Shown here: in pieces, positions 1 through 64,000 of the stretch
How positions within the stretch are numbered: the stretch's first letter is position 1
Layout of the letters: every line of letters starts with the position of its first letter
From: Candidatus Gastranaerophilales bacterium
GTDB taxonomy: Bacteria; Cyanobacteriota; Vampirovibrionia; Gastranaerophilales; Gastranaerophilaceae
Direction of reading: 5' to 3'
Length of the DNA: 64,000 nt
Assembly (NCBI GenBank): GCA_944324385.1
Contig: CALUWD010000002.1
Location: 1 to 64,000 of the forward strand
Notes under the pieces: model-generated
The model's input: only the letters and a program-made list of their open reading frames with translations
What the model was told of the DNA's origin: nothing
Databases searched by the model: none
Program-made: the position numbers and the translations under genes

Positions 1-73
1 AAAGCTTTTTGGATTTTCTGATATATGCAAGCTTTGCGCCGAATTTCTTTTCAATGTTTTGATTGATACCCAT
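1..73 (-). CDS. HTH (XRE-like) transcriptional regulator, N-terminal fragment
   Basis: Only the first 24 codons are in the window; the rest lies beyond base 1. The start is ATG at 73-71, reading MGINQNIEKKFGAKLAYIRK and then SKKL. The segment FGAKLAYIRKSKKL resembles helix 1 of Cro/C1 (XRE) DNA-binding domains, which usually begin G-x-x-I-R-x-L-R-x-x-x-x-L. An in-frame stop lies about 60 nt upstream and no other start codon falls between. A TATAAT box sits exactly 6 nt before the ATG and there is no Shine-Dalgarno, as at several genes here, which supports both the start and a leaderless transcript. The family call is an inference from a very short piece. Confidence 0.45.
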   Translation of the reverse strand, partial: MGINQNIEKKFGAKLAYIRKSKKL

Positions 74-79
74 TAAATC

Positions 80-85
80 ATTATA
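80..85 (-). promoter_or_regulatory. -10 box of the HTH regulator (leaderless type)
   Basis: TATAAT on the minus strand lies 6 nt before the ATG at 73. No good -35 is visible (TTAGAA about 18 nt upstream is the nearest). Transcription would begin at or within a base or two of the start codon. Confidence 0.45.
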
Positions 86-245
86 ATTACGGTGTTTAAG
101 ATTTTCTAACTGCTGTCGGTTATAAAATAATAGTTAATAACCATTAAGTTATGTAAATAAACATTATTTTTTTAGCAATAACCAAAATAAATAAACCTTT
201 ATTAAGAAGTAAGAGGTACACACACATTAAAAAGGAGAGAAAAAC

Positions 246-623
246 ATGATGAATCTGGCAAAAGCTACAGAAGGAATGACTAAGGGAGCAATTGAAGCGG
301 GGCAAGATGCGCTGAAAAATTTCGGCCCTAAAGCAAAAGAAGGCGCGGTTAATCTTTTTGATTCATTAAAAGAAGGTGCTGCTTCAGGTGCCAACCTTTT
401 AAAAGAAGGTGCTTCCATGGGGATTGATGATTCTCTGGCAGGAAGTGTAGGCAAGGTTGTTCAAGGCGCGGCTGAAGGTAAAAATATTTTTGATTCAATT
501 AAAGATGTTGCATCGGAGAATTTACAAGAAAGTTTGGATTTTGCGCAAAAAGCGGGTGAACATATTGCACAAAATTCCCTTGCGGGCAAGGTCGGGAATT
601 TTATAAAAGATTTATTTGCATAA
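246..623 (+). CDS. Small Ala/Gly/Lys-rich amphipathic helical protein, unknown function
   Basis: 125 aa. I do not recognise the family. The protein has no signal peptide, no strongly hydrophobic segment and no cysteine. It is almost entirely short amphipathic pieces rich in A, G, K, E and S, with recurring phrases such as LKEGAASGANLLKEGAS, KEGAVNLFDSLKEG and AEGKNIFDSIKDVASE, spaced roughly every 11-18 residues. That style is seen in LEA-like, phasin-like or membrane-surface-coating proteins, which I offer only as an analogy. A strong Shine-Dalgarno (AAAGGAGAG) precedes ATG-ATG, so the start may be 246 or 249. The gene stands alone and ends at a bidirectional terminator shared with convergent tuf. 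Confidence 0.7.
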   Translation: MMNLAKATEGMTKGAIEAGQDALKNFGPKAKEGAVNLFDSLKEGAASGANLLKEGASMGIDDSLAGSVGKVVQGAAEGKNIFDSIKDVASENLQESLDFAQKAGEHIAQNSLAGKVGNFIKDLFA

Positions 624-636
624 CATAAATTAAAAT

Positions 637-670
637 AAAAACCCCAAAAGCATTAGCCTTCGGGGTTTTT
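637..670. terminator. Bidirectional intrinsic terminator between the small ORF and tuf
   Basis: AAAAACCCC (637-645) pairs with GGGGTTTTT (662-670), giving nine base pairs and a T-run on either strand. It lies between two convergent genes and can end both. Confidence 0.8.
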
Positions 671-691
671 AGTATTTGTTTTGTAATAAAA

Positions 692-1900
692 TTATTCAAT
701 AATTTTATCTACAACGCCGGCACCAACTGTTCTGCCGCCTTCACGAATTGCAAATCTCATACCTTGTTCGATAGCAACCGGAGCGATTAGTTCAACGTCC
801 ATTACAACGTTATCACCAGGCATAACCATTTCGCCGTCAAATTTGATTGAACCAGTTACGTCAGTTGTTCTGATGTAGAACTGAGGACGATATCCTGGGA
901 AGAATGGAGTGTGACGTCCACCTTCGTCTTTTGTTAACACGTAAACGTTAGCTGTGAATTTTGTGTGAGGGTGAATTGTACCTGGTTTAGCAAGTACTTG
1001 ACCACGTTGAATATCTTTTTTGTCGATACCACGAAGCAAAGCACCGATGTTGTCACCAGCTTGACCTTGGTCAAGAAGTTTTCTGAACATTTCTACACCA
1101 GTTACAGTTGATTTTTTAGTTTCACCGAAACCAACGATTTCAACTTCATCACCAACTTTAACAACGCCACGTTCAACTCTACCAGTAGCAACTGTACCAC
1201 GACCTGTGATAGAGAATACGTCTTCAACTGGCATCAAGAATGGTTTGTCTAAATCACGTTCAGGAGTTGGTACGTAATCATCGATTGCGTCCATAAGTTC
1301 CCAAATTTTATCAACCCATTTATCTTCGCCACGTTGAACTGAAGCGTTAGCTTGAACAGCTTCTAAAGCTTTTAGAGCTGAACCTCTGATGAAAGGAATA
1401 TTGTCGCCATCAAATTCGTAAGATGATAACATTTCACGAACTTCCATTTCAACAAGATCAAGTAGTTCTTCATCATCAACCATATCGCATTTGTTCATAA
1501 ATACAACTAGACGAGGAACACCAACTTGACGAGCAAGTAGAATGTGTTCACGAGTTTGAGGCATAGCACCATCAGTTGCTGCAACTACAAGAATTGCACC
1601 ATCCATTTGAGCTGCACCTGTAATCATGTTTTTAACATAGTCAGCGTGACCAGGGCAGTCAACGTGTGCGTAGTGACGTTTGTCAGTTTCATATTCAACG
1701 TGAGCTGTTGAAATTGTAATACCACGCGCTTTTTCTTCAGGAGCCGCATCGATTTCATCGAATTTTTTAGCTTCGGCTTTACCTGCAGCCGCCATACAAC
1801 CTGTGATAGCAGCTGTTAACGTTGTTTTACCGTGGTCAACGTGACCAATGGTACCGACGTTAACGTGCGGTTTGTTTCTTTCAAATTTTTCTCTAGCCAT
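692..1900 (-). CDS. tuf: Elongation factor Tu
   Basis: 402 aa, full length for the family. EF-Tu is the GTPase that brings aminoacyl-tRNA to the ribosomal A site. Visible motifs are the P-loop GHVDHGKT near residue 19, the effector segment RGITI near 60, DCPGH near 81 and NKCD near 136. The C-terminal beta-barrel domains are complete, ending in [12 protein letters not shown] Shine-Dalgarno (AAAGGAGA) precedes the ATG. The gene is the last of a unit that begins with two tRNA-Thr genes and tRNA-Tyr and is transcribed from the consensus promoter at 2531-2559. This resembles the E. coli thrU-tyrU-glyT-thrT-tufB operon. I am certain of the family. Confidence 0.98.
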
Positions 1901-1953
1901 AAGATAGATTCTCCTTTTTACGATTTATTTTTTGGTTTATTTTTTTTAAAAAA

Positions 1954-2026
<73 letters not shown>

Positions 2027-2040
<14 letters not shown>

Positions 2041-2083
2041 TTATTAAATTTTAAAATGTACGATTGATTTGTTTTCGGTGCTG
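2027..2083. repeat. 57-bp direct repeat, copy 1 (overlaps the 5' end of tRNA-Tyr)
   Basis: Identical to 2204-2260, offset 177 bp. It contains the first 14 nt of tRNA-Tyr (in minus orientation) plus 43 nt of leader sequence. The copies flank a 120-nt segment found only once here. Confidence 0.9.
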
Positions 2084-2203
2084 CTCCTGTCAAATTTCAT
2101 TCTGAAATTTGTTCGCTCGCTTTGCTCGCAACGTCGCCATCGATTGGTTACATCTTTCGCTTTCTCAACGAAAGCTCAAGATTTCACACACGGCTTACGC
2201 TTT
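2084..2203. other. 120-nt insert between the direct repeats; hairpin-rich, non-coding
   Basis: It holds a perfect hairpin CAAATTTCA (2091-2099) / TGAAATTTG (2103-2111) with a 3-nt loop. Next comes a GC-richer stretch, GTTCGCTCGCTTTGCTCGC, then a second hairpin CTTTCG (2154-2159) / CGAAAG (2169-2174). No open reading frame of note. It is clearly different in composition from its surroundings and may be a small mobile repeat or the decayed body of a duplicated tRNA. Confidence 0.5.
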
Positions 2204-2260
2204 TCGGGCACCTACCCTTATTAAATTTTAAAATGTACGATTGATTTGTTTTCGGTGCTG
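2204..2260. repeat. 57-bp direct repeat, copy 2 (carries a 14-nt tRNA-Tyr 5' fragment)
   Basis: Second copy of 2027-2083. In the transcribed direction it comes first: 43 nt of leader, then only the first 14 nt of a tRNA-Tyr (acceptor strand and start of the D arm), after which the 120-nt insert takes over. It is effectively a tRNA pseudogene stub. Confidence 0.85.
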
Positions 2261-2307
2261 TTTCGCACGAACAACTACCGCCAACATTAAGCACAGTTTA
2301 ATAATTT

Positions 2308-2379
2308 TGCCCTTGACGAGATTTGAACTCGTGGCCTCTCCCTTACCAAGGGAGTGCGCTACCCCTGCGCCACAAGGGC
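2308..2379 (-). tRNA. tRNA-Thr (anticodon GGT)
   Basis: 72 nt, no encoded CCA. The acceptor GCCCTTG pairs perfectly with CAAGGGC. The anticodon stem CTCCC/GGGAG holds loop TTGGTAA, giving GGT. The T arm CACGAGTTCAAATCTCGT is intact. Confidence 0.95.
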
Positions 2380-2439
2380 AAGATACCCCTCGGGGCATGG
2401 CAAATTACAAAAATATCAAAAGTGCAATTGTAGAAAATT

Positions 2440-2511
2440 TGCCGATGGAGGGAATCGAACCCCCAACCTACGGTTTACAAAACCGTTGCTCTACCATTGA
2501 GCCACATCGGC
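2440..2511 (-). tRNA. tRNA-Thr (anticodon TGT)
   Basis: 72 nt, no encoded CCA. The acceptor GCCGATG pairs with CATCGGC. The anticodon stem ACGGT/ACCGT holds loop TTTGTAA, giving TGT. It is the first gene of the tRNA-tuf unit, about 13 nt downstream of the expected transcription start. Confidence 0.95.
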
Positions 2512-2530
2512 ATTTAAGTTGACATGTACA

Positions 2531-2559
2531 ATATTATTAAGGACAAGGCAAACTGTCAA
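2531..2559 (-). promoter_or_regulatory. Consensus sigma-70 promoter of the tRNA-Thr/Thr/Tyr-tuf operon
   Basis: On the minus strand TTGACA (2559-2554) is followed by a 17-nt spacer and TAATAT (2536-2531). It is the strongest promoter match in the window, as expected for tRNA and EF-Tu genes. Confidence 0.85.
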
Positions 2560-2566
2560 GCAAAAT

Positions 2567-3478
2567 TTAAATTTTTCCAAACAATTTCAATAATATTTTA
2601 TACTTTAGTCGTAAAAAAGGCGAATTTATATCTAGAATTTTTTCGTTTTTGCAAAAAAAATGCGCAAAATTATACAATTTTTTATCAAAATTTGTTTTAA
2701 TCAACCAAAAGTTCAGCATTTTTGCACTTTTTTTATAAAAAATATCCTTTTCATCAGGCAAATATTCCTTTGAAACTTCTAGAGCTTGGGGTAAATATTC
2801 AACAACTTTTTGCACATCCAGCTCTTTGTGCCCCTTTCTGTAGCAGTAGTATTGTTTTTTAAGATGTGAAAACTTTTGAGCTTTTTGCATGACTTCCCAA
2901 TAAAACGGTAAGTCTTCTGCAAACAAAAGAGGTTTAAAATAAATATTATTATCAAGCAAAAAGCTTCTTTTATAAAATTTTGTGCAAATTTCGTAATTTG
3001 TTTCATAAATAAGGTTTTGAGCTTCTTTTTTATGAAAATGACATGGGAGTTTTTTTATTTTATCCATGCGGTAACTAGGGTTTGAAAACTTATATTTATT
3101 TTTATTTTCCCAATAAACAAAATATGGACAAAACAAAACATCATCTTTAGTGTTCAAAAGCATGTCATGCGCTTCTTTTAAAAGATTATTTTCAATATAA
3201 TCATCGCTATCAAGAAAAAAGATATATTCTCCCTTGCTTGCATCAATTGCAATATTTCTAGCGTTTGATACCCCTAGGTTTTGAGGCAGGGAAAAAATTT
3301 TAATTCTATTATCTTTTATATTTTCTATAATTTTTAAAGTATTGTCAGATGAGCAATCATCAATTATAATAAGTTCATATTCCCCAAAGTTTTGGTTTAG
3401 CACGCTAAAAATACACTGTTTAATGTATTTTTCACAATTATACGCAGTTATAACGATTGAAAAAAAAGTTTCTTTCAT
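2567..3478 (-). CDS. Family 2 glycosyltransferase
   Basis: 303 aa. The GT-A fold of GT2 enzymes is plain: FSIVITAYNCEKYI at the N-terminus, the nucleotide-binding DDCSSDN at residues 40-46, NARNIAI near 72 and the metal-binding DSDD at 90-93. GT2 enzymes move a sugar from a nucleotide sugar onto a polysaccharide, lipid or protein acceptor in the cytoplasm. There is no transmembrane segment. The C-terminal 120 residues are Lys/Phe-rich and do not reveal the acceptor. It lies alone between the tRNA operon and a divergent gene, with no sugar-synthesis neighbours. No Shine-Dalgarno is visible; TATAAT abuts the ATG, so the true promoter is probably further upstream. Confidence 0.9.
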   Translation of the reverse strand: MKETFFSIVITAYNCEKYIKQCIFSVLNQNFGEYELIIIDDCSSDNTLKIIENIKDNRIKIFSLPQNLGVSNARNIAIDASKGEYIFFLDSDDYIENNLLKEAHDMLLNTKDDVLFCPYFVYWENKNKYKFSNPSYRMDKIKKLPCHFHKKEAQNLIYETNYEICTKFYKRSFLLDNNIYFKPLLFAEDLPFYWEVMQKAQKFSHLKKQYYCYRKGHKELDVQKVVEYLPQALEVSKEYLPDEKDIFYKKSAKMLNFWLIKTNFDKKLYNFAHFFCKNEKILDINSPFLRLKYKILLKLFGKI

Positions 3479-3486
3479 ATTATAAT

Positions 3487-3514
3487 TTTACAATAAAAGT
3501 TCACTTGTTATAAT
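3487..3514 (+). promoter_or_regulatory. Promoter of the HerA-like gene
   Basis: TTTACA (3487-3492), a 16-nt spacer and TATAAT (3509-3514). This gives a leader of about 23 nt containing a Shine-Dalgarno-like AGAGAAA. Confidence 0.6.
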
Positions 3515-3543
3515 AAAGTCAAAGAGTTTAATAGAGAAAATAA

Positions 3544-5907
3544 ATGCAGGTTATTCAAACAATAAATGATACCATAAGAATACTCTTTAGTCCACTTGAT
3601 GAGGACTTTAGACTGCTTGATTTTATTTTGGTTCAAGAGGCTGGAAACAAATATTTAGCACAAATTATTGAAATATATGACGACAAGTACGATGCTTCAC
3701 AAAATGTTGCAAGAATAAAACTGTTTTTCAAAATTAATGACAAAGGTGAAGTTTTTGGCTATGACCATTTTACACCTTCTAAAGAGTGTGAAATAAAAAA
3801 AGTAAAACGTGATGAAATTATAACTTTTATAAACGAAGGCAAAGAATCCTTAACAATTGGTTTAGACTACCAAAACAATGAGTCTTTTGATATTAACCTT
3901 AATTTCTTAAAAAACAATTCTGTAATTTTTGCAGACAAAATTGAACACTCTAATAATATAAGCATGCACCTTGCCTGTGCACTTTCAAGGTACAACAAGC
4001 ACAGTGTTATTTTTGACTTTAGTGGAACTTTAGATATTAAAAATGCTAAAAAATTAGTTTTAACAAAAGATGTAAAACTACCCCTAGATTTTTATACAAT
4101 TAACTACATCTGGGAAAAGGGTCTTGCTACGGCATCTCTTGAAACTCAGGCGATTTGCCGAGAAATTTTTAACGAAGTGCAAACTTACGCAAAAAATATA
4201 CCTGAAGGCTTTATACCATTTAACAAATTTTTAAATGTTGTTAATGCCCAGTACAAAGCAACACCAATCACCGAGCTTACAGTTCTAATTAATAAATTAA
4301 AAGGCTACCAGCAGGAAAATATTTTTGCAAGCAAGAAAAAAGACCTTGAAGGAATTGAAAAATCAGTAAAAGAAAATGAAGTAACGATATTAGATTTTTC
4401 AGAACTAAAAACAAGCTGGCACAAAGAATTCTGCGAATTTGCAATAAGAAAAATTGAAAACGCCTTTGTTTTTGCCAGACTAAATGAAACAAATACAGAC
4501 AGTGATCTAATTAATTTCATTTACGACAAAAATCCAAATATTTCCTTTATACCAAGCATTTCATATAATTTTTCAAAAATGCCTCATATTATAGAGCGCG
4601 CAAACAACTATATACTTTTGCCAACGCTCAACCCAAGGCGCGACTTTGGTGCAGCAAATTTTGAATTGTCATCTATGTCACAAGATGAGTGCATTTTGTT
4701 TGGCAAAGATACTGAGAATTTTATTTTCACTATAAAAAACAATAGATTTTCAGATTCTCAAGACGATGAAACAAGACAGCAAAAAACAATAAAATTAAAT
4801 TTTAACGAAGATAACACCAAGGAAACAATATTAAAGCAAAAACACAAAAAACAAAATTCTGTTGAAAATATTGAAGAAAATCAAATTCAAGATCAAATGC
4901 CAACTGAGGAAGAACTGGAATTTTTTGAACAATTAGAATTTGAAAATGTAGCGGAGGATGAAAAAATCCCCGTAAAAAAGCCTGAAGACAGTAATGTTGA
5001 ACAACATTACGAAGAAGAATCTATAGAAAACCAAACTCTTGAAGAAGCTGAAGACGACTTTGTAAAAGAATCTATTGAGCCAGATTTCATAGAACAAGAA
5101 ACTTTAGAGCAAACCTCCCCCATTAAAGAAGTTCAAGAAGAAGTATTTGAAGAAGAAGTTATTGAAGCACCAGATGCTCAAGAAGTCGATGATTTTGCAG
5201 AAATTTCAGAAGAACAGCACATAGAGGAAGAAGCAATCGCGCAAGAACCAATAGAAGCTGAGTTTGAAGAAATAGAAACGCAAGACAATGAAAATTTAGA
5301 GCTTGATATACAAGATGAGAGCAAAACTGAAGAAGTTCAACCAACTGTAGATGAAATTCCTTCAAACGACAATGAAGAAATTATTGCAACAGAAGACGCT
5401 GAAGTTGAAGAAAACTCGCCCAAGGAAGAATTAACTATATCAAAACAAGAAGAAAATATCGAGCAAGCTGCCTTTCAGAATATTTTAGATGAAACACAAG
5501 AGCAAGAAGAACCAAAGGAATCTTTTTCACTTGAAGACATCGCAACACAGTCTGTTGAAGCTGCCTTTAGCGAAGTAATGGAAGGCAAAAGTGCAAAAAC
5601 AAAAGAAGACAATGTTACAGAAAAACTTGTTGTTGATGAAAATATTGTAATTGATTTAGAAAAAATTAAAGAAAACATAGATACAAAAAACGAAAACGAA
5701 TTGCCTATATTTAAAAATAAAACCGAAAAAAAACAAGAGTTTAATTTTAAAATAGGTGAAACTGTTGAGCATGAAAAATACGGTACAGGTGAAATTGTTA
5801 AGGTTATAAATTACGCAAATCGCTCACTTTTACAAATCAATTTCAAAGAAATAGGAAAAAGACTTTTAGACCCTGCTATTACAAATATAAGAAAAATTGA
5901 AGAATAA
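3544..5907 (+). CDS. HerA-like protein with degenerate ATPase domain, acidic linker and UvrD-type C-terminal Tudor-like domain
   Basis: 787 aa in three parts. Residues 1-110 look like the HAS-barrel of HerA/DUF87 proteins (DFILVQEAGNKYLAQIIEI ... GLDY). Residues 110-400 follow the layout of a HerA/FtsK ATPase core, with strands such as HSVIFDFSGTLD and, as a Walker B-like segment, VTILDFSEL. Where GxxGSGKS should stand the sequence reads NSVIFADKIEHSNN, so no P-loop is present. Residues 420-720 are a very acidic, Glu-rich, Gln-containing low-complexity linker. The last 55 residues (IGETVEHEKYGTGEIVKV ...) match the Tudor-like C-terminal domain of UvrD/PcrA that binds RNA polymerase. I infer a non-catalytic scaffold, perhaps linked to transcription or repair; the function is unknown. 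The gene has its own promoter. Confidence 0.6.
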   Translation: MQVIQTINDTIRILFSPLDEDFRLLDFILVQEAGNKYLAQIIEIYDDKYDASQNVARIKLFFKINDKGEVFGYDHFTPSKECEIKKVKRDEIITFINEGKESLTIGLDYQNNESFDINLNFLKNNSVIFADKIEHSNNISMHLACALSRYNKHSVIFDFSGTLDIKNAKKLVLTKDVKLPLDFYTINYIWEKGLATASLETQAICREIFNEVQTYAKNIPEGFIPFNKFLNVVNAQYKATPITELTVLINKLKGYQQENIFASKKKDLEGIEKSVKENEVTILDFSELKTSWHKEFCEFAIRKIENAFVFARLNETNTDSDLINFIYDKNPNISFIPSISYNFSKMPHIIERANNYILLPTLNPRRDFGAANFELSSMSQDECILFGKDTENFIFTIKNNRFSDSQDDETRQQKTIKLNFNEDNTKETILKQKHKKQNSVENIEENQIQDQMPTEEELEFFEQLEFENVAEDEKIPVKKPEDSNVEQHYEEESIENQTLEEAEDDFVKESIEPDFIEQETLEQTSPIKEVQEEVFEEEVIEAPDAQEVDDFAEISEEQHIEEEAIAQEPIEAEFEEIETQDNENLELDIQDESKTEEVQPTVDEIPSNDNEEIIATEDAEVEENSPKEELTISKQEENIEQAAFQNILDETQEQEEPKESFSLEDIATQSVEAAFSEVMEGKSAKTKEDNVTEKLVVDENIVIDLEKIKENIDTKNENELPIFKNKTEKKQEFNFKIGETVEHEKYGTGEIVKVINYANRSLLQINFKEIGKRLLDPAITNIRKIEE

Positions 5908-5923
5908 TATTTGATAAAATTTA

Positions 5924-6835
5924 CTACTTCATAAATTCATTTAAATCAACAAATTCAACTGCTTCTTCAATTGTATCAAAGGTGTGAATTATATTATTTA
6001 AAAACACAAAATTTAATGCCTTTTTAACATCCTCGCAAGGTTTTACCAAAATGAATAAGCCCTCTTTTTGAGAAGTTGCCTTGTAAACATCTGCAAAAAT
6101 ACTTGCGTATCTGTCAGAAAATATTTTAATGTGTTCAAGGTTAAAAATAATATTAGGTTTACCTGTTAAAACATTTGTGGTTGCTTCTTTTAAAATTTTA
6201 TCAAGATATTTTTCGTTATTAATCTTATAAATCGTCATTACACAAATAGAATCATTTATGTAATATTTTTGGAATTCCTCGTTTATGATTTTATTTGTTG
6301 AATTTGAAATAAATTTCAAAATACCTTCATGCCACTGTGGTTGCTTTGGTATAAACTCATCAACTCCGCATTTGTAGCACTCTTGAATCATTTTGGTGTC
6401 ATCTGTACCTGATATTACGATTAATTTAAAGTCTTTTTCGCCTTCATTCTTTATTTTATTTGCCTCAGCTATAAGCTCAAAACCATCTTTTGCGTCAGGT
6501 AAAAATAAATCTATTATTAAATAATCAATTTTTTTCTTTTTAAGCTCTGTTAGAGCTTCTTCTTTGTTTCTTGCAACATAAACATTTATACCAATTTTTT
6601 TAAGCATAGAAGTGAGTTGATAAATGGATAATTCCATATCATCAACAATAAGAACATTAATACTCTCTGCTGTGAAAAAACTCAGGGGATAGTTAAAAAA
6701 GTTCAATTTTCTCTCAAGAGCAATAAGTGCTCTTGACACTGTTTCAGAACTTTGAATTTCAGGGTTAACATCAATTCCTGAAAGTTTTACCAGATTTAAA
6801 AATTGGTCATGAGTAAGTTTAATTTCATCTTCCAT
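5924..6835 (-). CDS. Response regulator: REC domain fused to a STAS domain
   Basis: 303 aa. After a 55-residue N-terminal helix region comes a receiver domain (about 59-178): acidic pair D65-D66 in IVDDM, phospho-acceptor D109 in LIIDLFLP, T144 in ISGT and K164 in PKQP, so all phosphorylation residues are present. Residues about 195-300 have the STAS (anti-sigma-factor-antagonist) pattern, VMTIYKI ... NIIFNLEHIKIFSDRYASIF ... GLFILVKPCEDVKKALNFV ... TIEEAVEFV. STAS domains bind anti-sigma kinases or membrane complexes in partner-switching systems. There is no DNA-binding domain. I infer that phosphorylation of REC controls STAS binding. No histidine kinase, RsbW or phosphatase gene is in the window. 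Confidence 0.8.
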   Translation of the reverse strand: MEDEIKLTHDQFLNLVKLSGIDVNPEIQSSETVSRALIALERKLNFFNYPLSFFTAESINVLIVDDMELSIYQLTSMLKKIGINVYVARNKEEALTELKKKKIDYLIIDLFLPDAKDGFELIAEANKIKNEGEKDFKLIVISGTDDTKMIQECYKCGVDEFIPKQPQWHEGILKFISNSTNKIINEEFQKYYINDSICVMTIYKINNEKYLDKILKEATTNVLTGKPNIIFNLEHIKIFSDRYASIFADVYKATSQKEGLFILVKPCEDVKKALNFVFLNNIIHTFDTIEEAVEFVDLNEFMK

Positions 6836-6843
6836 AATCTTAA

Positions 6844-6872
6844 TTATACATTATTATCTCTAAAATGTCACA
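6844..6872 (-). promoter_or_regulatory. Promoter of the REC-STAS gene (leaderless type)
   Basis: On the minus strand GTGACA (6872-6867), a 17-nt spacer and TATAAT (6849-6844); the ATG begins 8 nt further on. No Shine-Dalgarno fits in that gap. The -35 hexamer overlaps the -35 of the divergent promoter. Confidence 0.65.
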
Positions 6873-6894
6873 AAAAAAATTTTGTAATATAATA
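6866..6894 (+). promoter_or_regulatory. Divergent promoter of the phosphohexomutase gene
   Basis: ATGTCA (6866-6871), a 17-nt spacer and TATAAT (6889-6894). The predicted transcript starts near 6901, which rules out the ATG at 6865 and supports the start at 6928. Confidence 0.6.
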
Positions 6895-6927
6895 TTTTCA
6901 AAGGGGACAATATCAGGAGCGGTTATA

Positions 6928-8439
6928 ATGCAGGATACACTAAATCTTAAGGCTTTTGGCAAAAACGACATAAGGGGATTTTTTCCATCAGAAGTAAATT
7001 CACAACTGTTTTTTTATGTAGCAAAAGGCTATGTAAACTGGGTACAAGAACAGTTTAAAAAAAGTAACGGTAGCAGAAAACCTGCTCAGGACTTGCTTTT
7101 TTGCGTTTGTATGGATGCAAGATTACACTCAAAAGAACTAAAAGATGCAATTATACAAGGAGTACTATCACAAGGCGCAAATGTACTGGATTTGGGTCTT
7201 GCCCCCACTCCGCTTGGTTATTTTAGTGAGTTCGCAAAAATTGATAAAGATATAACTGAAGATAAAACAGTAAATGGCGCGCTTATCATAACTGCATCAC
7301 ACAATCCAAGCGAATATAATGGTCTTAAAATGACTTTTAACAAAGCTTCATTAAGCGAAGAACAAATTAAAGAAGTAAAAGAGTACACTCTAAAGGCTTT
7401 TGAAGATGCAAAAGAAGACACATATCGCACTATAGCATGCGGATTCAATAAGCAATACGACATTATTACAAACTATTGCGACAAAATTTCAGACATGTTT
7501 GACAAAATAGGCGAAGGCATTAAAATCGTTGTAGACTCTGCAAACGCTACAGGCGGACTTGTTGCCCCACAGCTCTATCGTGAATTAGGCTGCGAAGTTA
7601 TTGAGCTATTCTCAGAACCTGACGGAAATTTCCCAAACCACCACCCAAATCCATCTGATGAAAAAACGCTTGACGACATTAAAAAAGCGGTTGTTGAGAA
7701 TAAGGCGGATTTTGGCATAGCATTTGATGGCGATTCTGACAGGATTGGAGTTGTAAGCTCCGATGGCAAAACAATTTCAGGCGACAAGTTGCTTTTAATA
7801 TACGCTCTTGATTTAATAAACGAACTAAAATCAAGAGGCGAAAAACCAACCGTAGTAAGCGAAGTCAAATGTTCGCAAGTACTTTACGATACAATAAATG
7901 AAAATGGCGGTATTGCAATAATGCACAAAACCGGCCATGGTTACATAAAATCAAAAATGAAAGAAACTGGCGCGCTTTTAGCAGGCGAGATGAGCGGTCA
8001 TGTTTTCTTTAAAGACAGGTATTTTGGCTATGACGACGCAATTTATGCCGGTTGCAGACTTATTGAAATTGTAGCTAAAAATAAAAAACAAAACCCAAAT
8101 TTTGACCTAAAAGAATTAATCGCTCCATTTGATAAAGTCCATTTATCACAAGAAGCAAGACTGAAATGCCCTAATGAATTCAAAAAAGCGATACTTGAAG
8201 AACTTGAAGGAAAAATATCAGACGAGCTTTTCAATTCAAAAATAAAAGAAATAATCACAATTGACGGTTTGAGAATTATTTTTGAAGACGGTTTTGCGCT
8301 TATTAGACAAAGTAATACCGAGCCTGTTTTTACTTTAAGATTTGAAGCAAAAACAAAAGAACGCTGCGAAAACTACCAAAATACACTATGTAACTTAACA
8401 AACGAGCTTGTCGAAAAACATGCTAAGACAAAAGTCTAA
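6928..8439 (+). CDS. Phosphoglucomutase/phosphomannomutase (alpha-D-phosphohexomutase)
   Basis: 503 aa from ATG 6928, which has AGGAG 9 nt upstream. An ATG at 6865 is in frame but overlaps the -35 box. The enzyme interconverts hexose 1-phosphate and 6-phosphate. All four family motifs are present: catalytic TASHNPSEYNG (phosphoserine near residue 125), Mg2+-binding DGDSDRIG near 267, sugar-binding GEMSGHVFF, and the phosphate-binding RQSNTEPVFTLRFEA near the C-terminus. The GEMSGH form is common in bacterial PMM/PGM enzymes, so the preferred sugar cannot be told from sequence alone. It could supply glucose 1-phosphate to the nucleotidyltransferase-like and GH13 proteins elsewhere in the window, but it is not linked to them. 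Confidence 0.92.
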   Translation: MQDTLNLKAFGKNDIRGFFPSEVNSQLFFYVAKGYVNWVQEQFKKSNGSRKPAQDLLFCVCMDARLHSKELKDAIIQGVLSQGANVLDLGLAPTPLGYFSEFAKIDKDITEDKTVNGALIITASHNPSEYNGLKMTFNKASLSEEQIKEVKEYTLKAFEDAKEDTYRTIACGFNKQYDIITNYCDKISDMFDKIGEGIKIVVDSANATGGLVAPQLYRELGCEVIELFSEPDGNFPNHHPNPSDEKTLDDIKKAVVENKADFGIAFDGDSDRIGVVSSDGKTISGDKLLLIYALDLINELKSRGEKPTVVSEVKCSQVLYDTINENGGIAIMHKTGHGYIKSKMKETGALLAGEMSGHVFFKDRYFGYDDAIYAGCRLIEIVAKNKKQNPNFDLKELIAPFDKVHLSQEARLKCPNEFKKAILEELEGKISDELFNSKIKEIITIDGLRIIFEDGFALIRQSNTEPVFTLRFEAKTKERCENYQNTLCNLTNELVEKHAKTKV

Positions 8440-8504
8440 CTCTATTAGACCTTGAGGCAATTTATTTTTTAGTCATAAACGACTATAAAATTTTAAATTA
8501 AGGT

Positions 8505-8513
8505 TGATATAAT
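8505..8513 (+). promoter_or_regulatory. Extended -10 promoter of the repeat-protein gene (leaderless type)
   Basis: TGATATAAT is a TGn-extended -10 element, ending 7 nt before the ATG at 8521. No clear -35 and no Shine-Dalgarno. Confidence 0.55.
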
Positions 8514-8520
8514 TATAAAT

Positions 8521-9390
8521 ATGAAAAAAATACTTACTAATTTTTTAATAACGGCTTTAATATTTACGCTTTGCGGCTTTAGCGCGCAGGTAATGTCAGC
8601 TCCTGCCCTGCCTCTTGCAAGTCACCTTTCAAAAATTGAAAATGACCTGTGGGGTTTTGAATATTCAAATGACACAGAAAGCGACAGGATAAGCAGAATA
8701 GAAAAAAATGTTTTCGGGCAAGTAAATACGAGTGATACTATAGAAAAAAGAATAGAAAAAATAAATAATGCGCTGGGTATCGAATCGCAAAAAGAAGCTC
8801 AAAGCAGCGCGGGCGAGCTAATGCAAGAGGAAGTTGACGGTGTAAGTTACCCTCAAGTTGACCAACTGGAGCTAAAATTATTTTCAAAAGTTTATGACAA
8901 AGAAAATATATATAAACGCCTTGAAAGGCTAGAAAAAAAGATATTTGGCTCTCCTCAAGAAGGTGATCTTGCCTCAAGAACGGACAAATTAAAGGGTTAT
9001 TTAAATATAGATACTACCCCAAAAACTGTTTATTCAAGAGAAGACACAATGCAAAGCTATCAAAACCCCTCAAGGGCATATGATGGCTATAGTGAATACG
9101 ACTCGTATAATTCTGATATGGGTATACAAATTTCAGGTCTTGAAAACTCGCTTTTTGGCAAAACATTTTCTCAAGACCCAATTGGTTTAAGGCTAAACAG
9201 ACTTGAGAGAAAAATTTTCCAAAGAGATTTTTCAACTGATGATGATTTGTTGCGTATGCAAAGATTGCAAGCTGCAGCAAGCGCAAAAAGAACTGCAAAA
9301 TATTACGATATGAACAAGGCGCAAAAATTCACATCAACAGGCTTGCAAATAGGTACATTAATTCTTATGATACTTGCGATGATATTATAA
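8521..9390 (+). CDS. Exported repeat protein with RLxRLExxxFG repeats and a C-terminal membrane segment
   Basis: 289 aa. An N-terminal signal peptide (ILTNFLITALIFTLCGFSA) is followed by at least three copies of a roughly 45-residue repeat with the core L-E-x-x-(L/V)-F-G ... R-(L/I)-x-R-(L/I)-E-K-x-(I/V)-F-G: residues about 35-85 (DRISRIEKNVFG), 115-160 (KRLERLEKKIFG) and 210-250 (LRLNRLERKIFQ). A Tyr/Ser-rich spacer separates repeats 2 and 3. The C-terminus is a single hydrophobic helix (GTLILMILAMIL). I do not know the function; the repeats look like short paired helices for protein contact in the periplasm. The gene lies just upstream of a secreted TPR protein on the same strand. Confidence 0.65.
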   Translation: MKKILTNFLITALIFTLCGFSAQVMSAPALPLASHLSKIENDLWGFEYSNDTESDRISRIEKNVFGQVNTSDTIEKRIEKINNALGIESQKEAQSSAGELMQEEVDGVSYPQVDQLELKLFSKVYDKENIYKRLERLEKKIFGSPQEGDLASRTDKLKGYLNIDTTPKTVYSREDTMQSYQNPSRAYDGYSEYDSYNSDMGIQISGLENSLFGKTFSQDPIGLRLNRLERKIFQRDFSTDDDLLRMQRLQAAASAKRTAKYYDMNKAQKFTSTGLQIGTLILMILAMIL

Positions 9391-9397
9391 TCGGCAG

Positions 9398-9426
9398 TTG
9401 ATTTTTACTTAAAATCATAAGATAAT
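9398..9426 (+). promoter_or_regulatory. Promoter of the TPR-protein gene (leaderless type)
   Basis: TTGATT (9398-9403), a 17-nt spacer and GATAAT (9421-9426), then 6 nt to the ATG at 9433. No Shine-Dalgarno. Confidence 0.65.
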
Positions 9427-9432
9427 AATCCT

Positions 9433-11466
9433 ATGGATAAGAAATTAACAAAAACTACGGCAATATCGCTTATTTTAGCTCTTACGCTAAGCAGCAATTT
9501 ATGTTTCGGCGCAATGACCAAAGAGTCAATGAAACTATACAAAAGCGCACAAAAGTTTGAATCGCAAAACAGATTAAAAGACGCGATTGACCTTATGGAA
9601 AAGGCTCTTGCAACATCACCTGATGACATAACACTTAATACAAAACTTGCGGGGCTATACTCCCAAACAGGTGACTACGACAAAGCACTTAGCGTTTACC
9701 AAAAAACACTAAGGTTAAAACCTGATGATGGTTTTTTATATATTAGTATAGGCAATTTGCTTGAGCAAAAAAATGACTACGAAAATGCTCTTTATTCTTA
9801 CAAAGAGGCGCTTTCGCTTATGCCTGATTACAAATATAATTATTTAAACATTGCAAACGTTGAATATATTTTAAAAGATTATCCAAACGCAATAAAAGAC
9901 TATAAAATATTTTTATCCCAATACCCTGACAACTCGCAAGCTGCAACAAACTTGGCAACTTGCTATTTAGACAGCAAAGATTATAAAAGCTCCATTGAAT
10001 CTTTTGAAAGCGTAATAAAAGAAAATCCATCAGACTTTAAAGAATGGGGCAGCTATGGACTTGCACTTTTAAGGGACAAAAAATATAGCGAAGCAAAAGA
10101 TGCCTTTGAAAAAGCTGTTAAAATAAACTCAACAGACTACACATCCTACGGTAACCTTGCAGTGGTGCAGTCTTACTTGAATGAAAACGAAAACGCTTAT
10201 GCTAATTTTAATAAAGCATTTGAACTTGAGCCCAACCTTACTGTCCTAAAATTTGACTATGCAGCACTTTTAACAAGAATGGGCAAATACGACGAGGCAA
10301 TTGCCGCATACAATGACTACCTTAAAAAATACCCGAAAGATACAAATGCTTACTTGAACCTTGGTATTTTATACAAAGGAACTCAAAAACCAAAAGAGGC
10401 AATTGCAGTATTACAAAAGGGTGTAAAGCTTGATGTAACAAATACTGATATGAAAAACGAGCTTGGCAAAAGCTATTTTGAAAACAAAGAGTACGAAAAG
10501 GCAATAGTTGTATACAATCAAATACTTGCACAAAATAAAGGCAACTTACAAGCCCTATTCAACAAGGCTCTTGCCCTGCAAGGCGCAAAAGAATTTAAAA
10601 GAGCTGAAACAATATATTTAGCACTATCAAAAGAACCTGTCGAAAACCTTTCAAAATACAAGCTTGAATATCCAAACATACAAAAGGCACTTGCATCAAA
10701 TTATATAGCTTGGGCAAATTACTATAACACTAAAAAAGACTATAAAAATGCAAAAGAAACGTATGCTAAAGCCCTTGCAATCAACCCTGATAATACTAAT
10801 GCCTATAAGGGTCTTGCAAAAACGTATGAAGATATGGGTATAAAAGACCTTGCTGTAGAAAATTACGAAAAAGCAATTCAAATTGAACCTGAAAACGCTG
10901 AGTTGTTTATGAGCTATGGCGAAACACTTGAGCATTTAAATGATTTAGAACAAGCTCAGGGCGCATTTTCAAAAGCTATTGAACTTGATGATAAATCAAG
11001 CGAGGCTTATGTTTTATCAGGCGATAATTATTTAAAACAAAAGAATTTTGATAAAGCAATAGAACAATACAAAAAAGCACTTGAGCTAGATAGCGAAGAT
11101 GACTCAATTGCAATAAAAATAGGTAATTGCTATAAGTATTCCAATGAAAATACAAAAGCAATGGAGTATTACACAAAGACTCTGGATATTAACCCTGTAA
11201 ACGAAAATGCTTACTTTAACATTGGATTAATTAATTACGAAAACGAAGACTACAGTGAAGCAATTGCAAACTTTTCAAAAGCAATAGAGTTAAAAGCTGA
11301 TTTTGCTTATGCTTATTGGGGTTTGGGCTCATGTTATGAAATAATGCACCAACCAAAAGATGCTATTTATAACTACGAAAAATATACAGAATACGCACCT
11401 GATGAGGATTCCAAAGCCAAAGCTCAGGAGAAAGTAGACGCACTGTACAAAGAACTTGTTAAATGA
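9433..11466 (+). CDS. Exported tetratricopeptide-repeat protein
   Basis: 677 aa. A signal peptide (AISLILALTLSSNLCFGA) is followed by continuous 34-residue TPRs to the C-terminus, about 17-18 in all. Typical units are YDKALSVYQKTLRLKPDD, FDKAIEQYKKALELDSED and YSEAIANFSKAIELKADF. TPR solenoids hold protein complexes together; in the periplasm they often serve envelope assembly or secretion. No catalytic domain is present. The stop codon overlaps the start of the next gene (ATGA), so the lipoprotein and probably the YkgJ-type gene are co-transcribed with it. Confidence 0.9.
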   Translation: MDKKLTKTTAISLILALTLSSNLCFGAMTKESMKLYKSAQKFESQNRLKDAIDLMEKALATSPDDITLNTKLAGLYSQTGDYDKALSVYQKTLRLKPDDGFLYISIGNLLEQKNDYENALYSYKEALSLMPDYKYNYLNIANVEYILKDYPNAIKDYKIFLSQYPDNSQAATNLATCYLDSKDYKSSIESFESVIKENPSDFKEWGSYGLALLRDKKYSEAKDAFEKAVKINSTDYTSYGNLAVVQSYLNENENAYANFNKAFELEPNLTVLKFDYAALLTRMGKYDEAIAAYNDYLKKYPKDTNAYLNLGILYKGTQKPKEAIAVLQKGVKLDVTNTDMKNELGKSYFENKEYEKAIVVYNQILAQNKGNLQALFNKALALQGAKEFKRAETIYLALSKEPVENLSKYKLEYPNIQKALASNYIAWANYYNTKKDYKNAKETYAKALAINPDNTNAYKGLAKTYEDMGIKDLAVENYEKAIQIEPENAELFMSYGETLEHLNDLEQAQGAFSKAIELDDKSSEAYVLSGDNYLKQKNFDKAIEQYKKALELDSEDDSIAIKIGNCYKYSNENTKAMEYYTKTLDINPVNENAYFNIGLINYENEDYSEAIANFSKAIELKADFAYAYWGLGSCYEIMHQPKDAIYNYEKYTEYAPDEDSKAKAQEKVDALYKELVK

Positions 11467-11870
11467 AAAAAGTAATTGTAATTTTAGTTGCAATCTTGCA
11501 GATTTTTCTGCTTAGTGGCTGCTCAAGCGACCCTTTTATAGTTTTTAGCGCACAAAATCCTAAAAGCGGGCTTAATAAAAATCAAATAGAATATAATTTT
11601 AAAATTGAACAACCGATTTATTTTGCCTTTATTGCTCCAAAGGGCGTTGAAGATGATATGGTAAGAATTTCACTAACTAAAAAAGATACAAAAAGCGAGT
11701 TTTGGGGATACACAAACTACAGAAACAAAACAGTTAAATTAAATGGGGAAAATTATTACAGCGATTACTTTATAATAAGAGAAGAAGGCATTTTTGTACT
11801 GCAAGCATTTAATTTAAAGAATTTAAGCAAACCCATTGCAACAGGGATTTTTAGAGTCTATGCCAATTAA
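11463..11870 (+). CDS. Small putative lipoprotein
   Basis: 135 aa. It has a classic lipoprotein signal: a basic start, a hydrophobic run and the lipobox LLSGC, with lipidation expected at Cys-20. The mature part is about 115 residues of mixed beta pattern (FKIEQPIYFAFIAPKG ... YSDYFIIREEGIFVLQAF), with no domain I recognise. It overlaps the TPR gene by 4 nt (ATGA), so translation is probably coupled and the two proteins may work together in the envelope. Confidence 0.8.
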   Translation: MKKVIVILVAILQIFLLSGCSSDPFIVFSAQNPKSGLNKNQIEYNFKIEQPIYFAFIAPKGVEDDMVRISLTKKDTKSEFWGYTNYRNKTVKLNGENYYSDYFIIREEGIFVLQAFNLKNLSKPIATGIFRVYAN

Positions 11871-12300
11871 AAATTTTATAGAAGATTTAATTCAACATAT
11901 TAAAAATAAAATATTCTCATCAAAATATGTGGTTAAGGGAAAATGTAAAAAATGCGGACAGTGCTGCTCAACCATTTTATTTTCAGATGAAAACGGCTAT
12001 ATAAAAACACCTGAGGACTTTTTAAAACTTTGTAAAAAAAATAAAAAACTAAACAACTTTGTCATAAACGGAAAAATAACTGATGTTGATGAAAACAACT
12101 TGCAATATGGTGCACTGCTTTTTAAATGCAAGGCGCTAAGGGAAGATGGAAAATGCGGAAAGTATTTCTTTCGCTCACTTTATTGCAGAGATTACCCCTC
12201 AGTAAACCCCTCTTTTATACAAATGGGCGGCACGACACTTGATAATTGCGGTTATTATTTTGACGTAGATAAAAAATTCAGCGAATATTTAAAAGACTAA
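11860..12300 (+). CDS. YkgJ-family cysteine-cluster protein
   Basis: 146 aa from ATG 11860, which overlaps the end of the lipoprotein gene by 11 nt; an in-frame start at 11836 is less likely because it lies deeper in that gene. The YkgJ/UPF0153 pattern is clear: CKKCGQCC near residue 28, then C-K-A-L-R-E-D-G-K-C-G-K-Y and CRDYPSVNPSF near 115, and a final Cys. These cysteines are thought to bind zinc or an iron-sulfur centre; the family's role is not established. It converges with the LptD-like gene, and the two stop codons overlap. Confidence 0.85.
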   Translation: MPIKNFIEDLIQHIKNKIFSSKYVVKGKCKKCGQCCSTILFSDENGYIKTPEDFLKLCKKNKKLNNFVINGKITDVDENNLQYGALLFKCKALREDGKCGKYFFRSLYCRDYPSVNPSFIQMGGTTLDNCGYYFDVDKKFSEYLKD

Positions 12301-14273
12301 ATATTTTCAGGTACTTTTACCCTGTAATATTTAAGATTTTCAAATGGACTTGTTTCTTTGCCAACTTTATCAGGGTTTTTAATAGTCAACTTATCATATT
12401 CAATTTTTGAGTTGTCTTTTCCAACGTAAAAAAGCACATCAAACAAGGCTCTTTCTCGATAAGTATCATAAGAAAAAGCCACTTTTACATCTTCAGGCCC
12501 TGCTACAACATAAAATTTATTTTCAGTCAACAAATCTTTATTTGGGTTATCTCTTAAAAGCGAGATAGTTCCTTGATAGCCAAGTGCCAAGTATTTACCC
12601 AACCTTATATTTTCATCTATTGTAAGGAATTGTTTACCGTAAATATATGTATCAAACATTAAAGGGCTTCGACCATGGACTCCTGCCATACCATAAGTTA
12701 TACGAGAACCCCAGTTCTTAACACGTGAATGCAAAGAAGGGCCAAACCTTACAATACCTGTAACATCACCTGTACCATATAAAGTTGCACCACCTTGAGC
12801 ATATACATGTCCTCTTATGTACATATCCTGCTCATCATTTTTCTTTTCAAAAATCATTTTAGATAACTCCGCCTGATATCTAAAACGACCTGTACCAAAT
12901 CTGCTATCGCTTTCTTTTATACCATAATCTGTAACATAACCTGCTGAAAATCTATGTTTAAAAGTAGCATCTAAATCTTTCACGCGATAGTTTCTATCAT
13001 AAACCAATTGGGCTATGTAACCAGGTTGTCTTCTACCATAAAACCATTCGTCAAAATAAGCATGACGACCATAGTCCAAGTAAAGATTTTTGTTAAATTC
13101 GTATTTACCGCGAACTATAAAGTTTTCACTTGCAGTAGCATATGCTGCCTCTAAAAAATTTCTTTTTGAACGATACCTTGCAATACCACCAATTCCAAGA
13201 CCTGAATCATAAACAATAGCCGGCATTACCTTTAATGTACCGCCAAAAGGTACTTCTGTTGCATAACCCCAGCCAAAGTATGTACCAAAATCCCTTATCA
13301 TACCAACTTCAGGCAAATTTGTTTCAACATAACCTTGGCTTTTATCTGTTAAAATTTCTGCACTCTCTGCAGTTGCGATTTTAAACTTCTTATAATAAAT
13401 ATCGGCATGCTTAAAAGTTATTGTATCGTGATCTCTTTTGCTTTCGATAATAATTTCTTTTGTTTTTATTTTAAGCGGCTCACTTCTTTTTTTTCTTAAC
13501 TCAGGAGTTGCAAATTCTTCTTGAACAATAGTCTGGTCTAAATAACCGAACCCTTTTGACTGTAGCGTCAAATCAACTTCCTTTGCAAGCTTAGCATCTC
13601 CGTTAAGCATTTGTATTTCATTAGCGTAAGCATATCCTTCTTGCGCCCTTATTGTCATCATGCCCATATTTCCCGTAGGTTGATTCATAAGCACATTTTC
13701 TTCATTCAGATTTATACTCATAAAATCACCCTTTAGGGTTGAGTTATCTTTGTTTAAAACCACATTATCAAATAATCTTATAATATTTGTATCACGGTTA
13801 AAAATTGCCTTATCAGCATTTAGGGTAGTGCCATCAGGATAAGTTTTTATAAAAACATTGCCCCTGGCTTCAATTTCGTTTCTATCCTCAAAATACTCCA
13901 TTTCATCAGCATCTAATGTTAAACTTTGTTTTTGTGCAGCAACGGCATTACTTTGCTTAGCGGCTTCCTCTGGCGTTATGGCCTTTTGAGTGCCAATATT
14001 CGTTTTTTCCTTTATGACATCAATTAAATTCGGAATTTCAACCCCAGGGCCTTCGTAAATATCATCAGCCTTAACTGTACCGAAACTTGTTTCGTAATTT
14101 TGTTCATCTGTTTGTACTTCAGATTTACTAGGGTCAATTGTAGGCGCATTTATAACTTCAAGGGCATGCCCTGCATTAAAACTAAAATTAAATGCAACCA
14201 GTGAAAAAACAGATATTAAGAGTCTTTTAGCCTTTCTCACGTTTTTGTACGTTTCCTCTATAAGACTGACCAC
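12297..14273 (-). CDS. lptD: OstA/LptD-like outer-membrane LPS-assembly protein
   Basis: 658 aa. A hydrophobic N-terminal segment (LLISVFSLVAFNFSF, about 18-32) probably exports it. Residues about 115-290 form an OstA/LptA-type beta-jellyroll, with the diagnostic LTLDADEMEYFEDRNEIEARGN and TTLNADKAIF. The rest is an outer-membrane beta-barrel pattern of alternating hydrophobic and aromatic strands (RYRSKRNFLEAAYATASENF, FYGRRQPGYIAQLVYDRNYR). I see no cysteine, so the disulfides of proteobacterial LptD are absent. LptD puts lipopolysaccharide into the outer leaflet, which indicates a double membrane. The start is GTG; GATAAA lies 6 nt upstream with no Shine-Dalgarno, so this may be another leaderless gene. 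Confidence 0.75.
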   Translation of the reverse strand: MVSLIEETYKNVRKAKRLLISVFSLVAFNFSFNAGHALEVINAPTIDPSKSEVQTDEQNYETSFGTVKADDIYEGPGVEIPNLIDVIKEKTNIGTQKAITPEEAAKQSNAVAAQKQSLTLDADEMEYFEDRNEIEARGNVFIKTYPDGTTLNADKAIFNRDTNIIRLFDNVVLNKDNSTLKGDFMSINLNEENVLMNQPTGNMGMMTIRAQEGYAYANEIQMLNGDAKLAKEVDLTLQSKGFGYLDQTIVQEEFATPELRKKRSEPLKIKTKEIIIESKRDHDTITFKHADIYYKKFKIATAESAEILTDKSQGYVETNLPEVGMIRDFGTYFGWGYATEVPFGGTLKVMPAIVYDSGLGIGGIARYRSKRNFLEAAYATASENFIVRGKYEFNKNLYLDYGRHAYFDEWFYGRRQPGYIAQLVYDRNYRVKDLDATFKHRFSAGYVTDYGIKESDSRFGTGRFRYQAELSKMIFEKKNDEQDMYIRGHVYAQGGATLYGTGDVTGIVRFGPSLHSRVKNWGSRITYGMAGVHGRSPLMFDTYIYGKQFLTIDENIRLGKYLALGYQGTISLLRDNPNKDLLTENKFYVVAGPEDVKVAFSYDTYRERALFDVLFYVGKDNSKIEYDKLTIKNPDKVGKETSPFENLKYYRVKVPENI

Positions 14274-14321
14274 AAGTATTTTATCGCAAAAATATTTTTT
14301 TTACACCATGCAAAATACCTA

Positions 14322-15476
14322 TTATCTTGGTACAAAATTAAAAGGATTTGTTGGATTACCATTTTGACGAACTTCAAAATGCAAGTGCGGGCCTGTGGAA
14401 TATCCTGTTGTACCAACGTTGGCTATAACCTGACCTCTTACAACCGTTGAACCAACAGAAACCCTATAACTGTTTAAGTGGGCATATAGTGTAGTTGTAG
14501 GCACGCCATTTATTCTGCCATGGTCAATAATTACAACCTTGCCATATCCGCCATACCAACCAACAAAAATTACTTTACCAGAGTTTGCCGCCTTGACAGA
14601 TGCATTCATAGGCATACCAAGATCCACACCAGAGTGAAAAATTTTTCTTTTAAATATTGGGTGAACCCTCCAACCAAAAGGAGAGGTAACAGGGCCACCA
14701 ACAGGTCTTATAAAACCACCTGAAACACTGATTTTTTGCTGATTTTTTTCCGCTTTAACAGTTTGCTTATTAATCATATCAGCAATTTCTCTACTTTGAC
14801 GAGCCAAATCTCTTTCTGCCTTTTCCCAAGTAGCTCTGTCTGTTTTAAGCTTATAAATCATTTTTTCATTTTGACTTATAGCATCTTGAATATTTTTTTG
14901 TTCTCTGTCTATTGATTTTATTGAACTTGCAAGATATCTTTTTTGCATTTCAATCTGGCGTTTAACTTCAATTATTTTTCTTGTTTGACGCTGCATTTTC
15001 CTAATATTATCCCTATCCTGCTTCATGACAATATTTTCAAAATAGAGCCTATCAAGGAAATTGTTTACGTTTTTTGAAGACAGCAAAAACTCTACATAAC
15101 TTTTTCTTTTTGTTTTAAAAATCTGCACAATTCTTTTATTTGTAGCATTTTGCAGAGCTTTATAGTCGCTTGTAAGTTTTTGTAATTTACTCTCAAGGCT
15201 TACAAGCTCCTCTTGAGCACTTTGATACTGTGCTTTATTCTCATTTAAAGTTTGCTCTGTTCTCTCAAGATTTCTTTGGTTCTTGTAAAGTTTATTTGTT
15301 TCAATTTTTTCCAAAAGTTTTAATTTGTGAATTTGCTGTTTTGCAACTGCACGTTTTTGTTCAACTTGTTTTGCAGTATTAGCATTTGCAGGTTGTGAAT
15401 AAGCAAGTGGCATTGCCCCAATCAACAATGCAAATAAGCAAACCAATGATAAAACTTTTTTGTAAAAATAATGCAT
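14322..15476 (-). CDS. Coiled-coil M23 metallopeptidase, EnvC/NlpD-like
   Basis: 384 aa from ATG 15476. A longer frame opens at 15518 but would overlap a small gene. A signal peptide (LSLVCLFALLIGAMPLAYS) is followed by about 210 residues of coiled coil rich in K, Q, R and E, then an M23 (LytM) domain near residues 265-384. The zinc ligands are present: H and D of FHSGVDLGMP, and HLHFEVRQ with the preceding YAHLNSY. It is therefore likely an active peptidoglycan endopeptidase rather than a degenerate EnvC activator. Proteins of this shape act at cell division with FtsEX. The start codon lies 4 nt after the stop of a 35-aa membrane peptide, which suggests coupled translation. Confidence 0.88.
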   Translation of the reverse strand: MHYFYKKVLSLVCLFALLIGAMPLAYSQPANANTAKQVEQKRAVAKQQIHKLKLLEKIETNKLYKNQRNLERTEQTLNENKAQYQSAQEELVSLESKLQKLTSDYKALQNATNKRIVQIFKTKRKSYVEFLLSSKNVNNFLDRLYFENIVMKQDRDNIRKMQRQTRKIIEVKRQIEMQKRYLASSIKSIDREQKNIQDAISQNEKMIYKLKTDRATWEKAERDLARQSREIADMINKQTVKAEKNQQKISVSGGFIRPVGGPVTSPFGWRVHPIFKRKIFHSGVDLGMPMNASVKAANSGKVIFVGWYGGYGKVVIIDHGRINGVPTTTLYAHLNSYRVSVGSTVVRGQVIANVGTTGYSTGPHLHFEVRQNGNPTNPFNFVPR

Positions 15477-15480
15477 AATT

Positions 15481-15588
15481 TTAGTTAAACAAAATTGGCA
15501 ACAGTACAGTTGCACCAATCATCCAAGTGGCAAACATAATGGTTAGTATTAAAATTATAATTTTTCTGTGTCTTCTAAAAAATTCCAT
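15481..15588 (-). CDS. 35-aa single-span membrane peptide upstream of the M23 peptidase
   Basis: ATG 15588 to TAA 15481 encodes a peptide beginning MEFFRRHRKIIILILTIMFA and ending in TWMIGATVLLPILFN. It has a basic N-terminus and one or two hydrophobic segments, so it should sit in the inner membrane with the N-terminus inside. A good promoter (15623-15651) lies upstream and the gene ends 4 nt before the peptidase start, which fits a two-gene unit. I do not recognise a family. Its place beside an EnvC-like peptidase makes a role in anchoring or regulating it possible, but that is inference. Confidence 0.55.
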   Translation of the reverse strand: MEFFRRHRKIIILILTIMFATWMIGATVLLPILFN

Positions 15589-15622
15589 AACCTTTAACTC
15601 TCACCAATTCTGTATTGATAAT

Positions 15623-15651
15623 ATTTTAACCAAAAATGGCGCTTAGTGCAA
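15623..15651 (-). promoter_or_regulatory. Promoter of the small peptide-M23 peptidase unit
   Basis: On the minus strand TTGCAC (15651-15646), a 17-nt spacer and TAAAAT (15628-15623). The leader to the ATG at 15588 is about 28 nt. Confidence 0.65.
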
Positions 15652-15669
15652 ATTATAAAGAAAATTGTA

Positions 15670-17262
15670 TCATTTTTTACAACCTTCATCTTCTCTATCA
15701 ATTTTACCGTCAAAATCATTATCAATGCCGTCATAACAAGAGTTTCCGGACTCTATACCTTCTGCTCTGGGGTATTTAAAAAGGTATTTTTCATCGATTG
15801 AATTGTAAAGCTTAAAATAATATTTTCTATACGCCTCACCTATATTGCAATTTTTTAAAACAATAAGATTTTCATCATTCTTTATAACTGCATTTTTAGA
15901 AAAATTCGCGCTGCCGCTAACAAAAGTGCAACTATCGACAAGAATATTTTTCTGGTGATTTTTACCGCCCCAATTCTCTGTTTTTACCTTGATATTTGCA
16001 TCTTTAAGCCATTTTATTCTTTCCTTAAATTTGTTTGCACCAAGCGCGTCCATTGTAACTAAAACCTCTACCCCGCGAGCTTTTGCAGCAATTAGGGCAG
16101 CGATAATTTCCCTGTGTGTCAAATAAAAAGCACTAACAAGGATTTCTTTTTTAGCGTCATTTATTTCATTTACAACAGGGGTTAAAATATCTGAAACAGG
16201 CGCAAAGTAGACATTTAATGTCGTATTTTTATCAAGTTTAAAATCCAAAAGCTCGTTTTTGCTTTTAAACTTGTGAAAAACACCGCTATACATTTGCTCA
16301 AATTCTTTTAAATATGTAATTGCAACGGTTTTTGAATTTATCAAAACAGCAGTATTTGAGTTATACCCGCCAACACCAGTTGAAGAAATGTTTGCGCTTG
16401 TCGTTAAAACCTTTTGAGAATCAAAAATAAAAAATTTATTGTGCATAATAAAAGGGCTGTTGTCACTTTTTGCATCAAGTTCTTTTCTTAATTTGTAAGT
16501 ATCAAAATAAGTATCCTCGCCGCAAGGGTTTGAATCTGTTACTATTCTTACATTTACACCCCTGTTTTTAGCTTTAATAAGCGCGTTTAAAATTTCGTCT
16601 TGATTTTCTAAACCGTATAAAGCAGCCTCAATTGATGTTTTAGAGTTATTTATATTATAAATTATCGCCTGCGCTAAATTTGTTCTTGCCCTTTTTGAGG
16701 GCAAGGGGTACAAATTTGGGTCAATTAAATAAAGCTCAATTGCACCATTTATAAAATTAGGCGTCCTTTTTTCAATGATTTCCCTGTATTCTTGCTTTTT
16801 GGGAGAAATTTCCGCCTTGTGAATTGGCAAGAGTTCCAAAAATTTTTCTTTATTAAACTCTAAAAAATAGCTGGTTGGCACATTTTTGTTGTGTGGCTGC
16901 GCGTAACCATTTTTTAAAAGCAAAATCGCGGCGTCTTGATTGTCAATTTCAACTCTTGCGTACTTATAAAAAAGCGAAAGTGGTTCTTTTAGCTTTATTT
17001 GCTTGCCTTGCAGGGTATTTTTTAAAAAATCATTTGATTCTTTATTAAACTTTGTTTCATCAGGAAAATAACTTGTAACATCCTTTAGCCTGTAAAACTC
17101 GTCCTCCTGACAGGCAAAATCATTATTTATATCAATACAAAATTGCCCAAAGTCATTTACCTTTAAAATTTTATAAGATGGCATGGAACTTTTCTGCAAA
17201 CTTGACAAAAAAGCAAAACATAATACTAAAACCAAAAACACATAGAAAATTTTTACTTTCAT
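15670..17262 (-). CDS. Secreted nuclease-like protein: SNase-like region, phospholipase D domain and C-terminal Ca-binding motif
   Basis: 530 aa. A signal peptide (IFYVFLVLVLCFAFLSSL) is followed by a region at about 55-125 resembling part of a thermonuclease fold (YRLKDVTSYFPDE ... KYARVEIDNQDAAILLLKNGYA). A complete PLD nuclease/phosphatidyltransferase domain follows, with two HKD motifs: H274-x-K276-x4-D281 (HNKFFIFD ... TTSANIS) and H436-x-K438-x4-D443 (HQKNILVD ... SGSANFS). The C-terminus reads CYDGIDNDFDGKIDREDEGC, a Cys-bounded acidic loop of the kind that binds calcium in secreted proteins. PLD enzymes cut phosphodiester bonds in DNA or lipids; the SNase-like part favours DNA. It stands alone on the minus strand. 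Whether the SNase-like region is active is unclear. Confidence 0.8.
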   Translation of the reverse strand: MKVKIFYVFLVLVLCFAFLSSLQKSSMPSYKILKVNDFGQFCIDINNDFACQEDEFYRLKDVTSYFPDETKFNKESNDFLKNTLQGKQIKLKEPLSLFYKYARVEIDNQDAAILLLKNGYAQPHNKNVPTSYFLEFNKEKFLELLPIHKAEISPKKQEYREIIEKRTPNFINGAIELYLIDPNLYPLPSKRARTNLAQAIIYNINNSKTSIEAALYGLENQDEILNALIKAKNRGVNVRIVTDSNPCGEDTYFDTYKLRKELDAKSDNSPFIMHNKFFIFDSQKVLTTSANISSTGVGGYNSNTAVLINSKTVAITYLKEFEQMYSGVFHKFKSKNELLDFKLDKNTTLNVYFAPVSDILTPVVNEINDAKKEILVSAFYLTHREIIAALIAAKARGVEVLVTMDALGANKFKERIKWLKDANIKVKTENWGGKNHQKNILVDSCTFVSGSANFSKNAVIKNDENLIVLKNCNIGEAYRKYYFKLYNSIDEKYLFKYPRAEGIESGNSCYDGIDNDFDGKIDREDEGCKK

Positions 17263-17348
17263 CTAAGCTGAATTATCCGACAAAAAGGGGCTTATAAAAG
17301 AATATTTTACAAATATTTACAAAAAAAGGGCTTACTCTTAAAAAACGC

Positions 17349-17377
17349 TTGAATATTAAGTTTGTTTTGGTTATTAT
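17349..17377 (+). promoter_or_regulatory. Promoter of rplS-rbgA-rnhB
   Basis: TTGAAT (17349-17354), a 17-nt spacer and TATTAT (17372-17377). A Shine-Dalgarno AAAAGGTG precedes the rplS ATG. Confidence 0.6.
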
Positions 17378-17414
17378 CATTGTTACATAGAATATAAGTC
17401 AGAAAAGGTGTAAA

Positions 17415-17768
17415 ATGAATCCGATTATTCAAGAATTAGAAAAAGAATATACTCAAAAAGAAATGCCTGAAACTAACCCTGGCGATACTGTTAAAGTTTT
17501 TGTACGTATCATCGAAGGTAACAAAGAAAGAATTCAGGCTTTTGAAGGTACAGTTATTAAAAAACATGGTGCTGGCATAAACAAAACCATCACTGTAAGA
17601 AAAATTTTCCAAGGTGTTGGTGTAGAAAGAGTTTTTGCTATTTACTCACCTAGAATTGAAAAAATTCAAGTACTTAGAAAAGGTCATGTAAGACGTTCAA
17701 AACTTTACTACTTAAGAGAACGCTCAGGCAAAGCAACTCGTATCCGCGAAAAAATGGACAAACGTTAA
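17415..17768 (+). CDS. rplS: 50S ribosomal protein L19
   Basis: 117 aa, normal length. L19 sits at the 30S-50S interface. The family signature is complete: [72 protein letters not shown]. Here it is not preceded by trmD and rimM, its usual partners, but is followed 27 nt later by rbgA and then rnhB, an arrangement also seen as rplS-rbgA-rnhB in Firmicutes. Confidence 0.98.
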
Positions 17769-17795
17769 TCTTTTTGTACAAGACAAAGAGGTTTT

Positions 17796-18638
17796 ATGGC
17801 TCATATACACTGGTTTCCGGGACACATTGCCAAAGCTCAGCGTGACTTAAAAGAAAAATTAAGCCTCGTTGATGTTGTAGTAGAAGTTCTTGATGCCAGA
17901 ATACCTTATTCAAGTGCATACAAAAATGTAAGAAATTTAATAGGAAATAAATCACGCCTTATTCTTTTGAATAAGGCTGATTTGTCTGACCCTAAACTCA
18001 ATAAATTGTGGGCGCAAAAAATTGAAGAAGAAAGTTGCGCCCCTGTTATAATTACCGATTTGAACAATCAAAAAGACATAAATACAATTATTGATAAAAT
18101 TGTAGAAATAGCAAACCCAATTATGCTTGAACTTGTTAAAAAAGGGCTTTTGCCACGAGCTGCTCGCACAATGGTTATTGGCATGCCAAATGTAGGAAAA
18201 TCAAGCACAATAAATCGCTTAATTCGAAAAGGCAAAGCAAAAACAGGGGCAAAAGCAGGAGTTACACGCCAGCAACAGTGGGTTAGAATTAACAGAAAAG
18301 TAGAGCTTTTAGACACCCCGGGGATAATCCCCACTACTCAAGACGACCAAAAACAAGCGATTAAGCTTGCTTGTGTTAATTCAATTAGTGAAAATGCTTA
18401 TGACAATGAATTTGTAGCGCGCGAACTTTTAAAATTAATCCAAGAGGCAGGATACGAGGAGCTTTTAAGACAATACTACAAAGTTGAGGATGAAATTACA
18501 CTAGAAAATATTGCACTTGCCAGAAACTGGCTCATAAAAGGCGCTCAGCCCGATAGCACAAGAACAGCGCAGTTTGTTTTAACAAACTTTAGAGAGGGTA
18601 AAATTGGAAAAATCACTCTTGAAAAGCCCCCTGTTTGA
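17796..18638 (+). CDS. rbgA: Ribosome-biogenesis GTPase RbgA (YlqF)
   Basis: 280 aa. It is a circularly permuted GTPase: the G4 motif NKADL comes first (about residue 58), then G1 GMPNVGKSS (about 129) and G3 DTPG (about 172). The N-terminal HWFPGHIAKAQRDL is typical of YlqF. RbgA drives late assembly of the 50S subunit, which fits its place after rplS. The last 35 nt overlap rnhB. Confidence 0.95.
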   Translation: MAHIHWFPGHIAKAQRDLKEKLSLVDVVVEVLDARIPYSSAYKNVRNLIGNKSRLILLNKADLSDPKLNKLWAQKIEEESCAPVIITDLNNQKDINTIIDKIVEIANPIMLELVKKGLLPRAARTMVIGMPNVGKSSTINRLIRKGKAKTGAKAGVTRQQQWVRINRKVELLDTPGIIPTTQDDQKQAIKLACVNSISENAYDNEFVARELLKLIQEAGYEELLRQYYKVEDEITLENIALARNWLIKGAQPDSTRTAQFVLTNFREGKIGKITLEKPPV

Positions 18639-19278
18639 ATTTGATGAAGAATTTAAACAAAAAAGAAAAACGCCTTTAGGTATAGAATTAGAAACCTTTA
18701 GCCACATTTTAGGGACTGATGAAGCTGGCAGAGGCCCAGCTGCAGGCGGTGTTTGGGCAGCGTGTGTTTGTTTTTTTAATTCTGAAATTCAAAATGAACT
18801 TTCAAAATTAAACGACTCAAAAAAAATAAGCGAAAAAACACGAGAAGAACTATACCCCACAATCTGTGCCAATAGCGTGTTTTCAATAAAATCCGTTGAT
18901 GTTGAAACAATAGAGGAAATAAACATTTTAAACTCATCGCTTTTAGCTATGAAACTTGCGCTGGAGGATGTTCTAAATAAAATTTCGCCTCAAGCACCAC
19001 TTTTGTTGATTGATGGCAATAAAAAAATTAAAGATTTAAAAATTGCACAGAAAACAATTATAAAAGGGGATTCAAAATCAGCCTCAATAGCAGCTTCCAG
19101 TATTTTAGCAAAGGTCGAACGTGATAATTTTATGAAAAAAATTGCTCAAGAATACCCTCAATACAACTGGGCAAAAAACAAAGGATACCTAACAAAAGAG
19201 CATATCGACGCCATTAAAAAATTTGGAATTACAAAGTATCACAGAAAAAGTTTTTTAAAAAATATCTTAGACGTATGA
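18604..19278 (+). CDS. rnhB: Ribonuclease HII
   Basis: 224 aa. It removes ribonucleotides and RNA-DNA hybrids. The catalytic motif GTDEAGRGP (Asp and Glu near residue 39), the central Asp of LLLIDGNKKI (near 137) and SASIAASSILAKVERD (near 160) are all present. The start is TTG at 18604, inside the end of rbgA, with GAGAGGGT about 6 nt upstream. The 3' end overlaps convergent flhA by 12 nt. Confidence 0.95.
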   Translation: MEKSLLKSPLFEFDEEFKQKRKTPLGIELETFSHILGTDEAGRGPAAGGVWAACVCFFNSEIQNELSKLNDSKKISEKTREELYPTICANSVFSIKSVDVETIEEINILNSSLLAMKLALEDVLNKISPQAPLLLIDGNKKIKDLKIAQKTIIKGDSKSASIAASSILAKVERDNFMKKIAQEYPQYNWAKNKGYLTKEHIDAIKKFGITKYHRKSFLKNILDV

Positions 19279-21357
19279 ACTTTCGCCAATTGTATCAATA
19301 GCTTCAACCCTGATATCAGTTATAAGTTCAGAATAAGAAATAACAACAATTGTTGGTATATGACGCTCTAGCATTTGATAAAGCGGCAAACGTATTCTTG
19401 GGGAGCAAAGTATTACAGGCTGAACTCCAACCGCCTGATGAGCACGCATAAGCGTATTTGCAGTTGTTTCAATAAGCTCTTGAACCTGCATAGGATTAAG
19501 CAAAAACATTGTTCCAAGCTCTGTTCTCTGGCAACTGTCATCAAGAGTTTTTTCCCATTCGCTAGATAAGGTTAGCGCGTACAAGACTTTTTCCTTGTTG
19601 CAGTGAGCAAGGCAAATTTGGCGTCCCAAAGCTGCGCGCAATCTTTCAGATAATATATCAGGCTCTTTTGAAAACCTTGCGTAATCGCACAAACGCTCAA
19701 ATATAAAGATAATATCTTTAATTGAAACCTTTTCGCGAATCAAATTAACAAAAATCTTTCTTAAGTCACTTGTTGAAATAATTGTCGGTACAAGGTCATT
19801 AACAAGTGTCGGGTCTTGAGATTTTACAAGTTCCATAAGTTTTAGAACGTCTGTTTTTGTCATGACTTCATCCACGTATTTACGAACACAGTCTTGCAAG
19901 TGCGTAACAATTACATCAACAGAGTCAACCGCTGTAATGTTATCTTTCTTGTCAATAAACTGCGGGTCAAGCCAATAAGCCTGTGATTGATACGTTGGGT
20001 CAACACTTACAATAGCATTTTCAGGCAATTTTTTACCCAAAGCTTCCCACTGGTCAGCAATTACCATATATTTACCAGGGTAAACCATGCCTGTAGCGAC
20101 TGTATTTGAACGTATTGAGATTAGATACTCATTATCTGCAATAGCTGATGAGTCCATAATCCTAATGTTAGGTATAATGTAACCAAGTTCATCAGTTACT
20201 CTTTGCCTTAGGGCAGCAATTTTTGCCAAAAGTTGACCATCCTGATCAGGGTCAGCAATAATAAGCAAGCCTGAACCCACTTGCAAGCTCAAAACGTCAA
20301 CACCCAATCTTTCATACATTTTATTAGGGTTAACAAGGTCTTGCATGTTTTGTTTAACTGCATCCAATTGCCCCAATTGCGCTTGAACATCCGCATTAAC
20401 AAGAACAGAAAAACCTGCAAGCGCAAGAATTATTGTAAATAAAACAAAAGGCAGCCAGGGCAACCCTGTTACAGGACTTGTAATAGCAATTAAAATTAAA
20501 AATCCGCATGCAAAAAACAAACTCTGCGGTTTTGATAAAATTTGTGCAGATAAATCAAAACCCAAAGACGAACCTGTTGCAGTCGAGCGGGTCATGATAA
20601 TACCTGCTGAAATTGCCATAAGCAAAGAAGGCACTTGAGCCGCAAGACCATCACCAATTGTTAAAATCGTATATTTTGAAACAGCGTCAGCAGCTGGCAT
20701 TCCATTCATTATAATACCAATAATCAAACCACCGACAATGTTTATAACAGTAATAATAATACCTGCAATGGTATCACCTTTTACAAACTTCATAGCACCA
20801 TCCATTGAACCAAACAAGGATGATTCTCTTTGCAAATCTTCACGACGTTTAACCGCTTCTTCAGGAGAAATTAACCCTGCGTTAAAATCAGCGTCGATTG
20901 TCATTTGCTTACCTGGCATAGCATCTAATGCAAAACGAGCTGCAACCTCGGCTATACGCTCTGCACCTTTTGTAATTACCATAAATTGCACAACGGTGAT
21001 AATCAAGAATATAACGCCGCCGACAACCATATTACCACCTGTTACAAACGTTCCAAAAGCATGGACCACTTCGCCTGCGTCCCCTTTTGCAAGGATAAGA
21101 CGAGTTGAGGCAATAGATAAAACAAGCCTAAACATTGTACCAATCAAAATAATTGATGGAAAAGAGGCAAGTTCAAGAGGCTTTTGTACATAAAGTGAAA
21201 TCATTAAAAGGACAATGCCAAGGGTAATATTTAAACTTATTGAAAAGTTAATAACCCAGTTTGGCATTTCAATAAGCAATATCAATATCAAGACGATTAC
21301 AAATATTGCAAGAAAAATTTCACTTATAGGATTTGATTGTGCGTTTGGTTGTGCCAT
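19267..21357 (-). CDS. flhA: Flagellar biosynthesis protein FlhA
   Basis: 696 aa, full length. FlhA is the export-gate membrane component of the flagellar type III secretion apparatus. The N-terminal half has about eight membrane spans (IFLAIFVIVLILILLIEMPN, TLGIVLLMISLYV, and others) with the family signature DAMPGKQMTIDADFNAGLIS at about residue 145. The C-terminal half from about 345 is the soluble ring domain, with SVDPTYQSQAYWLDPQF and HLQDCVRKYVDEVMTKTDV. The last gene of the minus-strand flagellar block, 11 nt after fliH. Confidence 0.96.
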   Translation of the reverse strand: MAQPNAQSNPISEIFLAIFVIVLILILLIEMPNWVINFSISLNITLGIVLLMISLYVQKPLELASFPSIILIGTMFRLVLSIASTRLILAKGDAGEVVHAFGTFVTGGNMVVGGVIFLIITVVQFMVITKGAERIAEVAARFALDAMPGKQMTIDADFNAGLISPEEAVKRREDLQRESSLFGSMDGAMKFVKGDTIAGIIITVINIVGGLIIGIIMNGMPAADAVSKYTILTIGDGLAAQVPSLLMAISAGIIMTRSTATGSSLGFDLSAQILSKPQSLFFACGFLILIAITSPVTGLPWLPFVLFTIILALAGFSVLVNADVQAQLGQLDAVKQNMQDLVNPNKMYERLGVDVLSLQVGSGLLIIADPDQDGQLLAKIAALRQRVTDELGYIIPNIRIMDSSAIADNEYLISIRSNTVATGMVYPGKYMVIADQWEALGKKLPENAIVSVDPTYQSQAYWLDPQFIDKKDNITAVDSVDVIVTHLQDCVRKYVDEVMTKTDVLKLMELVKSQDPTLVNDLVPTIISTSDLRKIFVNLIREKVSIKDIIFIFERLCDYARFSKEPDILSERLRAALGRQICLAHCNKEKVLYALTLSSEWEKTLDDSCQRTELGTMFLLNPMQVQELIETTANTLMRAHQAVGVQPVILCSPRIRLPLYQMLERHIPTIVVISYSELITDIRVEAIDTIGESSYV

Positions 21358-21368
21358 CCTTTAAAAGT

Positions 21369-22148
21369 TTACTGACCTCCTTTGTATATGCCAAAGGCAT
21401 TTTGGATTATTTGCAATTGTGTTGAAAAATTAGCATCTACTACACCATTGCTTGAGGATACAATACAGCTGCCTTTTTCAACTGTTTCATCTGCTGCAAT
21501 TACAACTTTTGCATCTATTCTGTTTGTTTCAATTATCTCAGGTAAAGATGCTCTAGCAAAGTCAACATCATCAGGTGCAACCTTGATTGTTATTTTTTCA
21601 TCACTATTTGTTAATTCACCTAAGATTTCATTAATAATATTTTTCAACACATCATCTGACAATTCCACTTCTTTTTTAATGATTTTTTTAGCTACTTCAA
21701 GTGATATTTCAAGGATGTGAGGCATAAATTCATCATAGATTTGATATCTTGAAGACAAAAAATCCTCTAGCGCAGTTTTTAATTTGTCAATTTCTTTTTG
21801 TGCGTTTTCTAAACCACTCTTGTAGCCTTCTTTTGCAGCAAGCTCGCGAATAGAGCGCGCTTCCTCCTGCGCACGAGAAACAAGGGCGCGTTCGTCTATT
21901 CTTCGATAGCCTTTTCTCCTGTCCCCTCTGCGCCTTTCTATTCTTTCTTTAAATTCAATATCAGAAATATCAATTTTTTCAAACTCTTTTAGAGTGTCGA
22001 GTTCTGTTTTTTGCTTGGGCGCAACTTCATCCTTAATGGGTTCTTGAGGCACATCAACTACAGGCTCATCTTCCTGAGCAGGTATAATTTGCTCTACAGT
22101 GGGCATTTTAATATTTTCCTGTGATTTTTGTCTTCTTTTTATAATCAT
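21369..22148 (-). CDS. fliH: Flagellar assembly protein FliH-like
   Basis: 259 aa. FliH holds the export ATPase FliI and delivers it to the gate. The C-terminal half matches the family: HILEISLEVAKKIIKKEV, then TIKVAPDDVDFARASLP and DETVEKGSCIVSSSNGVVDA. The N-terminal 90 residues are acidic and proline-rich and lead into a very basic patch, RRRGDRRKGYRR, not typical of FliH; a coiled coil follows. The start overlaps the end of the fliG-like gene by 4 nt. No fliI or fliJ follows here. Confidence 0.8.
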   Translation of the reverse strand: MIIKRRQKSQENIKMPTVEQIIPAQEDEPVVDVPQEPIKDEVAPKQKTELDTLKEFEKIDISDIEFKERIERRRGDRRKGYRRIDERALVSRAQEEARSIRELAAKEGYKSGLENAQKEIDKLKTALEDFLSSRYQIYDEFMPHILEISLEVAKKIIKKEVELSDDVLKNIINEILGELTNSDEKITIKVAPDDVDFARASLPEIIETNRIDAKVVIAADETVEKGSCIVSSSNGVVDANFSTQLQIIQNAFGIYKGGQ

Positions 22149-23092
22149 AGAATTTTATCTTCTAAATATTTGCAAATTACATTTGCTACTCTGGTTGGAA
22201 TATTGCACTCATTTGTCGCGCCTGATAATACAAATTCACGTATTTGAGGGCGTTCCTCTTTTATGATATTAGAAATTTCTTCTTTATCCGAATTTTTTAC
22301 AATTTTAAATATTTTTTTCTGAATTCTTTCCATTGACATATTCTGAGGCTCCGGAAGTGCTTGTTTTATTTCGCTCAAGCACCTTTGTGTAATTTTTGTA
22401 TCAATTTTTGTTTCTAAATCTTTCATAGACAAATACTGAAGCAGGACTTCACGCTCAGGCTTATTGAATTTTGACAAAATATTTTTAACTTTTTCCTGTG
22501 GAAAATTCTTTATCAAAAGAGCAAGAGAGGCTAGTTTTAATATTTTTGTATCACTCATATCTGAGCCTATTTCATTTTCTTTTTGAGCCTCACTCTGCGC
22601 CATAGCGTCAATGTTAGACTGACTTAGTGCATTTTGCTCAGCCTTATCATCAAGAACACCTTTTTTCTTCAAATCTTCAAGTGCTTGCTTAAAACAAACA
22701 TTAACATGGTGCTCAACAAGCGGAATAATTTGCTCTTGAGGCATTCTTTTTAGTGTTGCCTGTTTTGCAATCTCAAAAACAGTAAAAGCAACGCGCTGCA
22801 AAATCCCCTCTCTTAAAGACGGGTCAATTTTTGAACGTATTAAATCAATTGACTTATGAAAAGACCACTCGCCAATAAACTGAGTAATTAAAGACGCCTG
22901 CGCACTATCAAGCGCAATTGTTTCATCTTTTATTAAAGCGTCGCCTGATAAAAAAGAAAACTTATAGACAATATCTACTACAAATTTTTTATCTTCTTGA
23001 GAAATATCTGCAGGAACAACCTGCCCTGCTTGAGCAGCAAGGTTCTTTGCAAAAGCCTTATGATCAAATCCTTCTATTTTACGTTCCGCCAT
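22145..23092 (-). CDS. fliG: FliG-like flagellar motor-switch protein (divergent)
   Basis: 315 aa, close to the usual 330. It is called mainly from position, exactly between fliF and fliH. Sequence support is partial: helices in the order of a FliG middle domain (SLALLIKNFPQEKVKNILSKFNKPEREVLLQYLSM, about 190-225) and a segment like the start of its C-terminal part (IIKEERPQIREFVLSG). I cannot find the EHPQT motif of the middle domain, nor the GGxG hinge or the charged torque helix in recognisable form. It may be a strongly diverged FliG. A Shine-Dalgarno-like GAGGAG lies immediately before the ATG. Confidence 0.55.
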   Translation of the reverse strand: MAERKIEGFDHKAFAKNLAAQAGQVVPADISQEDKKFVVDIVYKFSFLSGDALIKDETIALDSAQASLITQFIGEWSFHKSIDLIRSKIDPSLREGILQRVAFTVFEIAKQATLKRMPQEQIIPLVEHHVNVCFKQALEDLKKKGVLDDKAEQNALSQSNIDAMAQSEAQKENEIGSDMSDTKILKLASLALLIKNFPQEKVKNILSKFNKPEREVLLQYLSMKDLETKIDTKITQRCLSEIKQALPEPQNMSMERIQKKIFKIVKNSDKEEISNIIKEERPQIREFVLSGATNECNIPTRVANVICKYLEDKIL

Positions 23093-23121
23093 CTCTCCTC
23101 TTTTTTAGTATATCAGGATTT

Positions 23122-24834
23122 TTAATTTTCTATCCAATTTTTTAACTTTTCAGCAGCCTCATTTTCATCAAGGTCATTAAAATCCATGCTCAACTCATCC
23201 AGCACATCTTTAATGTTATCATCATTTTGATTTTGCACAGGTTGTGCTGTAGCTTGAGCGCCTTGTGCCTGAGTCGCTGCAGCAATAGCTGCTGCATGTA
23301 AATTTTGTTGTTCTATAAGATTTTGTGCCATTTGAGCTTGCTTTTGAATAAGCTCTGCCGCCTTCATATTAACATCATTTAATTGTTTTTCTTGCTCTTG
23401 GGCTTTTTTTCTTAACAGTTCAAGTTCTTCTTCTTGTTTTTGAGCTTCTTTTTTAACTTTTTGCATAATATGCCTTAAGCCAAAGCCAAGCCCTGTAAGT
23501 AAAATTGCACCCACAACCCACCAAGGGTTGCCTGACTCCTCAGGTTTTGGCAAATTAGGCCCTTCATCAGGCGCTAAAATCGGGCTGTTTGACTCTACAA
23601 AAGCAATCGAAACGTTTTCAGGATCAACCTTTGGACTTGCAGCATGCGCTATAAGCTCTTTTAGTTCTGTTATTGTCATGCTCATAGGAATTGAGGATTC
23701 CTCAAGCGACACCGCAATTGAAATTTCTTCAATTACGCCCGCTTTCATATATTCGTTAACTTGTGTTTTTGTAACGCCATATTGAGTTTCCTGTGCTTGA
23801 CGAACATATTTTCTATCTTGAGAAGAATTTGAACCGCTATTTGGTACACCAAAAGGCAAATATGTACTTACAGCGTTTGTTGCAGAGTTAATATCATTTG
23901 TGTTATCGCCTAATTTTTCCGTAAAGTTTTGTTCACTTACTGAAGTTTTTTGATTAGGGTCATAAATAATACTTGTTTTTTCAACCGGAGCTTGAGTTAA
24001 AAACGTTGAAACAGTAACAACATAATTACCCTTACCAACTAACCTGTCTAACTGAGAAGAAACTTTAGACTGCATATATTTATCATTTTCTTCAATTTTA
24101 GACAATGCATCATCAGATGCACCTATAATGCTATTGTAAACCGTACCATTGGTATCAGTTATTGAAATATTATTTGGTTCAAGCCCTTGTACTGCACCTA
24201 AAAGTAAGTTTGTAATTGCTTTTATTTTCATATTATCAAGTCTTTCGCCTGATGGTATTGTAACTTGAACAGTTGCAGTAATTGGTTTTTGCTGAGAAGC
24301 AAAAAATGTTTGCTCAGGAATAGAAATGAAAACTTGAGCGTTTTCAATAGGCGGGATTTTCCTTATTAAACGGGACAATTCGCCGTTAATTGCACGCACA
24401 AGACGTATTTTTTTATCATCTTTAGTAGATGTAAAATCACCTTTGTCAAAAATTTCAAGCCCTGTATGCTCATCAATTAAGCCTGACTTTACAATAGCCA
24501 AAAGCGCCCTATCACGCTCAGACATTGTGTACTCAGCAAGGTAAACAGTTGATTTTGTACCATCAACTTTTCTTTGAGCGCGTATACCTTCTCTAGCCAG
24601 AAGTGCTTGGACTTCCAGAGCTTGGCCAATTTTATCCGTTGTAAATAAATCAAGCGGCTCTTTTATAACTTTTTCTTGCACGACCTGTGCGCCACCGCTT
24701 TTTTTAGCTGATGAGGAAATAACTGCCGTTAAAGTTATGGTAAACAAAAGGACAACTATCACGACTCCCGCGATAATTCCATAAAAAAGAGGCTTATTTT
24801 CAAGTATTTTTTTAAAGTCCATATCTTTATACAA
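23122..24834 (-). CDS. fliF: Flagellar MS-ring protein FliF
   Basis: 570 aa. FliF forms the membrane ring on which the flagellum is built. Membrane spans lie near residues 15-38 (YGIIAGVVIVVLLFTITLTA) and 445-462 (WWVVGAILLTGLGFG), with the secretin/YscJ-like periplasmic part between (VYLAEYTMSERDRALLAIV, ALEVQALLAREGIRA). The C-terminus, ENEAAEKLKNWIEN, matches the helix that binds FliG, so a FliG partner is expected. A long Gln-rich coiled coil (about 470-540) precedes it. The start may be ATG 24834 or 24822; neither has a good Shine-Dalgarno. Confidence 0.93.
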   Translation of the reverse strand: MYKDMDFKKILENKPLFYGIIAGVVIVVLLFTITLTAVISSSAKKSGGAQVVQEKVIKEPLDLFTTDKIGQALEVQALLAREGIRAQRKVDGTKSTVYLAEYTMSERDRALLAIVKSGLIDEHTGLEIFDKGDFTSTKDDKKIRLVRAINGELSRLIRKIPPIENAQVFISIPEQTFFASQQKPITATVQVTIPSGERLDNMKIKAITNLLLGAVQGLEPNNISITDTNGTVYNSIIGASDDALSKIEENDKYMQSKVSSQLDRLVGKGNYVVTVSTFLTQAPVEKTSIIYDPNQKTSVSEQNFTEKLGDNTNDINSATNAVSTYLPFGVPNSGSNSSQDRKYVRQAQETQYGVTKTQVNEYMKAGVIEEISIAVSLEESSIPMSMTITELKELIAHAASPKVDPENVSIAFVESNSPILAPDEGPNLPKPEESGNPWWVVGAILLTGLGFGLRHIMQKVKKEAQKQEEELELLRKKAQEQEKQLNDVNMKAAELIQKQAQMAQNLIEQQNLHAAAIAAATQAQGAQATAQPVQNQNDDNIKDVLDELSMDFNDLDENEAAEKLKNWIEN

Positions 24835-24888
24835 CAGGTGATAGTACTACACAATTAATTATACTATTAATTTTATTAATAGTTAACG

Positions 24889-25221
24889 CTATATCTGAAT
24901 TTGCATGATTTTTTCATACGTTTGGACGACTTTACCAACAACAGTTGTTGCAATATTGACGTTAATTTCGGATTTTGCAACCGCCGCCATAACGTCATGA
25001 ACATCAGCTTTGCCAAGCATAGCATCTTGAGTTAATTGCTCTGGAGCATTAACAGTTTGATTTAACTGTTCTACAAGCCCTGTTAAAACACCGTTAAAAT
25101 CAGTTGTTTCGGGTTTTTCAATATCGTCTAAACGCGCGGATTTTATACTCCCTGGGGCGTCTAACTTTGAAAACTCCATTCTTTCAAATAAATTAATTTT
25201 TGGTGCAATTCCATTTTCCAT
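24889..25221 (-). CDS. fliE: Flagellar hook-basal body protein FliE
   Basis: 110 aa. FliE joins the MS ring to the rod. The C-terminal two-thirds follow the family: DFNGVLTGLVEQLNQTVN, then KADVHDVMAAVAKSEINVNI and VVQTYEKIMQIQI at the end. It lies between the transglycosylase (13 nt upstream) and fliF. Confidence 0.9.
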   Translation of the reverse strand: MENGIAPKINLFERMEFSKLDAPGSIKSARLDDIEKPETTDFNGVLTGLVEQLNQTVNAPEQLTQDAMLGKADVHDVMAAVAKSEINVNIATTVVGKVVQTYEKIMQIQI

Positions 25222-25234
25222 AATTTAATCCTTT

Positions 25235-25858
25235 TTACAAGTATTGGCTTAAAATTGAGCGTACATAGTTTTGTGTTTCTTTATAAGGAGGCACACCGCC
25301 ATATTTTTTAACGGCATTAGGGCCTGCGTTATATGCTGCAAGGGCTAAAATTGTATTACCGTTAAACCTATCCAGCATAGATTTTAAATATTTAACCCCA
25401 CCTTCAACATTTTGCACAGGGTCAAGAGGATTTTTAACGCCTAAGCCCTCTGCAGTTGAGGGCATAAGTTGCATTAAGCCTAACGCTCCAGCGTGCGACT
25501 TTGCATTAGGGTTAAAGCCTGATTCTTGTTTTACAAGGGCGCGCACGAGTTTTTCATCAATTCCATACTTTTGAGCAGTTCTGTCAATTAAATCTAAAAT
25601 TTCATCTTTTGTGTATTTTAGTTTTCTTGACAATGAACCGAAAGGAATTTGCGGAGGTTTGTCTACCGAAAACACAGGGGAAGTTTCATCTTTTGTTACT
25701 TTTAAAACTTCATTAAAAGGTTTTACTGTGGTATTTTCAGAATTTTCAATCGGCTTTGGATAAAGTGCATCAATATACGAATTAAGCTGCTGCGCACGCT
25801 GTTTTGCTTGCGCTTCCCCACTTGAATTGATATAAGATTGAATTTTCGGATTGAACAT
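25235..25858 (-). CDS. Lytic transglycosylase (SLT domain), flagellum-linked
   Basis: 207 aa. Residues about 85-200 are a soluble lytic transglycosylase domain: KYGIDEKLVRALVKQESGFN with the catalytic Glu near 108, SHAGALGLMQLMPSTAEGLG, and NTILALAAYNAGPNAVKKYGG. The first 80 residues are a low-complexity tail without a signal peptide, so it probably leaves the cell through the flagellar apparatus or a non-classical route. It is the first gene of the fliE-fliF-fliG-fliH-flhA unit and probably opens the peptidoglycan for the rod, replacing the muramidase half of FlgJ. Confidence 0.9.
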   Translation of the reverse strand: MFNPKIQSYINSSGEAQAKQRAQQLNSYIDALYPKPIENSENTTVKPFNEVLKVTKDETSPVFSVDKPPQIPFGSLSRKLKYTKDEILDLIDRTAQKYGIDEKLVRALVKQESGFNPNAKSHAGALGLMQLMPSTAEGLGVKNPLDPVQNVEGGVKYLKSMLDRFNGNTILALAAYNAGPNAVKKYGGVPPYKETQNYVRSILSQYL

Positions 25859-26013
25859 TATCTAAAAATTACCTCCCTAAAGGGGATAACGGACACTAAA
25901 CCTTACTACTTCAATTAAACATTGAAATAATATTAATTTTTCATACAAATTAATGATTTTTTTTACAAAGTCATGGTTTAATAGATATATAATTTTTTTA
26001 AAACGCAAATTTC

Positions 26014-26033
26014 TTTTTTGACATGTTTTATAT
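26014..26033 (+). promoter_or_regulatory. Shared T-tract/ATGTTTTATA element, copy upstream of the GH13 gene
   Basis: TTTTTT, 3 nt, then CATGTTTTATAT; the core ends about 34 nt before the ATG at 26066. It is one of seven similar elements. TTGACA overlaps it but has no properly spaced -10. Confidence 0.45.
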
Positions 26034-26065
26034 TAGTAAAATTGTGTATGTAGTTGGGGGTTAAA

Positions 26066-28552
26066 ATGCAAATAGGAAAAATTAACGGATTAAGGGGAAT
26101 TCAAAACAAAACAAGCGTAAAAGCAAACACAACAAATCCAATTTCAAAAGAGCAAAATCATACGCAAATAAAAGAGATTAGTAATTTATACTATTTTCCT
26201 CAAAACATATCATTTGGTCACAGGTTAAGCGAACATAAAAGCTGGGGCGCGCAATATGACCCCCAAAAACAATCAACAAGTTTTACACTATTTACATTTC
26301 CGGATATTCAAAGTGCAAGTGTAAAAGTTACAAAACCAAATGGTGATGTAGAATTTTATCCTATGCATGAAGATGAATACCATCGAGGTAGAGGCAGATA
26401 TGTAACAGGCGAACTTCCTGATGTTAAAGCAGGGGATAAGTATTCGTATGTTATTACTCAAGCAAACGGAGAGGAAGTCACTGTAAAAGACCCATATGCA
26501 ATGCGTCAAGAAACCCTGAATGGCGATTCAACTGTTTATGACCATTCAAAATACAAATGGCAAGATAAAGATTGGATGAGCGGAAAAAATGCAAACAGAA
26601 TCAGCCGTCTTGCTAATTGGGAAAACGGTTTAAAAAATACTCAAAGTTTAAGAATATACGAACTACAACTAGATACGTTTACAAATGAAGGCACATACAA
26701 AGCTGCAGCCAAAAAACTTAAGGAAATTAAAGACTTAGGTTTTAACGCTATTGAAATTATGCCACTTGATAACACAAATAGTGAAAACTGGGGATACGAC
26801 GGTGTTGATAAATTCGCTCCATCAGAGCGTTTTGGCACACCTGATGAATTAAAAAAACTTATAGATTATTCGCACGAAATAGGACTAAACGTAATTATAG
26901 ATGTTGTACCGAACCATCAAGGCATAGACGGAAACAGCTTATATTCTACAGGGCCATATTTACGATACAGATACGACCACAATGGAAATGTAATACTAAA
27001 TGAAAACGGAAAACCGGTAATTGAAAGTAATGGCTTTGGTGATATGTACAATGTGAAAAAAGAGCACCCTAATTACAAATACACAAGAGATTATCTTGCA
27101 AATATGCCACTAAACTGGGTTATGAACTATCATGCTGATGGTATTAGATTTGACATGACAAGATATATAGAATCTAGGGATGGCAATGGTCCTGATTACA
27201 CCTTAAAACAAATGGTTGCAGAGCTTAACAGACACTGCCCGAATGCTTTTGTAATTGCAGAAGATGGGCGCGAAATATCTGCAATGAGAACAAAACTTGA
27301 AGATTGGGAAAACTGCTCATTTGATGAAAACGATGACAGGCATTGCGATACAATAAATAGAATCCAAAATAACGAAACTGATTTAAACAGAATAGGTTGC
27401 AATAGTGAATGGTCATTTGCTTATATGCATGAACTGCAACAAATGGTGTATGAGGCAGGCAATATCAATAAGCTTGATGAATTTATTTGGAGCGGAGCTG
27501 ATAAAGTTAAGTATGTCATGAGCCATGACGAGCAAGGAAACTATGAAGGCACAAGGTTTATTGCTAAATTAATGGTTCCAAAACTAAGAATAAACGACTT
27601 TATAGACCAAAATAATCCTGACTTAAATATGGAAGCAGGTAAGCTTGCTCAACTCAAAAATCGTGATTTTGGTATAGCAAAATGGAACAAAACATGCCAA
27701 AAAGCCCAACTTGCTTCAGAAAAACTTGCAATAATGCTACTCGAAGGCAAATTAGAAAAATATAAAACTACACCAAATGCAAGTCATCAAGAAAAACTAC
27801 ACAAATACAATATGTTCTATCATGAGGTCTTGAAAAATCTTGGAATAAAAAATCCTCTATTCTACAATCCACATGCTAATTTATCAGACCTTATAACATA
27901 CGATTCAATTGAAAATGCTTATGAAATATCATACGCACAAGCCAAAATGGCAAACGCTCAAGTCTTTGGTCAGCCTGGTCCTAAGATGATATTCCAAGGG
28001 GATGAAAAAGCTGATATGACACCGTTTAGATTCTTTAGAGAATTTAGTTTCAACCCTGAAGGCGATAAACAAAATCGTGAAATTGAAAAAGGATATGACC
28101 CATATGAAAAATCTCTTAAAGAATCCAAGATGGGTAATATTGAATACTCTAATGAAGGAATGACTAAAATTAATGCATTCAAAAAACTTACTAAGGATTT
28201 AAACAGAATAAACGACGAAAATCCAGCCCTATCAGATGGTTACATTGCAAGAACAATAAAACACGATGGTGCTTCAAAATTACATGCTACACACATTAAG
28301 GCTAAACATGCCAACAATGAGATATTCACAATTTCGCACTTCTCAGGATTTGATTATCCAAGGTATGGCGCAGGTTCATATGGCATTGTACTCCCTGAAG
28401 GTCAATGGGTCGAGGTATTAAATACCGATAGCAAAGAATATGGTGGCAAAGGAAAGCATACAAACCCATACACTTACACAAGTAATGGGCATGATGCAAC
28501 ATTACTTTCTGTTCCTGCATATTCAACAATGATATTCAAACGAGTAGGCTAA
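26066..28552 (+). CDS. GH13 alpha-glucan enzyme with N-terminal CBM48-like domain (branching-enzyme-like)
   Basis: 828 aa from ATG 26066, which has GGGGG 5 nt upstream. It acts on alpha-1,4-glucans such as glycogen. After about 50 residues of linker with the motif NISFG comes a CBM48-like domain (about 65-165, FTLFTFPDIQSASVKVTKPN ... VKDPYAMRQ). The GH13 barrel follows: WGYDGVDKFAPS, region I DVVPNH, region II DGIRFDMTR (nucleophile), region III VIAEDG (acid/base) and region IV MSHDEQ. The catalytic triad is intact. The domain order suits a branching enzyme or related glucanotransferase. A 190-residue stretch between region IV and the barrel end is unusual. There is no signal peptide, so it should be cytoplasmic. 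Confidence 0.88.
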   Translation: MQIGKINGLRGIQNKTSVKANTTNPISKEQNHTQIKEISNLYYFPQNISFGHRLSEHKSWGAQYDPQKQSTSFTLFTFPDIQSASVKVTKPNGDVEFYPMHEDEYHRGRGRYVTGELPDVKAGDKYSYVITQANGEEVTVKDPYAMRQETLNGDSTVYDHSKYKWQDKDWMSGKNANRISRLANWENGLKNTQSLRIYELQLDTFTNEGTYKAAAKKLKEIKDLGFNAIEIMPLDNTNSENWGYDGVDKFAPSERFGTPDELKKLIDYSHEIGLNVIIDVVPNHQGIDGNSLYSTGPYLRYRYDHNGNVILNENGKPVIESNGFGDMYNVKKEHPNYKYTRDYLANMPLNWVMNYHADGIRFDMTRYIESRDGNGPDYTLKQMVAELNRHCPNAFVIAEDGREISAMRTKLEDWENCSFDENDDRHCDTINRIQNNETDLNRIGCNSEWSFAYMHELQQMVYEAGNINKLDEFIWSGADKVKYVMSHDEQGNYEGTRFIAKLMVPKLRINDFIDQNNPDLNMEAGKLAQLKNRDFGIAKWNKTCQKAQLASEKLAIMLLEGKLEKYKTTPNASHQEKLHKYNMFYHEVLKNLGIKNPLFYNPHANLSDLITYDSIENAYEISYAQAKMANAQVFGQPGPKMIFQGDEKADMTPFRFFREFSFNPEGDKQNREIEKGYDPYEKSLKESKMGNIEYSNEGMTKINAFKKLTKDLNRINDENPALSDGYIARTIKHDGASKLHATHIKAKHANNEIFTISHFSGFDYPRYGAGSYGIVLPEGQWVEVLNTDSKEYGGKGKHTNPYTYTSNGHDATLLSVPAYSTMIFKRVG

Positions 28553-28596
28553 TTGTAACAAAATATTTACAAAAGCATTCATGCCATAAATAGAAT

Positions 28597-28624
28597 TTGA
28601 ACATGAAAATTTTTAAAATATAAT
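28597..28624 (+). promoter_or_regulatory. Promoter of coaD (leaderless type)
   Basis: TTGAAC (28597-28602), a 16-nt spacer and TATAAT (28619-28624), then 6 nt to the GTG start at 28631. The transcript probably begins at the start codon. Confidence 0.65.
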
Positions 28625-28630
28625 ATCCAT

Positions 28631-29134
28631 GTGGAAAGTAAAGCGCAAAATCAAAGAACTGCAATTTACCCAGGAAGCTTTGACCCCGTTACAAAAGGTC
28701 ATTTGGATGTATTAGAGAGAGCGTCCAAAATGTTTGACAGGGTTATAATTGCAGTGCTTAAAAATTCATCAAAAAAATCGTTCTTACCTGTAAACGACAG
28801 AGTTAAGCTCATAAAAGAGAGCATAAAAGATCTTGATAATGTTGAGGTAGACAGTTTCGAAGGACTTACAATAGAATATGCTCAATCAAAAGGTGCGCAT
28901 TTTTTAATAAGAGGACTTCGCGCAGTAAGCGATTTTGAATACGAATTGCAATTGTGTCAGACAAATTCTGCCATTGCGCCTGATATAGATACGGTTTTTC
29001 TAACCACAAAACCAAAATATAATTTCATTTCATCAAGTATTGTAAAAGAATTATCTGATTTTGGTACAGATGTATCAAAATTTGTACCAAAAAGTGTGGT
29101 AGAATATTTACAAAAGCAAAAGAAAGGTAATTAA
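28631..29134 (+). CDS. coaD: Phosphopantetheine adenylyltransferase
   Basis: 167 aa, normal length. It makes dephospho-CoA from 4'-phosphopantetheine and ATP. The nucleotidyltransferase signature PGSFDPVTKGHLDV (TxxH form), IRGLRAVSDFEYE and the closing FISSSIVKEL are all present. The start is GTG with no Shine-Dalgarno and a -10 box 6 nt upstream. The next gene follows after 6 nt. Confidence 0.96.
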   Translation: MESKAQNQRTAIYPGSFDPVTKGHLDVLERASKMFDRVIIAVLKNSSKKSFLPVNDRVKLIKESIKDLDNVEVDSFEGLTIEYAQSKGAHFLIRGLRAVSDFEYELQLCQTNSAIAPDIDTVFLTTKPKYNFISSSIVKELSDFGTDVSKFVPKSVVEYLQKQKKGN

Positions 29135-29140
29135 AATAAA

Positions 29141-29701
29141 ATGTCTCCTTCAGAAGAAAAAATGTATGATTTAATAGACAGGCTAAATCAGCTCTGGGAA
29201 ACAGGTTTTCATATTCTGCCTCCTCTGATTGTAGTGAAAAGTCAGGAACTATCCAGAATAATTTCAAGTTTTCCTGATGCAATTTCAAATGAAATTAGAG
29301 ATGCACATGTTATCTTAAGAAAAAAAGAAGACATTATTCAAGATGCAAAAATGAAAGCAGAGCGCATTATAGCTGATGCAGAAAATGAAAGACACAGATT
29401 TTTAAACGAATCAAGCTTAAATAAAGCTGTGGAAGAACGTGCAAGAGAAATAAGAGAACAAGTTATAGAAGAATGCGAAGCAATTAAAATGAAAGCTTTT
29501 AACGAAGCAGAAAGTGCAAGACTTGCAGCTCAAGAGGAAGCAATTAAAATAAAAGAAGGTGCACAGCAATACGCACAGGAAGTTTTAAATAAGCTTGAAA
29601 ATGATTTAAAACAGCTGTATCAAGTGGTTATGAATGGTCAGCAATATCTTCAGGATATGCAATATCAAAACTCACAAGTTACAAATAACAGACAAGATTA
29701 A
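29141..29701 (+). CDS. Coiled-coil protein (DivIVA- or ATP-synthase-b-like), unknown function
   Basis: 186 aa. The first 50 residues are a short hydrophilic-hydrophobic domain (YDLIDRLNQLWETGFHILPP). Residues about 60-165 are a long charged coiled coil rich in A, E, K and R (IIQDAKMKAERIIADAENER ...). There is no membrane span, so it is not a true F0 b subunit even though such proteins are often annotated so by coiled-coil similarity. It is co-transcribed with coaD and followed by a strong terminator. Confidence 0.75.
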   Translation: MSPSEEKMYDLIDRLNQLWETGFHILPPLIVVKSQELSRIISSFPDAISNEIRDAHVILRKKEDIIQDAKMKAERIIADAENERHRFLNESSLNKAVEERAREIREQVIEECEAIKMKAFNEAESARLAAQEEAIKIKEGAQQYAQEVLNKLENDLKQLYQVVMNGQQYLQDMQYQNSQVTNNRQD

Positions 29702-29706
29702 TTTTA

Positions 29707-29733
29707 AAAAACCGCTTCAATGAAGCGGTTTTT
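29707..29733. terminator. Bidirectional intrinsic terminator
   Basis: AAAAACCGCTTCA / TGAAGCGGTTTTT is a perfect inverted repeat between the coiled-coil gene and the convergent gene at 29736, with T-runs on both strands. Confidence 0.9.
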
Positions 29734-29735
29734 AT

Positions 29736-30731
29736 TTATTTATTTCTTAACCAATATGCAAACTTGTCAATTGCTTTTTCCATAAAATTAGGTTCTTTGA
29801 AAAACACAACGTCAACTTTTGAATCTAGAGAGTAGTCACTTACAAAAGAACGAGAGCAATGACCAATATTTATTTTTTTCTTTTTGAGGTCTTGCACTTG
29901 ATAACCATCTTTTGTATGTTTTATTTCCTTTAGTAATTTTTCGCCATTGGCATCATAAATTTTTTGTTCTACAAGCCAAGGTTGATTTGTACAGTAATAA
30001 TTGCTAAAAACATAGGGTTTTCCGTTTTTAGAAAAATCTATCGCATTGCAACTGTCTTTGCTAAAATCGTATACAAGTCTTCTTTTTAAGCTGCCATCAT
30101 TTGCGTAGGCTAAAAATGTTTGCTTTTGCTTTTTCCCATTGCGTGTAAGTTTTAAAATCTTTTTTACCTTATAACTGCCTGTTTGGAAATTTTTACTGTT
30201 AAAATCAGCTTCAGCAACATCCATACTATTATATGTTTTTAATAATTTTCCATTAATAAAAGATTTTACAATGTCGCCATCTTCGTATCTTATCTCAACA
30301 AGACCACTTTTATTTTTGGCCATTAAAATACCATTATCGCAAATTTTTGACAAATCCAAGCTTTTATCTGTAATGTCATGCACTTTCAAATCAGATGTAA
30401 CAAACAATCTCTTGCCTTCATTAAGGGCTGAATTAACTTTATCCTTAAAAGTATCCTTAGCTTTTTTTGCAGTAGTAGCAACTTGTTCGCCAACTAAATT
30501 TTTGCTATCGCCAACTACAGTAGTAGCTTTTTTATCTAGAACATTTTTTATGCCTTCTCCTGATTCAAAAACATCTTTTGGTACAGAAATTTTTCTGCCT
30601 TTTGCAAGCTTTAGAGCCATAACTCCTGCACCAAGACAAATGGAGCTAAAAGCTACTGCCTTTGCAATATTCTTTTTATTATCTTGACTTTTATGGGCAT
30701 AATTACCTGTAAAATTAATTTTGTTAATCAT
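29736..30731 (-). CDS. Membrane-anchored protein, paralog 1 of a three-member family
   Basis: 331 aa. It begins MINKINFTG and has one membrane helix at about 25-42 (AVAFSSICLGAGVMALKLA). The rest is predicted soluble, with repeated beta-hairpin phrases: SGLVEIRYEDGDIVKSFING, YANDGSLKRRLVYD, YDANGEKLLKEI. These resemble MORN/YD-like repeats and match its two neighbours (30806 and 32739). I do not know the function. A Shine-Dalgarno AAGGTG precedes the ATG, and the shared upstream element lies 30 nt before the start. Confidence 0.65.
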   Translation of the reverse strand: MINKINFTGNYAHKSQDNKKNIAKAVAFSSICLGAGVMALKLAKGRKISVPKDVFESGEGIKNVLDKKATTVVGDSKNLVGEQVATTAKKAKDTFKDKVNSALNEGKRLFVTSDLKVHDITDKSLDLSKICDNGILMAKNKSGLVEIRYEDGDIVKSFINGKLLKTYNSMDVAEADFNSKNFQTGSYKVKKILKLTRNGKKQKQTFLAYANDGSLKRRLVYDFSKDSCNAIDFSKNGKPYVFSNYYCTNQPWLVEQKIYDANGEKLLKEIKHTKDGYQVQDLKKKKINIGHCSRSFVSDYSLDSKVDVVFFKEPNFMEKAIDKFAYWLRNK

Positions 30732-30761
30732 ATTTCATACACCTTACTAACCGTTCAAGTG

Positions 30762-30780
30762 TATAAAACTTGAAAAAAAA
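30762..30780 (-). promoter_or_regulatory. Shared T-tract/ATGTTTTATA element, copy upstream of paralog 1
   Basis: On the minus strand TTTTTTTTCAAGTTTTATA, ending 30 nt before the ATG at 30731. One base differs from ATGTTTTATA (AAG for ATG). Confidence 0.4.
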
Positions 30781-30805
30781 TTATTTTGCGTTATATAAAC
30801 CAATA

Positions 30806-32107
30806 TTATATATTAAATATCTTCGACAAATATTCTTCAGCCTTGTCGTAAGGAAAATCCATTCCTTCAGTTTTTGCTTTTGACAAAACTTCGCTTGCTT
30901 TCTTTTGAATAAACTCCAAATCTTGTTTTGTCAATGTTTTGGCATTTATTGCAATATTTTTACCTGAATCATTTATTGCAGCTGAATAACTAGTATTATC
31001 AGGTAAAAGATACTCAAATTTTACCGGATTAGCATTATCAATCTTTCCTTTTGGCATTATTATTGCGCAAATAGTGCCATTATCTTGTATAAACTGTAAT
31101 TCCTTCCCATTATTACTATTATTTAATAAAAGCGTGTTAATTAATTTATCATCCTTACTATAATCTCGTACAACATCCGGCCTTATTTTATTGCCATATT
31201 CGTTTGCAGGAGTAGTAATTCTGTCATAATCAAACATGCCTACTCTTTCTTTTTTGCTGCCGTCAGGTAAAATATCTATAACAGAATGTTTACTATCGCT
31301 AAATTGCTCGTTTTTTACCATTTTTACAACATTTCCGTTTTTATCAAAAACATCCGCCTGTTTAATATTGTTAGAACCAAACTCTGTTTTTGCTACAATT
31401 TTTCCATCTTTGTAGTCAGTTGCAACTGCCCAGCTGCCGTTATTTCGAGAATAGCTGCGTGATAAATTGCCATTATCATCAAATATATGCGCGCTTTGCG
31501 TTTTAATATTTTTATATTCATCAAACTGAGTTACAAAAACACCTTTATCACGAGGGATTATTATTTTATTCACTCCTTCATTGGACAAGCTTTCTATAGC
31601 CTCATATGTTTTATTGGTTACACCGTTAATTGCAGATTTAGACATATAGCCATCTTTGTATTCTATTAAGATTTCCTGCCCTTTATTGTTTGCTGTTTTA
31701 AGTACACCAGAAAATCCTGACCCATCTTCAAGCAATGCCTTGCCCCTTTGGAGTTTTACATTCTCAACGCAATCACCTGAAGCATTAAAGAATTTTTTAA
31801 CTCCTTTTTGAAAATCACTAACAGTTTGAGTCGCTTGGGAAGAAATATTTTTTGCATCTAGGGCATCAGTTGGCAACTTTTTTCTTGTTTTAAAATAAAT
31901 TGCAGCACCCACAACACCAGCGCCTATTACTGCAAGTCCCGCAAGAGCCTTTGTAAGACCGTTTGAATCTGTTTGGCTTTGGGACTTTAAAGCTTCTTGT
32001 TCACCTTGTTGTTTTATGGGACTTGAAACAGCATAATCAGTTTTAGTATTGTTTGATGAGTTTAGAGCACCAATATATTTTGAATTAAAATTAGAAAACA
32101 CTTCCAT
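30806..32107 (-). CDS. Membrane-anchored protein, paralog 2 of a three-member family
   Basis: 433 aa. One membrane helix lies at about 54-73 (GLAVIGAGVVGAAIYF) after a low-complexity N-terminus. Residues about 115-175 carry the family core, LQRGKALLEDGSGFSGVLKT then IEYKDGYMSKSAING, followed by repeated phrases FDDNGNLSRSY and FDKNGNVVKMVKN. The C-terminus, AEEYLSKIFNI, is almost the same as in paralog 3 (DNLSKIFNF). Strong Shine-Dalgarno (AAAGGGAAG). The function is unknown. Confidence 0.7.
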   Translation of the reverse strand: MEVFSNFNSKYIGALNSSNNTKTDYAVSSPIKQQGEQEALKSQSQTDSNGLTKALAGLAVIGAGVVGAAIYFKTRKKLPTDALDAKNISSQATQTVSDFQKGVKKFFNASGDCVENVKLQRGKALLEDGSGFSGVLKTANNKGQEILIEYKDGYMSKSAINGVTNKTYEAIESLSNEGVNKIIIPRDKGVFVTQFDEYKNIKTQSAHIFDDNGNLSRSYSRNNGSWAVATDYKDGKIVAKTEFGSNNIKQADVFDKNGNVVKMVKNEQFSDSKHSVIDILPDGSKKERVGMFDYDRITTPANEYGNKIRPDVVRDYSKDDKLINTLLLNNSNNGKELQFIQDNGTICAIIMPKGKIDNANPVKFEYLLPDNTSYSAAINDSGKNIAINAKTLTKQDLEFIQKKASEVLSKAKTEGMDFPYDKAEEYLSKIFNI

Positions 32108-32140
32108 TTATCTTCCCTTTAATTTAGCATTTGATAATTA

Positions 32141-32160
32141 TATAAAAACATAAAAATAAA
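32141..32160 (-). promoter_or_regulatory. Shared T-tract/ATGTTTTATA element, copy upstream of paralog 2
   Basis: On the minus strand TTTATTTTTATGTTTTTATA, ending 33 nt before the ATG at 32107. The T-run after ATG is one longer than in the other copies. Confidence 0.35.
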
Positions 32161-32200
32161 AAAAATTGCCATTGTAGCTAAATAAAGAGCTTATTTATGA

Positions 32201-32665
32201 TTATTTTGCGTTCAAAAACCTTTGTACAGTTGTACCCATATATTCTTCTTTTATTTTATAGCCTGATGGGGTTTTTGTGATTATAAAATAAGCATTGAGC
32301 CCTGTTTTATCATTACGCGGGATTCTTGTTGCGCTAAGTTTATAATCATTTCCAACTTTTGTTATTTTTTGATTAACATAGCGGTTTTTATAACCAACAG
32401 TTCTTGCTAATGCTGCACCTTTTTTAAGTTCGGAGAGGTATCTGTCAAAAGGTACTACCACGCTTTGTTTTGTGCCATCAGGCTTATAAACAATTCTAAC
32501 TATTTTTGCATTGTTTACATAATAAGAAGGCAGAGTTGTTGAGTAAGTATTTGAAGCATTTACAAAACTGTTAAAAAATGATTGAACATCAGACATTTCA
32601 TCTGCCCAAGCGCAACCAAAAAATACTAATAGACACAATACACTCATTAATATTTTTTTAATCAT
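32201..32665 (-). CDS. Small exported protein, possibly NTF2-like
   Basis: 154 aa from ATG 32665, with GGAG 5 nt upstream; a GTG two codons earlier overlaps that Shine-Dalgarno. The signal peptide contains a Cys (SVLCLLVFFGCAWA) and may be cut by signal peptidase I or II. The mature part (MSDVQSFFNSFVNASNTYS ... IVRIVYKPDGTKQSVVVPFDRYL ... YFIITKTPSGYKIKEEYMG) has the helix-then-sheet order of NTF2-like folds, but I am not certain. It lies between paralogs 2 and 3. Confidence 0.65.
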   Translation of the reverse strand: MIKKILMSVLCLLVFFGCAWADEMSDVQSFFNSFVNASNTYSTTLPSYYVNNAKIVRIVYKPDGTKQSVVVPFDRYLSELKKGAALARTVGYKNRYVNQKITKVGNDYKLSATRIPRNDKTGLNAYFIITKTPSGYKIKEEYMGTTVQRFLNAK

Positions 32666-32682
32666 GATCACTCCAATATAAA

Positions 32683-32723
32683 TTTTGTATAACTATTTTA
32701 TCATTAAAAATAATTATACAAAA
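32683..32723. promoter_or_regulatory. 10-bp inverted repeat around a possible promoter
   Basis: TTTTGTATAA (32683-32692) and TTATACAAAA (32714-32723) are perfect inverted repeats 21 nt apart. On the minus strand the repeats flank TAAAAT, a candidate -10 for the gene at 32665. It may be a repressor operator or an RNA hairpin. Confidence 0.4.
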
Positions 32724-32738
32724 TACACCTTTTGGCAA

Positions 32739-33971
32739 TTAAAAATTAAATATTTTAGATAAGTTATCCAGTATAGTTTTATAATCAAAGTCTAGTTTGG
32801 CATCTTGCGCAAAATCAAGAGTATTTTTTACTCTTCGCTCAAGCTTTTTCATCGTTTTTTTATTTGCGTTTGTTGATAAATTTTTGCCTTCTTCGCCAAT
32901 TATAGCTTCATATTCTACCTTATCACCTTTTTTAATTGCAATACTAATATATTTATTATCCTTATCGGATAATTTTCCTTTTGGCAACTTTATTTCTAAC
33001 AAATCATCACTGCCACCTTGATATTTTTTACTACTTGTTAAAATGTGTCTTGCGTTTTTATATTCTTTTTTTATTTCTTCTACTTGCTCGCCATTTTTAT
33101 ATCTTCTGAAAATTTTTGGATTTGTAATTACATAATCAACAGCGGGAGTATCGACAATGTCAAAAGAAAGCGTACCGCCTGTTTCATATGCTAAATCTCC
33201 TGTAATATTTTCCCTGATAAAAGCTCTAGGCCCTTGCTTTGTAATATTTTTAATCACATTTCCATTTTCATCAAAAACTTCAGCTTGTAAGTTTAAACTT
33301 TTCATTTTTGATTTTGCAACAATTTTTCCACCTTGAATATCCAGCATATCATATGCACCATCAAGCCCCTGAGCTAGTGTACGCCTTGCTTTGCCACTAT
33401 CATCATAAAGATTCATAAATGTTTTAACTACAGCGTCGTCTTTAACAAGTTTTATTTTAGTTCCCTGTGCACGAGAATATTTTATAGGCTCCTGACCTGT
33501 GACAAGCGGGATACTCTTGAGTTGCTCATAGATTTTATGCAATTTATCATTTATATAAGATTCCCGCATAAAACCGTCTTTATATTTAATTGTAATTTTG
33601 TCGCCTTTTTTGTTAACAGTTTCCATTACACCACTAAAAGCTGAGCCATCAGACAAAGTTGCCTTACCCTTTAAAACAACATCTTTAACTTCTTCCCCTG
33701 CTTCATTTATAAATTTCCTTGCAACATTTTCAAGGTTATTTACAACTTCCGATTTAATATTTCTTGGAACATCATTTGTATTTATTTTACCTTTTGCAAG
33801 ATTTGCAATTCCGCAAAAAACACCTGCTAGAGTAGTTATAGCAGCAGTTGCACCCATAGGCGAACTTAGGGCATTTTCAATAGTTGCCTGAGCATTTGCG
33901 CTATTTACAATTTGCTTTTTAGGTAAACTTGCGCCATTAAAGTTATAAATTTGGGGAGTAATAGAGTTCAT
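32739..33971 (-). CDS. Membrane-anchored protein, paralog 3 of a three-member family
   Basis: 410 aa from ATG 33971 (MNSITPQIYNFNGASL), which has TTAAGG upstream; a frame open from 34010 would begin inside the shared upstream element. A weak membrane helix lies at about 38-58 (GATAAITTLAGVFCGIANLA). The family core LKGKATLSDGSAFSGVMET, ITIKYKDGFMRESYIND and repeats YDDSGKARRTL and FDENGNVIKNITK follow. The C-terminus is DNLSKIFNF. Similarity to paralog 2 extends over most of the length. Function unknown. Confidence 0.7.
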   Translation of the reverse strand: MNSITPQIYNFNGASLPKKQIVNSANAQATIENALSSPMGATAAITTLAGVFCGIANLAKGKINTNDVPRNIKSEVVNNLENVARKFINEAGEEVKDVVLKGKATLSDGSAFSGVMETVNKKGDKITIKYKDGFMRESYINDKLHKIYEQLKSIPLVTGQEPIKYSRAQGTKIKLVKDDAVVKTFMNLYDDSGKARRTLAQGLDGAYDMLDIQGGKIVAKSKMKSLNLQAEVFDENGNVIKNITKQGPRAFIRENITGDLAYETGGTLSFDIVDTPAVDYVITNPKIFRRYKNGEQVEEIKKEYKNARHILTSSKKYQGGSDDLLEIKLPKGKLSDKDNKYISIAIKKGDKVEYEAIIGEEGKNLSTNANKKTMKKLERRVKNTLDFAQDAKLDFDYKTILDNLSKIFNF

Positions 33972-34001
33972 AAACCAAAACCTTAATTTTTCTATACGAG
34001 T

Positions 34002-34017
34002 ACAAAACATGAAAAAA
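34002..34017 (-). promoter_or_regulatory. Shared T-tract/ATGTTTTATA element, copy upstream of paralog 3
   Basis: On the minus strand TTTTTTCATGTTTTGT, ending 30 nt before the ATG at 33971. Its T-tract is also the T-run of the rpoC2 terminator, so this copy needs the most caution. Confidence 0.35.
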
Positions 34018-34054
34018 CAAAAAGTTGCCCTCTGTTTTTCAAGAGGACAACTTT
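34012..34054 (-). terminator. Intrinsic terminator of the rpoB-rpoC1-rpoC2 operon
   Basis: AAAGTTG ... CAACTTT (34021-34027/34048-34054), with an inner CCTCT/AGAGG pairing, then a T-rich run on the minus strand. It begins 18 nt after the rpoC2 stop. Confidence 0.85.
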
Positions 34055-34071
34055 ATTATTTTTGTGCTTAT

Positions 34072-37000
34072 TTACTCAATTGTAAAATCAGGAGCCCCAA
34101 ACATACCTTCAATTTCTTCTAATATTGCAGAAGGTTTTCTTGCTTGGTTTTTCTGTTGAGCGCGTTTTAGTGCTTCTTTTTCTTTTTCTTCATTAGCATT
34201 GATTAAGTGGTAATAACCGGTACCCGCAGGAATTAAGCGACCAATGATAACGTTTTCTTTAAGACCGCGAAGCATATCTTTTTTGCCTTCAACAGCAGCT
34301 TCTGTCAAGATTCTTGTTGTTTCTTGGAAAGAAGCAGCAGAGATAAAGCTTTCTGTGTTCAATGAAGCTTTTGTGATACCAAGTAAAAGTGCTTCATAAG
34401 TAGCTTTTTCACCGCCTTGTTTTTCAACTTCAGCGTTTTGCGCTTCAATTTCCTTAAGTTCAACAAGTTCACCAGGAAGAAGTTTTGTTGTACCGGAGTC
34501 AACAACTCTTACCTTTTTAATCATTTGACGAACTATAACTTCAACGTGTTTATCTGCAATTTCAACGCCTTGAGAACGATATACTCTTTGTACTTCGTCT
34601 ACAAGATATTGTTGAGCAGCATTTGCACCTCTAAGTCTAATAACGTCATGTGGGTTCAAAGGACCGGAAGTTAATGCTTGACCTTTAACGATTTTTTGTT
34701 TATCCATAACAATTACGCTGGATTCAATTGGATATTTAATTTCTGTTCTACCGTTTTCATTTACAATAAACAATCTTGCAACGTCATCTTCGTATTCAAT
34801 TTCAGCTACACCGTCTTCTTCTGCAACAATAGCGCAGTCTTTTGGTTTTCTTGCTTCAAGAAGTTCTTCAACACGAGGAAGACCTTGAACGATGTCACCT
34901 GTTTTTTGTCTTTCAAATACCAAAGTTGCAAGTAAGTCACCCCTTAAAATAAGAGCTGAATTATCAACCTGCAAAAGTGTACCTGGGCTGATTAAGTGAG
35001 GACGACCTATTCTAACTGTAACAGCTTTAGGAGTAACCTCTACAACACGACCTGAGCAAGTTGAAGTTTCGCCTGAAGATGAAATTACGCTATCAAGCTT
35101 AACAAATTCGCCAACTTTCACTGTCGGTTTAGATTTAATTTCAATTTTATTTTCGTAAGTATCTGAAACAAGTAGCAATCTTCTTAATTCTTTGTCAGTT
35201 GATTTAATACTTGCAACAGAATCATTTACAGATAGAACTTGAGTTTTTGTAACAGGTGTTCTTGGTTCAATTACCTGTCCGTTTTCAACAAGAAGTTCTG
35301 TTTGAGTTGAAGATAGCATTCTTGAGCCTTCTTCTTGTTCACGACGAACAATTAAAGTTTCAAGTACAACAATTTTCAAGTTGCCTTGCTTGTCAAGTTC
35401 AACAAGACCTTTTAAGTGGCTTAAGTAGCCGCCCATTGAAAGAACTAATGATGTTCTTGTAAGAACTGCACCATCAAGGTTTCTAACTCTTGCGCCATCT
35501 TTGAATTGCAATTGAGTTAATGGAACAATTTCAATAGCATCATCAGTTGTATCAAATTTAATTGAAACATCTTTTGGTTTAATTTCAAATCTTTGGATAG
35601 GTCTTATAAGAATTTGAACTGATTTGTTTTCAATGTTGTCATCTTCAACGATGTCTTCTGTTATTTCTTCATCAAGATCATCTATTTCTAAAACATCAGA
35701 TTCATTTTCAACAATTGTAACTATTGAATCGACTTTCGCCTTGATACCTGCCGCAACAATTGTTCCAGCTTTGACAACTTCGCCTTCATCAACTTTTAAA
35801 TCGTTAATTGAATCCAGAGTATGCAATTCCCCTGGGCGAATAACAACCTCGTGAATAATATCGTTAAATTCTTTAATTTCAACAATACCGTCGATGTGGG
35901 TGTACAAGTCTTTTACAACTTCAGTACCTGCTTCAACGTATGTGCCTGATTCAACTAGTTTTAGAGATGAATCCTTTGAAATTTGATGAATTTCTTCAGG
36001 AATAAAGATTGCTTCGCCTGCTTTTGTTACAACTTGATTTTCATCAACTTCAACACCATTGTAACGAATTTCGCCAGATGATTCAACTTTGTGTTCTTCA
36101 TCAATCAATTCGGCAATAATCATGCCGTTTTCAACTGTTGTATCGATTGGACATTTAACAATATATTTTTCACCGGTTTTATCAACTGTCCAGAATTGTT
36201 CTTTTTTAGTTTGTTCAAAAGTAGCATTTGACGGTTGTAATGACGCAATAACAATTGTTAACTCTTTACCAGCAACAATTTTCTTGATTGTTTTACCATC
36301 AAATTTAACTTCTTCAACTTCAAGTGAATTTCCAACGCGAACTTCACCGCCATGTTCTGAAACAATTAAAGTTTCAGCAAGTTTTTCGCCTTTTTTAACT
36401 TTTTGACCATCTGAAACAAGAACTTTTGAACCAGCAGGAAGTGTATAAACATCGCCACCCAATACCCAAACAATACCTTGTTTGTTTGAAGTTCTTGAGA
36501 TGTTGCCTTGTCTGTCTTTCTTTTCATCTGCCACAAAGTCTTCAAAAACTACTTCACCTGAAATATCAGATGTAATATCCTTTGTAGCTTTTTCGGTCAA
36601 ACGAGAACCATCACCTTTTGAAGCTGGTTCATATTCTGCAATTTCTTGACCTTTTTTAACTTCCATACCTTGTGTAACGTATATTTTTGCACCTGATGGT
36701 ACGTGAGCTTTTGAAATATTACCTTTTTTATCTTCAATTTCAATATCGGTTTCTTTAACTGCAACTTGAACAACATCCCCATGACGAGTTCTCAATTCAC
36801 GAGTTTTAACAGCGGTTTTAACTGTACCATCAACAGGTGATTCAACGTGTTTCATTGCACCTGAACCTTTAAATACACCACCTGTGTGGAATGTTCTCAT
36901 TGTAAGCTGTGTACCGGGTTCGCCGATTGACTGAGCAGCAATAATACCAATTGCTTCGCCGATATCAACTAGTTTTTGAGTTGTCATTGCCCAACCATAA

Positions 37001-37923
37001 CATTTTTGGCAGATACCGTATTCAAGCTCACAAGTTAGAGTTGAACGTACATCAACTTCTTTTAGCTTAAGTTCTTTAATTTTTGCTAAATCTTCACGGT
37101 TAACTGTTGTATTTTTAGTAACAATAACATTACCGTCTTTATCAAGAATATCTTGTGCAACTGTTCTACCAAGCAATCTGTCTTCAAGTGGAACAATTAC
37201 TTCATCGCCATCCATAATAGCTGTTAATTTAATTGATTTATTTGTATGGCAGTCTTCTTCTCTGATAATAACGTCTTGTGCAACGTCAACCAAACGACGT
37301 GTTAGATAACCTGAGTCTGCGGTTTTAAGTGCGGTATCAACAAGACCCTTACGTGCACCGTATGAGGAGATAATGTATTCAGTAACTGACAAGCCTTCTT
37401 TAAAGTTTGATTTAATAGGCAAGTCGATAATTTGACCTTGTGCGTCTGCCATCAAACCACGCATACCAACAAGCTGTGATACCTGTGATAAGTTACCTCT
37501 CGCACCGGAGAATGCCATCATATAAACAGGGTTTAATCTATCAAAGTTCTCAACAACTTGCTCAGTTAACTTTGCAGTTGTTTCTGACCAAGTGTCAATA
37601 ACTTTTGTATATCTTTCAACTTCTGTAATTTCGCCCTTTAAATATCTGTTTGTTGATTCTTCAATCTGGTTTTGAGCTTCTTCCAACAATTGTTTCTTAA
37701 CTTTTGGAACGCTCAAATCGTGGATTGAAATTGTTGTACCTGCTTTTGTTGCATATTTAAAACCCAAGTTTTTAAGGTTGTTTGCAAGCTCAGCTGTCTT
37801 AGCACCACCCCACTCAAGATAAATTTGAGAAAGAAGTTTTCTAAGACCACCTTTATCAACAATTCTGTTAATAAATTCAACTGTATGTTTTTTCTTTTTA
37901 CTCTGTGGAGTTAATGTAGTCAT
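34072..37923 (-). CDS. rpoC2: RNA polymerase beta' subunit, C-terminal part (RpoC2)
   Basis: 1283 aa. It is the second half of the split beta' subunit. The N-terminus ([20 protein letters not shown]) begins where beta' is cut in cyanobacteria. Visible parts are the bridge-helix/trigger-loop region ([24 protein letters not shown]), the zinc-site cysteines in [13 protein letters not shown], and the trigger-loop segment [17 protein letters not shown] near residue 335. From about 345 to 950 runs a very long beta-rich insert, the position of the cyanobacterial SI3 domain, with repeated phrases such as [16 protein letters not shown]. The conserved C-terminal end with [12 protein letters not shown] and [20 protein letters not shown] follows. 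Together with RpoC1 it forms the active-site clamp. Confidence 0.95.
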
Positions 37924-37962
37924 TTTTTATTATTTCCTCATCATTTTTAAAATTACGTCTAA

Positions 37963-39675
37963 TTAAGCAAGAATTGATTTTCTAACAACTTCGTTGAACA
38001 CAATTCTACCAGGAGTTGTTTCTATTCTCTTGCCTTCATCATCTCTTACAACGATTTTGTCATGAAGCTTAACTATTCCAGATTCAAGAGCTGAAATTGC
38101 ATCCATGTAATCGTGGAAATAACCCTTAACAGGTGCATTTTCGTCTTTTAGGATAGTTAGATAATAAATACCTAGTACCATATCTTGAGATGGTGTGATA
38201 ATCGGTTTACCTGTTGCAGGAGCTAAAATGTTATTTGTAGCAAGCATTAACATTCTTGCTTCCGCTTGAGCTTCAATTGACAATGGTACGTGTACTGCCA
38301 TTTGGTCACCGTCGAAGTCAGCGTTAAACGCTGTACATACAAGCGGGTGAAGCTGAATAGCACGACCTTCTACAAGGATTGGTTCAAACGCTTGAATACC
38401 TAGTCTGTGCAAGGTAGGAGCACGGTTTAACATAACAGGGTGTCCGTCAACCACTTCTTCTAATATATCCCAAACGATGGGTTCAGAACGTTCAATTTTC
38501 TTTTTAGCTGATTTAATGTTTTGAACTAAGCCACGCTCAATTAATTTATTAACAACAAAAGGTTTAAACAATTCAATTGCCATTTCTTTAGGCAAACCGC
38601 ATTGGTTCAAGCTTAACTGAGGACCTACAACGATAACCGAACGACCTGAGTAGTCAACACGTTTACCCAATAAGTTTTGTCTGAAACGACCTTGTTTACC
38701 TTCGATAATGTTTGATAAAGATTTAAGAGGTCTTGAATTAGGCCCTACAACTGTTCTACCGCGTCTACCGTTATCAATTAAGGCATCAACCGCTTCTTGC
38801 AACATACGTTTTTCGTTACGTACGATAATTTCAGGCGCGCCCATTTCAAGAAGTCTTAAAAGTCTGTTGTTACGGTTAATTACACGTCTGTACAGGTCGT
38901 TTAAGTCTGATGTTGCAAAACGACCACCATCCAATTGAACCATAGGACGCAAATCCGGAGGAGTAATAGGAAGAACATCCATAATAAACCAAGTAGGTTC
39001 AGTTCCTGATTCAATTAAAGATTCAACAAGTCTCAATCTTTTAATTAATTTTGCTCTTTTTTGAACAGAACCACCTGCAGCGTCTAAGTCGCCTCTAATT
39101 TCATTTGCAAGTTCTTCAAGTTTTATTTCAGCCAAAAGGTCTTTTATAACCTCTGCACCGATACCCACTTTAAGTGTAGAGTCTTCATTTTCAAGAATAT
39201 AATCTTCGTATTCTTCTTCAGTTAACAATTGGAATTTTTTAAATGGGCTTTCGCCACCATCAACAACAACATAGTTGTTAAAATAGATAACCTGCTCCAA
39301 ATCTTTTAGTGTCATATCCAAAAGCAAACCAAGGTATGAAGGAATACCCTTTAAAAACCAAATGTGCGAAACAGGTGCTGCAAGCTTAATGTGCCCCATA
39401 CGGTGACGACGAACTTTAGAGTCTGTAACTTCTACACCGCAGCGTTCGCAAATGATACCTTTGTGGCGAACTCTTTTATACTTACCACAATAGCATTCCC
39501 AGTCTTTTGAAGGTCCAAAGATTCTTTCGCAAAAAAGACCATCACGCTCTGGTTTTAAGGTGCGGTAGTTAATTGTTTCTGGCTTTGTAACCTCGCCGTA
39601 TGACCATTTCAATATACGCTCGGGAGAGGCTATTGAAATTCTTATATAATCAAAATAATCAATACTAGTAGACAA
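37963..39675 (-). CDS. rpoC1: RNA polymerase beta' subunit, N-terminal part (RpoC1, gamma)
   Basis: 570 aa. It is the first half of the split beta' subunit. It holds the zinc ribbon ([20 protein letters not shown], about 60-80), the clamp, the lid and switch regions, and the catalytic [16 protein letters not shown] with three Mg2+-binding Asp near residue 452. It ends at [12 protein letters not shown], where RpoC2 takes over. It lies 34 nt after rpoB and 39 nt before rpoC2. Confidence 0.97.
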
Positions 39676-39709
39676 CTTTTATTCTCCTTAACTGTTGTTT
39701 ATATCATTA

Positions 39710-42700
39710 CTAATCTTTAAAGCTTGTAGGTGTTTCAAAGAAGTTAATATTTAACAATTCACTGTCCATATCAGAGAGAACTCTTTTTGGAGCTGATTTT
39801 CTTAAATCATCAGTGTCTGACATTAAATCAACTTCTTCGCCGCCTTTTTTAGATACTGCAATATCTAAGCCGATACTTTGCAATTCACGAACAAGTACTT
39901 TAAATGATTCGGGAATACCCGGACGAGGTATGTTATCACCTTTAACGATAGCCTCATAAGCTCTGCTTCTACCGTTAACATCATCTGATTTGATTGTTAA
40001 CATTTCTTGAAGGGTATAAGCAGCACCATAAGCTTCAAGCGCCCAAACTTCCATTTCACCAAACCTTTGACCGCCGAATTGTGCTTTACCACCAAGAGGT
40101 TGTTGTGTAACAAGTGAGTATGGACCAGTTGAGCGAGCATGAATTTTATCGTCAACCAAGTGAACAAGTTTTAGGATGTATGAAAGACCAACTGCAACAG
40201 GTTCATCAAACGGCTCACCTGTTCTGCCGTCATACAATGTAACTTTTCCGTCTTCTCTTACCCAATCACAGCCAGATTCTTTAATACCTTTAAGAAGTTC
40301 TTCTTTTGTAGCTATTTCAGACTGGTTAGCACCATACATTTCATCAAATGAAGGAGCTTCGTAGTAATTTCCAGTTAAGTATGCCGCCAAACCAAGTAAC
40401 AATTCATAAGTTTGACCAACGTTCATACGAGATGGAACACCAAGAGGGTTCAAGACTATATCAACAGGAGTACCATCTGGTAAAAAAGGCATGTCTTCCT
40501 TTGGTAATATTCTTGAAACAATACCTTTGTTACCATGGCGTCCTGATAATTTATCACCAACTGAGATTTTACGTTTTTGCGCAATGTAAACACGAATTAC
40601 AGTATTTGCACCTGGTGGAAGTTCATCACCCTTTTCTCTGTCAAATACTTTAACGTCAACTACGCGGCCGCCTTCACCATGAGGTACGCGAAGTGAGTTA
40701 TCTTTTACATCACGAGCTTTTTCAGCAAATATCGCACGCAACAATTTTTCTTCCGGCGGGTGTTCAGATTCACCTTTTGGAGTGATTTTACCAACCAAAA
40801 TATCATCAGCGTAAACTCTAGCACCGATTCTTACAATACCACGTTCATCTAAGTGTCTGATTGAATCTTCAGAAACATTAGGAACTTCACGTGTAATTTC
40901 TTCAGGTCCGAGTTTTGTTTGACGTGCATCTATTTCAAGTTTTTCTATGTGAACTGATGTAAATACATCATCATAAACCAATCTTTCAGAAAGTAAGATA
41001 GCATCCTCGAAGTTATAGCCTTCCCAAGGCATATAAGCAACAAGAACGTTTTTACCCAGTGCCAGTTCACCCTGGTGAGTTGAAGCACCGTCTGCTATAA
41101 CGTCACCTGCTTTAACTTTATCACCTGCACGAACGATTGGTCTTTGGTTAATACAAGTGTCTTGGTTAGAGCGAACATATTTAAGCAATTGGTATTGATA
41201 CATTTTACCGTCATCGCCTTTAATATGAACTTCTTCACCGACAACTCTTACAACTTCGCCATCAACCTCGCTGCAAGTTACCATACAAGAGTCTTTTGCG
41301 GCACGTTTTTCAAGACCTGTACCTACAACAGGACGTTGAGTAACAAGCAATGGAACTGCTTGACGTTGCATGTTTGAACCCATTAGAGCACGGTTAGCAT
41401 CGTCGTGTTCAATAAATGGAATTAATGAAGTTGCAACTGAAATTATCTGAATAGGGCAAACACCAACATAGTCGACTTTTTTAGATTCGCCCATTGTAAA
41501 TTCTGATCTGTAACGAACAGGCACGTATTCTTCTTTGATGCTTCTGTCAGGATTCAACTGAATATCAGCAGGAGCCACACGATAGTTTTCATCTTCATCT
41601 GCAGTTAAGTAGTGAACTTCATCAGTTACGACACCGTCTTTTACAACAAAGAAAGGTGTTTCGATGAAACCATAATCATTAACACGAGCATGCGTTGCAA
41701 GTGAACCAATCAGACCTGCGTTAGGACCTTCAGGTGTTTCAACAGGACAAATACGTCCGTAGTGAGAAGGGTGAATATCACGAACAGCAAAACCTGCACG
41801 TTCTCTCATTAAACCACCGGGTCCAAGAGCTGAAATACGTCTTTTGTGAGTAAGCTCAGCCAATGGGTTTGTTTGGTCCATGAACTGTGATAACTGTGAA
41901 GAACCAAAGAACTCTTTTAAAGATGCTACAAGAGGCTTTGTATTTAAAAGGTTCAAAGGTGTTAAAGTTTCACTGTCTTGCAGTGTCATTCTTTCTTTAA
42001 CAATTCTTTCGATACGGCTTAAACCAACTCTGAACTGGTTTTGAAGCAATTCACCAACTGAGCGGATACGACGGTTGCCCAAGTGGTCAATATCATCAAG
42101 AGTGCCTTCGTCATAAGTTAAGTTAATTAAGTACTCTATACCTGCAACGATATCTTGAACAGTAATTGTTCTTTGTGTTTCAGGCAAGTTAAGACCTAAT
42201 TTTTTGTTTAATTTATAACGACCAACTTTACCGATATCGTATTTCTTTTCATCAAAGAAACGAGCTTCCAAAATTGAACGACCGCCTGCAGCAGAAGCAG
42301 GATCACCGGGGCGAAGTTTTTTATAAACTTCAATAAGTGCTTCATCGGTTGAATTTGTTGTGTCTTTTTCCAAAGTTTTCTTTAAGAACTCAAAGTGAGT
42401 GAATAATGATTCCATTTCAACAGGTGTAATACCTAAAGCTTTCAATAATGTTGTAGCAAGGATTTTCCTGTTTTTATCAATTTTTACGTAAACAAGGTCA
42501 TTAGAATCTGTTTCGATTTTTAACCATGCGCCACGGTTAGGAATTAAAGTAGCGTTATACAAACGTTTTCCTGTTGGTGAAACTTCTTTTTTGTAGTAAA
42601 TACCTGGGGAACGAACGATTTGAGAAACGATAACACGTTCTGCACCGTTAACAATGAATGTACCTTTGTCAGTCATTGTAGGAATATCACCAATGTATAC

Positions 42701-43024
42701 TTCTTGTTCTTTAATTTCACCGCTATCACGGTTAACAAGTCTCATCATAACGCGCAGTTGTTTTGCGTAAGTAGCGTCATGGATGCGAGCTTCTTCTATT
42801 GTATATTTTGGATTATCAAATGTATAATTCGGCAAGAAATGCAATTCTAATCTGCCTGTGTAGTCTTTAATAGGCGAAAAAGAAAGAAATTCTTCTTTCA
42901 AACCTTCTTTTAAAAACCACTCAAACGACTTTTTCTGAATTTCAATCAAGTCGGGTAAATCCTTAAGGCGTGTTTCGGGTATGCCCATAGGAGTAACTCG
43001 GTTCGCATATTTTGTTGTTGACAT
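39710..43024 (-). CDS. rpoB: RNA polymerase beta subunit
   Basis: 1104 aa, the short form without large lineage inserts. Landmarks are [26 protein letters not shown] (rifampicin region), [33 protein letters not shown], and [23 protein letters not shown] near the end. No rplJ-rplL genes lie upstream, unlike most bacteria; instead a divergent SH3-like gene starts 224 nt away. A Shine-Dalgarno AGAGGT precedes the ATG. The leader from the predicted promoter is about 130 nt. Confidence 0.98.
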
Positions 43025-43064
43025 CTAAGTACCTCTAATATATGTAATTACAATTAAATTTTAA

Positions 43065-43074
43065 AACAGCTGTT
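43065..43074. promoter_or_regulatory. Palindrome in the rpoB leader
   Basis: AACAGCTGTT is a perfect 10-bp palindrome about 40 nt upstream of the rpoB ATG, inside the predicted 130-nt leader. It may be a protein-binding site; no regulator is known. Confidence 0.3.
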
Positions 43075-43158
43075 AATGGTATTTTTCTTTCTTGAACTTT
43101 TAAGTTTTGCAAAAAATGATTATTTCCCATCCTGCAATATCTTAGTCAGACTTATAAA

Positions 43159-43186
43159 ATCATATCCGCTAAAAGACGCCAGTCAA
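43159..43186 (-). promoter_or_regulatory. Promoter of rpoB-rpoC1-rpoC2
   Basis: On the minus strand TTGACT (43186-43181), a 16-nt spacer and TATGAT (43164-43159). The expected transcript start is about 130 nt before rpoB. Confidence 0.65.
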
Positions 43187-43248
43187 GAGGAAAGTTTTAC
43201 ATATCTTTACATTTTGTGGTAAAATTAATTTGTATATAAGGAAAATTC

Positions 43249-43905
43249 ATGAAAAAGATAATACTCACAATTTTATTTTCAATTATTTTTATGCTCAAGG
43301 CAAATGCGGATGTTACTCCACAGTATCTGTCATCTGTTGTTCACTTTGGAATTGGTGTTGCTCAAATTGATAAAAACATAAAAATTTATGAAAGACCTGA
43401 TGTAAATTCAAAAATGCAAGCACAAATCATTTGGGATGAAAAAGGCGATTTATTTTGCAAAAACACAAAAATGAAGTGTGAAGCAAAAGACATTTTCTTA
43501 GGTTTTGCACCATCCAACAATGCTGCAATTCTAAGTGTAGAAGATGAAAATAACGAGTGGATAAATGTATGCTACAACCAAAGACATAGACTTTTTGGCT
43601 GGGTTAAAAAAAGTGAATACACAAAATATTTAAGCTGGGGCGAGTTTTTAATAAGTTATGGCAAAAAATACGGGATGTATTTATTTCGTGATGTTCCAAA
43701 GGAATATAAGCGGCTATATTCTGCACCAGATAACGAAAGTGCCTGTGTAGACAGTTTTTTCTTAGCTACACACATTGAACCTTGGCTTATGAGAGGAAAC
43801 TGGATTCTAGTCAAAGTTGAAAATTATGACGATAAACAAAAAACCGGCTGGCTTCGCTTTAGGGGCGACGATGGCCGATTTTTTGGTTTTGTTAACTTAA
43901 AATAA
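43249..43905 (+). CDS. Exported SH3-like (SH3b-type) protein
   Basis: 218 aa. A signal peptide (IILTILFSIIFMLKANA) is followed by beta-rich sequence with two SH3b-like phrases, KNIKIYERPDVNSKMQAQI ... WINVCYNQRHRLFGWVKKSE and LYSAPDNESACVDS ... WILVKVENYDDKQKTGWLRF. Bacterial SH3 domains often bind peptidoglycan. Four Cys are present in the mature part. A Shine-Dalgarno AAGGAAAA precedes the ATG. Its stop codon directly abuts the stop of the convergent gene at 43906. Confidence 0.7.
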   Translation: MKKIILTILFSIIFMLKANADVTPQYLSSVVHFGIGVAQIDKNIKIYERPDVNSKMQAQIIWDEKGDLFCKNTKMKCEAKDIFLGFAPSNNAAILSVEDENNEWINVCYNQRHRLFGWVKKSEYTKYLSWGEFLISYGKKYGMYLFRDVPKEYKRLYSAPDNESACVDSFFLATHIEPWLMRGNWILVKVENYDDKQKTGWLRFRGDDGRFFGFVNLK

Positions 43906-46900
43906 TTAACCTGCAATATGATATCTTTTCATAATATCAAGTTGTTTTTGACTATCATTCATAAGCGGCTTGTAGAAGGTTGTAACAGTATCGTTTAATA
44001 CTATTTTTTCTCCGTCAGCACGTCTTAATTCACCATCTACAACAACGTATTTTACAGGTTTTCCGTTAGAGTCTGTTTCATCAACAAATTTAGCTTTTGA
44101 TTTATCATATACTTTTCGATGAAGTTCAGCATTATTACCTTTAGCATCTTTTATTTTATATTCGATTCCATTTTTATCGGCAATTTTAACGGATGGTATA
44201 ACAACTGATTTAGGTTTTGACAACTCATAAGGAGAGCTTTCCTCTATTCCCATGTTAGATATTACCTGAATAACATTTGAACCTTTTTTGTCGTATTTAA
44301 GCATTGCAAGAAGATTCTTGGAATCCTTTTGCGGCAATATAACAGGCGTACCTTCTGACATGGCAGACATACCATATTCTTTATACAATGCACAAGATGC
44401 ATCTAACCTATCATAGTATTCTTTAATTTTTGGTATAAATTCACTTGAAGACGGGTCAACCCATTCGTGCCTTACAAGGTTTCTGTTTTGTTGAGTGATA
44501 TTTTTTGTAAGGTACTCATAACCTGTAGAACCCATATCAAAACCTGCAAAGAAGAAAGGAGTACCAGGCATAGCACAGGTAAAGTCTGTCATTTTGCTCA
44601 ACTTTTGCATTGCAGGTTCAAGAACTTTTTCCAGTACTTTTTTAGAAAGTTCTTTTTCTTCATCCTTAGTTAACCAATCAATATCTTCAAACTGCGCAAG
44701 ATATTTTGCTTGATTAAGAATATCTCTTGTTGAAACATCAAAAGAAGTTTGCCCAAAAGCTTCGGCTCTAAAGAAATCAACTTCTTCTTCGCCCATAAAT
44801 TTGCCTTGAGCCAAATCGCTTATTGCTTTATTTATAATATCAAGCTTTTGCTTGTCATCCTTTAAGATAGAAGTAAAGGCATTTTTATACATTTCACCAA
44901 TTATCATAGCTTTTGAACTTAAATTGTCATAGCTTGAAGTCGGATCGTTAGGATTTTTGCCTATTACTACTTGAGCAGCTCTTTTTGCTGTTTGAACATC
45001 ATCTTGTGTTATTTGTGAATTGTGAGTATTTATACCAAACCTTGATAAATAAGCACCCATATCAACCGCAAGACAAGAAAGTCCAAGGGGTTTATCGTGG
45101 TTATCCCAGAATTTGTGAGTAAAAAGAACACTCAGCGCAGGGCCTGATTGAATGAATTTTTCCAAGCCATCTCTTACTGAATCTAAATCAGCAAAGTAGT
45201 GTGTTTTGTTGCCTGATTCAAAGCTTTTTGAGAAGAATTGGCTTAGCATATTAAAGAATAGTGAATACTGCGAACCTGTTGTGGCACCTGTTTTTTCATC
45301 TATCATTCTTTCTGCTATATCAGGATTAATATATTTACCCCAATCCATTTCTTTGATTTCTTTAACTCTGGCTTCGATTTGTTCTTCTGTTGCATTTGGG
45401 CCAAGATCTTTTCTTGCTTCTTTGTAATATGCAGGATTACCGTTATAATAAGACCATAAGTCAGTTAACTCTAGTACAGTGTAGGCAGAAGGGTTAAATT
45501 CTCTGGCATTTTTAATAAATGTTCCCCAGAATTCCACCATATCATCAATGGCGCTTTCCATTCTTCTCATTCCATTAGAACTTGCCATTAAATCTGAAAT
45601 ATCTTTTGCAGCATCGAAACGCCAGTTTAAACCTGCGCGAGCTTGTTTAACAAATTCATTTGCAAATTTTATACCTTCATAAGAACACTTATTAATACTA
45701 GTATTTTTAAGCGCATTTGCAAATTCATATCCTGCTTGTTGTATAAATCTCTTGTCTTCTAAATTTCTAATTACATTTTTATACAAATCTTTAGCATCAG
45801 TGTTTGTATCTCCTGTAGTATAAACACCTGCTTGAGCTAAAGAAGCATTTCTTAAAGATTCTGAACTTACAATTGCACCATTTTCAGAATCAAAAGTAAT
45901 TTTTCCATTAGGATAAATCGCCTTTGTCACTGCATAATTTAAGATATTTGGCATTAATAATTTAAGGATTTCCTTGCCATATGGTGTAAGTTTTGCAAAT
46001 TTTGGATTATAATATGCGCTTTGTCTTAAATCTTTTGCATTTTCATCATCAGAATCTTGCTCGAATGTTTTTGAATTTCTTTCACTTGCTAAAATATCAA
46101 TTGAATCTTGAGAAAATTCAATAATTTTTTCGCCTGATTCATTTTGCATTTGAGCAAGAGCACCTATTATAAAATTAGCTAAAAGCTCGTTTGCTTCAGG
46201 TGATTTCATATATTCATTAAACACTGGAGTGTTTGTAACCACTTGAAGCTGTGGTGATAAATCCAATGCACCATACCTAAAATTAGTATCTTTTATTATA
46301 TCTTGCAGCGTTTCAGATGCATTTTCATCAGTCAAATTCTTTTCAATTTGAATATTTTGAGTTTCTTTGTATATTTCATCAAGTTTTTCAGGTTCTATAT
46401 CATTTTTATAAGCAATTTCTGCTATATTTTTTCTACCTTCGGCATTATTTTTTGCATATTCCATTGCTATATCTTCAACAAAAGCATTTTTAGCAAATCT
46501 TGACCACTGTATTCCTGTATCATACAAATATTGCCTTGCATCATAATAACCTTGAACATTTTCAGGTCTTGCATTAGGATTTGAAAGATTTAATTTAACA
46601 AGGTCTACACTACCTGCCCAATAATCAGCACCGCCAGCTCTGCCTTTTTCGACTATGTCATAGTTTTCAAAAGAGAAAAATGAATGCAAATTATCTATAA
46701 TTCTTGCATGGTCTTCACCATACTCTTGTATAAGCGATTTATGCCTATCGGTAAGCATTGTATTTGTGTAACCACTGAATCTGTCCCTTACACTTTTATC
46801 AGAATAATCCAATTCAAAGAAAAATGGCTGTATTGAATCTTCATGAAGTGTAATATCATAATGATCTTTTGGATTTGGTATATCGTAGCTTTTAATCAAG

Positions 46901-47994
46901 TTTTTTGTATCATTTTGCTGTTCTTTACTTGCAAGTCTGTCGTCAAAAAACTGAATATAGCTTGGTTTATTGGAATCATAACCCTTGACACCCATGGGGT
47001 TTATAATTTTAAAACCTATGTGATCCCAAGCATTTGCATGTCTAGGGTTTTCACTTGGTATATAATCAGGGAAGACACCGACTTTTATTCTGTCTCCGCT
47101 TTTAACTTTAAACCAATTGTAGTATGGAGATTTTGTGCCATTTTTCAGCACATCTTGGAAAAAGGGGCTTTGCAGACTGTGCGAAGTAAAAGCACCATCG
47201 GCAATATAACCTTTACCATCTCTAAATAATTCTGTAAGAACTTTTTTAAATTTTGCTTGAGATGGAACTCTTAGGGTATTTTCACTCCAGTATTTGTGTG
47301 AAGATTTTGTATCAGCTCCAATGTAGGGGTTTGACATAACATAGCGAAATGGAGCAAGTTTTTCGTCTTTTTTATATAAAATACCGTCAATATCACCGCC
47401 TGCTTTATTAAAATGGATTCTGTTATATTTATTTCTATCTATGCCATTACTTGTATAAGAATCATAAAAAACATGTAAAGCAGAACCTGCTTTTGGAGTA
47501 ACGCCCATTCTATTTGAAATAACCGTAAATTCACCAAATTCATTATCTTTAAATTTACTACCTGGGTCATTGTTAATATATGCTTTTGTTTCTATTTCAC
47601 CAAAAACATTGTTTTTGTTTTCAGAATCAAGATTTTTATAGGCACGTTTTGCATCTTCCTTATCTACAAGCCTAAATCTATAGCCCATGTATTCACTGAA
47701 ATTCGGGTCACTTATTACGGTATTTCTAGGGTAATCAGTTGAATTTTTTAATTTAAAATCATGGTAAGAATTGTTTATTGTAATAGGATTGCAAAAATCT
47801 TTATCGATTTTAAAACCGCCATTACCATCTTCAACTACTGGGCAAACTTCAAGTAAAATATCGTATTTTTCTCTGTCAAAAGGCGGAGCATAAAATTTAT
47901 AAACATCATCAGGGGTGCGTTCTAACCCTGTGAATGATTGATTTTTAATATTACTTATGCTTTCTTCCCTTAGATTGATTGCTGAAATTTTCAC
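43906..47994 (-). CDS. Very large GH13-like protein, active site partly unrecognisable
   Basis: 1362 aa from GTG 47994, with AAGGGT 7 nt upstream; a TTG at 48021 is also in frame. It starts MKISAINLREESISN and soon has NQSFTGLER. GH13 traits: GYIADGAFTSHSLQSPFF (region I-like), YWAGSVDLVKLNLSNP (the segment that normally precedes region II), THKFWDNHDKP (region IV Asn-His-Asp) and FAGFDMGSTGYEYLTKN near the barrel end. After SVDLVKLNLSNP the usual GxRxD nucleophile is not visible; the sequence reads GIQWSRFAKNAFVEDIAM. About 450 extra residues of helical sequence are inserted in the middle. It may be catalytically altered or a glucan-binding protein. Last gene of a four-gene operon. Confidence 0.7.
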   Translation of the reverse strand: MKISAINLREESISNIKNQSFTGLERTPDDVYKFYAPPFDREKYDILLEVCPVVEDGNGGFKIDKDFCNPITINNSYHDFKLKNSTDYPRNTVISDPNFSEYMGYRFRLVDKEDAKRAYKNLDSENKNNVFGEIETKAYINNDPGSKFKDNEFGEFTVISNRMGVTPKAGSALHVFYDSYTSNGIDRNKYNRIHFNKAGGDIDGILYKKDEKLAPFRYVMSNPYIGADTKSSHKYWSENTLRVPSQAKFKKVLTELFRDGKGYIADGAFTSHSLQSPFFQDVLKNGTKSPYYNWFKVKSGDRIKVGVFPDYIPSENPRHANAWDHIGFKIINPMGVKGYDSNKPSYIQFFDDRLASKEQQNDTKNLIKSYDIPNPKDHYDITLHEDSIQPFFFELDYSDKSVRDRFSGYTNTMLTDRHKSLIQEYGEDHARIIDNLHSFFSFENYDIVEKGRAGGADYWAGSVDLVKLNLSNPNARPENVQGYYDARQYLYDTGIQWSRFAKNAFVEDIAMEYAKNNAEGRKNIAEIAYKNDIEPEKLDEIYKETQNIQIEKNLTDENASETLQDIIKDTNFRYGALDLSPQLQVVTNTPVFNEYMKSPEANELLANFIIGALAQMQNESGEKIIEFSQDSIDILASERNSKTFEQDSDDENAKDLRQSAYYNPKFAKLTPYGKEILKLLMPNILNYAVTKAIYPNGKITFDSENGAIVSSESLRNASLAQAGVYTTGDTNTDAKDLYKNVIRNLEDKRFIQQAGYEFANALKNTSINKCSYEGIKFANEFVKQARAGLNWRFDAAKDISDLMASSNGMRRMESAIDDMVEFWGTFIKNAREFNPSAYTVLELTDLWSYYNGNPAYYKEARKDLGPNATEEQIEARVKEIKEMDWGKYINPDIAERMIDEKTGATTGSQYSLFFNMLSQFFSKSFESGNKTHYFADLDSVRDGLEKFIQSGPALSVLFTHKFWDNHDKPLGLSCLAVDMGAYLSRFGINTHNSQITQDDVQTAKRAAQVVIGKNPNDPTSSYDNLSSKAMIIGEMYKNAFTSILKDDKQKLDIINKAISDLAQGKFMGEEEVDFFRAEAFGQTSFDVSTRDILNQAKYLAQFEDIDWLTKDEEKELSKKVLEKVLEPAMQKLSKMTDFTCAMPGTPFFFAGFDMGSTGYEYLTKNITQQNRNLVRHEWVDPSSSEFIPKIKEYYDRLDASCALYKEYGMSAMSEGTPVILPQKDSKNLLAMLKYDKKGSNVIQVISNMGIEESSPYELSKPKSVVIPSVKIADKNGIEYKIKDAKGNNAELHRKVYDKSKAKFVDETDSNGKPVKYVVVDGELRRADGEKIVLNDTVTTFYKPLMNDSQKQLDIMKRYHIAG

Positions 47995-48025
47995 AATATT
48001 TACCCTTGTTATTCCCTTCAATTTT

Positions 48026-48043
48026 TATAAAACATCTGAAAAG
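48026..48043 (-). promoter_or_regulatory. Shared T-tract/ATGTTTTATA element, copy upstream of the giant GH13-like gene
   Basis: On the minus strand CTTTTCAGATGTTTTATA, ending 31 nt before the GTG at 47994. It suggests an internal promoter between the two GH13-type genes. Confidence 0.4.
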
Positions 48044-48082
48044 ATAAAATTGCCTGTTTTAAACCTATTTTTTACAGATGTT
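48031..48082. repeat. 8-bp inverted repeat in the GH13 intergenic region
   Basis: AACATCTG (48031-48038) and CAGATGTT (48075-48082), 36 nt apart, lie between the two GH13-type genes. The left arm overlaps the shared element. Confidence 0.35.
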
Positions 48083-48088
48083 ATCAGT

Positions 48089-49903
48089 TTAAGCTGCCGC
48101 CTCTTGAGGTTTTGAATTATATTCAAAATTTTGTTTCATTACATTCTCAGGTTTTGAATAGTATTCAATTTCAGGCGTATTAATTTCAAATACATGCGCT
48201 CTTAATGGCCCTAAATCAACAGTTAGAGCATTTGATGATTTTTGGAAATAGCTTGGTTGAGCGTACGATGGCAACAAATTGTTAAGCTGTTGATCAGGCT
48301 TAAACCCAGGTATTTCAATTTTTGCACTTCTTCTTAAATTTGCGTTTCTGTTACCAACAAATAAAAGTGTTTTGCCGTCCTTATGTCTTGCATAAGCTAC
48401 TATTTCAGGATTATTTGCTTCAAGTTTGATAAATGAACCATGTTCAATTAAATCTTTATATTGAGGGTCAATATTTCCGCTTCTCATATTATGTGCTGCT
48501 TTTATGAATTCTTGGATTTGAGGGAAATCGCCACCTGGTTTTCTTGAGAAGTTAAATATGTCCAATCTGCCCGTATGAACTGTACATTCATTATTGTCAG
48601 TTTGAGAATTTGGTGCTTTAGCATGGTCATAAGGATATAAATAATAGTCACCAGTTTGAACACCATCTATGTAATATGGGTTAACCATAGGGAGCGTATT
48701 TTGTAGAGCAGTTGTAAACATTACCCATGGTGCACCACCGTGAAACATTGGACTTTGGTCATCATGAGTTGTCATAGAACCAATTAAAGATTTTGGCTCA
48801 TTCATCCTGTTGGACATTTCAATATTTTCTCTCATATAGTTGAATATGTCATCTGCTTTTGTCCATTGGTTAAGTATGTGGAACTGACCATAGTAAGAGT
48901 TAAAACCACCCCTTAATTGATCTTCAGGTCTATCATATGGCATATTTAACTGCGGTGAAGCATCTTCATGGGTGTATGATTCTGCAAGCCAGCCAAATTC
49001 AGGATCAAGAGTATGAGAATAAGGAATCAATACATTCCAGAACTCAATTGGCTTAGCACGAGAAACATCGGCCCTTATACCATCAATGCCTAATTCAGTA
49101 CAAGCATCTACATATTTTTTGTGCATATCAAGAAGTTTAGGATTTAGGATTCTCTTGTCTTCATTATCCCAAACTCTGAACATTCTAATATCTTGCCAAC
49201 CTTGCGGAGTTTTATCTTGGCCATCTTTTTCTTTTGCCATTAACTCAGGATGTTTCTTTGCAAAGTCAAGGCTTGCGCAAGATGGTAAGTCTAACATAAC
49301 CGAAATACCGCGTTTGTGACACTCGTCAATAAAGATTTTAAAATGATCCCAAGCACTACCAGGGGTATTGGGGTCCTTTAAATTAGGGTCAACTGCAAGT
49401 TTACCGTCATCTTCAATAAATCTGTCAGGAGCATATAGAGAACCTGCAACGCCCATAGCTAAAGTTTTACCGGTTGGATGAATAGGCAAAATGTGCAGAG
49501 TATTTATACCCATGTCTTTAATTTCATCAAGTCTATCTATTGCGTTTATGAAATTACCTGATATTTCATTTGCCTGAATAAGCCCGTTACCGTCAACATC
49601 TTTAGCGTTCATTGTTCTTGGAACAACACCCAAAATTGTTGCTTCATTGTTCCTTAGCATATCTCTAAAATGGTTATTCCATTGAACATTTTGAACATTA
49701 GTATTATTATTTACAGCTTGAACTTTTTGGCTAGGAAGTATTTGACTTGTTTGTTTAATAATGTACTTGCTAAGCATAGGGTTATATGGCAACTCTTGCT
49801 GCGTTTGAGGCTGCTGTTGACTTTGTTCTTGAGTCTTTTTAGGAGCTGTGTTTTGAGTATAAATAATATATTTTTGTGGTATTGGTATATTATTTACTTG
49901 CAT
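48089..49903 (-). CDS. GH13 alpha-amylase-family enzyme with an EF-hand-like loop
   Basis: 604 aa. The catalytic triad is intact: region II DGIRADVSRA (nucleophile Asp), region III WLAESYTH (acid/base Glu) and region IV MTTHDDQ. Region I is MLDLPSCAS and lacks the usual Asn-His. Just before the barrel, at about residue 102, stands DVDGNGLIQANE, an almost canonical EF-hand calcium loop. The first 80 residues are Gln-rich linker (QEQSQQQPQTQQEL). No signal peptide. The C-terminal beta domain (GKTLLFVGNRNANL ...) is typical of GH13. It overlaps the upstream membrane-protein gene by 14 nt. Confidence 0.85.
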   Translation of the reverse strand: MQVNNIPIPQKYIIYTQNTAPKKTQEQSQQQPQTQQELPYNPMLSKYIIKQTSQILPSQKVQAVNNNTNVQNVQWNNHFRDMLRNNEATILGVVPRTMNAKDVDGNGLIQANEISGNFINAIDRLDEIKDMGINTLHILPIHPTGKTLAMGVAGSLYAPDRFIEDDGKLAVDPNLKDPNTPGSAWDHFKIFIDECHKRGISVMLDLPSCASLDFAKKHPELMAKEKDGQDKTPQGWQDIRMFRVWDNEDKRILNPKLLDMHKKYVDACTELGIDGIRADVSRAKPIEFWNVLIPYSHTLDPEFGWLAESYTHEDASPQLNMPYDRPEDQLRGGFNSYYGQFHILNQWTKADDIFNYMRENIEMSNRMNEPKSLIGSMTTHDDQSPMFHGGAPWVMFTTALQNTLPMVNPYYIDGVQTGDYYLYPYDHAKAPNSQTDNNECTVHTGRLDIFNFSRKPGGDFPQIQEFIKAAHNMRSGNIDPQYKDLIEHGSFIKLEANNPEIVAYARHKDGKTLLFVGNRNANLRRSAKIEIPGFKPDQQLNNLLPSYAQPSYFQKSSNALTVDLGPLRAHVFEINTPEIEYYSKPENVMKQNFEYNSKPQEAAA

Positions 49904-52364
49904 TTTTTACACCTCCATTTTCTTTTTTGTGTTTGTAGAGATGCTCATTTCTTGCCTTTCCAAACAAAAGTTGAGTAATCAATGTAACACCAATTGCAAC
50001 ACCTGTTAGAGTACCAAAGATTTTGAACCAATGTCTATCGTTATACATTTTGCTTGCAGTTTCCATAAGTAAATCAGAGCCTGCCTTACCAAGCATTGCA
50101 TATTGAGTTTTTGATAATGCGTTTGTTTTAACATCCGGAATTTCATGTCCGCGTCTTGCAAAATCTACCGTTTGAGAATAAATTGCAAAGAAATTTTCCC
50201 TTGTTTCTTGAAGTTTTTTCAAAAGTGCAGGATTGCAGCTTTCTGAAGTTGCTTGTGCAAGACTACCATATGGCCTTGAATTATTAGCAATCATATCTGT
50301 TTCTTTGAAAAGAAGTTTTATGATATTTGTTGCTTCATCACCGTTTTTATCCAAATAAAATTTGTTAGAAAGATCATTCATTGAAGAATCATACAAAATA
50401 TTTCTACAGATTTTGATTACCCTATCGCTAAGCTTATCTTGACCTGTAAGGTATTTCCAGTAATCTTGAAGTTCGCCGCTTTGCAATCTCTTTTCAAAAT
50501 CTGCTTCAAGCAAATATCTATGGCCTGTAGCTCTTATACCTGCGCCTTTTTCTTCTACAAATAAATCTATTGCTTTTTCAAATACTGTTGCGCGTTTTTT
50601 AGAAACAGGGCCAATTTCTCCTTTTAAAAATGCAAGTGGAGAATCATCAGGTATATTTCTAAATAAATTGTTAAAATCATTAGAGATTTTTTGTTTTATT
50701 TGTTTCAACAAGTTATCAACTGTAGCAGCTTCGTATTTAGACTGTTGTTCTGTTAAATCTGAAATAAATATTTTGTAATACTGCTCATCAGCAGCAATTT
50801 TTGATAAATGTTGCTCAAGAATTTTTCTTGAAGATTGCGCTGATTGTCTTGCAATTTTTAATTCTTTAGTTGGAATATGAGCAGCTTTTACAAATTCTTG
50901 GGTAGCTCTCATATGGATACCTGTGTGAACAGATTCATATTTTTGACCAACTAAACCATTTACAAAATCAGCATAGACAGAAGTACGTGCACTTATTGGT
51001 CTTACTTGAGTTTCATAAACATTTAATAAGTCTTTATAGAATTGTTTAATGGTTTCAGGACTAGCATTTTGCATTTCGACGCATTGGTTGTAAATATTTT
51101 TCAATCTTTTTATTTCATCAGGATTTTTCACACCATCAGTAATTGAGTCGAAAATATTTTCAAGTTGTTTTACACTAATTAGACCATTGCTATCTGCTTG
51201 ATTTTTAACTTTAATCAACTCTTTTAATACATTTGAAGTTAAACCTTGTGCACCAGCATTACCTTGTAAATCGCTAACGCCACCAAGATTTCTTTTTAGC
51301 AAAGGAACAATTTCATCAATTTTTAACATGCCATTTGCAGCATCTTGATTTTTCATTAATAGATATTTTTGATTAATACCATTTCTTATATCAGGTGCAA
51401 AACCTGGAACCTCAGCTATTAAGTTAGCATCATCCACATCTTTTGCGTTAATCATTACTTTAAAAGGATCAAATAAAGTTGAAATTTCATTTAGGAATTT
51501 TTCATCAGGTGCTGCAGTTCTATTTTCCAAAATTTGTTTAACTTGTTTTGAATCAACAGAATTAAAGTTTTTATCTTTAAGTTTATTGTTTACAAGTTCT
51601 GTTGGGTTATTAATACCTTTTAAAATTTTATTGTATTGAGAGTTAATAATGTATTTTGTAACTCCTCTTTCTGCCAAATTACAAATCATAGAAGTCAAAA
51701 GAGGGCTGAAACCAGCTGTTAACATCCACAATGTATTGCCCTGTAGGGCAACAGTGCGCATTTTTTCTTTTGTTAATTCGCGATAATCAGGTAATTTTTT
51801 ATCTACACCCATTTTATCTGCAATTTTATCAATTTCTTCATTTGAATATAAATCTGGGATAAATTGGTTATCAAGGAATAATCTTTTTTTGCGTCCTTGA
51901 GCATCAACGTATTGCTGACGAATATCAAAACCAAAGCGAAGTTTTAATGGTTCTGATATAAAAAGTCTTGGCCAAGCTGCCATTGAAGCAAAAAATGCGC
52001 CAGCACCAATGAATTCCATTAGACCTTTTGTGCCTGTTCCACGTTTTGTGAAAAGATAAGATGCAATGCCCAAGCTGCCCAATTTCATGCCTAAATCATT
52101 AAATCTACCAAGTTGATTGTCATTAGATTTACCTGTAGCAAGAGCCTTGCCTAGTTCTACAACATCTTTTCCTGTATCAGCAGTTGCAATAATAAAACTT
52201 GAAACAGGATTTCTGCTTTTTAAAAGGTAAGCCCTGTGTTCTTGTGGTGCAATTGAATTAGCATTTAAAACAAAAGCTTTATAAATGTCCTGTTGAGCAA
52301 TTTTATCTCTTAATTGCTTTTGATATTGACTATTTTGAATTGGCGCATTAACTTTATTATCCAT
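49890..52364 (-). CDS. Large membrane protein, unknown, with EF-hand-like loops
   Basis: 824 aa. Membrane segments are likely near residues 93-135 (LGSLGIASYLFTKRG ... FIGAGAFFASMAAWPRLFI), 205-225 (LWMLTAGFSPLLTSMICNL) and close to the C-terminus (IFGTLTGVAIGVTLITQLLFG). Between them lies about 500 residues of soluble helical sequence with phrases that resemble calcium loops: AKDVDDANLIAEV, NQDAANGMLKIDEI and NQADSNGLISVKQLE. I do not recognise the family. The start shares one base with the stop of the previous gene (TAATG) and its end overlaps the GH13 gene, so the products are probably made together. Confidence 0.65.
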   Translation of the reverse strand: MDNKVNAPIQNSQYQKQLRDKIAQQDIYKAFVLNANSIAPQEHRAYLLKSRNPVSSFIIATADTGKDVVELGKALATGKSNDNQLGRFNDLGMKLGSLGIASYLFTKRGTGTKGLMEFIGAGAFFASMAAWPRLFISEPLKLRFGFDIRQQYVDAQGRKKRLFLDNQFIPDLYSNEEIDKIADKMGVDKKLPDYRELTKEKMRTVALQGNTLWMLTAGFSPLLTSMICNLAERGVTKYIINSQYNKILKGINNPTELVNNKLKDKNFNSVDSKQVKQILENRTAAPDEKFLNEISTLFDPFKVMINAKDVDDANLIAEVPGFAPDIRNGINQKYLLMKNQDAANGMLKIDEIVPLLKRNLGGVSDLQGNAGAQGLTSNVLKELIKVKNQADSNGLISVKQLENIFDSITDGVKNPDEIKRLKNIYNQCVEMQNASPETIKQFYKDLLNVYETQVRPISARTSVYADFVNGLVGQKYESVHTGIHMRATQEFVKAAHIPTKELKIARQSAQSSRKILEQHLSKIAADEQYYKIFISDLTEQQSKYEAATVDNLLKQIKQKISNDFNNLFRNIPDDSPLAFLKGEIGPVSKKRATVFEKAIDLFVEEKGAGIRATGHRYLLEADFEKRLQSGELQDYWKYLTGQDKLSDRVIKICRNILYDSSMNDLSNKFYLDKNGDEATNIIKLLFKETDMIANNSRPYGSLAQATSESCNPALLKKLQETRENFFAIYSQTVDFARRGHEIPDVKTNALSKTQYAMLGKAGSDLLMETASKMYNDRHWFKIFGTLTGVAIGVTLITQLLFGKARNEHLYKHKKENGGVKNASK

Positions 52365-53398
52365 TATTGCACCTCATATTCTTTATTAAGATCAATTTGT
52401 GTGTCAGGTTGATTTTTTGCAATTTTAAATCCGCGTGTAGCATTATATATACCTAAAATTGTAGAAGCAGCAGCGCCGAAAATAAGTGTTCTGCCCACTA
52501 TTTTCGAAGCAGTAGTAAATTTCTTGTTATTTCCGTTGTATAAATCTAAAAAGCTATCTTTTAAGGTAGTTGCAAAATTTCTGCCAAAACCTTGGAGTTT
52601 CTGAGCTGTAGTACCTGAAACAGGCATTTTAATTTTCTTTTCAAAAGGTTCTTGAGCAGCAAGTGCAACACCTAATGCTGCCCAAGCAAAAGAGCTTATA
52701 GGCCTTGCAGCACCAAGTTTTGTATTAACTTCTCTTACTTTATCTTGAACCATTTGTTCAGGACAATTTAGAGGGTCTTTGAAGCCCATTTTTCTAGCTA
52801 TTTTATCCCACCAAAGGTTTCTGTTTCCTTTCTTTTCGCCCATTTTATTTAATAGGTCAAAACGAGGAAAATCAACACTTTCAAATACTCTATGATATTC
52901 AATTCTTGTTAAAGCCTTATCACCAGTATTTTCAGGAAGCTCTGTGACAAATTTTTTATAAGGCATTTCAGGATCAATACCAGTTTTCAAATGAACACCT
53001 TTATTTAAAAATTTTGCACCAAGCCATTTACCTAGAGCATAAAAAACAACACCAAAAGCCATTTTTCTGCCAGGGATAGCGGCAAACGCCCTGTCAGGCA
53101 TTTTAAAACCTTTATTTGCAGCATTAAACAAAGCTATCAGCATAGCAGAGCCAACAATATTTGGTATCAAACCTAAAGATAAAAATTCATAGAAATTAGA
53201 GTTTCTTGAACCTTTCATACCCTTTGGCGCGTAGACAAAAACATCATTTACAAGCTTACTCAAAGTTATTCTGGCACCGGTTAAAGGAGTCTTTTTAATA
53301 ATTGTATCAGAGGTATTTGAAAGCTCCTTTTCCGGTTTAGCTTGAACGTAGTATGCGTTCTTTGGTATATTTTCCGTTTTTACCTGTCCTGTTTGCAC
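52364..53398 (-). CDS. Membrane protein, unknown, first gene of the GH13 operon
   Basis: 344 aa, GTG start at 53398. Probable membrane segments: LIPNIVGSAMLIALFNAA (about 72), AFGVVFYALGKWLGA (about 107), SSFAWAALGVALAA (about 233) and TLIFGAAASTILGIY (about 305). The soluble part between the second and third contains WWDKIARKMGFKDPLNCPEQ. I do not recognise it. The Shine-Dalgarno GGAG is 13 nt from the GTG but only 4 nt from an in-frame ATT that would extend the protein to read INKVQTGQV, so the start is uncertain. The shared upstream element lies 42 nt before the GTG. Confidence 0.65.
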   Translation of the reverse strand: MQTGQVKTENIPKNAYYVQAKPEKELSNTSDTIIKKTPLTGARITLSKLVNDVFVYAPKGMKGSRNSNFYEFLSLGLIPNIVGSAMLIALFNAANKGFKMPDRAFAAIPGRKMAFGVVFYALGKWLGAKFLNKGVHLKTGIDPEMPYKKFVTELPENTGDKALTRIEYHRVFESVDFPRFDLLNKMGEKKGNRNLWWDKIARKMGFKDPLNCPEQMVQDKVREVNTKLGAARPISSFAWAALGVALAAQEPFEKKIKMPVSGTTAQKLQGFGRNFATTLKDSFLDLYNGNNKKFTTASKIVGRTLIFGAAASTILGIYNATRGFKIAKNQPDTQIDLNKEYEVQ

Positions 53399-53440
53399 CT
53401 TGTTAATAACACTCCAAAAAAATTAACACACACATATTTT

Positions 53441-53460
53441 CTAAAAAGCATGAATAAAAA
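53441..53460 (-). promoter_or_regulatory. Shared T-tract/ATGTTTTATA element, copy upstream of the GH13 operon
   Basis: On the minus strand TTTTTATTCATGCTTTTTAG, ending 42 nt before the GTG at 53398. The match is weaker (CTTTTTAG in place of TTTTATA). Confidence 0.35.
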
Positions 53461-53558
53461 TTTTTGTTAGTTAATTTAAAAAACTTTACATTCATTAACA
53501 AATATTTTTATTACACCAACAACATTACTAAAATGTAGATAAATCCTTAAAAATTATG

Positions 53559-53564
53559 TAAAAT
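53559..53564 (+). promoter_or_regulatory. -10 box of the STAND-like gene (leaderless type)
   Basis: TAAAAT ends 6 nt before the ATG at 53571. The -35 is weak (TAGATA, 17 nt upstream). No Shine-Dalgarno. Confidence 0.4.
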
Positions 53565-53570
53565 AATTAT

Positions 53571-55922
53571 ATGGAAATATCTGATTTTCAATTTAGTAAT
53601 GAAATTATAAGTAAAATTTATAATTTTTACAACTCGACAGATGAGCTATTGCTTTTGTGCGGTTTTTCTGGTTGTGCTAAAAGTGAAATTCTAAACAAAA
53701 CTTTAGAAAATCAAGATGAAAACACTCTAATCTTTAGGCATTTGTGCTTTGAAAACACAACAATAGATGACTTTTTGCTAAATTTTTACGATTCATTTAG
53801 AAAATACTCTCTTGAAAAAAAAGTCAGCCTAAAAAAAAGCATGGGTGAGAGCTTTAAAAACAAAGTAAGTTTTTACTTTAAAAATATGGATAAAAAATGC
53901 ATTATTGCAGTTGATAATTTTGAACTTGTAGAAAATAATCTTGAAATTTTAAACTTTTTATCCCACATTGCAAGTTTTGAAAACACAAAAGTGGTGCTTG
54001 TTTCAAAAGAAAACAATATAGATTTTTTCATAAATGAAAATCTGCCATGCCAGATTATTGAAATTAAACCTGACACAAAAGAAGGCTTTAGAGAAAAAAT
54101 AGAAAACGAAGAAATTGAGATAAACGATGAAGCTTTAGATAAACTCTATGAACTTGCGCAAGGTCACAGACTTTATTTAAGGATGGTTTTAAGGTATTCA
54201 AAAATCACAGGTTTAAAAATTTCAGAGCTTTTGGCTGAATTTGAAAAAAAAGAAAATAATTTCGAGGATTTTATAATTTTAAAATTAATTTCGCTAGTAC
54301 CCAGCATGTATTTTGGTTTTATAAAAAATTTAAGCAGCCTAAATCACTCTGTAAGCGTTGATTTTATAAAATACTACAATCTTGGTGACATTAAACAAAT
54401 TGAATACCTTGAGAGAAATTATTTAATCTCAAAGTATGACAATGACGTTATTTTGAGAAATTATTTTAAACAATATTTTATAAGCACACTTTCCTTGCAA
54501 GAAAAATATAAAATATTTTCACGTCTTGTTGAAATTTACGAAGAAGAACTCTCAAAAAGCCCGCGCGATAGGCTTTTAAGGCTTTCAAGAGAAAGCATCA
54601 GAAAACAAATTGAGGTTGTGAGGAAAAATATTCCTGCTCTTGGCAAACAAACAAGTGTATCAAAAAGCAATTTTTCATACATTTCATTATCTCAAGAGGG
54701 CTCAAACCCTTGGTTTGACAAAAAAGAAATGGATAGAAAACAAAAATATCTTGATAAAAAAAGAGAACTGCAAAATAAAAAACTTACCCCAAAAAGAAGT
54801 ACTTTAAGCGAAGAAGACGCGCTTATGCTTAAAGAATACCGAAGAAGAAAATATGAAGTTGAGCAAATTGAAAAAATAGAAAACGAAGAATTTAATTTCT
54901 TGGAAGAATTTAAAAGGGCAGATGAGCTTGAGCAAGACTACCAGTATGCTCAGGCAAATGAAATTTTGTCACAACTAAAAAGTAAAACCGATGACACTAG
55001 AACAAAAATAGAAATTCTTGAACACCTTGCTCACAATAGCGAAAAATTAAACAACTTTGAGCATGCTCTTGATTATTACACTCAAGTAAGTTCGTTGCAT
55101 CTTATAGAAAAAGATTATGAAAAATATTATAAAACCATACTTGAGGTTGCTAATTTGTATAAAAATTTATACAGATTTTCAAGTGCAAAAGACGAGTATT
55201 TAAAAATCGTAAATTGCGAACAAGAAATAAACAATTCAATAAAAACACTGGCTTACTTGGGTTTAGGGGATGTTTTTGAAAGTGAAAATTCAATAAATCA
55301 AGCGCTTGAAAATTACAATTTAGCACTTGACTTTGCAGATGAAAAAGATACAAATACGCTGTGCGAAATTTATTTTAAAATTGCAATTTTATATGACGAT
55401 ATGCAAGATTTTAAAAACGCACAGGAATTTTATTTAAAGAACATAAATACAAGCTCTAATCCTGATACAAACAGGTGGATTTCACAAAGCTATGTTAATT
55501 TAGGGTTAATTTACTCTTACGAAAATAACATTGATGAAGCTAAAAACTACATAGAGCTTGCACTTAAAACCGATAGGGAAAACAAAAACCTCTCAGGCAT
55601 TTACTTTGCAGCGCGTGAGCTTTCAAAAATATATGAAACTGAAAACATTGAAATTGCAATTGATTACTTAACAGAAGCACTTGAGTGCGCAAAGAAAATG
55701 CATGACGAGTTTAAAGAAGCATTTGCATATCTTGAATTAGGTGATTTATATTATAATTTTAATCAGGACGAGCTTGCGCTTAAATGCTTTTTTGAAGCTA
55801 AAAAAACCCTTGGTGAAAACATTTTAGAAGAAAACGAACAGATAATAAATCAGAGAATTAATGACATGAAAATAAAAATGTTACCTTTGGAATTTCAAAG
55901 AATAGAGGAAAATTATGTTTAG
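53571..55922 (+). CDS. STAND-like NTPase with C-terminal TPR repeats
   Basis: 783 aa. An N-terminal NTPase domain has a P-loop GFSGCAKS at residues 31-38, where the usual second Gly is Ala, and a Walker B strand KCIIAVDNFE near 110. Residues about 175-300 look like the helical and winged-helix parts of STAND ATPases. A charged linker (about 350-440) leads to at least six TPR-like repeats (HALDYYTQVSSLHLIEKDY, QALENYNLALDFADEKD, DEAKNYIELALKTDRENKN). STAND proteins are signal-driven switches in transcription control or phage defence; the sensor here is probably the TPR part. It overlaps rsmG by 8 nt. It could instead be a housekeeping regulator of unknown target. Confidence 0.7.
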   Translation: MEISDFQFSNEIISKIYNFYNSTDELLLLCGFSGCAKSEILNKTLENQDENTLIFRHLCFENTTIDDFLLNFYDSFRKYSLEKKVSLKKSMGESFKNKVSFYFKNMDKKCIIAVDNFELVENNLEILNFLSHIASFENTKVVLVSKENNIDFFINENLPCQIIEIKPDTKEGFREKIENEEIEINDEALDKLYELAQGHRLYLRMVLRYSKITGLKISELLAEFEKKENNFEDFIILKLISLVPSMYFGFIKNLSSLNHSVSVDFIKYYNLGDIKQIEYLERNYLISKYDNDVILRNYFKQYFISTLSLQEKYKIFSRLVEIYEEELSKSPRDRLLRLSRESIRKQIEVVRKNIPALGKQTSVSKSNFSYISLSQEGSNPWFDKKEMDRKQKYLDKKRELQNKKLTPKRSTLSEEDALMLKEYRRRKYEVEQIEKIENEEFNFLEEFKRADELEQDYQYAQANEILSQLKSKTDDTRTKIEILEHLAHNSEKLNNFEHALDYYTQVSSLHLIEKDYEKYYKTILEVANLYKNLYRFSSAKDEYLKIVNCEQEINNSIKTLAYLGLGDVFESENSINQALENYNLALDFADEKDTNTLCEIYFKIAILYDDMQDFKNAQEFYLKNINTSSNPDTNRWISQSYVNLGLIYSYENNIDEAKNYIELALKTDRENKNLSGIYFAARELSKIYETENIEIAIDYLTEALECAKKMHDEFKEAFAYLELGDLYYNFNQDELALKCFFEAKKTLGENILEENEQIINQRINDMKIKMLPLEFQRIEENYV

Positions 55923-56544
55923 CAAAGAAAATATTGACCTCTTGGAAAAAGAATTTAACATAAAAATCAATCAAGACACAATTGAAAAACTAAACTTGTG
56001 GCATAAACTTTTTGTTGAATACAATTCACACACAAATCTTATGAGCGCAGGAGATGTAAAAGTTCTTTTTGAAAAGCATGTTTTTGATTCTCTTGCAATT
56101 TTAAAATGGGATGAATTTAATCCTTATAAAAAGCAAAAAATTCTTGATGTCGGTACAGGTGGCGGGTTTCCCTCTGTCATTTTAGCACTTTTCTTTCCTG
56201 AACTAGAAATTGTCGCAAATGATTCAAGAATGAAAAAAATTAACTTTATAATCGATATAAAAGACGCGCTTGATATTAAAAATTTAAAAATTTCTTACGC
56301 AAGAGTTGAGGATTTAGAACCCCTAAATTGCGACATTGTCATTTCTCGCGCAGTAGGTACAATAAAAAATGTCCTAAGGCTTTCAAAAAAACATATAAAA
56401 GAAAACGGACATTTTGTAATTTATAAGTCTAAAACCCTTGAGGATGAACTAAATGAAATCAAAGAGGCAAGTGCAAAAATAGTTAGTTACAACTTACCTC
56501 TAAAAGAAAACTTTGAAAGACATCTTGCAATTATTAAACAATAG
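55915..56544 (+). CDS. rsmG: 16S rRNA (guanine527-N7)-methyltransferase
   Basis: 209 aa. It methylates G527 of 16S rRNA with S-adenosylmethionine. The SAM-binding motif ILDVGTGGGFPSVILALFFP (about 78), NDSRMKKINFI and ISRAVGTI are all typical, as is the N-terminal LWHKLFVEYNSHTNLMS. It overlaps the STAND-like gene by 8 nt and is probably translated from the same mRNA. Confidence 0.95.
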   Translation: MFSKENIDLLEKEFNIKINQDTIEKLNLWHKLFVEYNSHTNLMSAGDVKVLFEKHVFDSLAILKWDEFNPYKKQKILDVGTGGGFPSVILALFFPELEIVANDSRMKKINFIIDIKDALDIKNLKISYARVEDLEPLNCDIVISRAVGTIKNVLRLSKKHIKENGHFVIYKSKTLEDELNEIKEASAKIVSYNLPLKENFERHLAIIKQ

Positions 56545-56580
56545 TTTATAAGGAACATATATTATAAATTTTCGTCTATC

Positions 56581-56609
56581 CCTCCAAAAGATAATTAAAA
56601 AGTTGGAGG
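56581..56609 (+). promoter_or_regulatory. Hairpin that masks the Shine-Dalgarno of the sigma-factor gene
   Basis: CCTCCAA (56581-56587) is the exact complement of TTGGAGG (56603-56609), which contains the Shine-Dalgarno GGAGG of the TTG-started gene at 56619. The loop is 15 AT-rich nt. If the mRNA folds this way, ribosome access is blocked until the stem opens. Confidence 0.55.
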
Positions 56610-56618
56610 AATAGCATA

Positions 56619-57557
56619 TTGGGTATTAACATTTGTGAGCAAAAGGAAGATATATTATTTGATAACTTTTTAGAAGATGAGGAAGAACAAGAGGAAATTA
56701 AAACTTTTTCTACAATTGCAAATAAAGATGAAATTTTGCAAATGTATTTAAAAGACATTGGGAGGATAAAACTTTTAAATAAAAATTCAGAAATGGCACT
56801 TGGAAAAGTAATTAAAGAAGGCAGCAGAAAAGAAGCGCAAATTGCCAAAAAGAAACTTGTTCAGGCAAATTTAAGACTTGTGGTATCAATAGCCAAAAAG
56901 TACACAGGTCAGGGTATTTTGTTTATGGATTTAGTTCAAGAGGGGTCTTTAGGGTTGATTAAAGCAGCCCAAAGGTTTGATTATTCAAAAGGCTTTAAGT
57001 TCTCTACTTATGCAACTTGGTGGATAAAGCAAACTATAATCCGCGCTATTGCTAATTCATCGCGCTCAATTAGAATACCTGTTCATATGAGCGACAAAAT
57101 AAGGACACTTAAAAAAGCAATTGTAAAATTAAGCGTGCAAAAAGGCTCTGAACCGACAGATGAGGAGTTGAGCGATTATTTAAAAATTGATGAGAAAAAA
57201 GTTAAAACAATAAAAAGAGCGATGATAAAAGAACCTGTAAGCCTTGATACACCGGTAGCACAGGACTTGTGTCTTGAGGATTACATATCAGATGACGAAC
57301 ACAAAATGCCTGAGATTGACACTGAAAAAAAGTTTTTAAATAATGACATAATAAATATTTTAGACATTTTAAATCAGAAAGAGAGATTTATTATCTTAAA
57401 CCGTTTTGGTTTAGGGGGGCGAAAAACAAAAACATTAGAGGAGTTGGGGAAAATTTTAGGTTTCTCAAAAGAAAGAATACGACAAATTGAATGCGAAGCG
57501 CTAAAAAAACTTAGACGTTCGCAGGAAGCAAAAAGTCTTAAGGATTACTTACATTAG
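56619..57557 (+). CDS. RNA polymerase sigma-70 family factor (RpoD/group 2-like)
   Basis: 312 aa, TTG start with GGAGGA 8 nt upstream. Region 1.2 ([17 protein letters not shown]), the 2.1-2.4 block ([64 protein letters not shown], residues about 80-145), region 3 and region 4.2 ([28 protein letters not shown]) are complete. Region 1.1 is short and acidic. Region 2 is almost identical to primary sigma factors, so promoters of the TTGACA/TATAAT type are expected to be read. Whether this is the primary factor or a group 2 relative cannot be told here. The masked Shine-Dalgarno suggests translational control. Confidence 0.92.
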
Positions 57558-57579
57558 CAATGTAATGAGATAAAAAATA

Positions 57580-57588
57580 TGCTACAAT
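57580..57588 (+). promoter_or_regulatory. Extended -10 promoter of the OppF-like gene (leaderless type)
   Basis: TGCTACAAT is a TGn-extended -10 element ending 7 nt before the GTG at 57596. No Shine-Dalgarno. Confidence 0.5.
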
Positions 57589-57595
57589 CAATTTT

Positions 57596-58378
57596 GTGGA
57601 AAATTTAATTGAGATAAAAAACCTATATAAAACTTACAGCGAAAATAACGGGCTCTTTAGCGCAAAAAAAGAGCCTGTTTGTGCGCTCAAAGGAATAAAT
57701 TTAGAAATTAAAAAAGGTGAAATTCTTGCCCTTGTAGGCGAATCAGGCTGCGGAAAATCCACTCTTGGCAATTGCATTTTAAAACTTTTAGATGCAACCT
57801 CGGGCGAAATTTTTTTTAAAGGCGAAAACATTTTAAATTACAACAAAAAACAAACAAAAGCCTTTAGAAAATCAGCGCAAATGATTTTTCAAAACCCTTA
57901 TTCAAGCCTAAATCCTAAAATGAAAATAAAAGAAATACTTGAAGAACCCCTTAAAATTCATAAAGAAAAAAATATAAAAGAAAGGGTGCTTGAAACCATT
58001 TCTATGTGCGGTTTAAATCAAAATGACTTAAAAAAATATCCTCATGAATTTTCAGGAGGGCAAAGGCAAAGGGTTGCAATTGCTCGCGCTCTTGTCTTAA
58101 AACCTGAATTTATTGTGGCGGACGAGCCTATTTCAGCACTTGATGTCAGTATTGCAGCGCAAATCATTAACCTTTTAATAGAGTTAAAAGACAAATTAAA
58201 CCTGACTTTTTTGTTTATTTCACATGATTTAAATATTGTGAAATATATAAGCAATAGAATTGCAATATTAAATCGCGGCATTATTGTAGAGGAGGGCTTG
58301 ACTGATGAAATTTTTGAAAACCCAAAAGACGACTACACAAAACTGCTTTTAGGCTCAATACCTAAAATTAACCTCTAG
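57596..58378 (+). CDS. ABC transporter ATP-binding protein, oligopeptide/dipeptide type (OppF/DppF-like)
   Basis: 260 aa, GTG start. The Walker A GESGCGKST (about 48), Q-loop QNPYSSLNPKM (about 101), signature FSGGQRQRVAIARAL (about 155), Walker B FIVADEPISALD and H-loop LFISHDL are intact. The phrase NPYSSLNPRM-like and the C-terminal KLLLGSIP point to the peptide/nickel subfamily. No permease, substrate-binding protein or OppD partner lies nearby, so it is an orphan or belongs to a distant operon. It ends 4 nt into convergent queE. Confidence 0.9.
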   Translation: MENLIEIKNLYKTYSENNGLFSAKKEPVCALKGINLEIKKGEILALVGESGCGKSTLGNCILKLLDATSGEIFFKGENILNYNKKQTKAFRKSAQMIFQNPYSSLNPKMKIKEILEEPLKIHKEKNIKERVLETISMCGLNQNDLKKYPHEFSGGQRQRVAIARALVLKPEFIVADEPISALDVSIAAQIINLLIELKDKLNLTFLFISHDLNIVKYISNRIAILNRGIIVEEGLTDEIFENPKDDYTKLLLGSIPKINL

Positions 58379-59043
58379 CGAACATTTAAAAATTTATGTA
58401 CTTGAGGAATAAGCCGAACATTTTTGTATTTTGAATAAAATTTTTCAAATATTTCATCAATATTTAAAGTACTGCTAATAGGCATTTTAGGCTGCAAAAT
58501 AAGCAAAATACCATATTTCTTTGCCAAAGTTGTAACTTCTGTAATTTCAGAATTTGAAATATTTTCATCAAAAACAACTTTTGCAAAAACTTCTTTTTCT
58601 TTTGCAATATTTATAAAATCGTCAAAAGTTATAAGGCTAAATTCAAGTCCTGTTGCGCTTTTTAACTTTATATCCATAGATACAACATCAACATAATTTA
58701 TAATTTTTTTAAGATTTTTAGCATTTGTACCATTTGTTTCAAGGTATATTTTTTTATTTAGCCTGTTTTTATACCTCTTAAAAAATTCAAATAAAAAATC
58801 TGCCTCTAAAAGCGGTTCTCCACCTGTAAAACTAACTGTCTGAGCATCACTCGACTTTAAAATTTCAAAAAATTCATCAAAATTATACTCTTTTGAATTT
58901 TCATCACACAAAAAATCCGTATCACAATATTTGCAATTTAAATTACATTTTGTCGTACGCACAAAAAGCTGTTTTTCGCCGACATAAGGACCTTCACCCT
59001 GTATGGAATCAAATATTTCTTTTATTTTAATTTTGTCTGTCAT
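58375..59043 (-). CDS. queE: 7-carboxy-7-deazaguanine synthase
   Basis: 222 aa. It is a radical-SAM enzyme of the queuosine/7-deazaguanine pathway. The N-terminal FDSIQGEGPYVGEKQLFVRT and the cluster motif CNLNCKYCDTD (CxxxCxxC, about residue 33) are diagnostic, as is FTGGEPLLEADFL near 73. The start lies 17 nt inside the end of the dnaJ-like gene, so the two are translated from one mRNA. No queC, queD or queF in the window. Confidence 0.93.
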   Translation of the reverse strand: MTDKIKIKEIFDSIQGEGPYVGEKQLFVRTTKCNLNCKYCDTDFLCDENSKEYNFDEFFEILKSSDAQTVSFTGGEPLLEADFLFEFFKRYKNRLNKKIYLETNGTNAKNLKKIINYVDVVSMDIKLKSATGLEFSLITFDDFINIAKEKEVFAKVVFDENISNSEITEVTTLAKKYGILLILQPKMPISSTLNIDEIFEKFYSKYKNVRLIPQVHKFLNVR

Positions 59044-60028
59044 AAAGATTTTCTCTTAAATTATCACAATTTTCATCAGAAATAATGCGATACATCTCAA
59101 CTTCTTTATCTCTCATACAAGGTGATATGTCAATAAATACTTTTACCATAAGCGGGTCGCGCTTATTTGTTTGCGCATTTAAAAAACCGCTTTCCATAAG
59201 CTTAAAAGTAGTATTTGTCCTTGTTTTTGGGGGAATTTTTAAGACTTTTGTGCCACAATCTGGTACAGGGATTTTAATTTGTGCACCCAAAACTGCCTCA
59301 TAAGGGTTAATTGGAATTTCAAGGTAAGCAAGACCATCTAAACTTTTAAACGCAGCATTTTTTTCAATGTGCACAATTAAATACAAATCGCCGTTTTTAC
59401 CGCCAAATTTGCCTTCTTCGCCTTCATTTTTTACCCTTATTTTTACCCCGTCTTTTATGTTTGGAGGAATTTTTACATTAATTTTTTTATAACTTGTTTT
59501 TTCACCTTTGCCATCACAAAATGTGCATTTTGCACCATTAATAAACTTTGCACCAAAACACTTTGGACACTTTTCGCTCTGCAAAATATTCACTTTTCGA
59601 CTTGTACCGCTGATTGCCTCATCATAAGTTATAGTAACATTTGTGATTATGTCTTCACCATCAATTTTTTTAGGCGTTTTAGCAGTTTTTTGAGTTTCTT
59701 TAAAAAACTCATAGAAATTTTTTACAAAATCGTTTTGTTTTTTATAGGCTTCATTTGCCTTTGTATAAGTATAACCTGCATTTTGATATTTATTTTTATT
59801 ATCCTCTTTTTTCTTTTGGTTAAATCCATAAGCAAAATCGTACTGGGAGCGCATATTATCATCCAAAAGAGTTTTTGCGGCAAGGTTAACTTGTTTAAAA
59901 ATTATCTCCGCCTCAAGGGTATGATTAACATCAGGATGATATTTGCGCGCTTTTTTTCTAAAAGCAGATTTTATCTCATCTTTTGTTGCAGTAGGTAAAA
60001 CTTCTAAAATATCGTAATAATTTTTCAT
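59027..60028 (-). CDS. DnaJ-like co-chaperone with a reduced zinc-finger domain
   Basis: 333 aa from ATG 60028 (MKNYYDILEVLP); a frame open from 60073 is less likely because a promoter lies between. The J domain is complete (residues 1-65) with HPD in KYHPDVNH. A short linker follows, then only two CxxC motifs, CPKCFGAK and CTFCDGKG, where class A DnaJ has four. The C-terminal substrate-binding domain (IPPNIKDGVKIRVKNEGEEG ... YLEIPINPYEAVLGAQIKIP) is present and normal. It should bind unfolded proteins and stimulate DnaK, with one zinc site at most. No dnaK or grpE nearby. It overlaps queE. Confidence 0.88.
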   Translation of the reverse strand: MKNYYDILEVLPTATKDEIKSAFRKKARKYHPDVNHTLEAEIIFKQVNLAAKTLLDDNMRSQYDFAYGFNQKKKEDNKNKYQNAGYTYTKANEAYKKQNDFVKNFYEFFKETQKTAKTPKKIDGEDIITNVTITYDEAISGTSRKVNILQSEKCPKCFGAKFINGAKCTFCDGKGEKTSYKKINVKIPPNIKDGVKIRVKNEGEEGKFGGKNGDLYLIVHIEKNAAFKSLDGLAYLEIPINPYEAVLGAQIKIPVPDCGTKVLKIPPKTRTNTTFKLMESGFLNAQTNKRDPLMVKVFIDISPCMRDKEVEMYRIISDENCDNLRENLYDRQN

Positions 60029-60036
60029 TTGCTTAG

Positions 60037-60065
60037 ATTTTAATGAAGTTTTTAAAAAAATCCAA
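60037..60065 (-). promoter_or_regulatory. Promoter of the dnaJ-like gene (leaderless type)
   Basis: On the minus strand TTGGAT (60065-60060), a 17-nt spacer and TAAAAT (60042-60037), then 8 nt to the ATG at 60028. No Shine-Dalgarno. Confidence 0.55.
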
Positions 60066-60086
60066 TTGTACAACTAATTAAATTAA

Positions 60087-60120
60087 AAAAACCGCCGGTT
60101 GGATATAATCGACGGTTTTT
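60087..60120 (-). terminator. Intrinsic terminator of the nucleotidyltransferase-like gene
   Basis: AAAAACCG (60087-60094) pairs with CGGTTTTT (60113-60120), with a T-run on the minus strand. It begins 30 nt after the stop of the gene at 60150. Confidence 0.75.
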
Positions 60121-60149
60121 CAATTTAAACATCAGTATAAAATTTCAAA

Positions 60150-62270
60150 TTAAGCTGATTTTTCGTTGATGGTAATTGCATCAGCAAAATAATCAACAAT
60201 ACTTGGGTCAACTTTTTCAGCCCGTTCAGTTGCCATTACTTGACCTTTAATATCGTATTTACTTTCAACTTTATCTTTTAATTCAGAAGATGTTGCAACA
60301 AGACCTGTTTTTGTATTAACACACTTAAGAACATTAGCTCTTTCAAAGTCTTCTAATTTAAAGTCACCAGAAGCAATCTGCATTGTAGTATGGTAAAGTT
60401 GGTTCAAACTACCACAATCTGCCCAAGGCTCATCTGTAGGAACAGCTAAAATCTTTTGGTCCCCTAAGAATTTTTTTGCAAACATAATTTTATCCATTGG
60501 GATACTTCCTTCATTGGCATTAACTAAAGATGCAATCTCTTTTCTTATCACAAATAAGTCGTCATTTTGTGTAAGTGACATTAAGATGGGTGTTAAACAT
60601 TTTGACCAGTCTCTTGGTTCTTTACCCTTACCTGCAGGAAAATATGGGGAAAGAATTTCAAGCGCCTTAAATGCTTCCTTGCTTACTGCAAATTGGAATG
60701 TATTTGCCATACATTTACCTTCCTGCGAAATAAGATCTTTGGAAGGATTTTTTGGTTTTTCAACAAACTGCAGTATTTCATTGTTGGCGCCAAGTTTCAT
60801 TATACCAAAATCTTTTGCCAAGGATGGGTCAACTTCTTTTGCTATCATGACCATAGCAGCTTCACCAGAATCAATAAGTTCTTTTGCCTTAACCATAGCA
60901 TTAGTAACTCTAGAAATTGGATCGTTTGGTAAAATTAATAAATTTTCTCTGCCGGCACGTTTCATTTTATTGTACATATCAATTGTAAAACCGCCATTAC
61001 CTTTATTAACACCTGACTTATTCAAATAAAATTTAACATTTTTACCTACACCAAATACACCTTTTGAACAGTCAAGAAGACCTGCATTATGAAGCGTGAT
61101 AAATGTAGTTTCCATAGGTGTTAAACCAGTAGGAGTTCTAAATACACCTTTAGTAGATTGTGCGCCATGTTCCAGTTTTCCCTTGTCTTTACCATGAAAG
61201 ATACCATCAGAAGAAGCATTTGTGTACTCAGCACGAGAACCAAATCCACCAGCAAGCATGGCAATCTGTGTTTTATCTGCATCCGGAGCTGCAACAAATG
61301 TATCAAGAACTATTTTACCGCTGTTAATTTTTTCTTCGAATTCGACAATACTTTGAATAATTTCAGGAACAAAACGTCCGTTTTCCATACCGATTACAAT
61401 TTCAGTACCCTTTCCAATAGAAGGTTCAGGATGCCTTTCGCGCACTACTTGCGCTGGAGCTTCAAAAGGCACAAATACATTATCACCTTTCCTTGCATTA
61501 ACAACTAATGTACCTTCAAGGGTGTCCTTTTTACTTATCTTACCAGTGTCTGTCATAAGAATAAATCTGTCTATAGGGTTGGAAGAAGAGTTGTCTTCAA
61601 CTACAGACATTAAATTGCCCTTGGTATTTAACACATAAACAAGCTCTTTCATAGGTTCTGGCATTTTTGAATCAGGCGTAAGCAGTACTCTTATATTTTG
61701 TTTTAGTGGTAAAGATATATCAGCACGCATTTTTCTCGCAGATTTTGGTTGACGAACAGCCATTTCATACAAGAAATCTTCTCCTGCATTTTTAACTTGA
61801 GTTCTTGCTATAGTTTCATACGGCACAGTTTTTTCATACTTATAATATCTTCCTGTGGAACTAAATTGCTCTTCATATTGTTCTTTTCTATCTTCTTTTG
61901 AAACTACAATATTTGTTTTTACAGCATCTTCGTATTTAGGCAAAGAATCATGTAATTCTTCGATAATTTCAGAAACATTTGCTCTACTTCCTACCATTTC
62001 ACCCTTTATGCCTGCAGCAGGATCATCACAAGTTACAACTTCCATGTTAAATTTATCAAATACTTCGTTTAACGAAATGCCTCCGGCAAAATTAACAGTT
62101 TTTGCAGTTTTTATACCATTAAGTGCTTGATATGCACTTGCTAATTTTGAAGCTTGAGTTTTTGAACCTTCAAAACTAACATTTTGACTTTTAGCAGGCG
62201 TTGTTGCACTATTTGATTTAACTGCCTGGTTTTTAACGCTTACAGGACTTAAAGTTACTTTTTGTATCAT
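60150..62270 (-). CDS. Sugar-nucleotidyltransferase-like protein with a long N-terminal extension
   Basis: 706 aa. From about residue 335 it matches the NTP-transferase fold of glucose-1-phosphate adenylyltransferase and mannose-1-phosphate guanylyltransferase: IAMLAGGFGSR, a long insert, then PTGLTPMETTFITLHNAGLL, LLILPNDPISRV, FGIMKLGANNEILQFVEKP and WADCGSLNQLYHTT. The signature is altered, since GGFGSR is followed by a 30-residue insert before the Lys-Pro segment. The first 330 residues are unknown and carry QNVSFEGSK and TVNFAGGIS. It may charge glucose 1-phosphate for glucan synthesis, but the nucleotide and sugar are unknown. Good Shine-Dalgarno (AAAGGAAG). Confidence 0.75.
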   Translation of the reverse strand: MIQKVTLSPVSVKNQAVKSNSATTPAKSQNVSFEGSKTQASKLASAYQALNGIKTAKTVNFAGGISLNEVFDKFNMEVVTCDDPAAGIKGEMVGSRANVSEIIEELHDSLPKYEDAVKTNIVVSKEDRKEQYEEQFSSTGRYYKYEKTVPYETIARTQVKNAGEDFLYEMAVRQPKSARKMRADISLPLKQNIRVLLTPDSKMPEPMKELVYVLNTKGNLMSVVEDNSSSNPIDRFILMTDTGKISKKDTLEGTLVVNARKGDNVFVPFEAPAQVVRERHPEPSIGKGTEIVIGMENGRFVPEIIQSIVEFEEKINSGKIVLDTFVAAPDADKTQIAMLAGGFGSRAEYTNASSDGIFHGKDKGKLEHGAQSTKGVFRTPTGLTPMETTFITLHNAGLLDCSKGVFGVGKNVKFYLNKSGVNKGNGGFTIDMYNKMKRAGRENLLILPNDPISRVTNAMVKAKELIDSGEAAMVMIAKEVDPSLAKDFGIMKLGANNEILQFVEKPKNPSKDLISQEGKCMANTFQFAVSKEAFKALEILSPYFPAGKGKEPRDWSKCLTPILMSLTQNDDLFVIRKEIASLVNANEGSIPMDKIMFAKKFLGDQKILAVPTDEPWADCGSLNQLYHTTMQIASGDFKLEDFERANVLKCVNTKTGLVATSSELKDKVESKYDIKGQVMATERAEKVDPSIVDYFADAITINEKSA

Positions 62271-62333
62271 TAGGGACTTCCTTTCAACTACCCTCTCACA
62301 ACTAACAATCTTTTTGCGAATGACCGCATATTA

Positions 62334-62350
62334 ATAAAACATGTAAAAAA
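62334..62350 (-). promoter_or_regulatory. Shared T-tract/ATGTTTTATA element, copy upstream of the nucleotidyltransferase-like gene
   Basis: On the minus strand TTTTTTACATGTTTTAT, ending 63 nt before the ATG at 62270. It is nearly the same as the copy before the GH13 gene at 26066. Confidence 0.45.
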
Positions 62351-62381
62351 TATTTTTTGCTACTAATATTTATTTTTTATT

Positions 62382-63053
62382 TTATTTAACAACACCTAAA
62401 TCAAGGACTTCTTTAAGTTTATTTTTTATAGCATTATGAATTTCATCCTTGCTTTTTGTCCCATCAAGCTCTATAAAGCCATATTCTTTTTCAAGTTTTT
62501 TGTACTCATCAAGACATCTTTTTTGATATATTTCAAAACTTTTGTAAATATCTGTTGAAAGACCTATGTCACGACCTGATTCAAAATAATCAAGTCCGCC
62601 TGATGCTATAAGTCTTTTTATCAACAAATCAGGAGGCATTTTTAAATAAAATACCAAATCAGGCTCAGGAGCAAATTCATAGAGCTTTTTAACCCAATTT
62701 ATATCATGACCTCGAACTGAATCACGCACATAAGCTGTATAAACGTATCTATCCAAAAGTACGACAAAACCTGACTTAAGCGCAGGAATTATTACATTTT
62801 CCAATCTGTCAGCGTAATCTGCCGCATATAAAAGCGAAAAAGTCGTAGTATTAAGCAAATTTTTCTCTTTAGCTTCGTTAATAAGTCCTGAAATAAGTCT
62901 GGAGGTTTTCCACTCAGACACAACACACCCGTAGCTTAAGCCCTCTACAAAGCCTTTTAACATATTAACTTGAGTTGATTTACCCGCACCGTCAGTGCCT
63001 TCTATTACAACCAAAAGCCCGTCATAGCCGTGTTTTTTATATGCCATTTTCAT
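62382..63053 (-). CDS. Thymidylate-kinase-like protein, copy B
   Basis: 223 aa. P-loop GTDGAGKST (about residue 19), the DR motif in VVLLDRYVYTAYVRDSVRG (about 98) and a lid-like segment fit the thymidylate kinase superfamily, which phosphorylates dTMP. The DR segment is longer and different from classical Tmk (DRY/F-x-x-S-x-x-A-Y). It is a paralog of the gene immediately upstream: both have SLL(Y/H)A-x-D-(Y/F)-ADRLE and IIPALK-x-GF. It overlaps copy A by 17 nt. Confidence 0.8.
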   Translation of the reverse strand: MKMAYKKHGYDGLLVVIEGTDGAGKSTQVNMLKGFVEGLSYGCVVSEWKTSRLISGLINEAKEKNLLNTTTFSLLYAADYADRLENVIIPALKSGFVVLLDRYVYTAYVRDSVRGHDINWVKKLYEFAPEPDLVFYLKMPPDLLIKRLIASGGLDYFESGRDIGLSTDIYKSFEIYQKRCLDEYKKLEKEYGFIELDGTKSKDEIHNAIKNKLKEVLDLGVVK

Positions 63054-63732
63054 CCTCTTTAATTTCTATGCCGCGCTTTTTAAGCACTTCAGTTACCAGT
63101 TTTCTAAAGTACTGTTGTTTTTGATGAATTGTATCATTTGCATCAATCTGCACAAGAGAATACTCATCAACCATATTTTTATACTGCTCAATAACCCTGT
63201 TTTGAAAAATTACATAGCTTTTATAGGGGTTATTGGATAATTTTAAATCCATGCCTGCCTCATAAAACTTTGGCTGGCGATTTGTACAAATTCTATCCAA
63301 AGAAACTTTTGCGCTTACATCAAAATACACGCTCAAGTCAGGTTTAATTGCAAAACCATACATATTTCTAACCCACTTAGGATCAACCTCTCGAGCAACA
63401 TCACGAGCAAAAGCAGTATATACGTATCTGTCTGCAAGTACTATAAAACCTGCTTTAAGAGCAGGAATGATTGTACGCTCAAGCCTGTCTGCAAAATCTA
63501 CCGCATGTAAAAGCGAAAAAGTCCTGCCTGAGAGGAGATTTTTCTTTTTTGCACGCTTTGTCGTTTGAGAAATAAGCTCTGAAGAATTCCATTGCGTTAA
63601 AATAACATCAAGATTTTTTGACTTTAGCCAACTGTATAGTAAGTCAAGCTGGGTACTTTTACCCGAACCGTCAATGCCTTCAACGCAAATCAACACACCT
63701 TGCAGTTTATGGTCTTTTGAAAATCTTAACAT
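63037..63732 (-). CDS. Thymidylate-kinase-like protein, copy A
   Basis: 231 aa. P-loop GIDGSGKST (about residue 19), FVDFADRLERTIIPALKAGF-like segment near 75-95 (VDFADRLERTIIPALKAGF) and DRYVYTAFARDVAREVD near 98. It aligns with copy B over nearly the whole length, so the pair arose by tandem duplication and has diverged widely. One copy may be the cell's dTMP kinase and the other may have a changed substrate, or the two may form a heterodimer. An upstream ATGTTTTA resembles part of the shared element, too weakly to call. Confidence 0.8.
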   Translation of the reverse strand: MLRFSKDHKLQGVLICVEGIDGSGKSTQLDLLYSWLKSKNLDVILTQWNSSELISQTTKRAKKKNLLSGRTFSLLHAVDFADRLERTIIPALKAGFIVLADRYVYTAFARDVAREVDPKWVRNMYGFAIKPDLSVYFDVSAKVSLDRICTNRQPKFYEAGMDLKLSNNPYKSYVIFQNRVIEQYKNMVDEYSLVQIDANDTIHQKQQYFRKLVTEVLKKRGIEIKEDENGI

Positions 63733-63807
63733 TTTCTACCTTGTTTTTTTTGTCGTTTAACAATAATATCTATATAGTAAAACATAAATTTTAAAAGAGA
63801 GCAATAA

Positions 63808-64000
63808 ATGTATAGTGCAATTAAAAAAAGTATTTCAATTATAGTCGATAATCCGATTTTAACTTTAAGTTTTGTGATATATTTAATATTTTTGACCCTT
63901 ATAATGCCAAAACTTTTTATGGGGCAGAATATAATTTTATTTATAACCATTTTGTTACTGCTTTTAGTTTTTACATCTGCCTTTTTTGCAGGCTGGCTGC
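63808..64000 (+). CDS. Membrane protein, N-terminal fragment
   Basis: Only the first 64 codons lie in the window. ATG 63808 has AGAGAG upstream. The sequence begins MYSAIKKSISIIVDNPIL and contains two closely spaced hydrophobic helices (LSFVIYLIFLTLIM and IILFITILLLLLVFTSAFFA). The family cannot be told from this part. It diverges from the thymidylate-kinase-like pair. Confidence 0.6.
   Translation, partial: MYSAIKKSISIIVDNPILTLSFVIYLIFLTLIMPKLFMGQNIILFITILLLLLVFTSAFFAGWL

Follow-up and report, generated by a model that had tools for sequence, protein, structure and literature searches.

The locus described here raises the question of why two large membrane proteins that match no catalogued family should be encoded together with two GH13-type proteins, and whether the products form a unit at the membrane. 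It lies in a window of 64,000 nucleotides, the whole stretch of DNA that was analysed, from a Candidatus Gastranaerophilales genome of 1.69 Mb (G000). A first-pass annotation of this window had proposed a membrane-bound glucan-handling complex, and had tied the operon to other glucan genes through a shared upstream element. Annotation leaves three of the four proteins without a family assignment, and the other, GH604, with weak GH13 matches only.

Organization of the operon

The four genes and the region that precedes them are the following.

M344: 52364-53398, minus strand; ORF with a GTG start for a 344-residue polytopic membrane protein, assigned from hydropathy, the model and homology with M824.
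M824: 49890-52364, minus strand; ORF for an 824-residue membrane protein, predicted to combine the membrane plan of M344 with a helical domain of about 530 residues before the last membrane helix.
GH604: 48089-49903, minus strand; ORF for a 604-residue GH13 enzyme without a signal peptide, with the triad D279, E308 and D381.
GH1371: 43906-48021, minus strand; giant GH13 protein, the likely start being a GTG at 47994, with the triad D803, E851 and D976.
Operon upstream region (leader/promoter): 53399-53570, minus strand; between the operon and a divergent AAA-TPR gene, defined by within-genus alignment.

All four genes lie on the minus strand, and the ORF coordinates reproduce the overlaps of 1 nt (M344 and M824) and 14 nt (M824 and GH604) given in the first-pass annotation. 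GH604 is separated from GH1371 by 67 nt if the longest ORF is taken, or by about 94 nt if the GTG at 47994 serves as its start codon, as the alignment with several orthologues that have this start suggests. That both GH13 proteins are without signal peptides, as had been claimed, is borne out by the sequences: GH604 lacks hydrophobic segments altogether, and the N-terminus of GH1371 is free of them as well. The operon is placed upstream of rpoB on the same minus strand, with one convergent small gene in between. Elsewhere in the window (34072-39675) the beta' subunit of RNA polymerase is divided between two genes, a 570-residue rpoC1-like protein and a 1283-residue ORF at the rpoC2 place, named by position; this arrangement is Cyanobacteria-like.

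An alignment of 11 orthologous upstream regions revealed about 170 nt that are conserved among congeners. The suggestion that this element is common to other glucan genes was not sustained. BLASTN-short searches, the 11-sequence alignment and PWM scans identified no second copy of it in the window or in the examined loci, and no counterpart of the region was found in front of other glucan genes. The sole near-repeat is a 17-mer, located upstream of a GlgB/TreZ-like gene (26015) and of a GlgC-like gene (62350), but not of M344. A scan for promoters and terminators gave counts equal to those from shuffled sequences.

The GH604 enzyme

Pfam and NCBIfam searches with GH604 gave weak GH13 traces only. 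The profile search against the PDB was more informative, with 131 matches at E <= 0.001, the best 60 of the 131 all being GH13-type enzymes by name. The nearest entries are 4gkl (E value of 4e-28), 1gju (5e-25), the bacterial alpha-amylase 3dhu (9e-20) and GlgE (3e-17). The catalytic Asp, Glu and Asp are present in CSR-II, CSR-III and CSR-IV respectively, with an Arg two residues before the nucleophile and a His preceding the last Asp, the pattern by which GH13 proteins were recognized. Residues R277, D279 (nucleophile), E308 (acid/base), H380 and D381 (stabiliser) are invariant in 15 GH604 sequences, secreted paralogues included.

The best match, T. neapolitana AmyB (4gkl), is a maltogenic amylase of subfamily GH13_48 and could be aligned with GH604 through CSR-VI, CSR-I, CSR-V and CSR-II. 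In members of GH13_48, CSR-I ends in N-H, CSR-IV in N-H-D and CSR-VII in GQ (PMC11239784). In GH604 the corresponding sequences are D-L/I-P-S-C instead of the usual D-x-x-x-N-H, T-H-D with no N-H-D, and N-P-Y-[FY]-x-x-G-x-x-[TS]-G-D with no GQ. GH604 was therefore not placed in GH13_48, since it departs from three published hallmarks, and it differs from AmyB also in having membrane partners. Directly before the nucleophile a Cys is found in 81% of cases over GH13_48 and GH13_49 together, and otherwise mainly A, V or L (PMC11239784); the Ala of GH604 at this position (R-A-D) is a permitted minority residue by the same criteria. On these sequence features GH604 appears to represent a branch of GH13 outside the classified subfamilies.

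The second-best match is the T. maritima maltodextrin glycosyltransferase/maltosyltransferase (1gju), for which the similarity includes an N-terminal 'viYalvpRtfnA' stretch together with CSR-I and CSR-II. This is a soluble enzyme of 637 residues, and the likeness was seen at the level of profiles. The match with GlgE (maltose-1-phosphate maltosyltransferase, GH13_3; 3zss and others) covers CSR-I to CSR-III, and the two proteins are similar in K-P-x-x-F-W after CSR-II and F-L-A-E in CSR-III. The residue after the nucleophile distinguishes them, being Asn in GlgE (R-V-D-N) whereas GH604 carries an invariant Val (R-A-D-V, V280). We know of no membrane partner for GlgE.

GH1371 and the glucan-metabolism setting

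In GH1371 the residues R801, D803, E851 and N974-H975-D976, which conform to the GH13 motifs, are invariant among 11 sequences, and the Asp of CSR-I (D275) is also retained. The first-pass assignment of two GH13 proteins is thus upheld by PDB profile matches and by invariant catalytic residues. PF00128 is matched by two of the 11 members; the protein encoded in the window gave no Pfam or NCBIfam match. The best PDB matches belong to the neopullulanase/cyclomaltodextrinase/maltogenic amylase group (2wc7, 1sma and 1ea9), with 2wc7 at an E value of 4e-16 around CSR-I. From this group GH1371 is set off by its length, about 1,370 residues, and by two long inserts: CSR-I is separated from CSR-II by some 525 residues, and the other insert follows CSR-IV.

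The source genome also encodes a GlgA that scores above a family cut-off, a pair of GlgX-like debranching enzymes, a partial phosphorylase match and a GH13 protein of TreS-like type that apparently has a signal peptide; a GlgB/TreZ-like enzyme is present in the window at 26054-28552. Published reconstructions for Gastranaerophilales mention starch and glycogen among the compounds used (PMC3787301, PMC4040986).

Some further observations concern neighbouring proteins. The 706-residue product of 60150-62270 has a GlgC-like nucleotidyltransferase stretch in its C-terminal half only (a weak match of 35.8 bits), and its N-terminal 430 or so residues are without assignment. The adjacent and overlapping genes at 62382-63053 and 63037-63732 both encode P-loop thymidylate-kinase-like N-termini and probably represent a tandem duplication. 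An N-terminal [ST]FxG sequence, which occurs in GH1371, in some GH604 orthologues and in the GlgC-like protein, was considered as a docking signal for glucan enzymes and rejected, because it recurs in unrelated hypothetical proteins and is not specific. More broadly, a motif approximating [STN]F[KTSER]G is found within the first 10-60 residues of otherwise unrelated proteins that have no signal peptide, and is possibly a sorting or docking tag. Its carriers include, in the window, GH1371 (43906-48021), the GlgC-like protein (60150-62270) and the product of 29736-30731, and in other loci L125:12621-14648, L134:7126-8076 and L120:7904-8719.

The membrane proteins M344 and M824

The description of M344 and M824 as two membrane proteins of no known family is confirmed by their hydrophobic segments and helical models, and by the absence of a Pfam or NCBIfam match for either. 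No PDB fold was retrieved with the models of M344 and M824 at E <= 0.001, a search of PHROGs gave no matches and M824 was not found in a plasmid search. The two proteins are homologous to each other (hhalign probability 94.8%, E value of 5e-8), the homology of M344 being with the membrane part of M824.

AlphaFold2 models of the single chains, built from 77-78 sequences, have pLDDT values of 80.8 for M344 and 82.0 for M824. A similar plan is predicted for both: a pair of long helices is followed by a small beta-hairpin and then by a third helix, and the chain closes with a C-terminal helix; in the model of M824 the additional helical domain is inserted between the third and the last helix. Flank charges, assessed by positive-inside analysis, indicated no decisive side of the membrane for the domains. 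Invariant acidic residues occur at or in the predicted membrane helices, D82 and E117 in M824 and E71 in M344, and hint at a role beyond passive anchoring. We consider that M344 and M824 are probably partners in one complex.

Conservation of gene order and co-occurrence

A scan of the GTDB collection yielded at least 80 loci, and the 80 listed form the basis of the counts of gene order. Their titles nearly all name Gastranaerophilales, Melainabacteria, Cyanobacteria or a generic bacterium. M824 is directly upstream of GH604 in all 80 listed Gastranaerophilales loci, and M344 is directly upstream of M824 in each of the 76 with a contig that reaches far enough. Most of the intergenic gaps within the trio fall between -20 and +3 nt. 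Two of the contigs with the Gastranaerophilales trio, L060 and L069, are labelled Fusobacterium sp.; on the tree L060 groups within the Gastranaerophilales, so that its label looks wrong.

The position of GH1371 is more variable. In all 12 same-genus genomes from the first search the four families have coordinates compatible with one cluster. Direct reading of ten of these genomes (L009-L018) gave the four-gene order each time, so that it is not a matter of chance. Over the 80 listed loci GH1371 is the downstream neighbour of the trio in 15. In the other families of the order the trio is found together wherever the contig permits, with GH1371 adjoining it in f5 and f7 and on a separate contig in f3, f4 and f6. 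In f7 the gene after GH1371, in the same orientation, is a GH13 gene of the GlgB/TreZ type, whose product NCBIfam puts between TreZ and GlgB, under both cut-offs. The order M344-M824-GH604 is also present in all 12 loci read from 11 genomes of f9 and f15, mostly with short overlaps where the genes are unfused. The core is a three-gene module, M344-M824-GH604, and the four-gene unit is lineage-restricted. A lack of conserved order, which the first-pass annotation had named as a refutation, is the opposite of what was seen for the trio in loci across the class; GH1371 adjoins it in some lineages only.

Presence and absence follow the same pattern. Among 289 genomes sampled from the class, M344 was found in 204, GH604-type proteins in 206 (E <= 1e-30) and GH1371-type proteins in 200, the last mostly elsewhere in the genome than the trio. 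The distribution of M344 coincides with that of GH604 (204 of 289), with one ambiguous case, in co-occurrence counts that are inflated by shared ancestry. The ambiguous genome (G280) has M344 and a single GH604 relative on another contig. The two additional genomes with GH604-type proteins, G273 and G301, are without M344 and have one GH604 relative each, where nearly all others in their family have two or more. Outside Gastranaerophilales, M344 and GH604 occur in exactly the same 13 genomes (f9 and f15), and none of the families examined has M344 without GH604. A second GH604-type copy is present in most members of the family; the paralogue in the window's genus (L025:6394-7944, G000:C23) has an apparent signal peptide and neither M344 nor M824 alongside. 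The trio is close to universal in the Gastranaerophilales, a major order of mostly uncultured gut bacteria.

A natural fusion of M824 and GH13

One family includes three genomes in which a single uninterrupted ORF, with no internal stop, encodes both M824 and the GH13 enzyme. The fused ORFs comprise 1030 residues in L140 (G022), 1082 in L141 (G034) and 986 in L142 (G046), and that of L140 is situated on a single 2.2-Mb contig. The membrane part comes first and the GH13 part follows the last membrane helix, and the catalytic triad is readable in the fused copies. These copies constitute one clade on a tree of the GH13 parts (SH-aLRT 98), which is compatible with a single fusion event. At the level of sequence the enzyme and the membrane protein are thereby linked in the orthologues L140, L141 and L142 only. 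Of the evidence from sequence alone, we regard this natural fusion as the strongest indication that M824 may work in contact with GH604.

A probable membrane-bound glucan-processing unit

The explanation that we favour, and judge to be probable, is that M344, M824 and GH604 make up a single membrane-bound unit, in which an active GH13 enzyme that processes alpha-glucan is kept tethered to the cytoplasmic membrane. This draws on the conserved order, the co-occurrence, the M824-GH13 single ORFs, the homology and helical models of M344 and M824, and the invariant triads. The two homologous polytopic subunits would form the unit and hold GH604 at the membrane. The enzyme would sit on the C-terminal side of M824, encoded by the adjacent, tightly coupled gene in most species and fused covalently to M824 in some. 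GH604 would cleave or transfer short alpha-1,4-glucan units, presumably at the cytoplasmic face, and would most likely be a maltogenic amylase or a maltosyl/4-alpha-glucanotransferase. The alpha-glucan assignment is suggested also by the nearest structures (maltogenic amylase, maltosyltransferase and GlgE) and by the GlgB/TreZ-like gene that joins the operon in f7. GH1371 would be another GH13 enzyme of this glucan metabolism, greatly enlarged and part of the operon only in some lineages.

The components of this explanation differ in strength. The tether of GH604 to the membrane appears well supported by fusion, order and co-occurrence. Gene order, co-occurrence, fusion, intact catalytic residues and the homology of M344 with M824 can be read from the sequences; we infer a physical complex in the unfused species, that of the window included, as well as the activity, reaction type and substrate of GH604. 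A location on the cytoplasmic or inner face is plausible, given that GH604 has no signal peptide. On the other side, the fusion represents one evolutionary event in one family, and GH1371 is mostly encoded elsewhere in the genome. The complex envisaged in the first-pass annotation can thus be retained for M344, M824 and GH604; its extension to all four products applies to particular lineages. No paper describing an M344-M824-GH604 system was found in the literature.

Operons often mix loosely related genes, and GH604, with neither a membrane segment nor a signal peptide, might be a soluble enzyme of storage-glucan metabolism that is merely co-transcribed with functionally unrelated membrane proteins. 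A near-invariant order with tight coupling across the class, the joint absence of the genes and the single-ORF fusions are hard to reconcile with this proposal, and the fusions in particular make simple co-transcription improbable. The association of a GH13 fold with a polytopic membrane partner also recalls the heavy chains rBAT and 4F2hc, in which a GH13-like domain that has lost its catalytic site is placed behind an N-terminal membrane anchor. GH604 would then be a non-catalytic subunit of a membrane transporter, for which its unusual CSR-I (D-L-P-S-C, no N-H) might be adduced. However, all 15 aligned members have the triad and the Arg of CSR-II unchanged, and the triad can also be read in the fusions. 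Unlike a heavy chain, GH604 has no membrane segment and the fused GH13 domain follows a polytopic membrane domain; we find this explanation very hard to credit.

Another possibility is that M344 and M824 transport a glucan, or a glycan on a lipid carrier, through the membrane, with GH604 trimming or extending the glucan en route, in a system for export or envelope polysaccharide and not for storage. In at least 31 of 76 loci (e.g. L048:5478-6320) the gene immediately preceding M344, and co-oriented with it, encodes UppP (undecaprenyl-diphosphate phosphatase), and charged residues are conserved in the membrane helices of M344 and M824. However, UppP is not at that place in the window's genus nor in the f9 and f15 loci, the gaps of 58-180 nt after it leave room for a separate promoter, and no polymerase, flippase or exporter family and no fold match was recognized. 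We consider export unlikely, but worth testing, since for the Mycobacterium capsule the route by which intracellular alpha-glucan leaves the cell is treated as an open question (PMC11046441).

Implications

A more speculative extension, which we view as doubtful, is that M344 and M824 represent membrane machinery of a new type, linking a cytoplasmic GH13 transglycosylase with the assembly or export of alpha-glucan or, as the UppP neighbour suggests, of an undecaprenyl-carried glucan. If true, such a glucan assembly/export machine would be a conserved feature of the Gastranaerophilales and of certain other Vampirovibrionia, non-photosynthetic relatives of the Cyanobacteria. The fused versions provide a direct handle for testing. 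Storage-glucan enzymes are usually thought to be soluble; the conserved and sometimes covalent link between a GH13 enzyme and a polytopic membrane protein suggests that in these bacteria glucan may be handled at the membrane.
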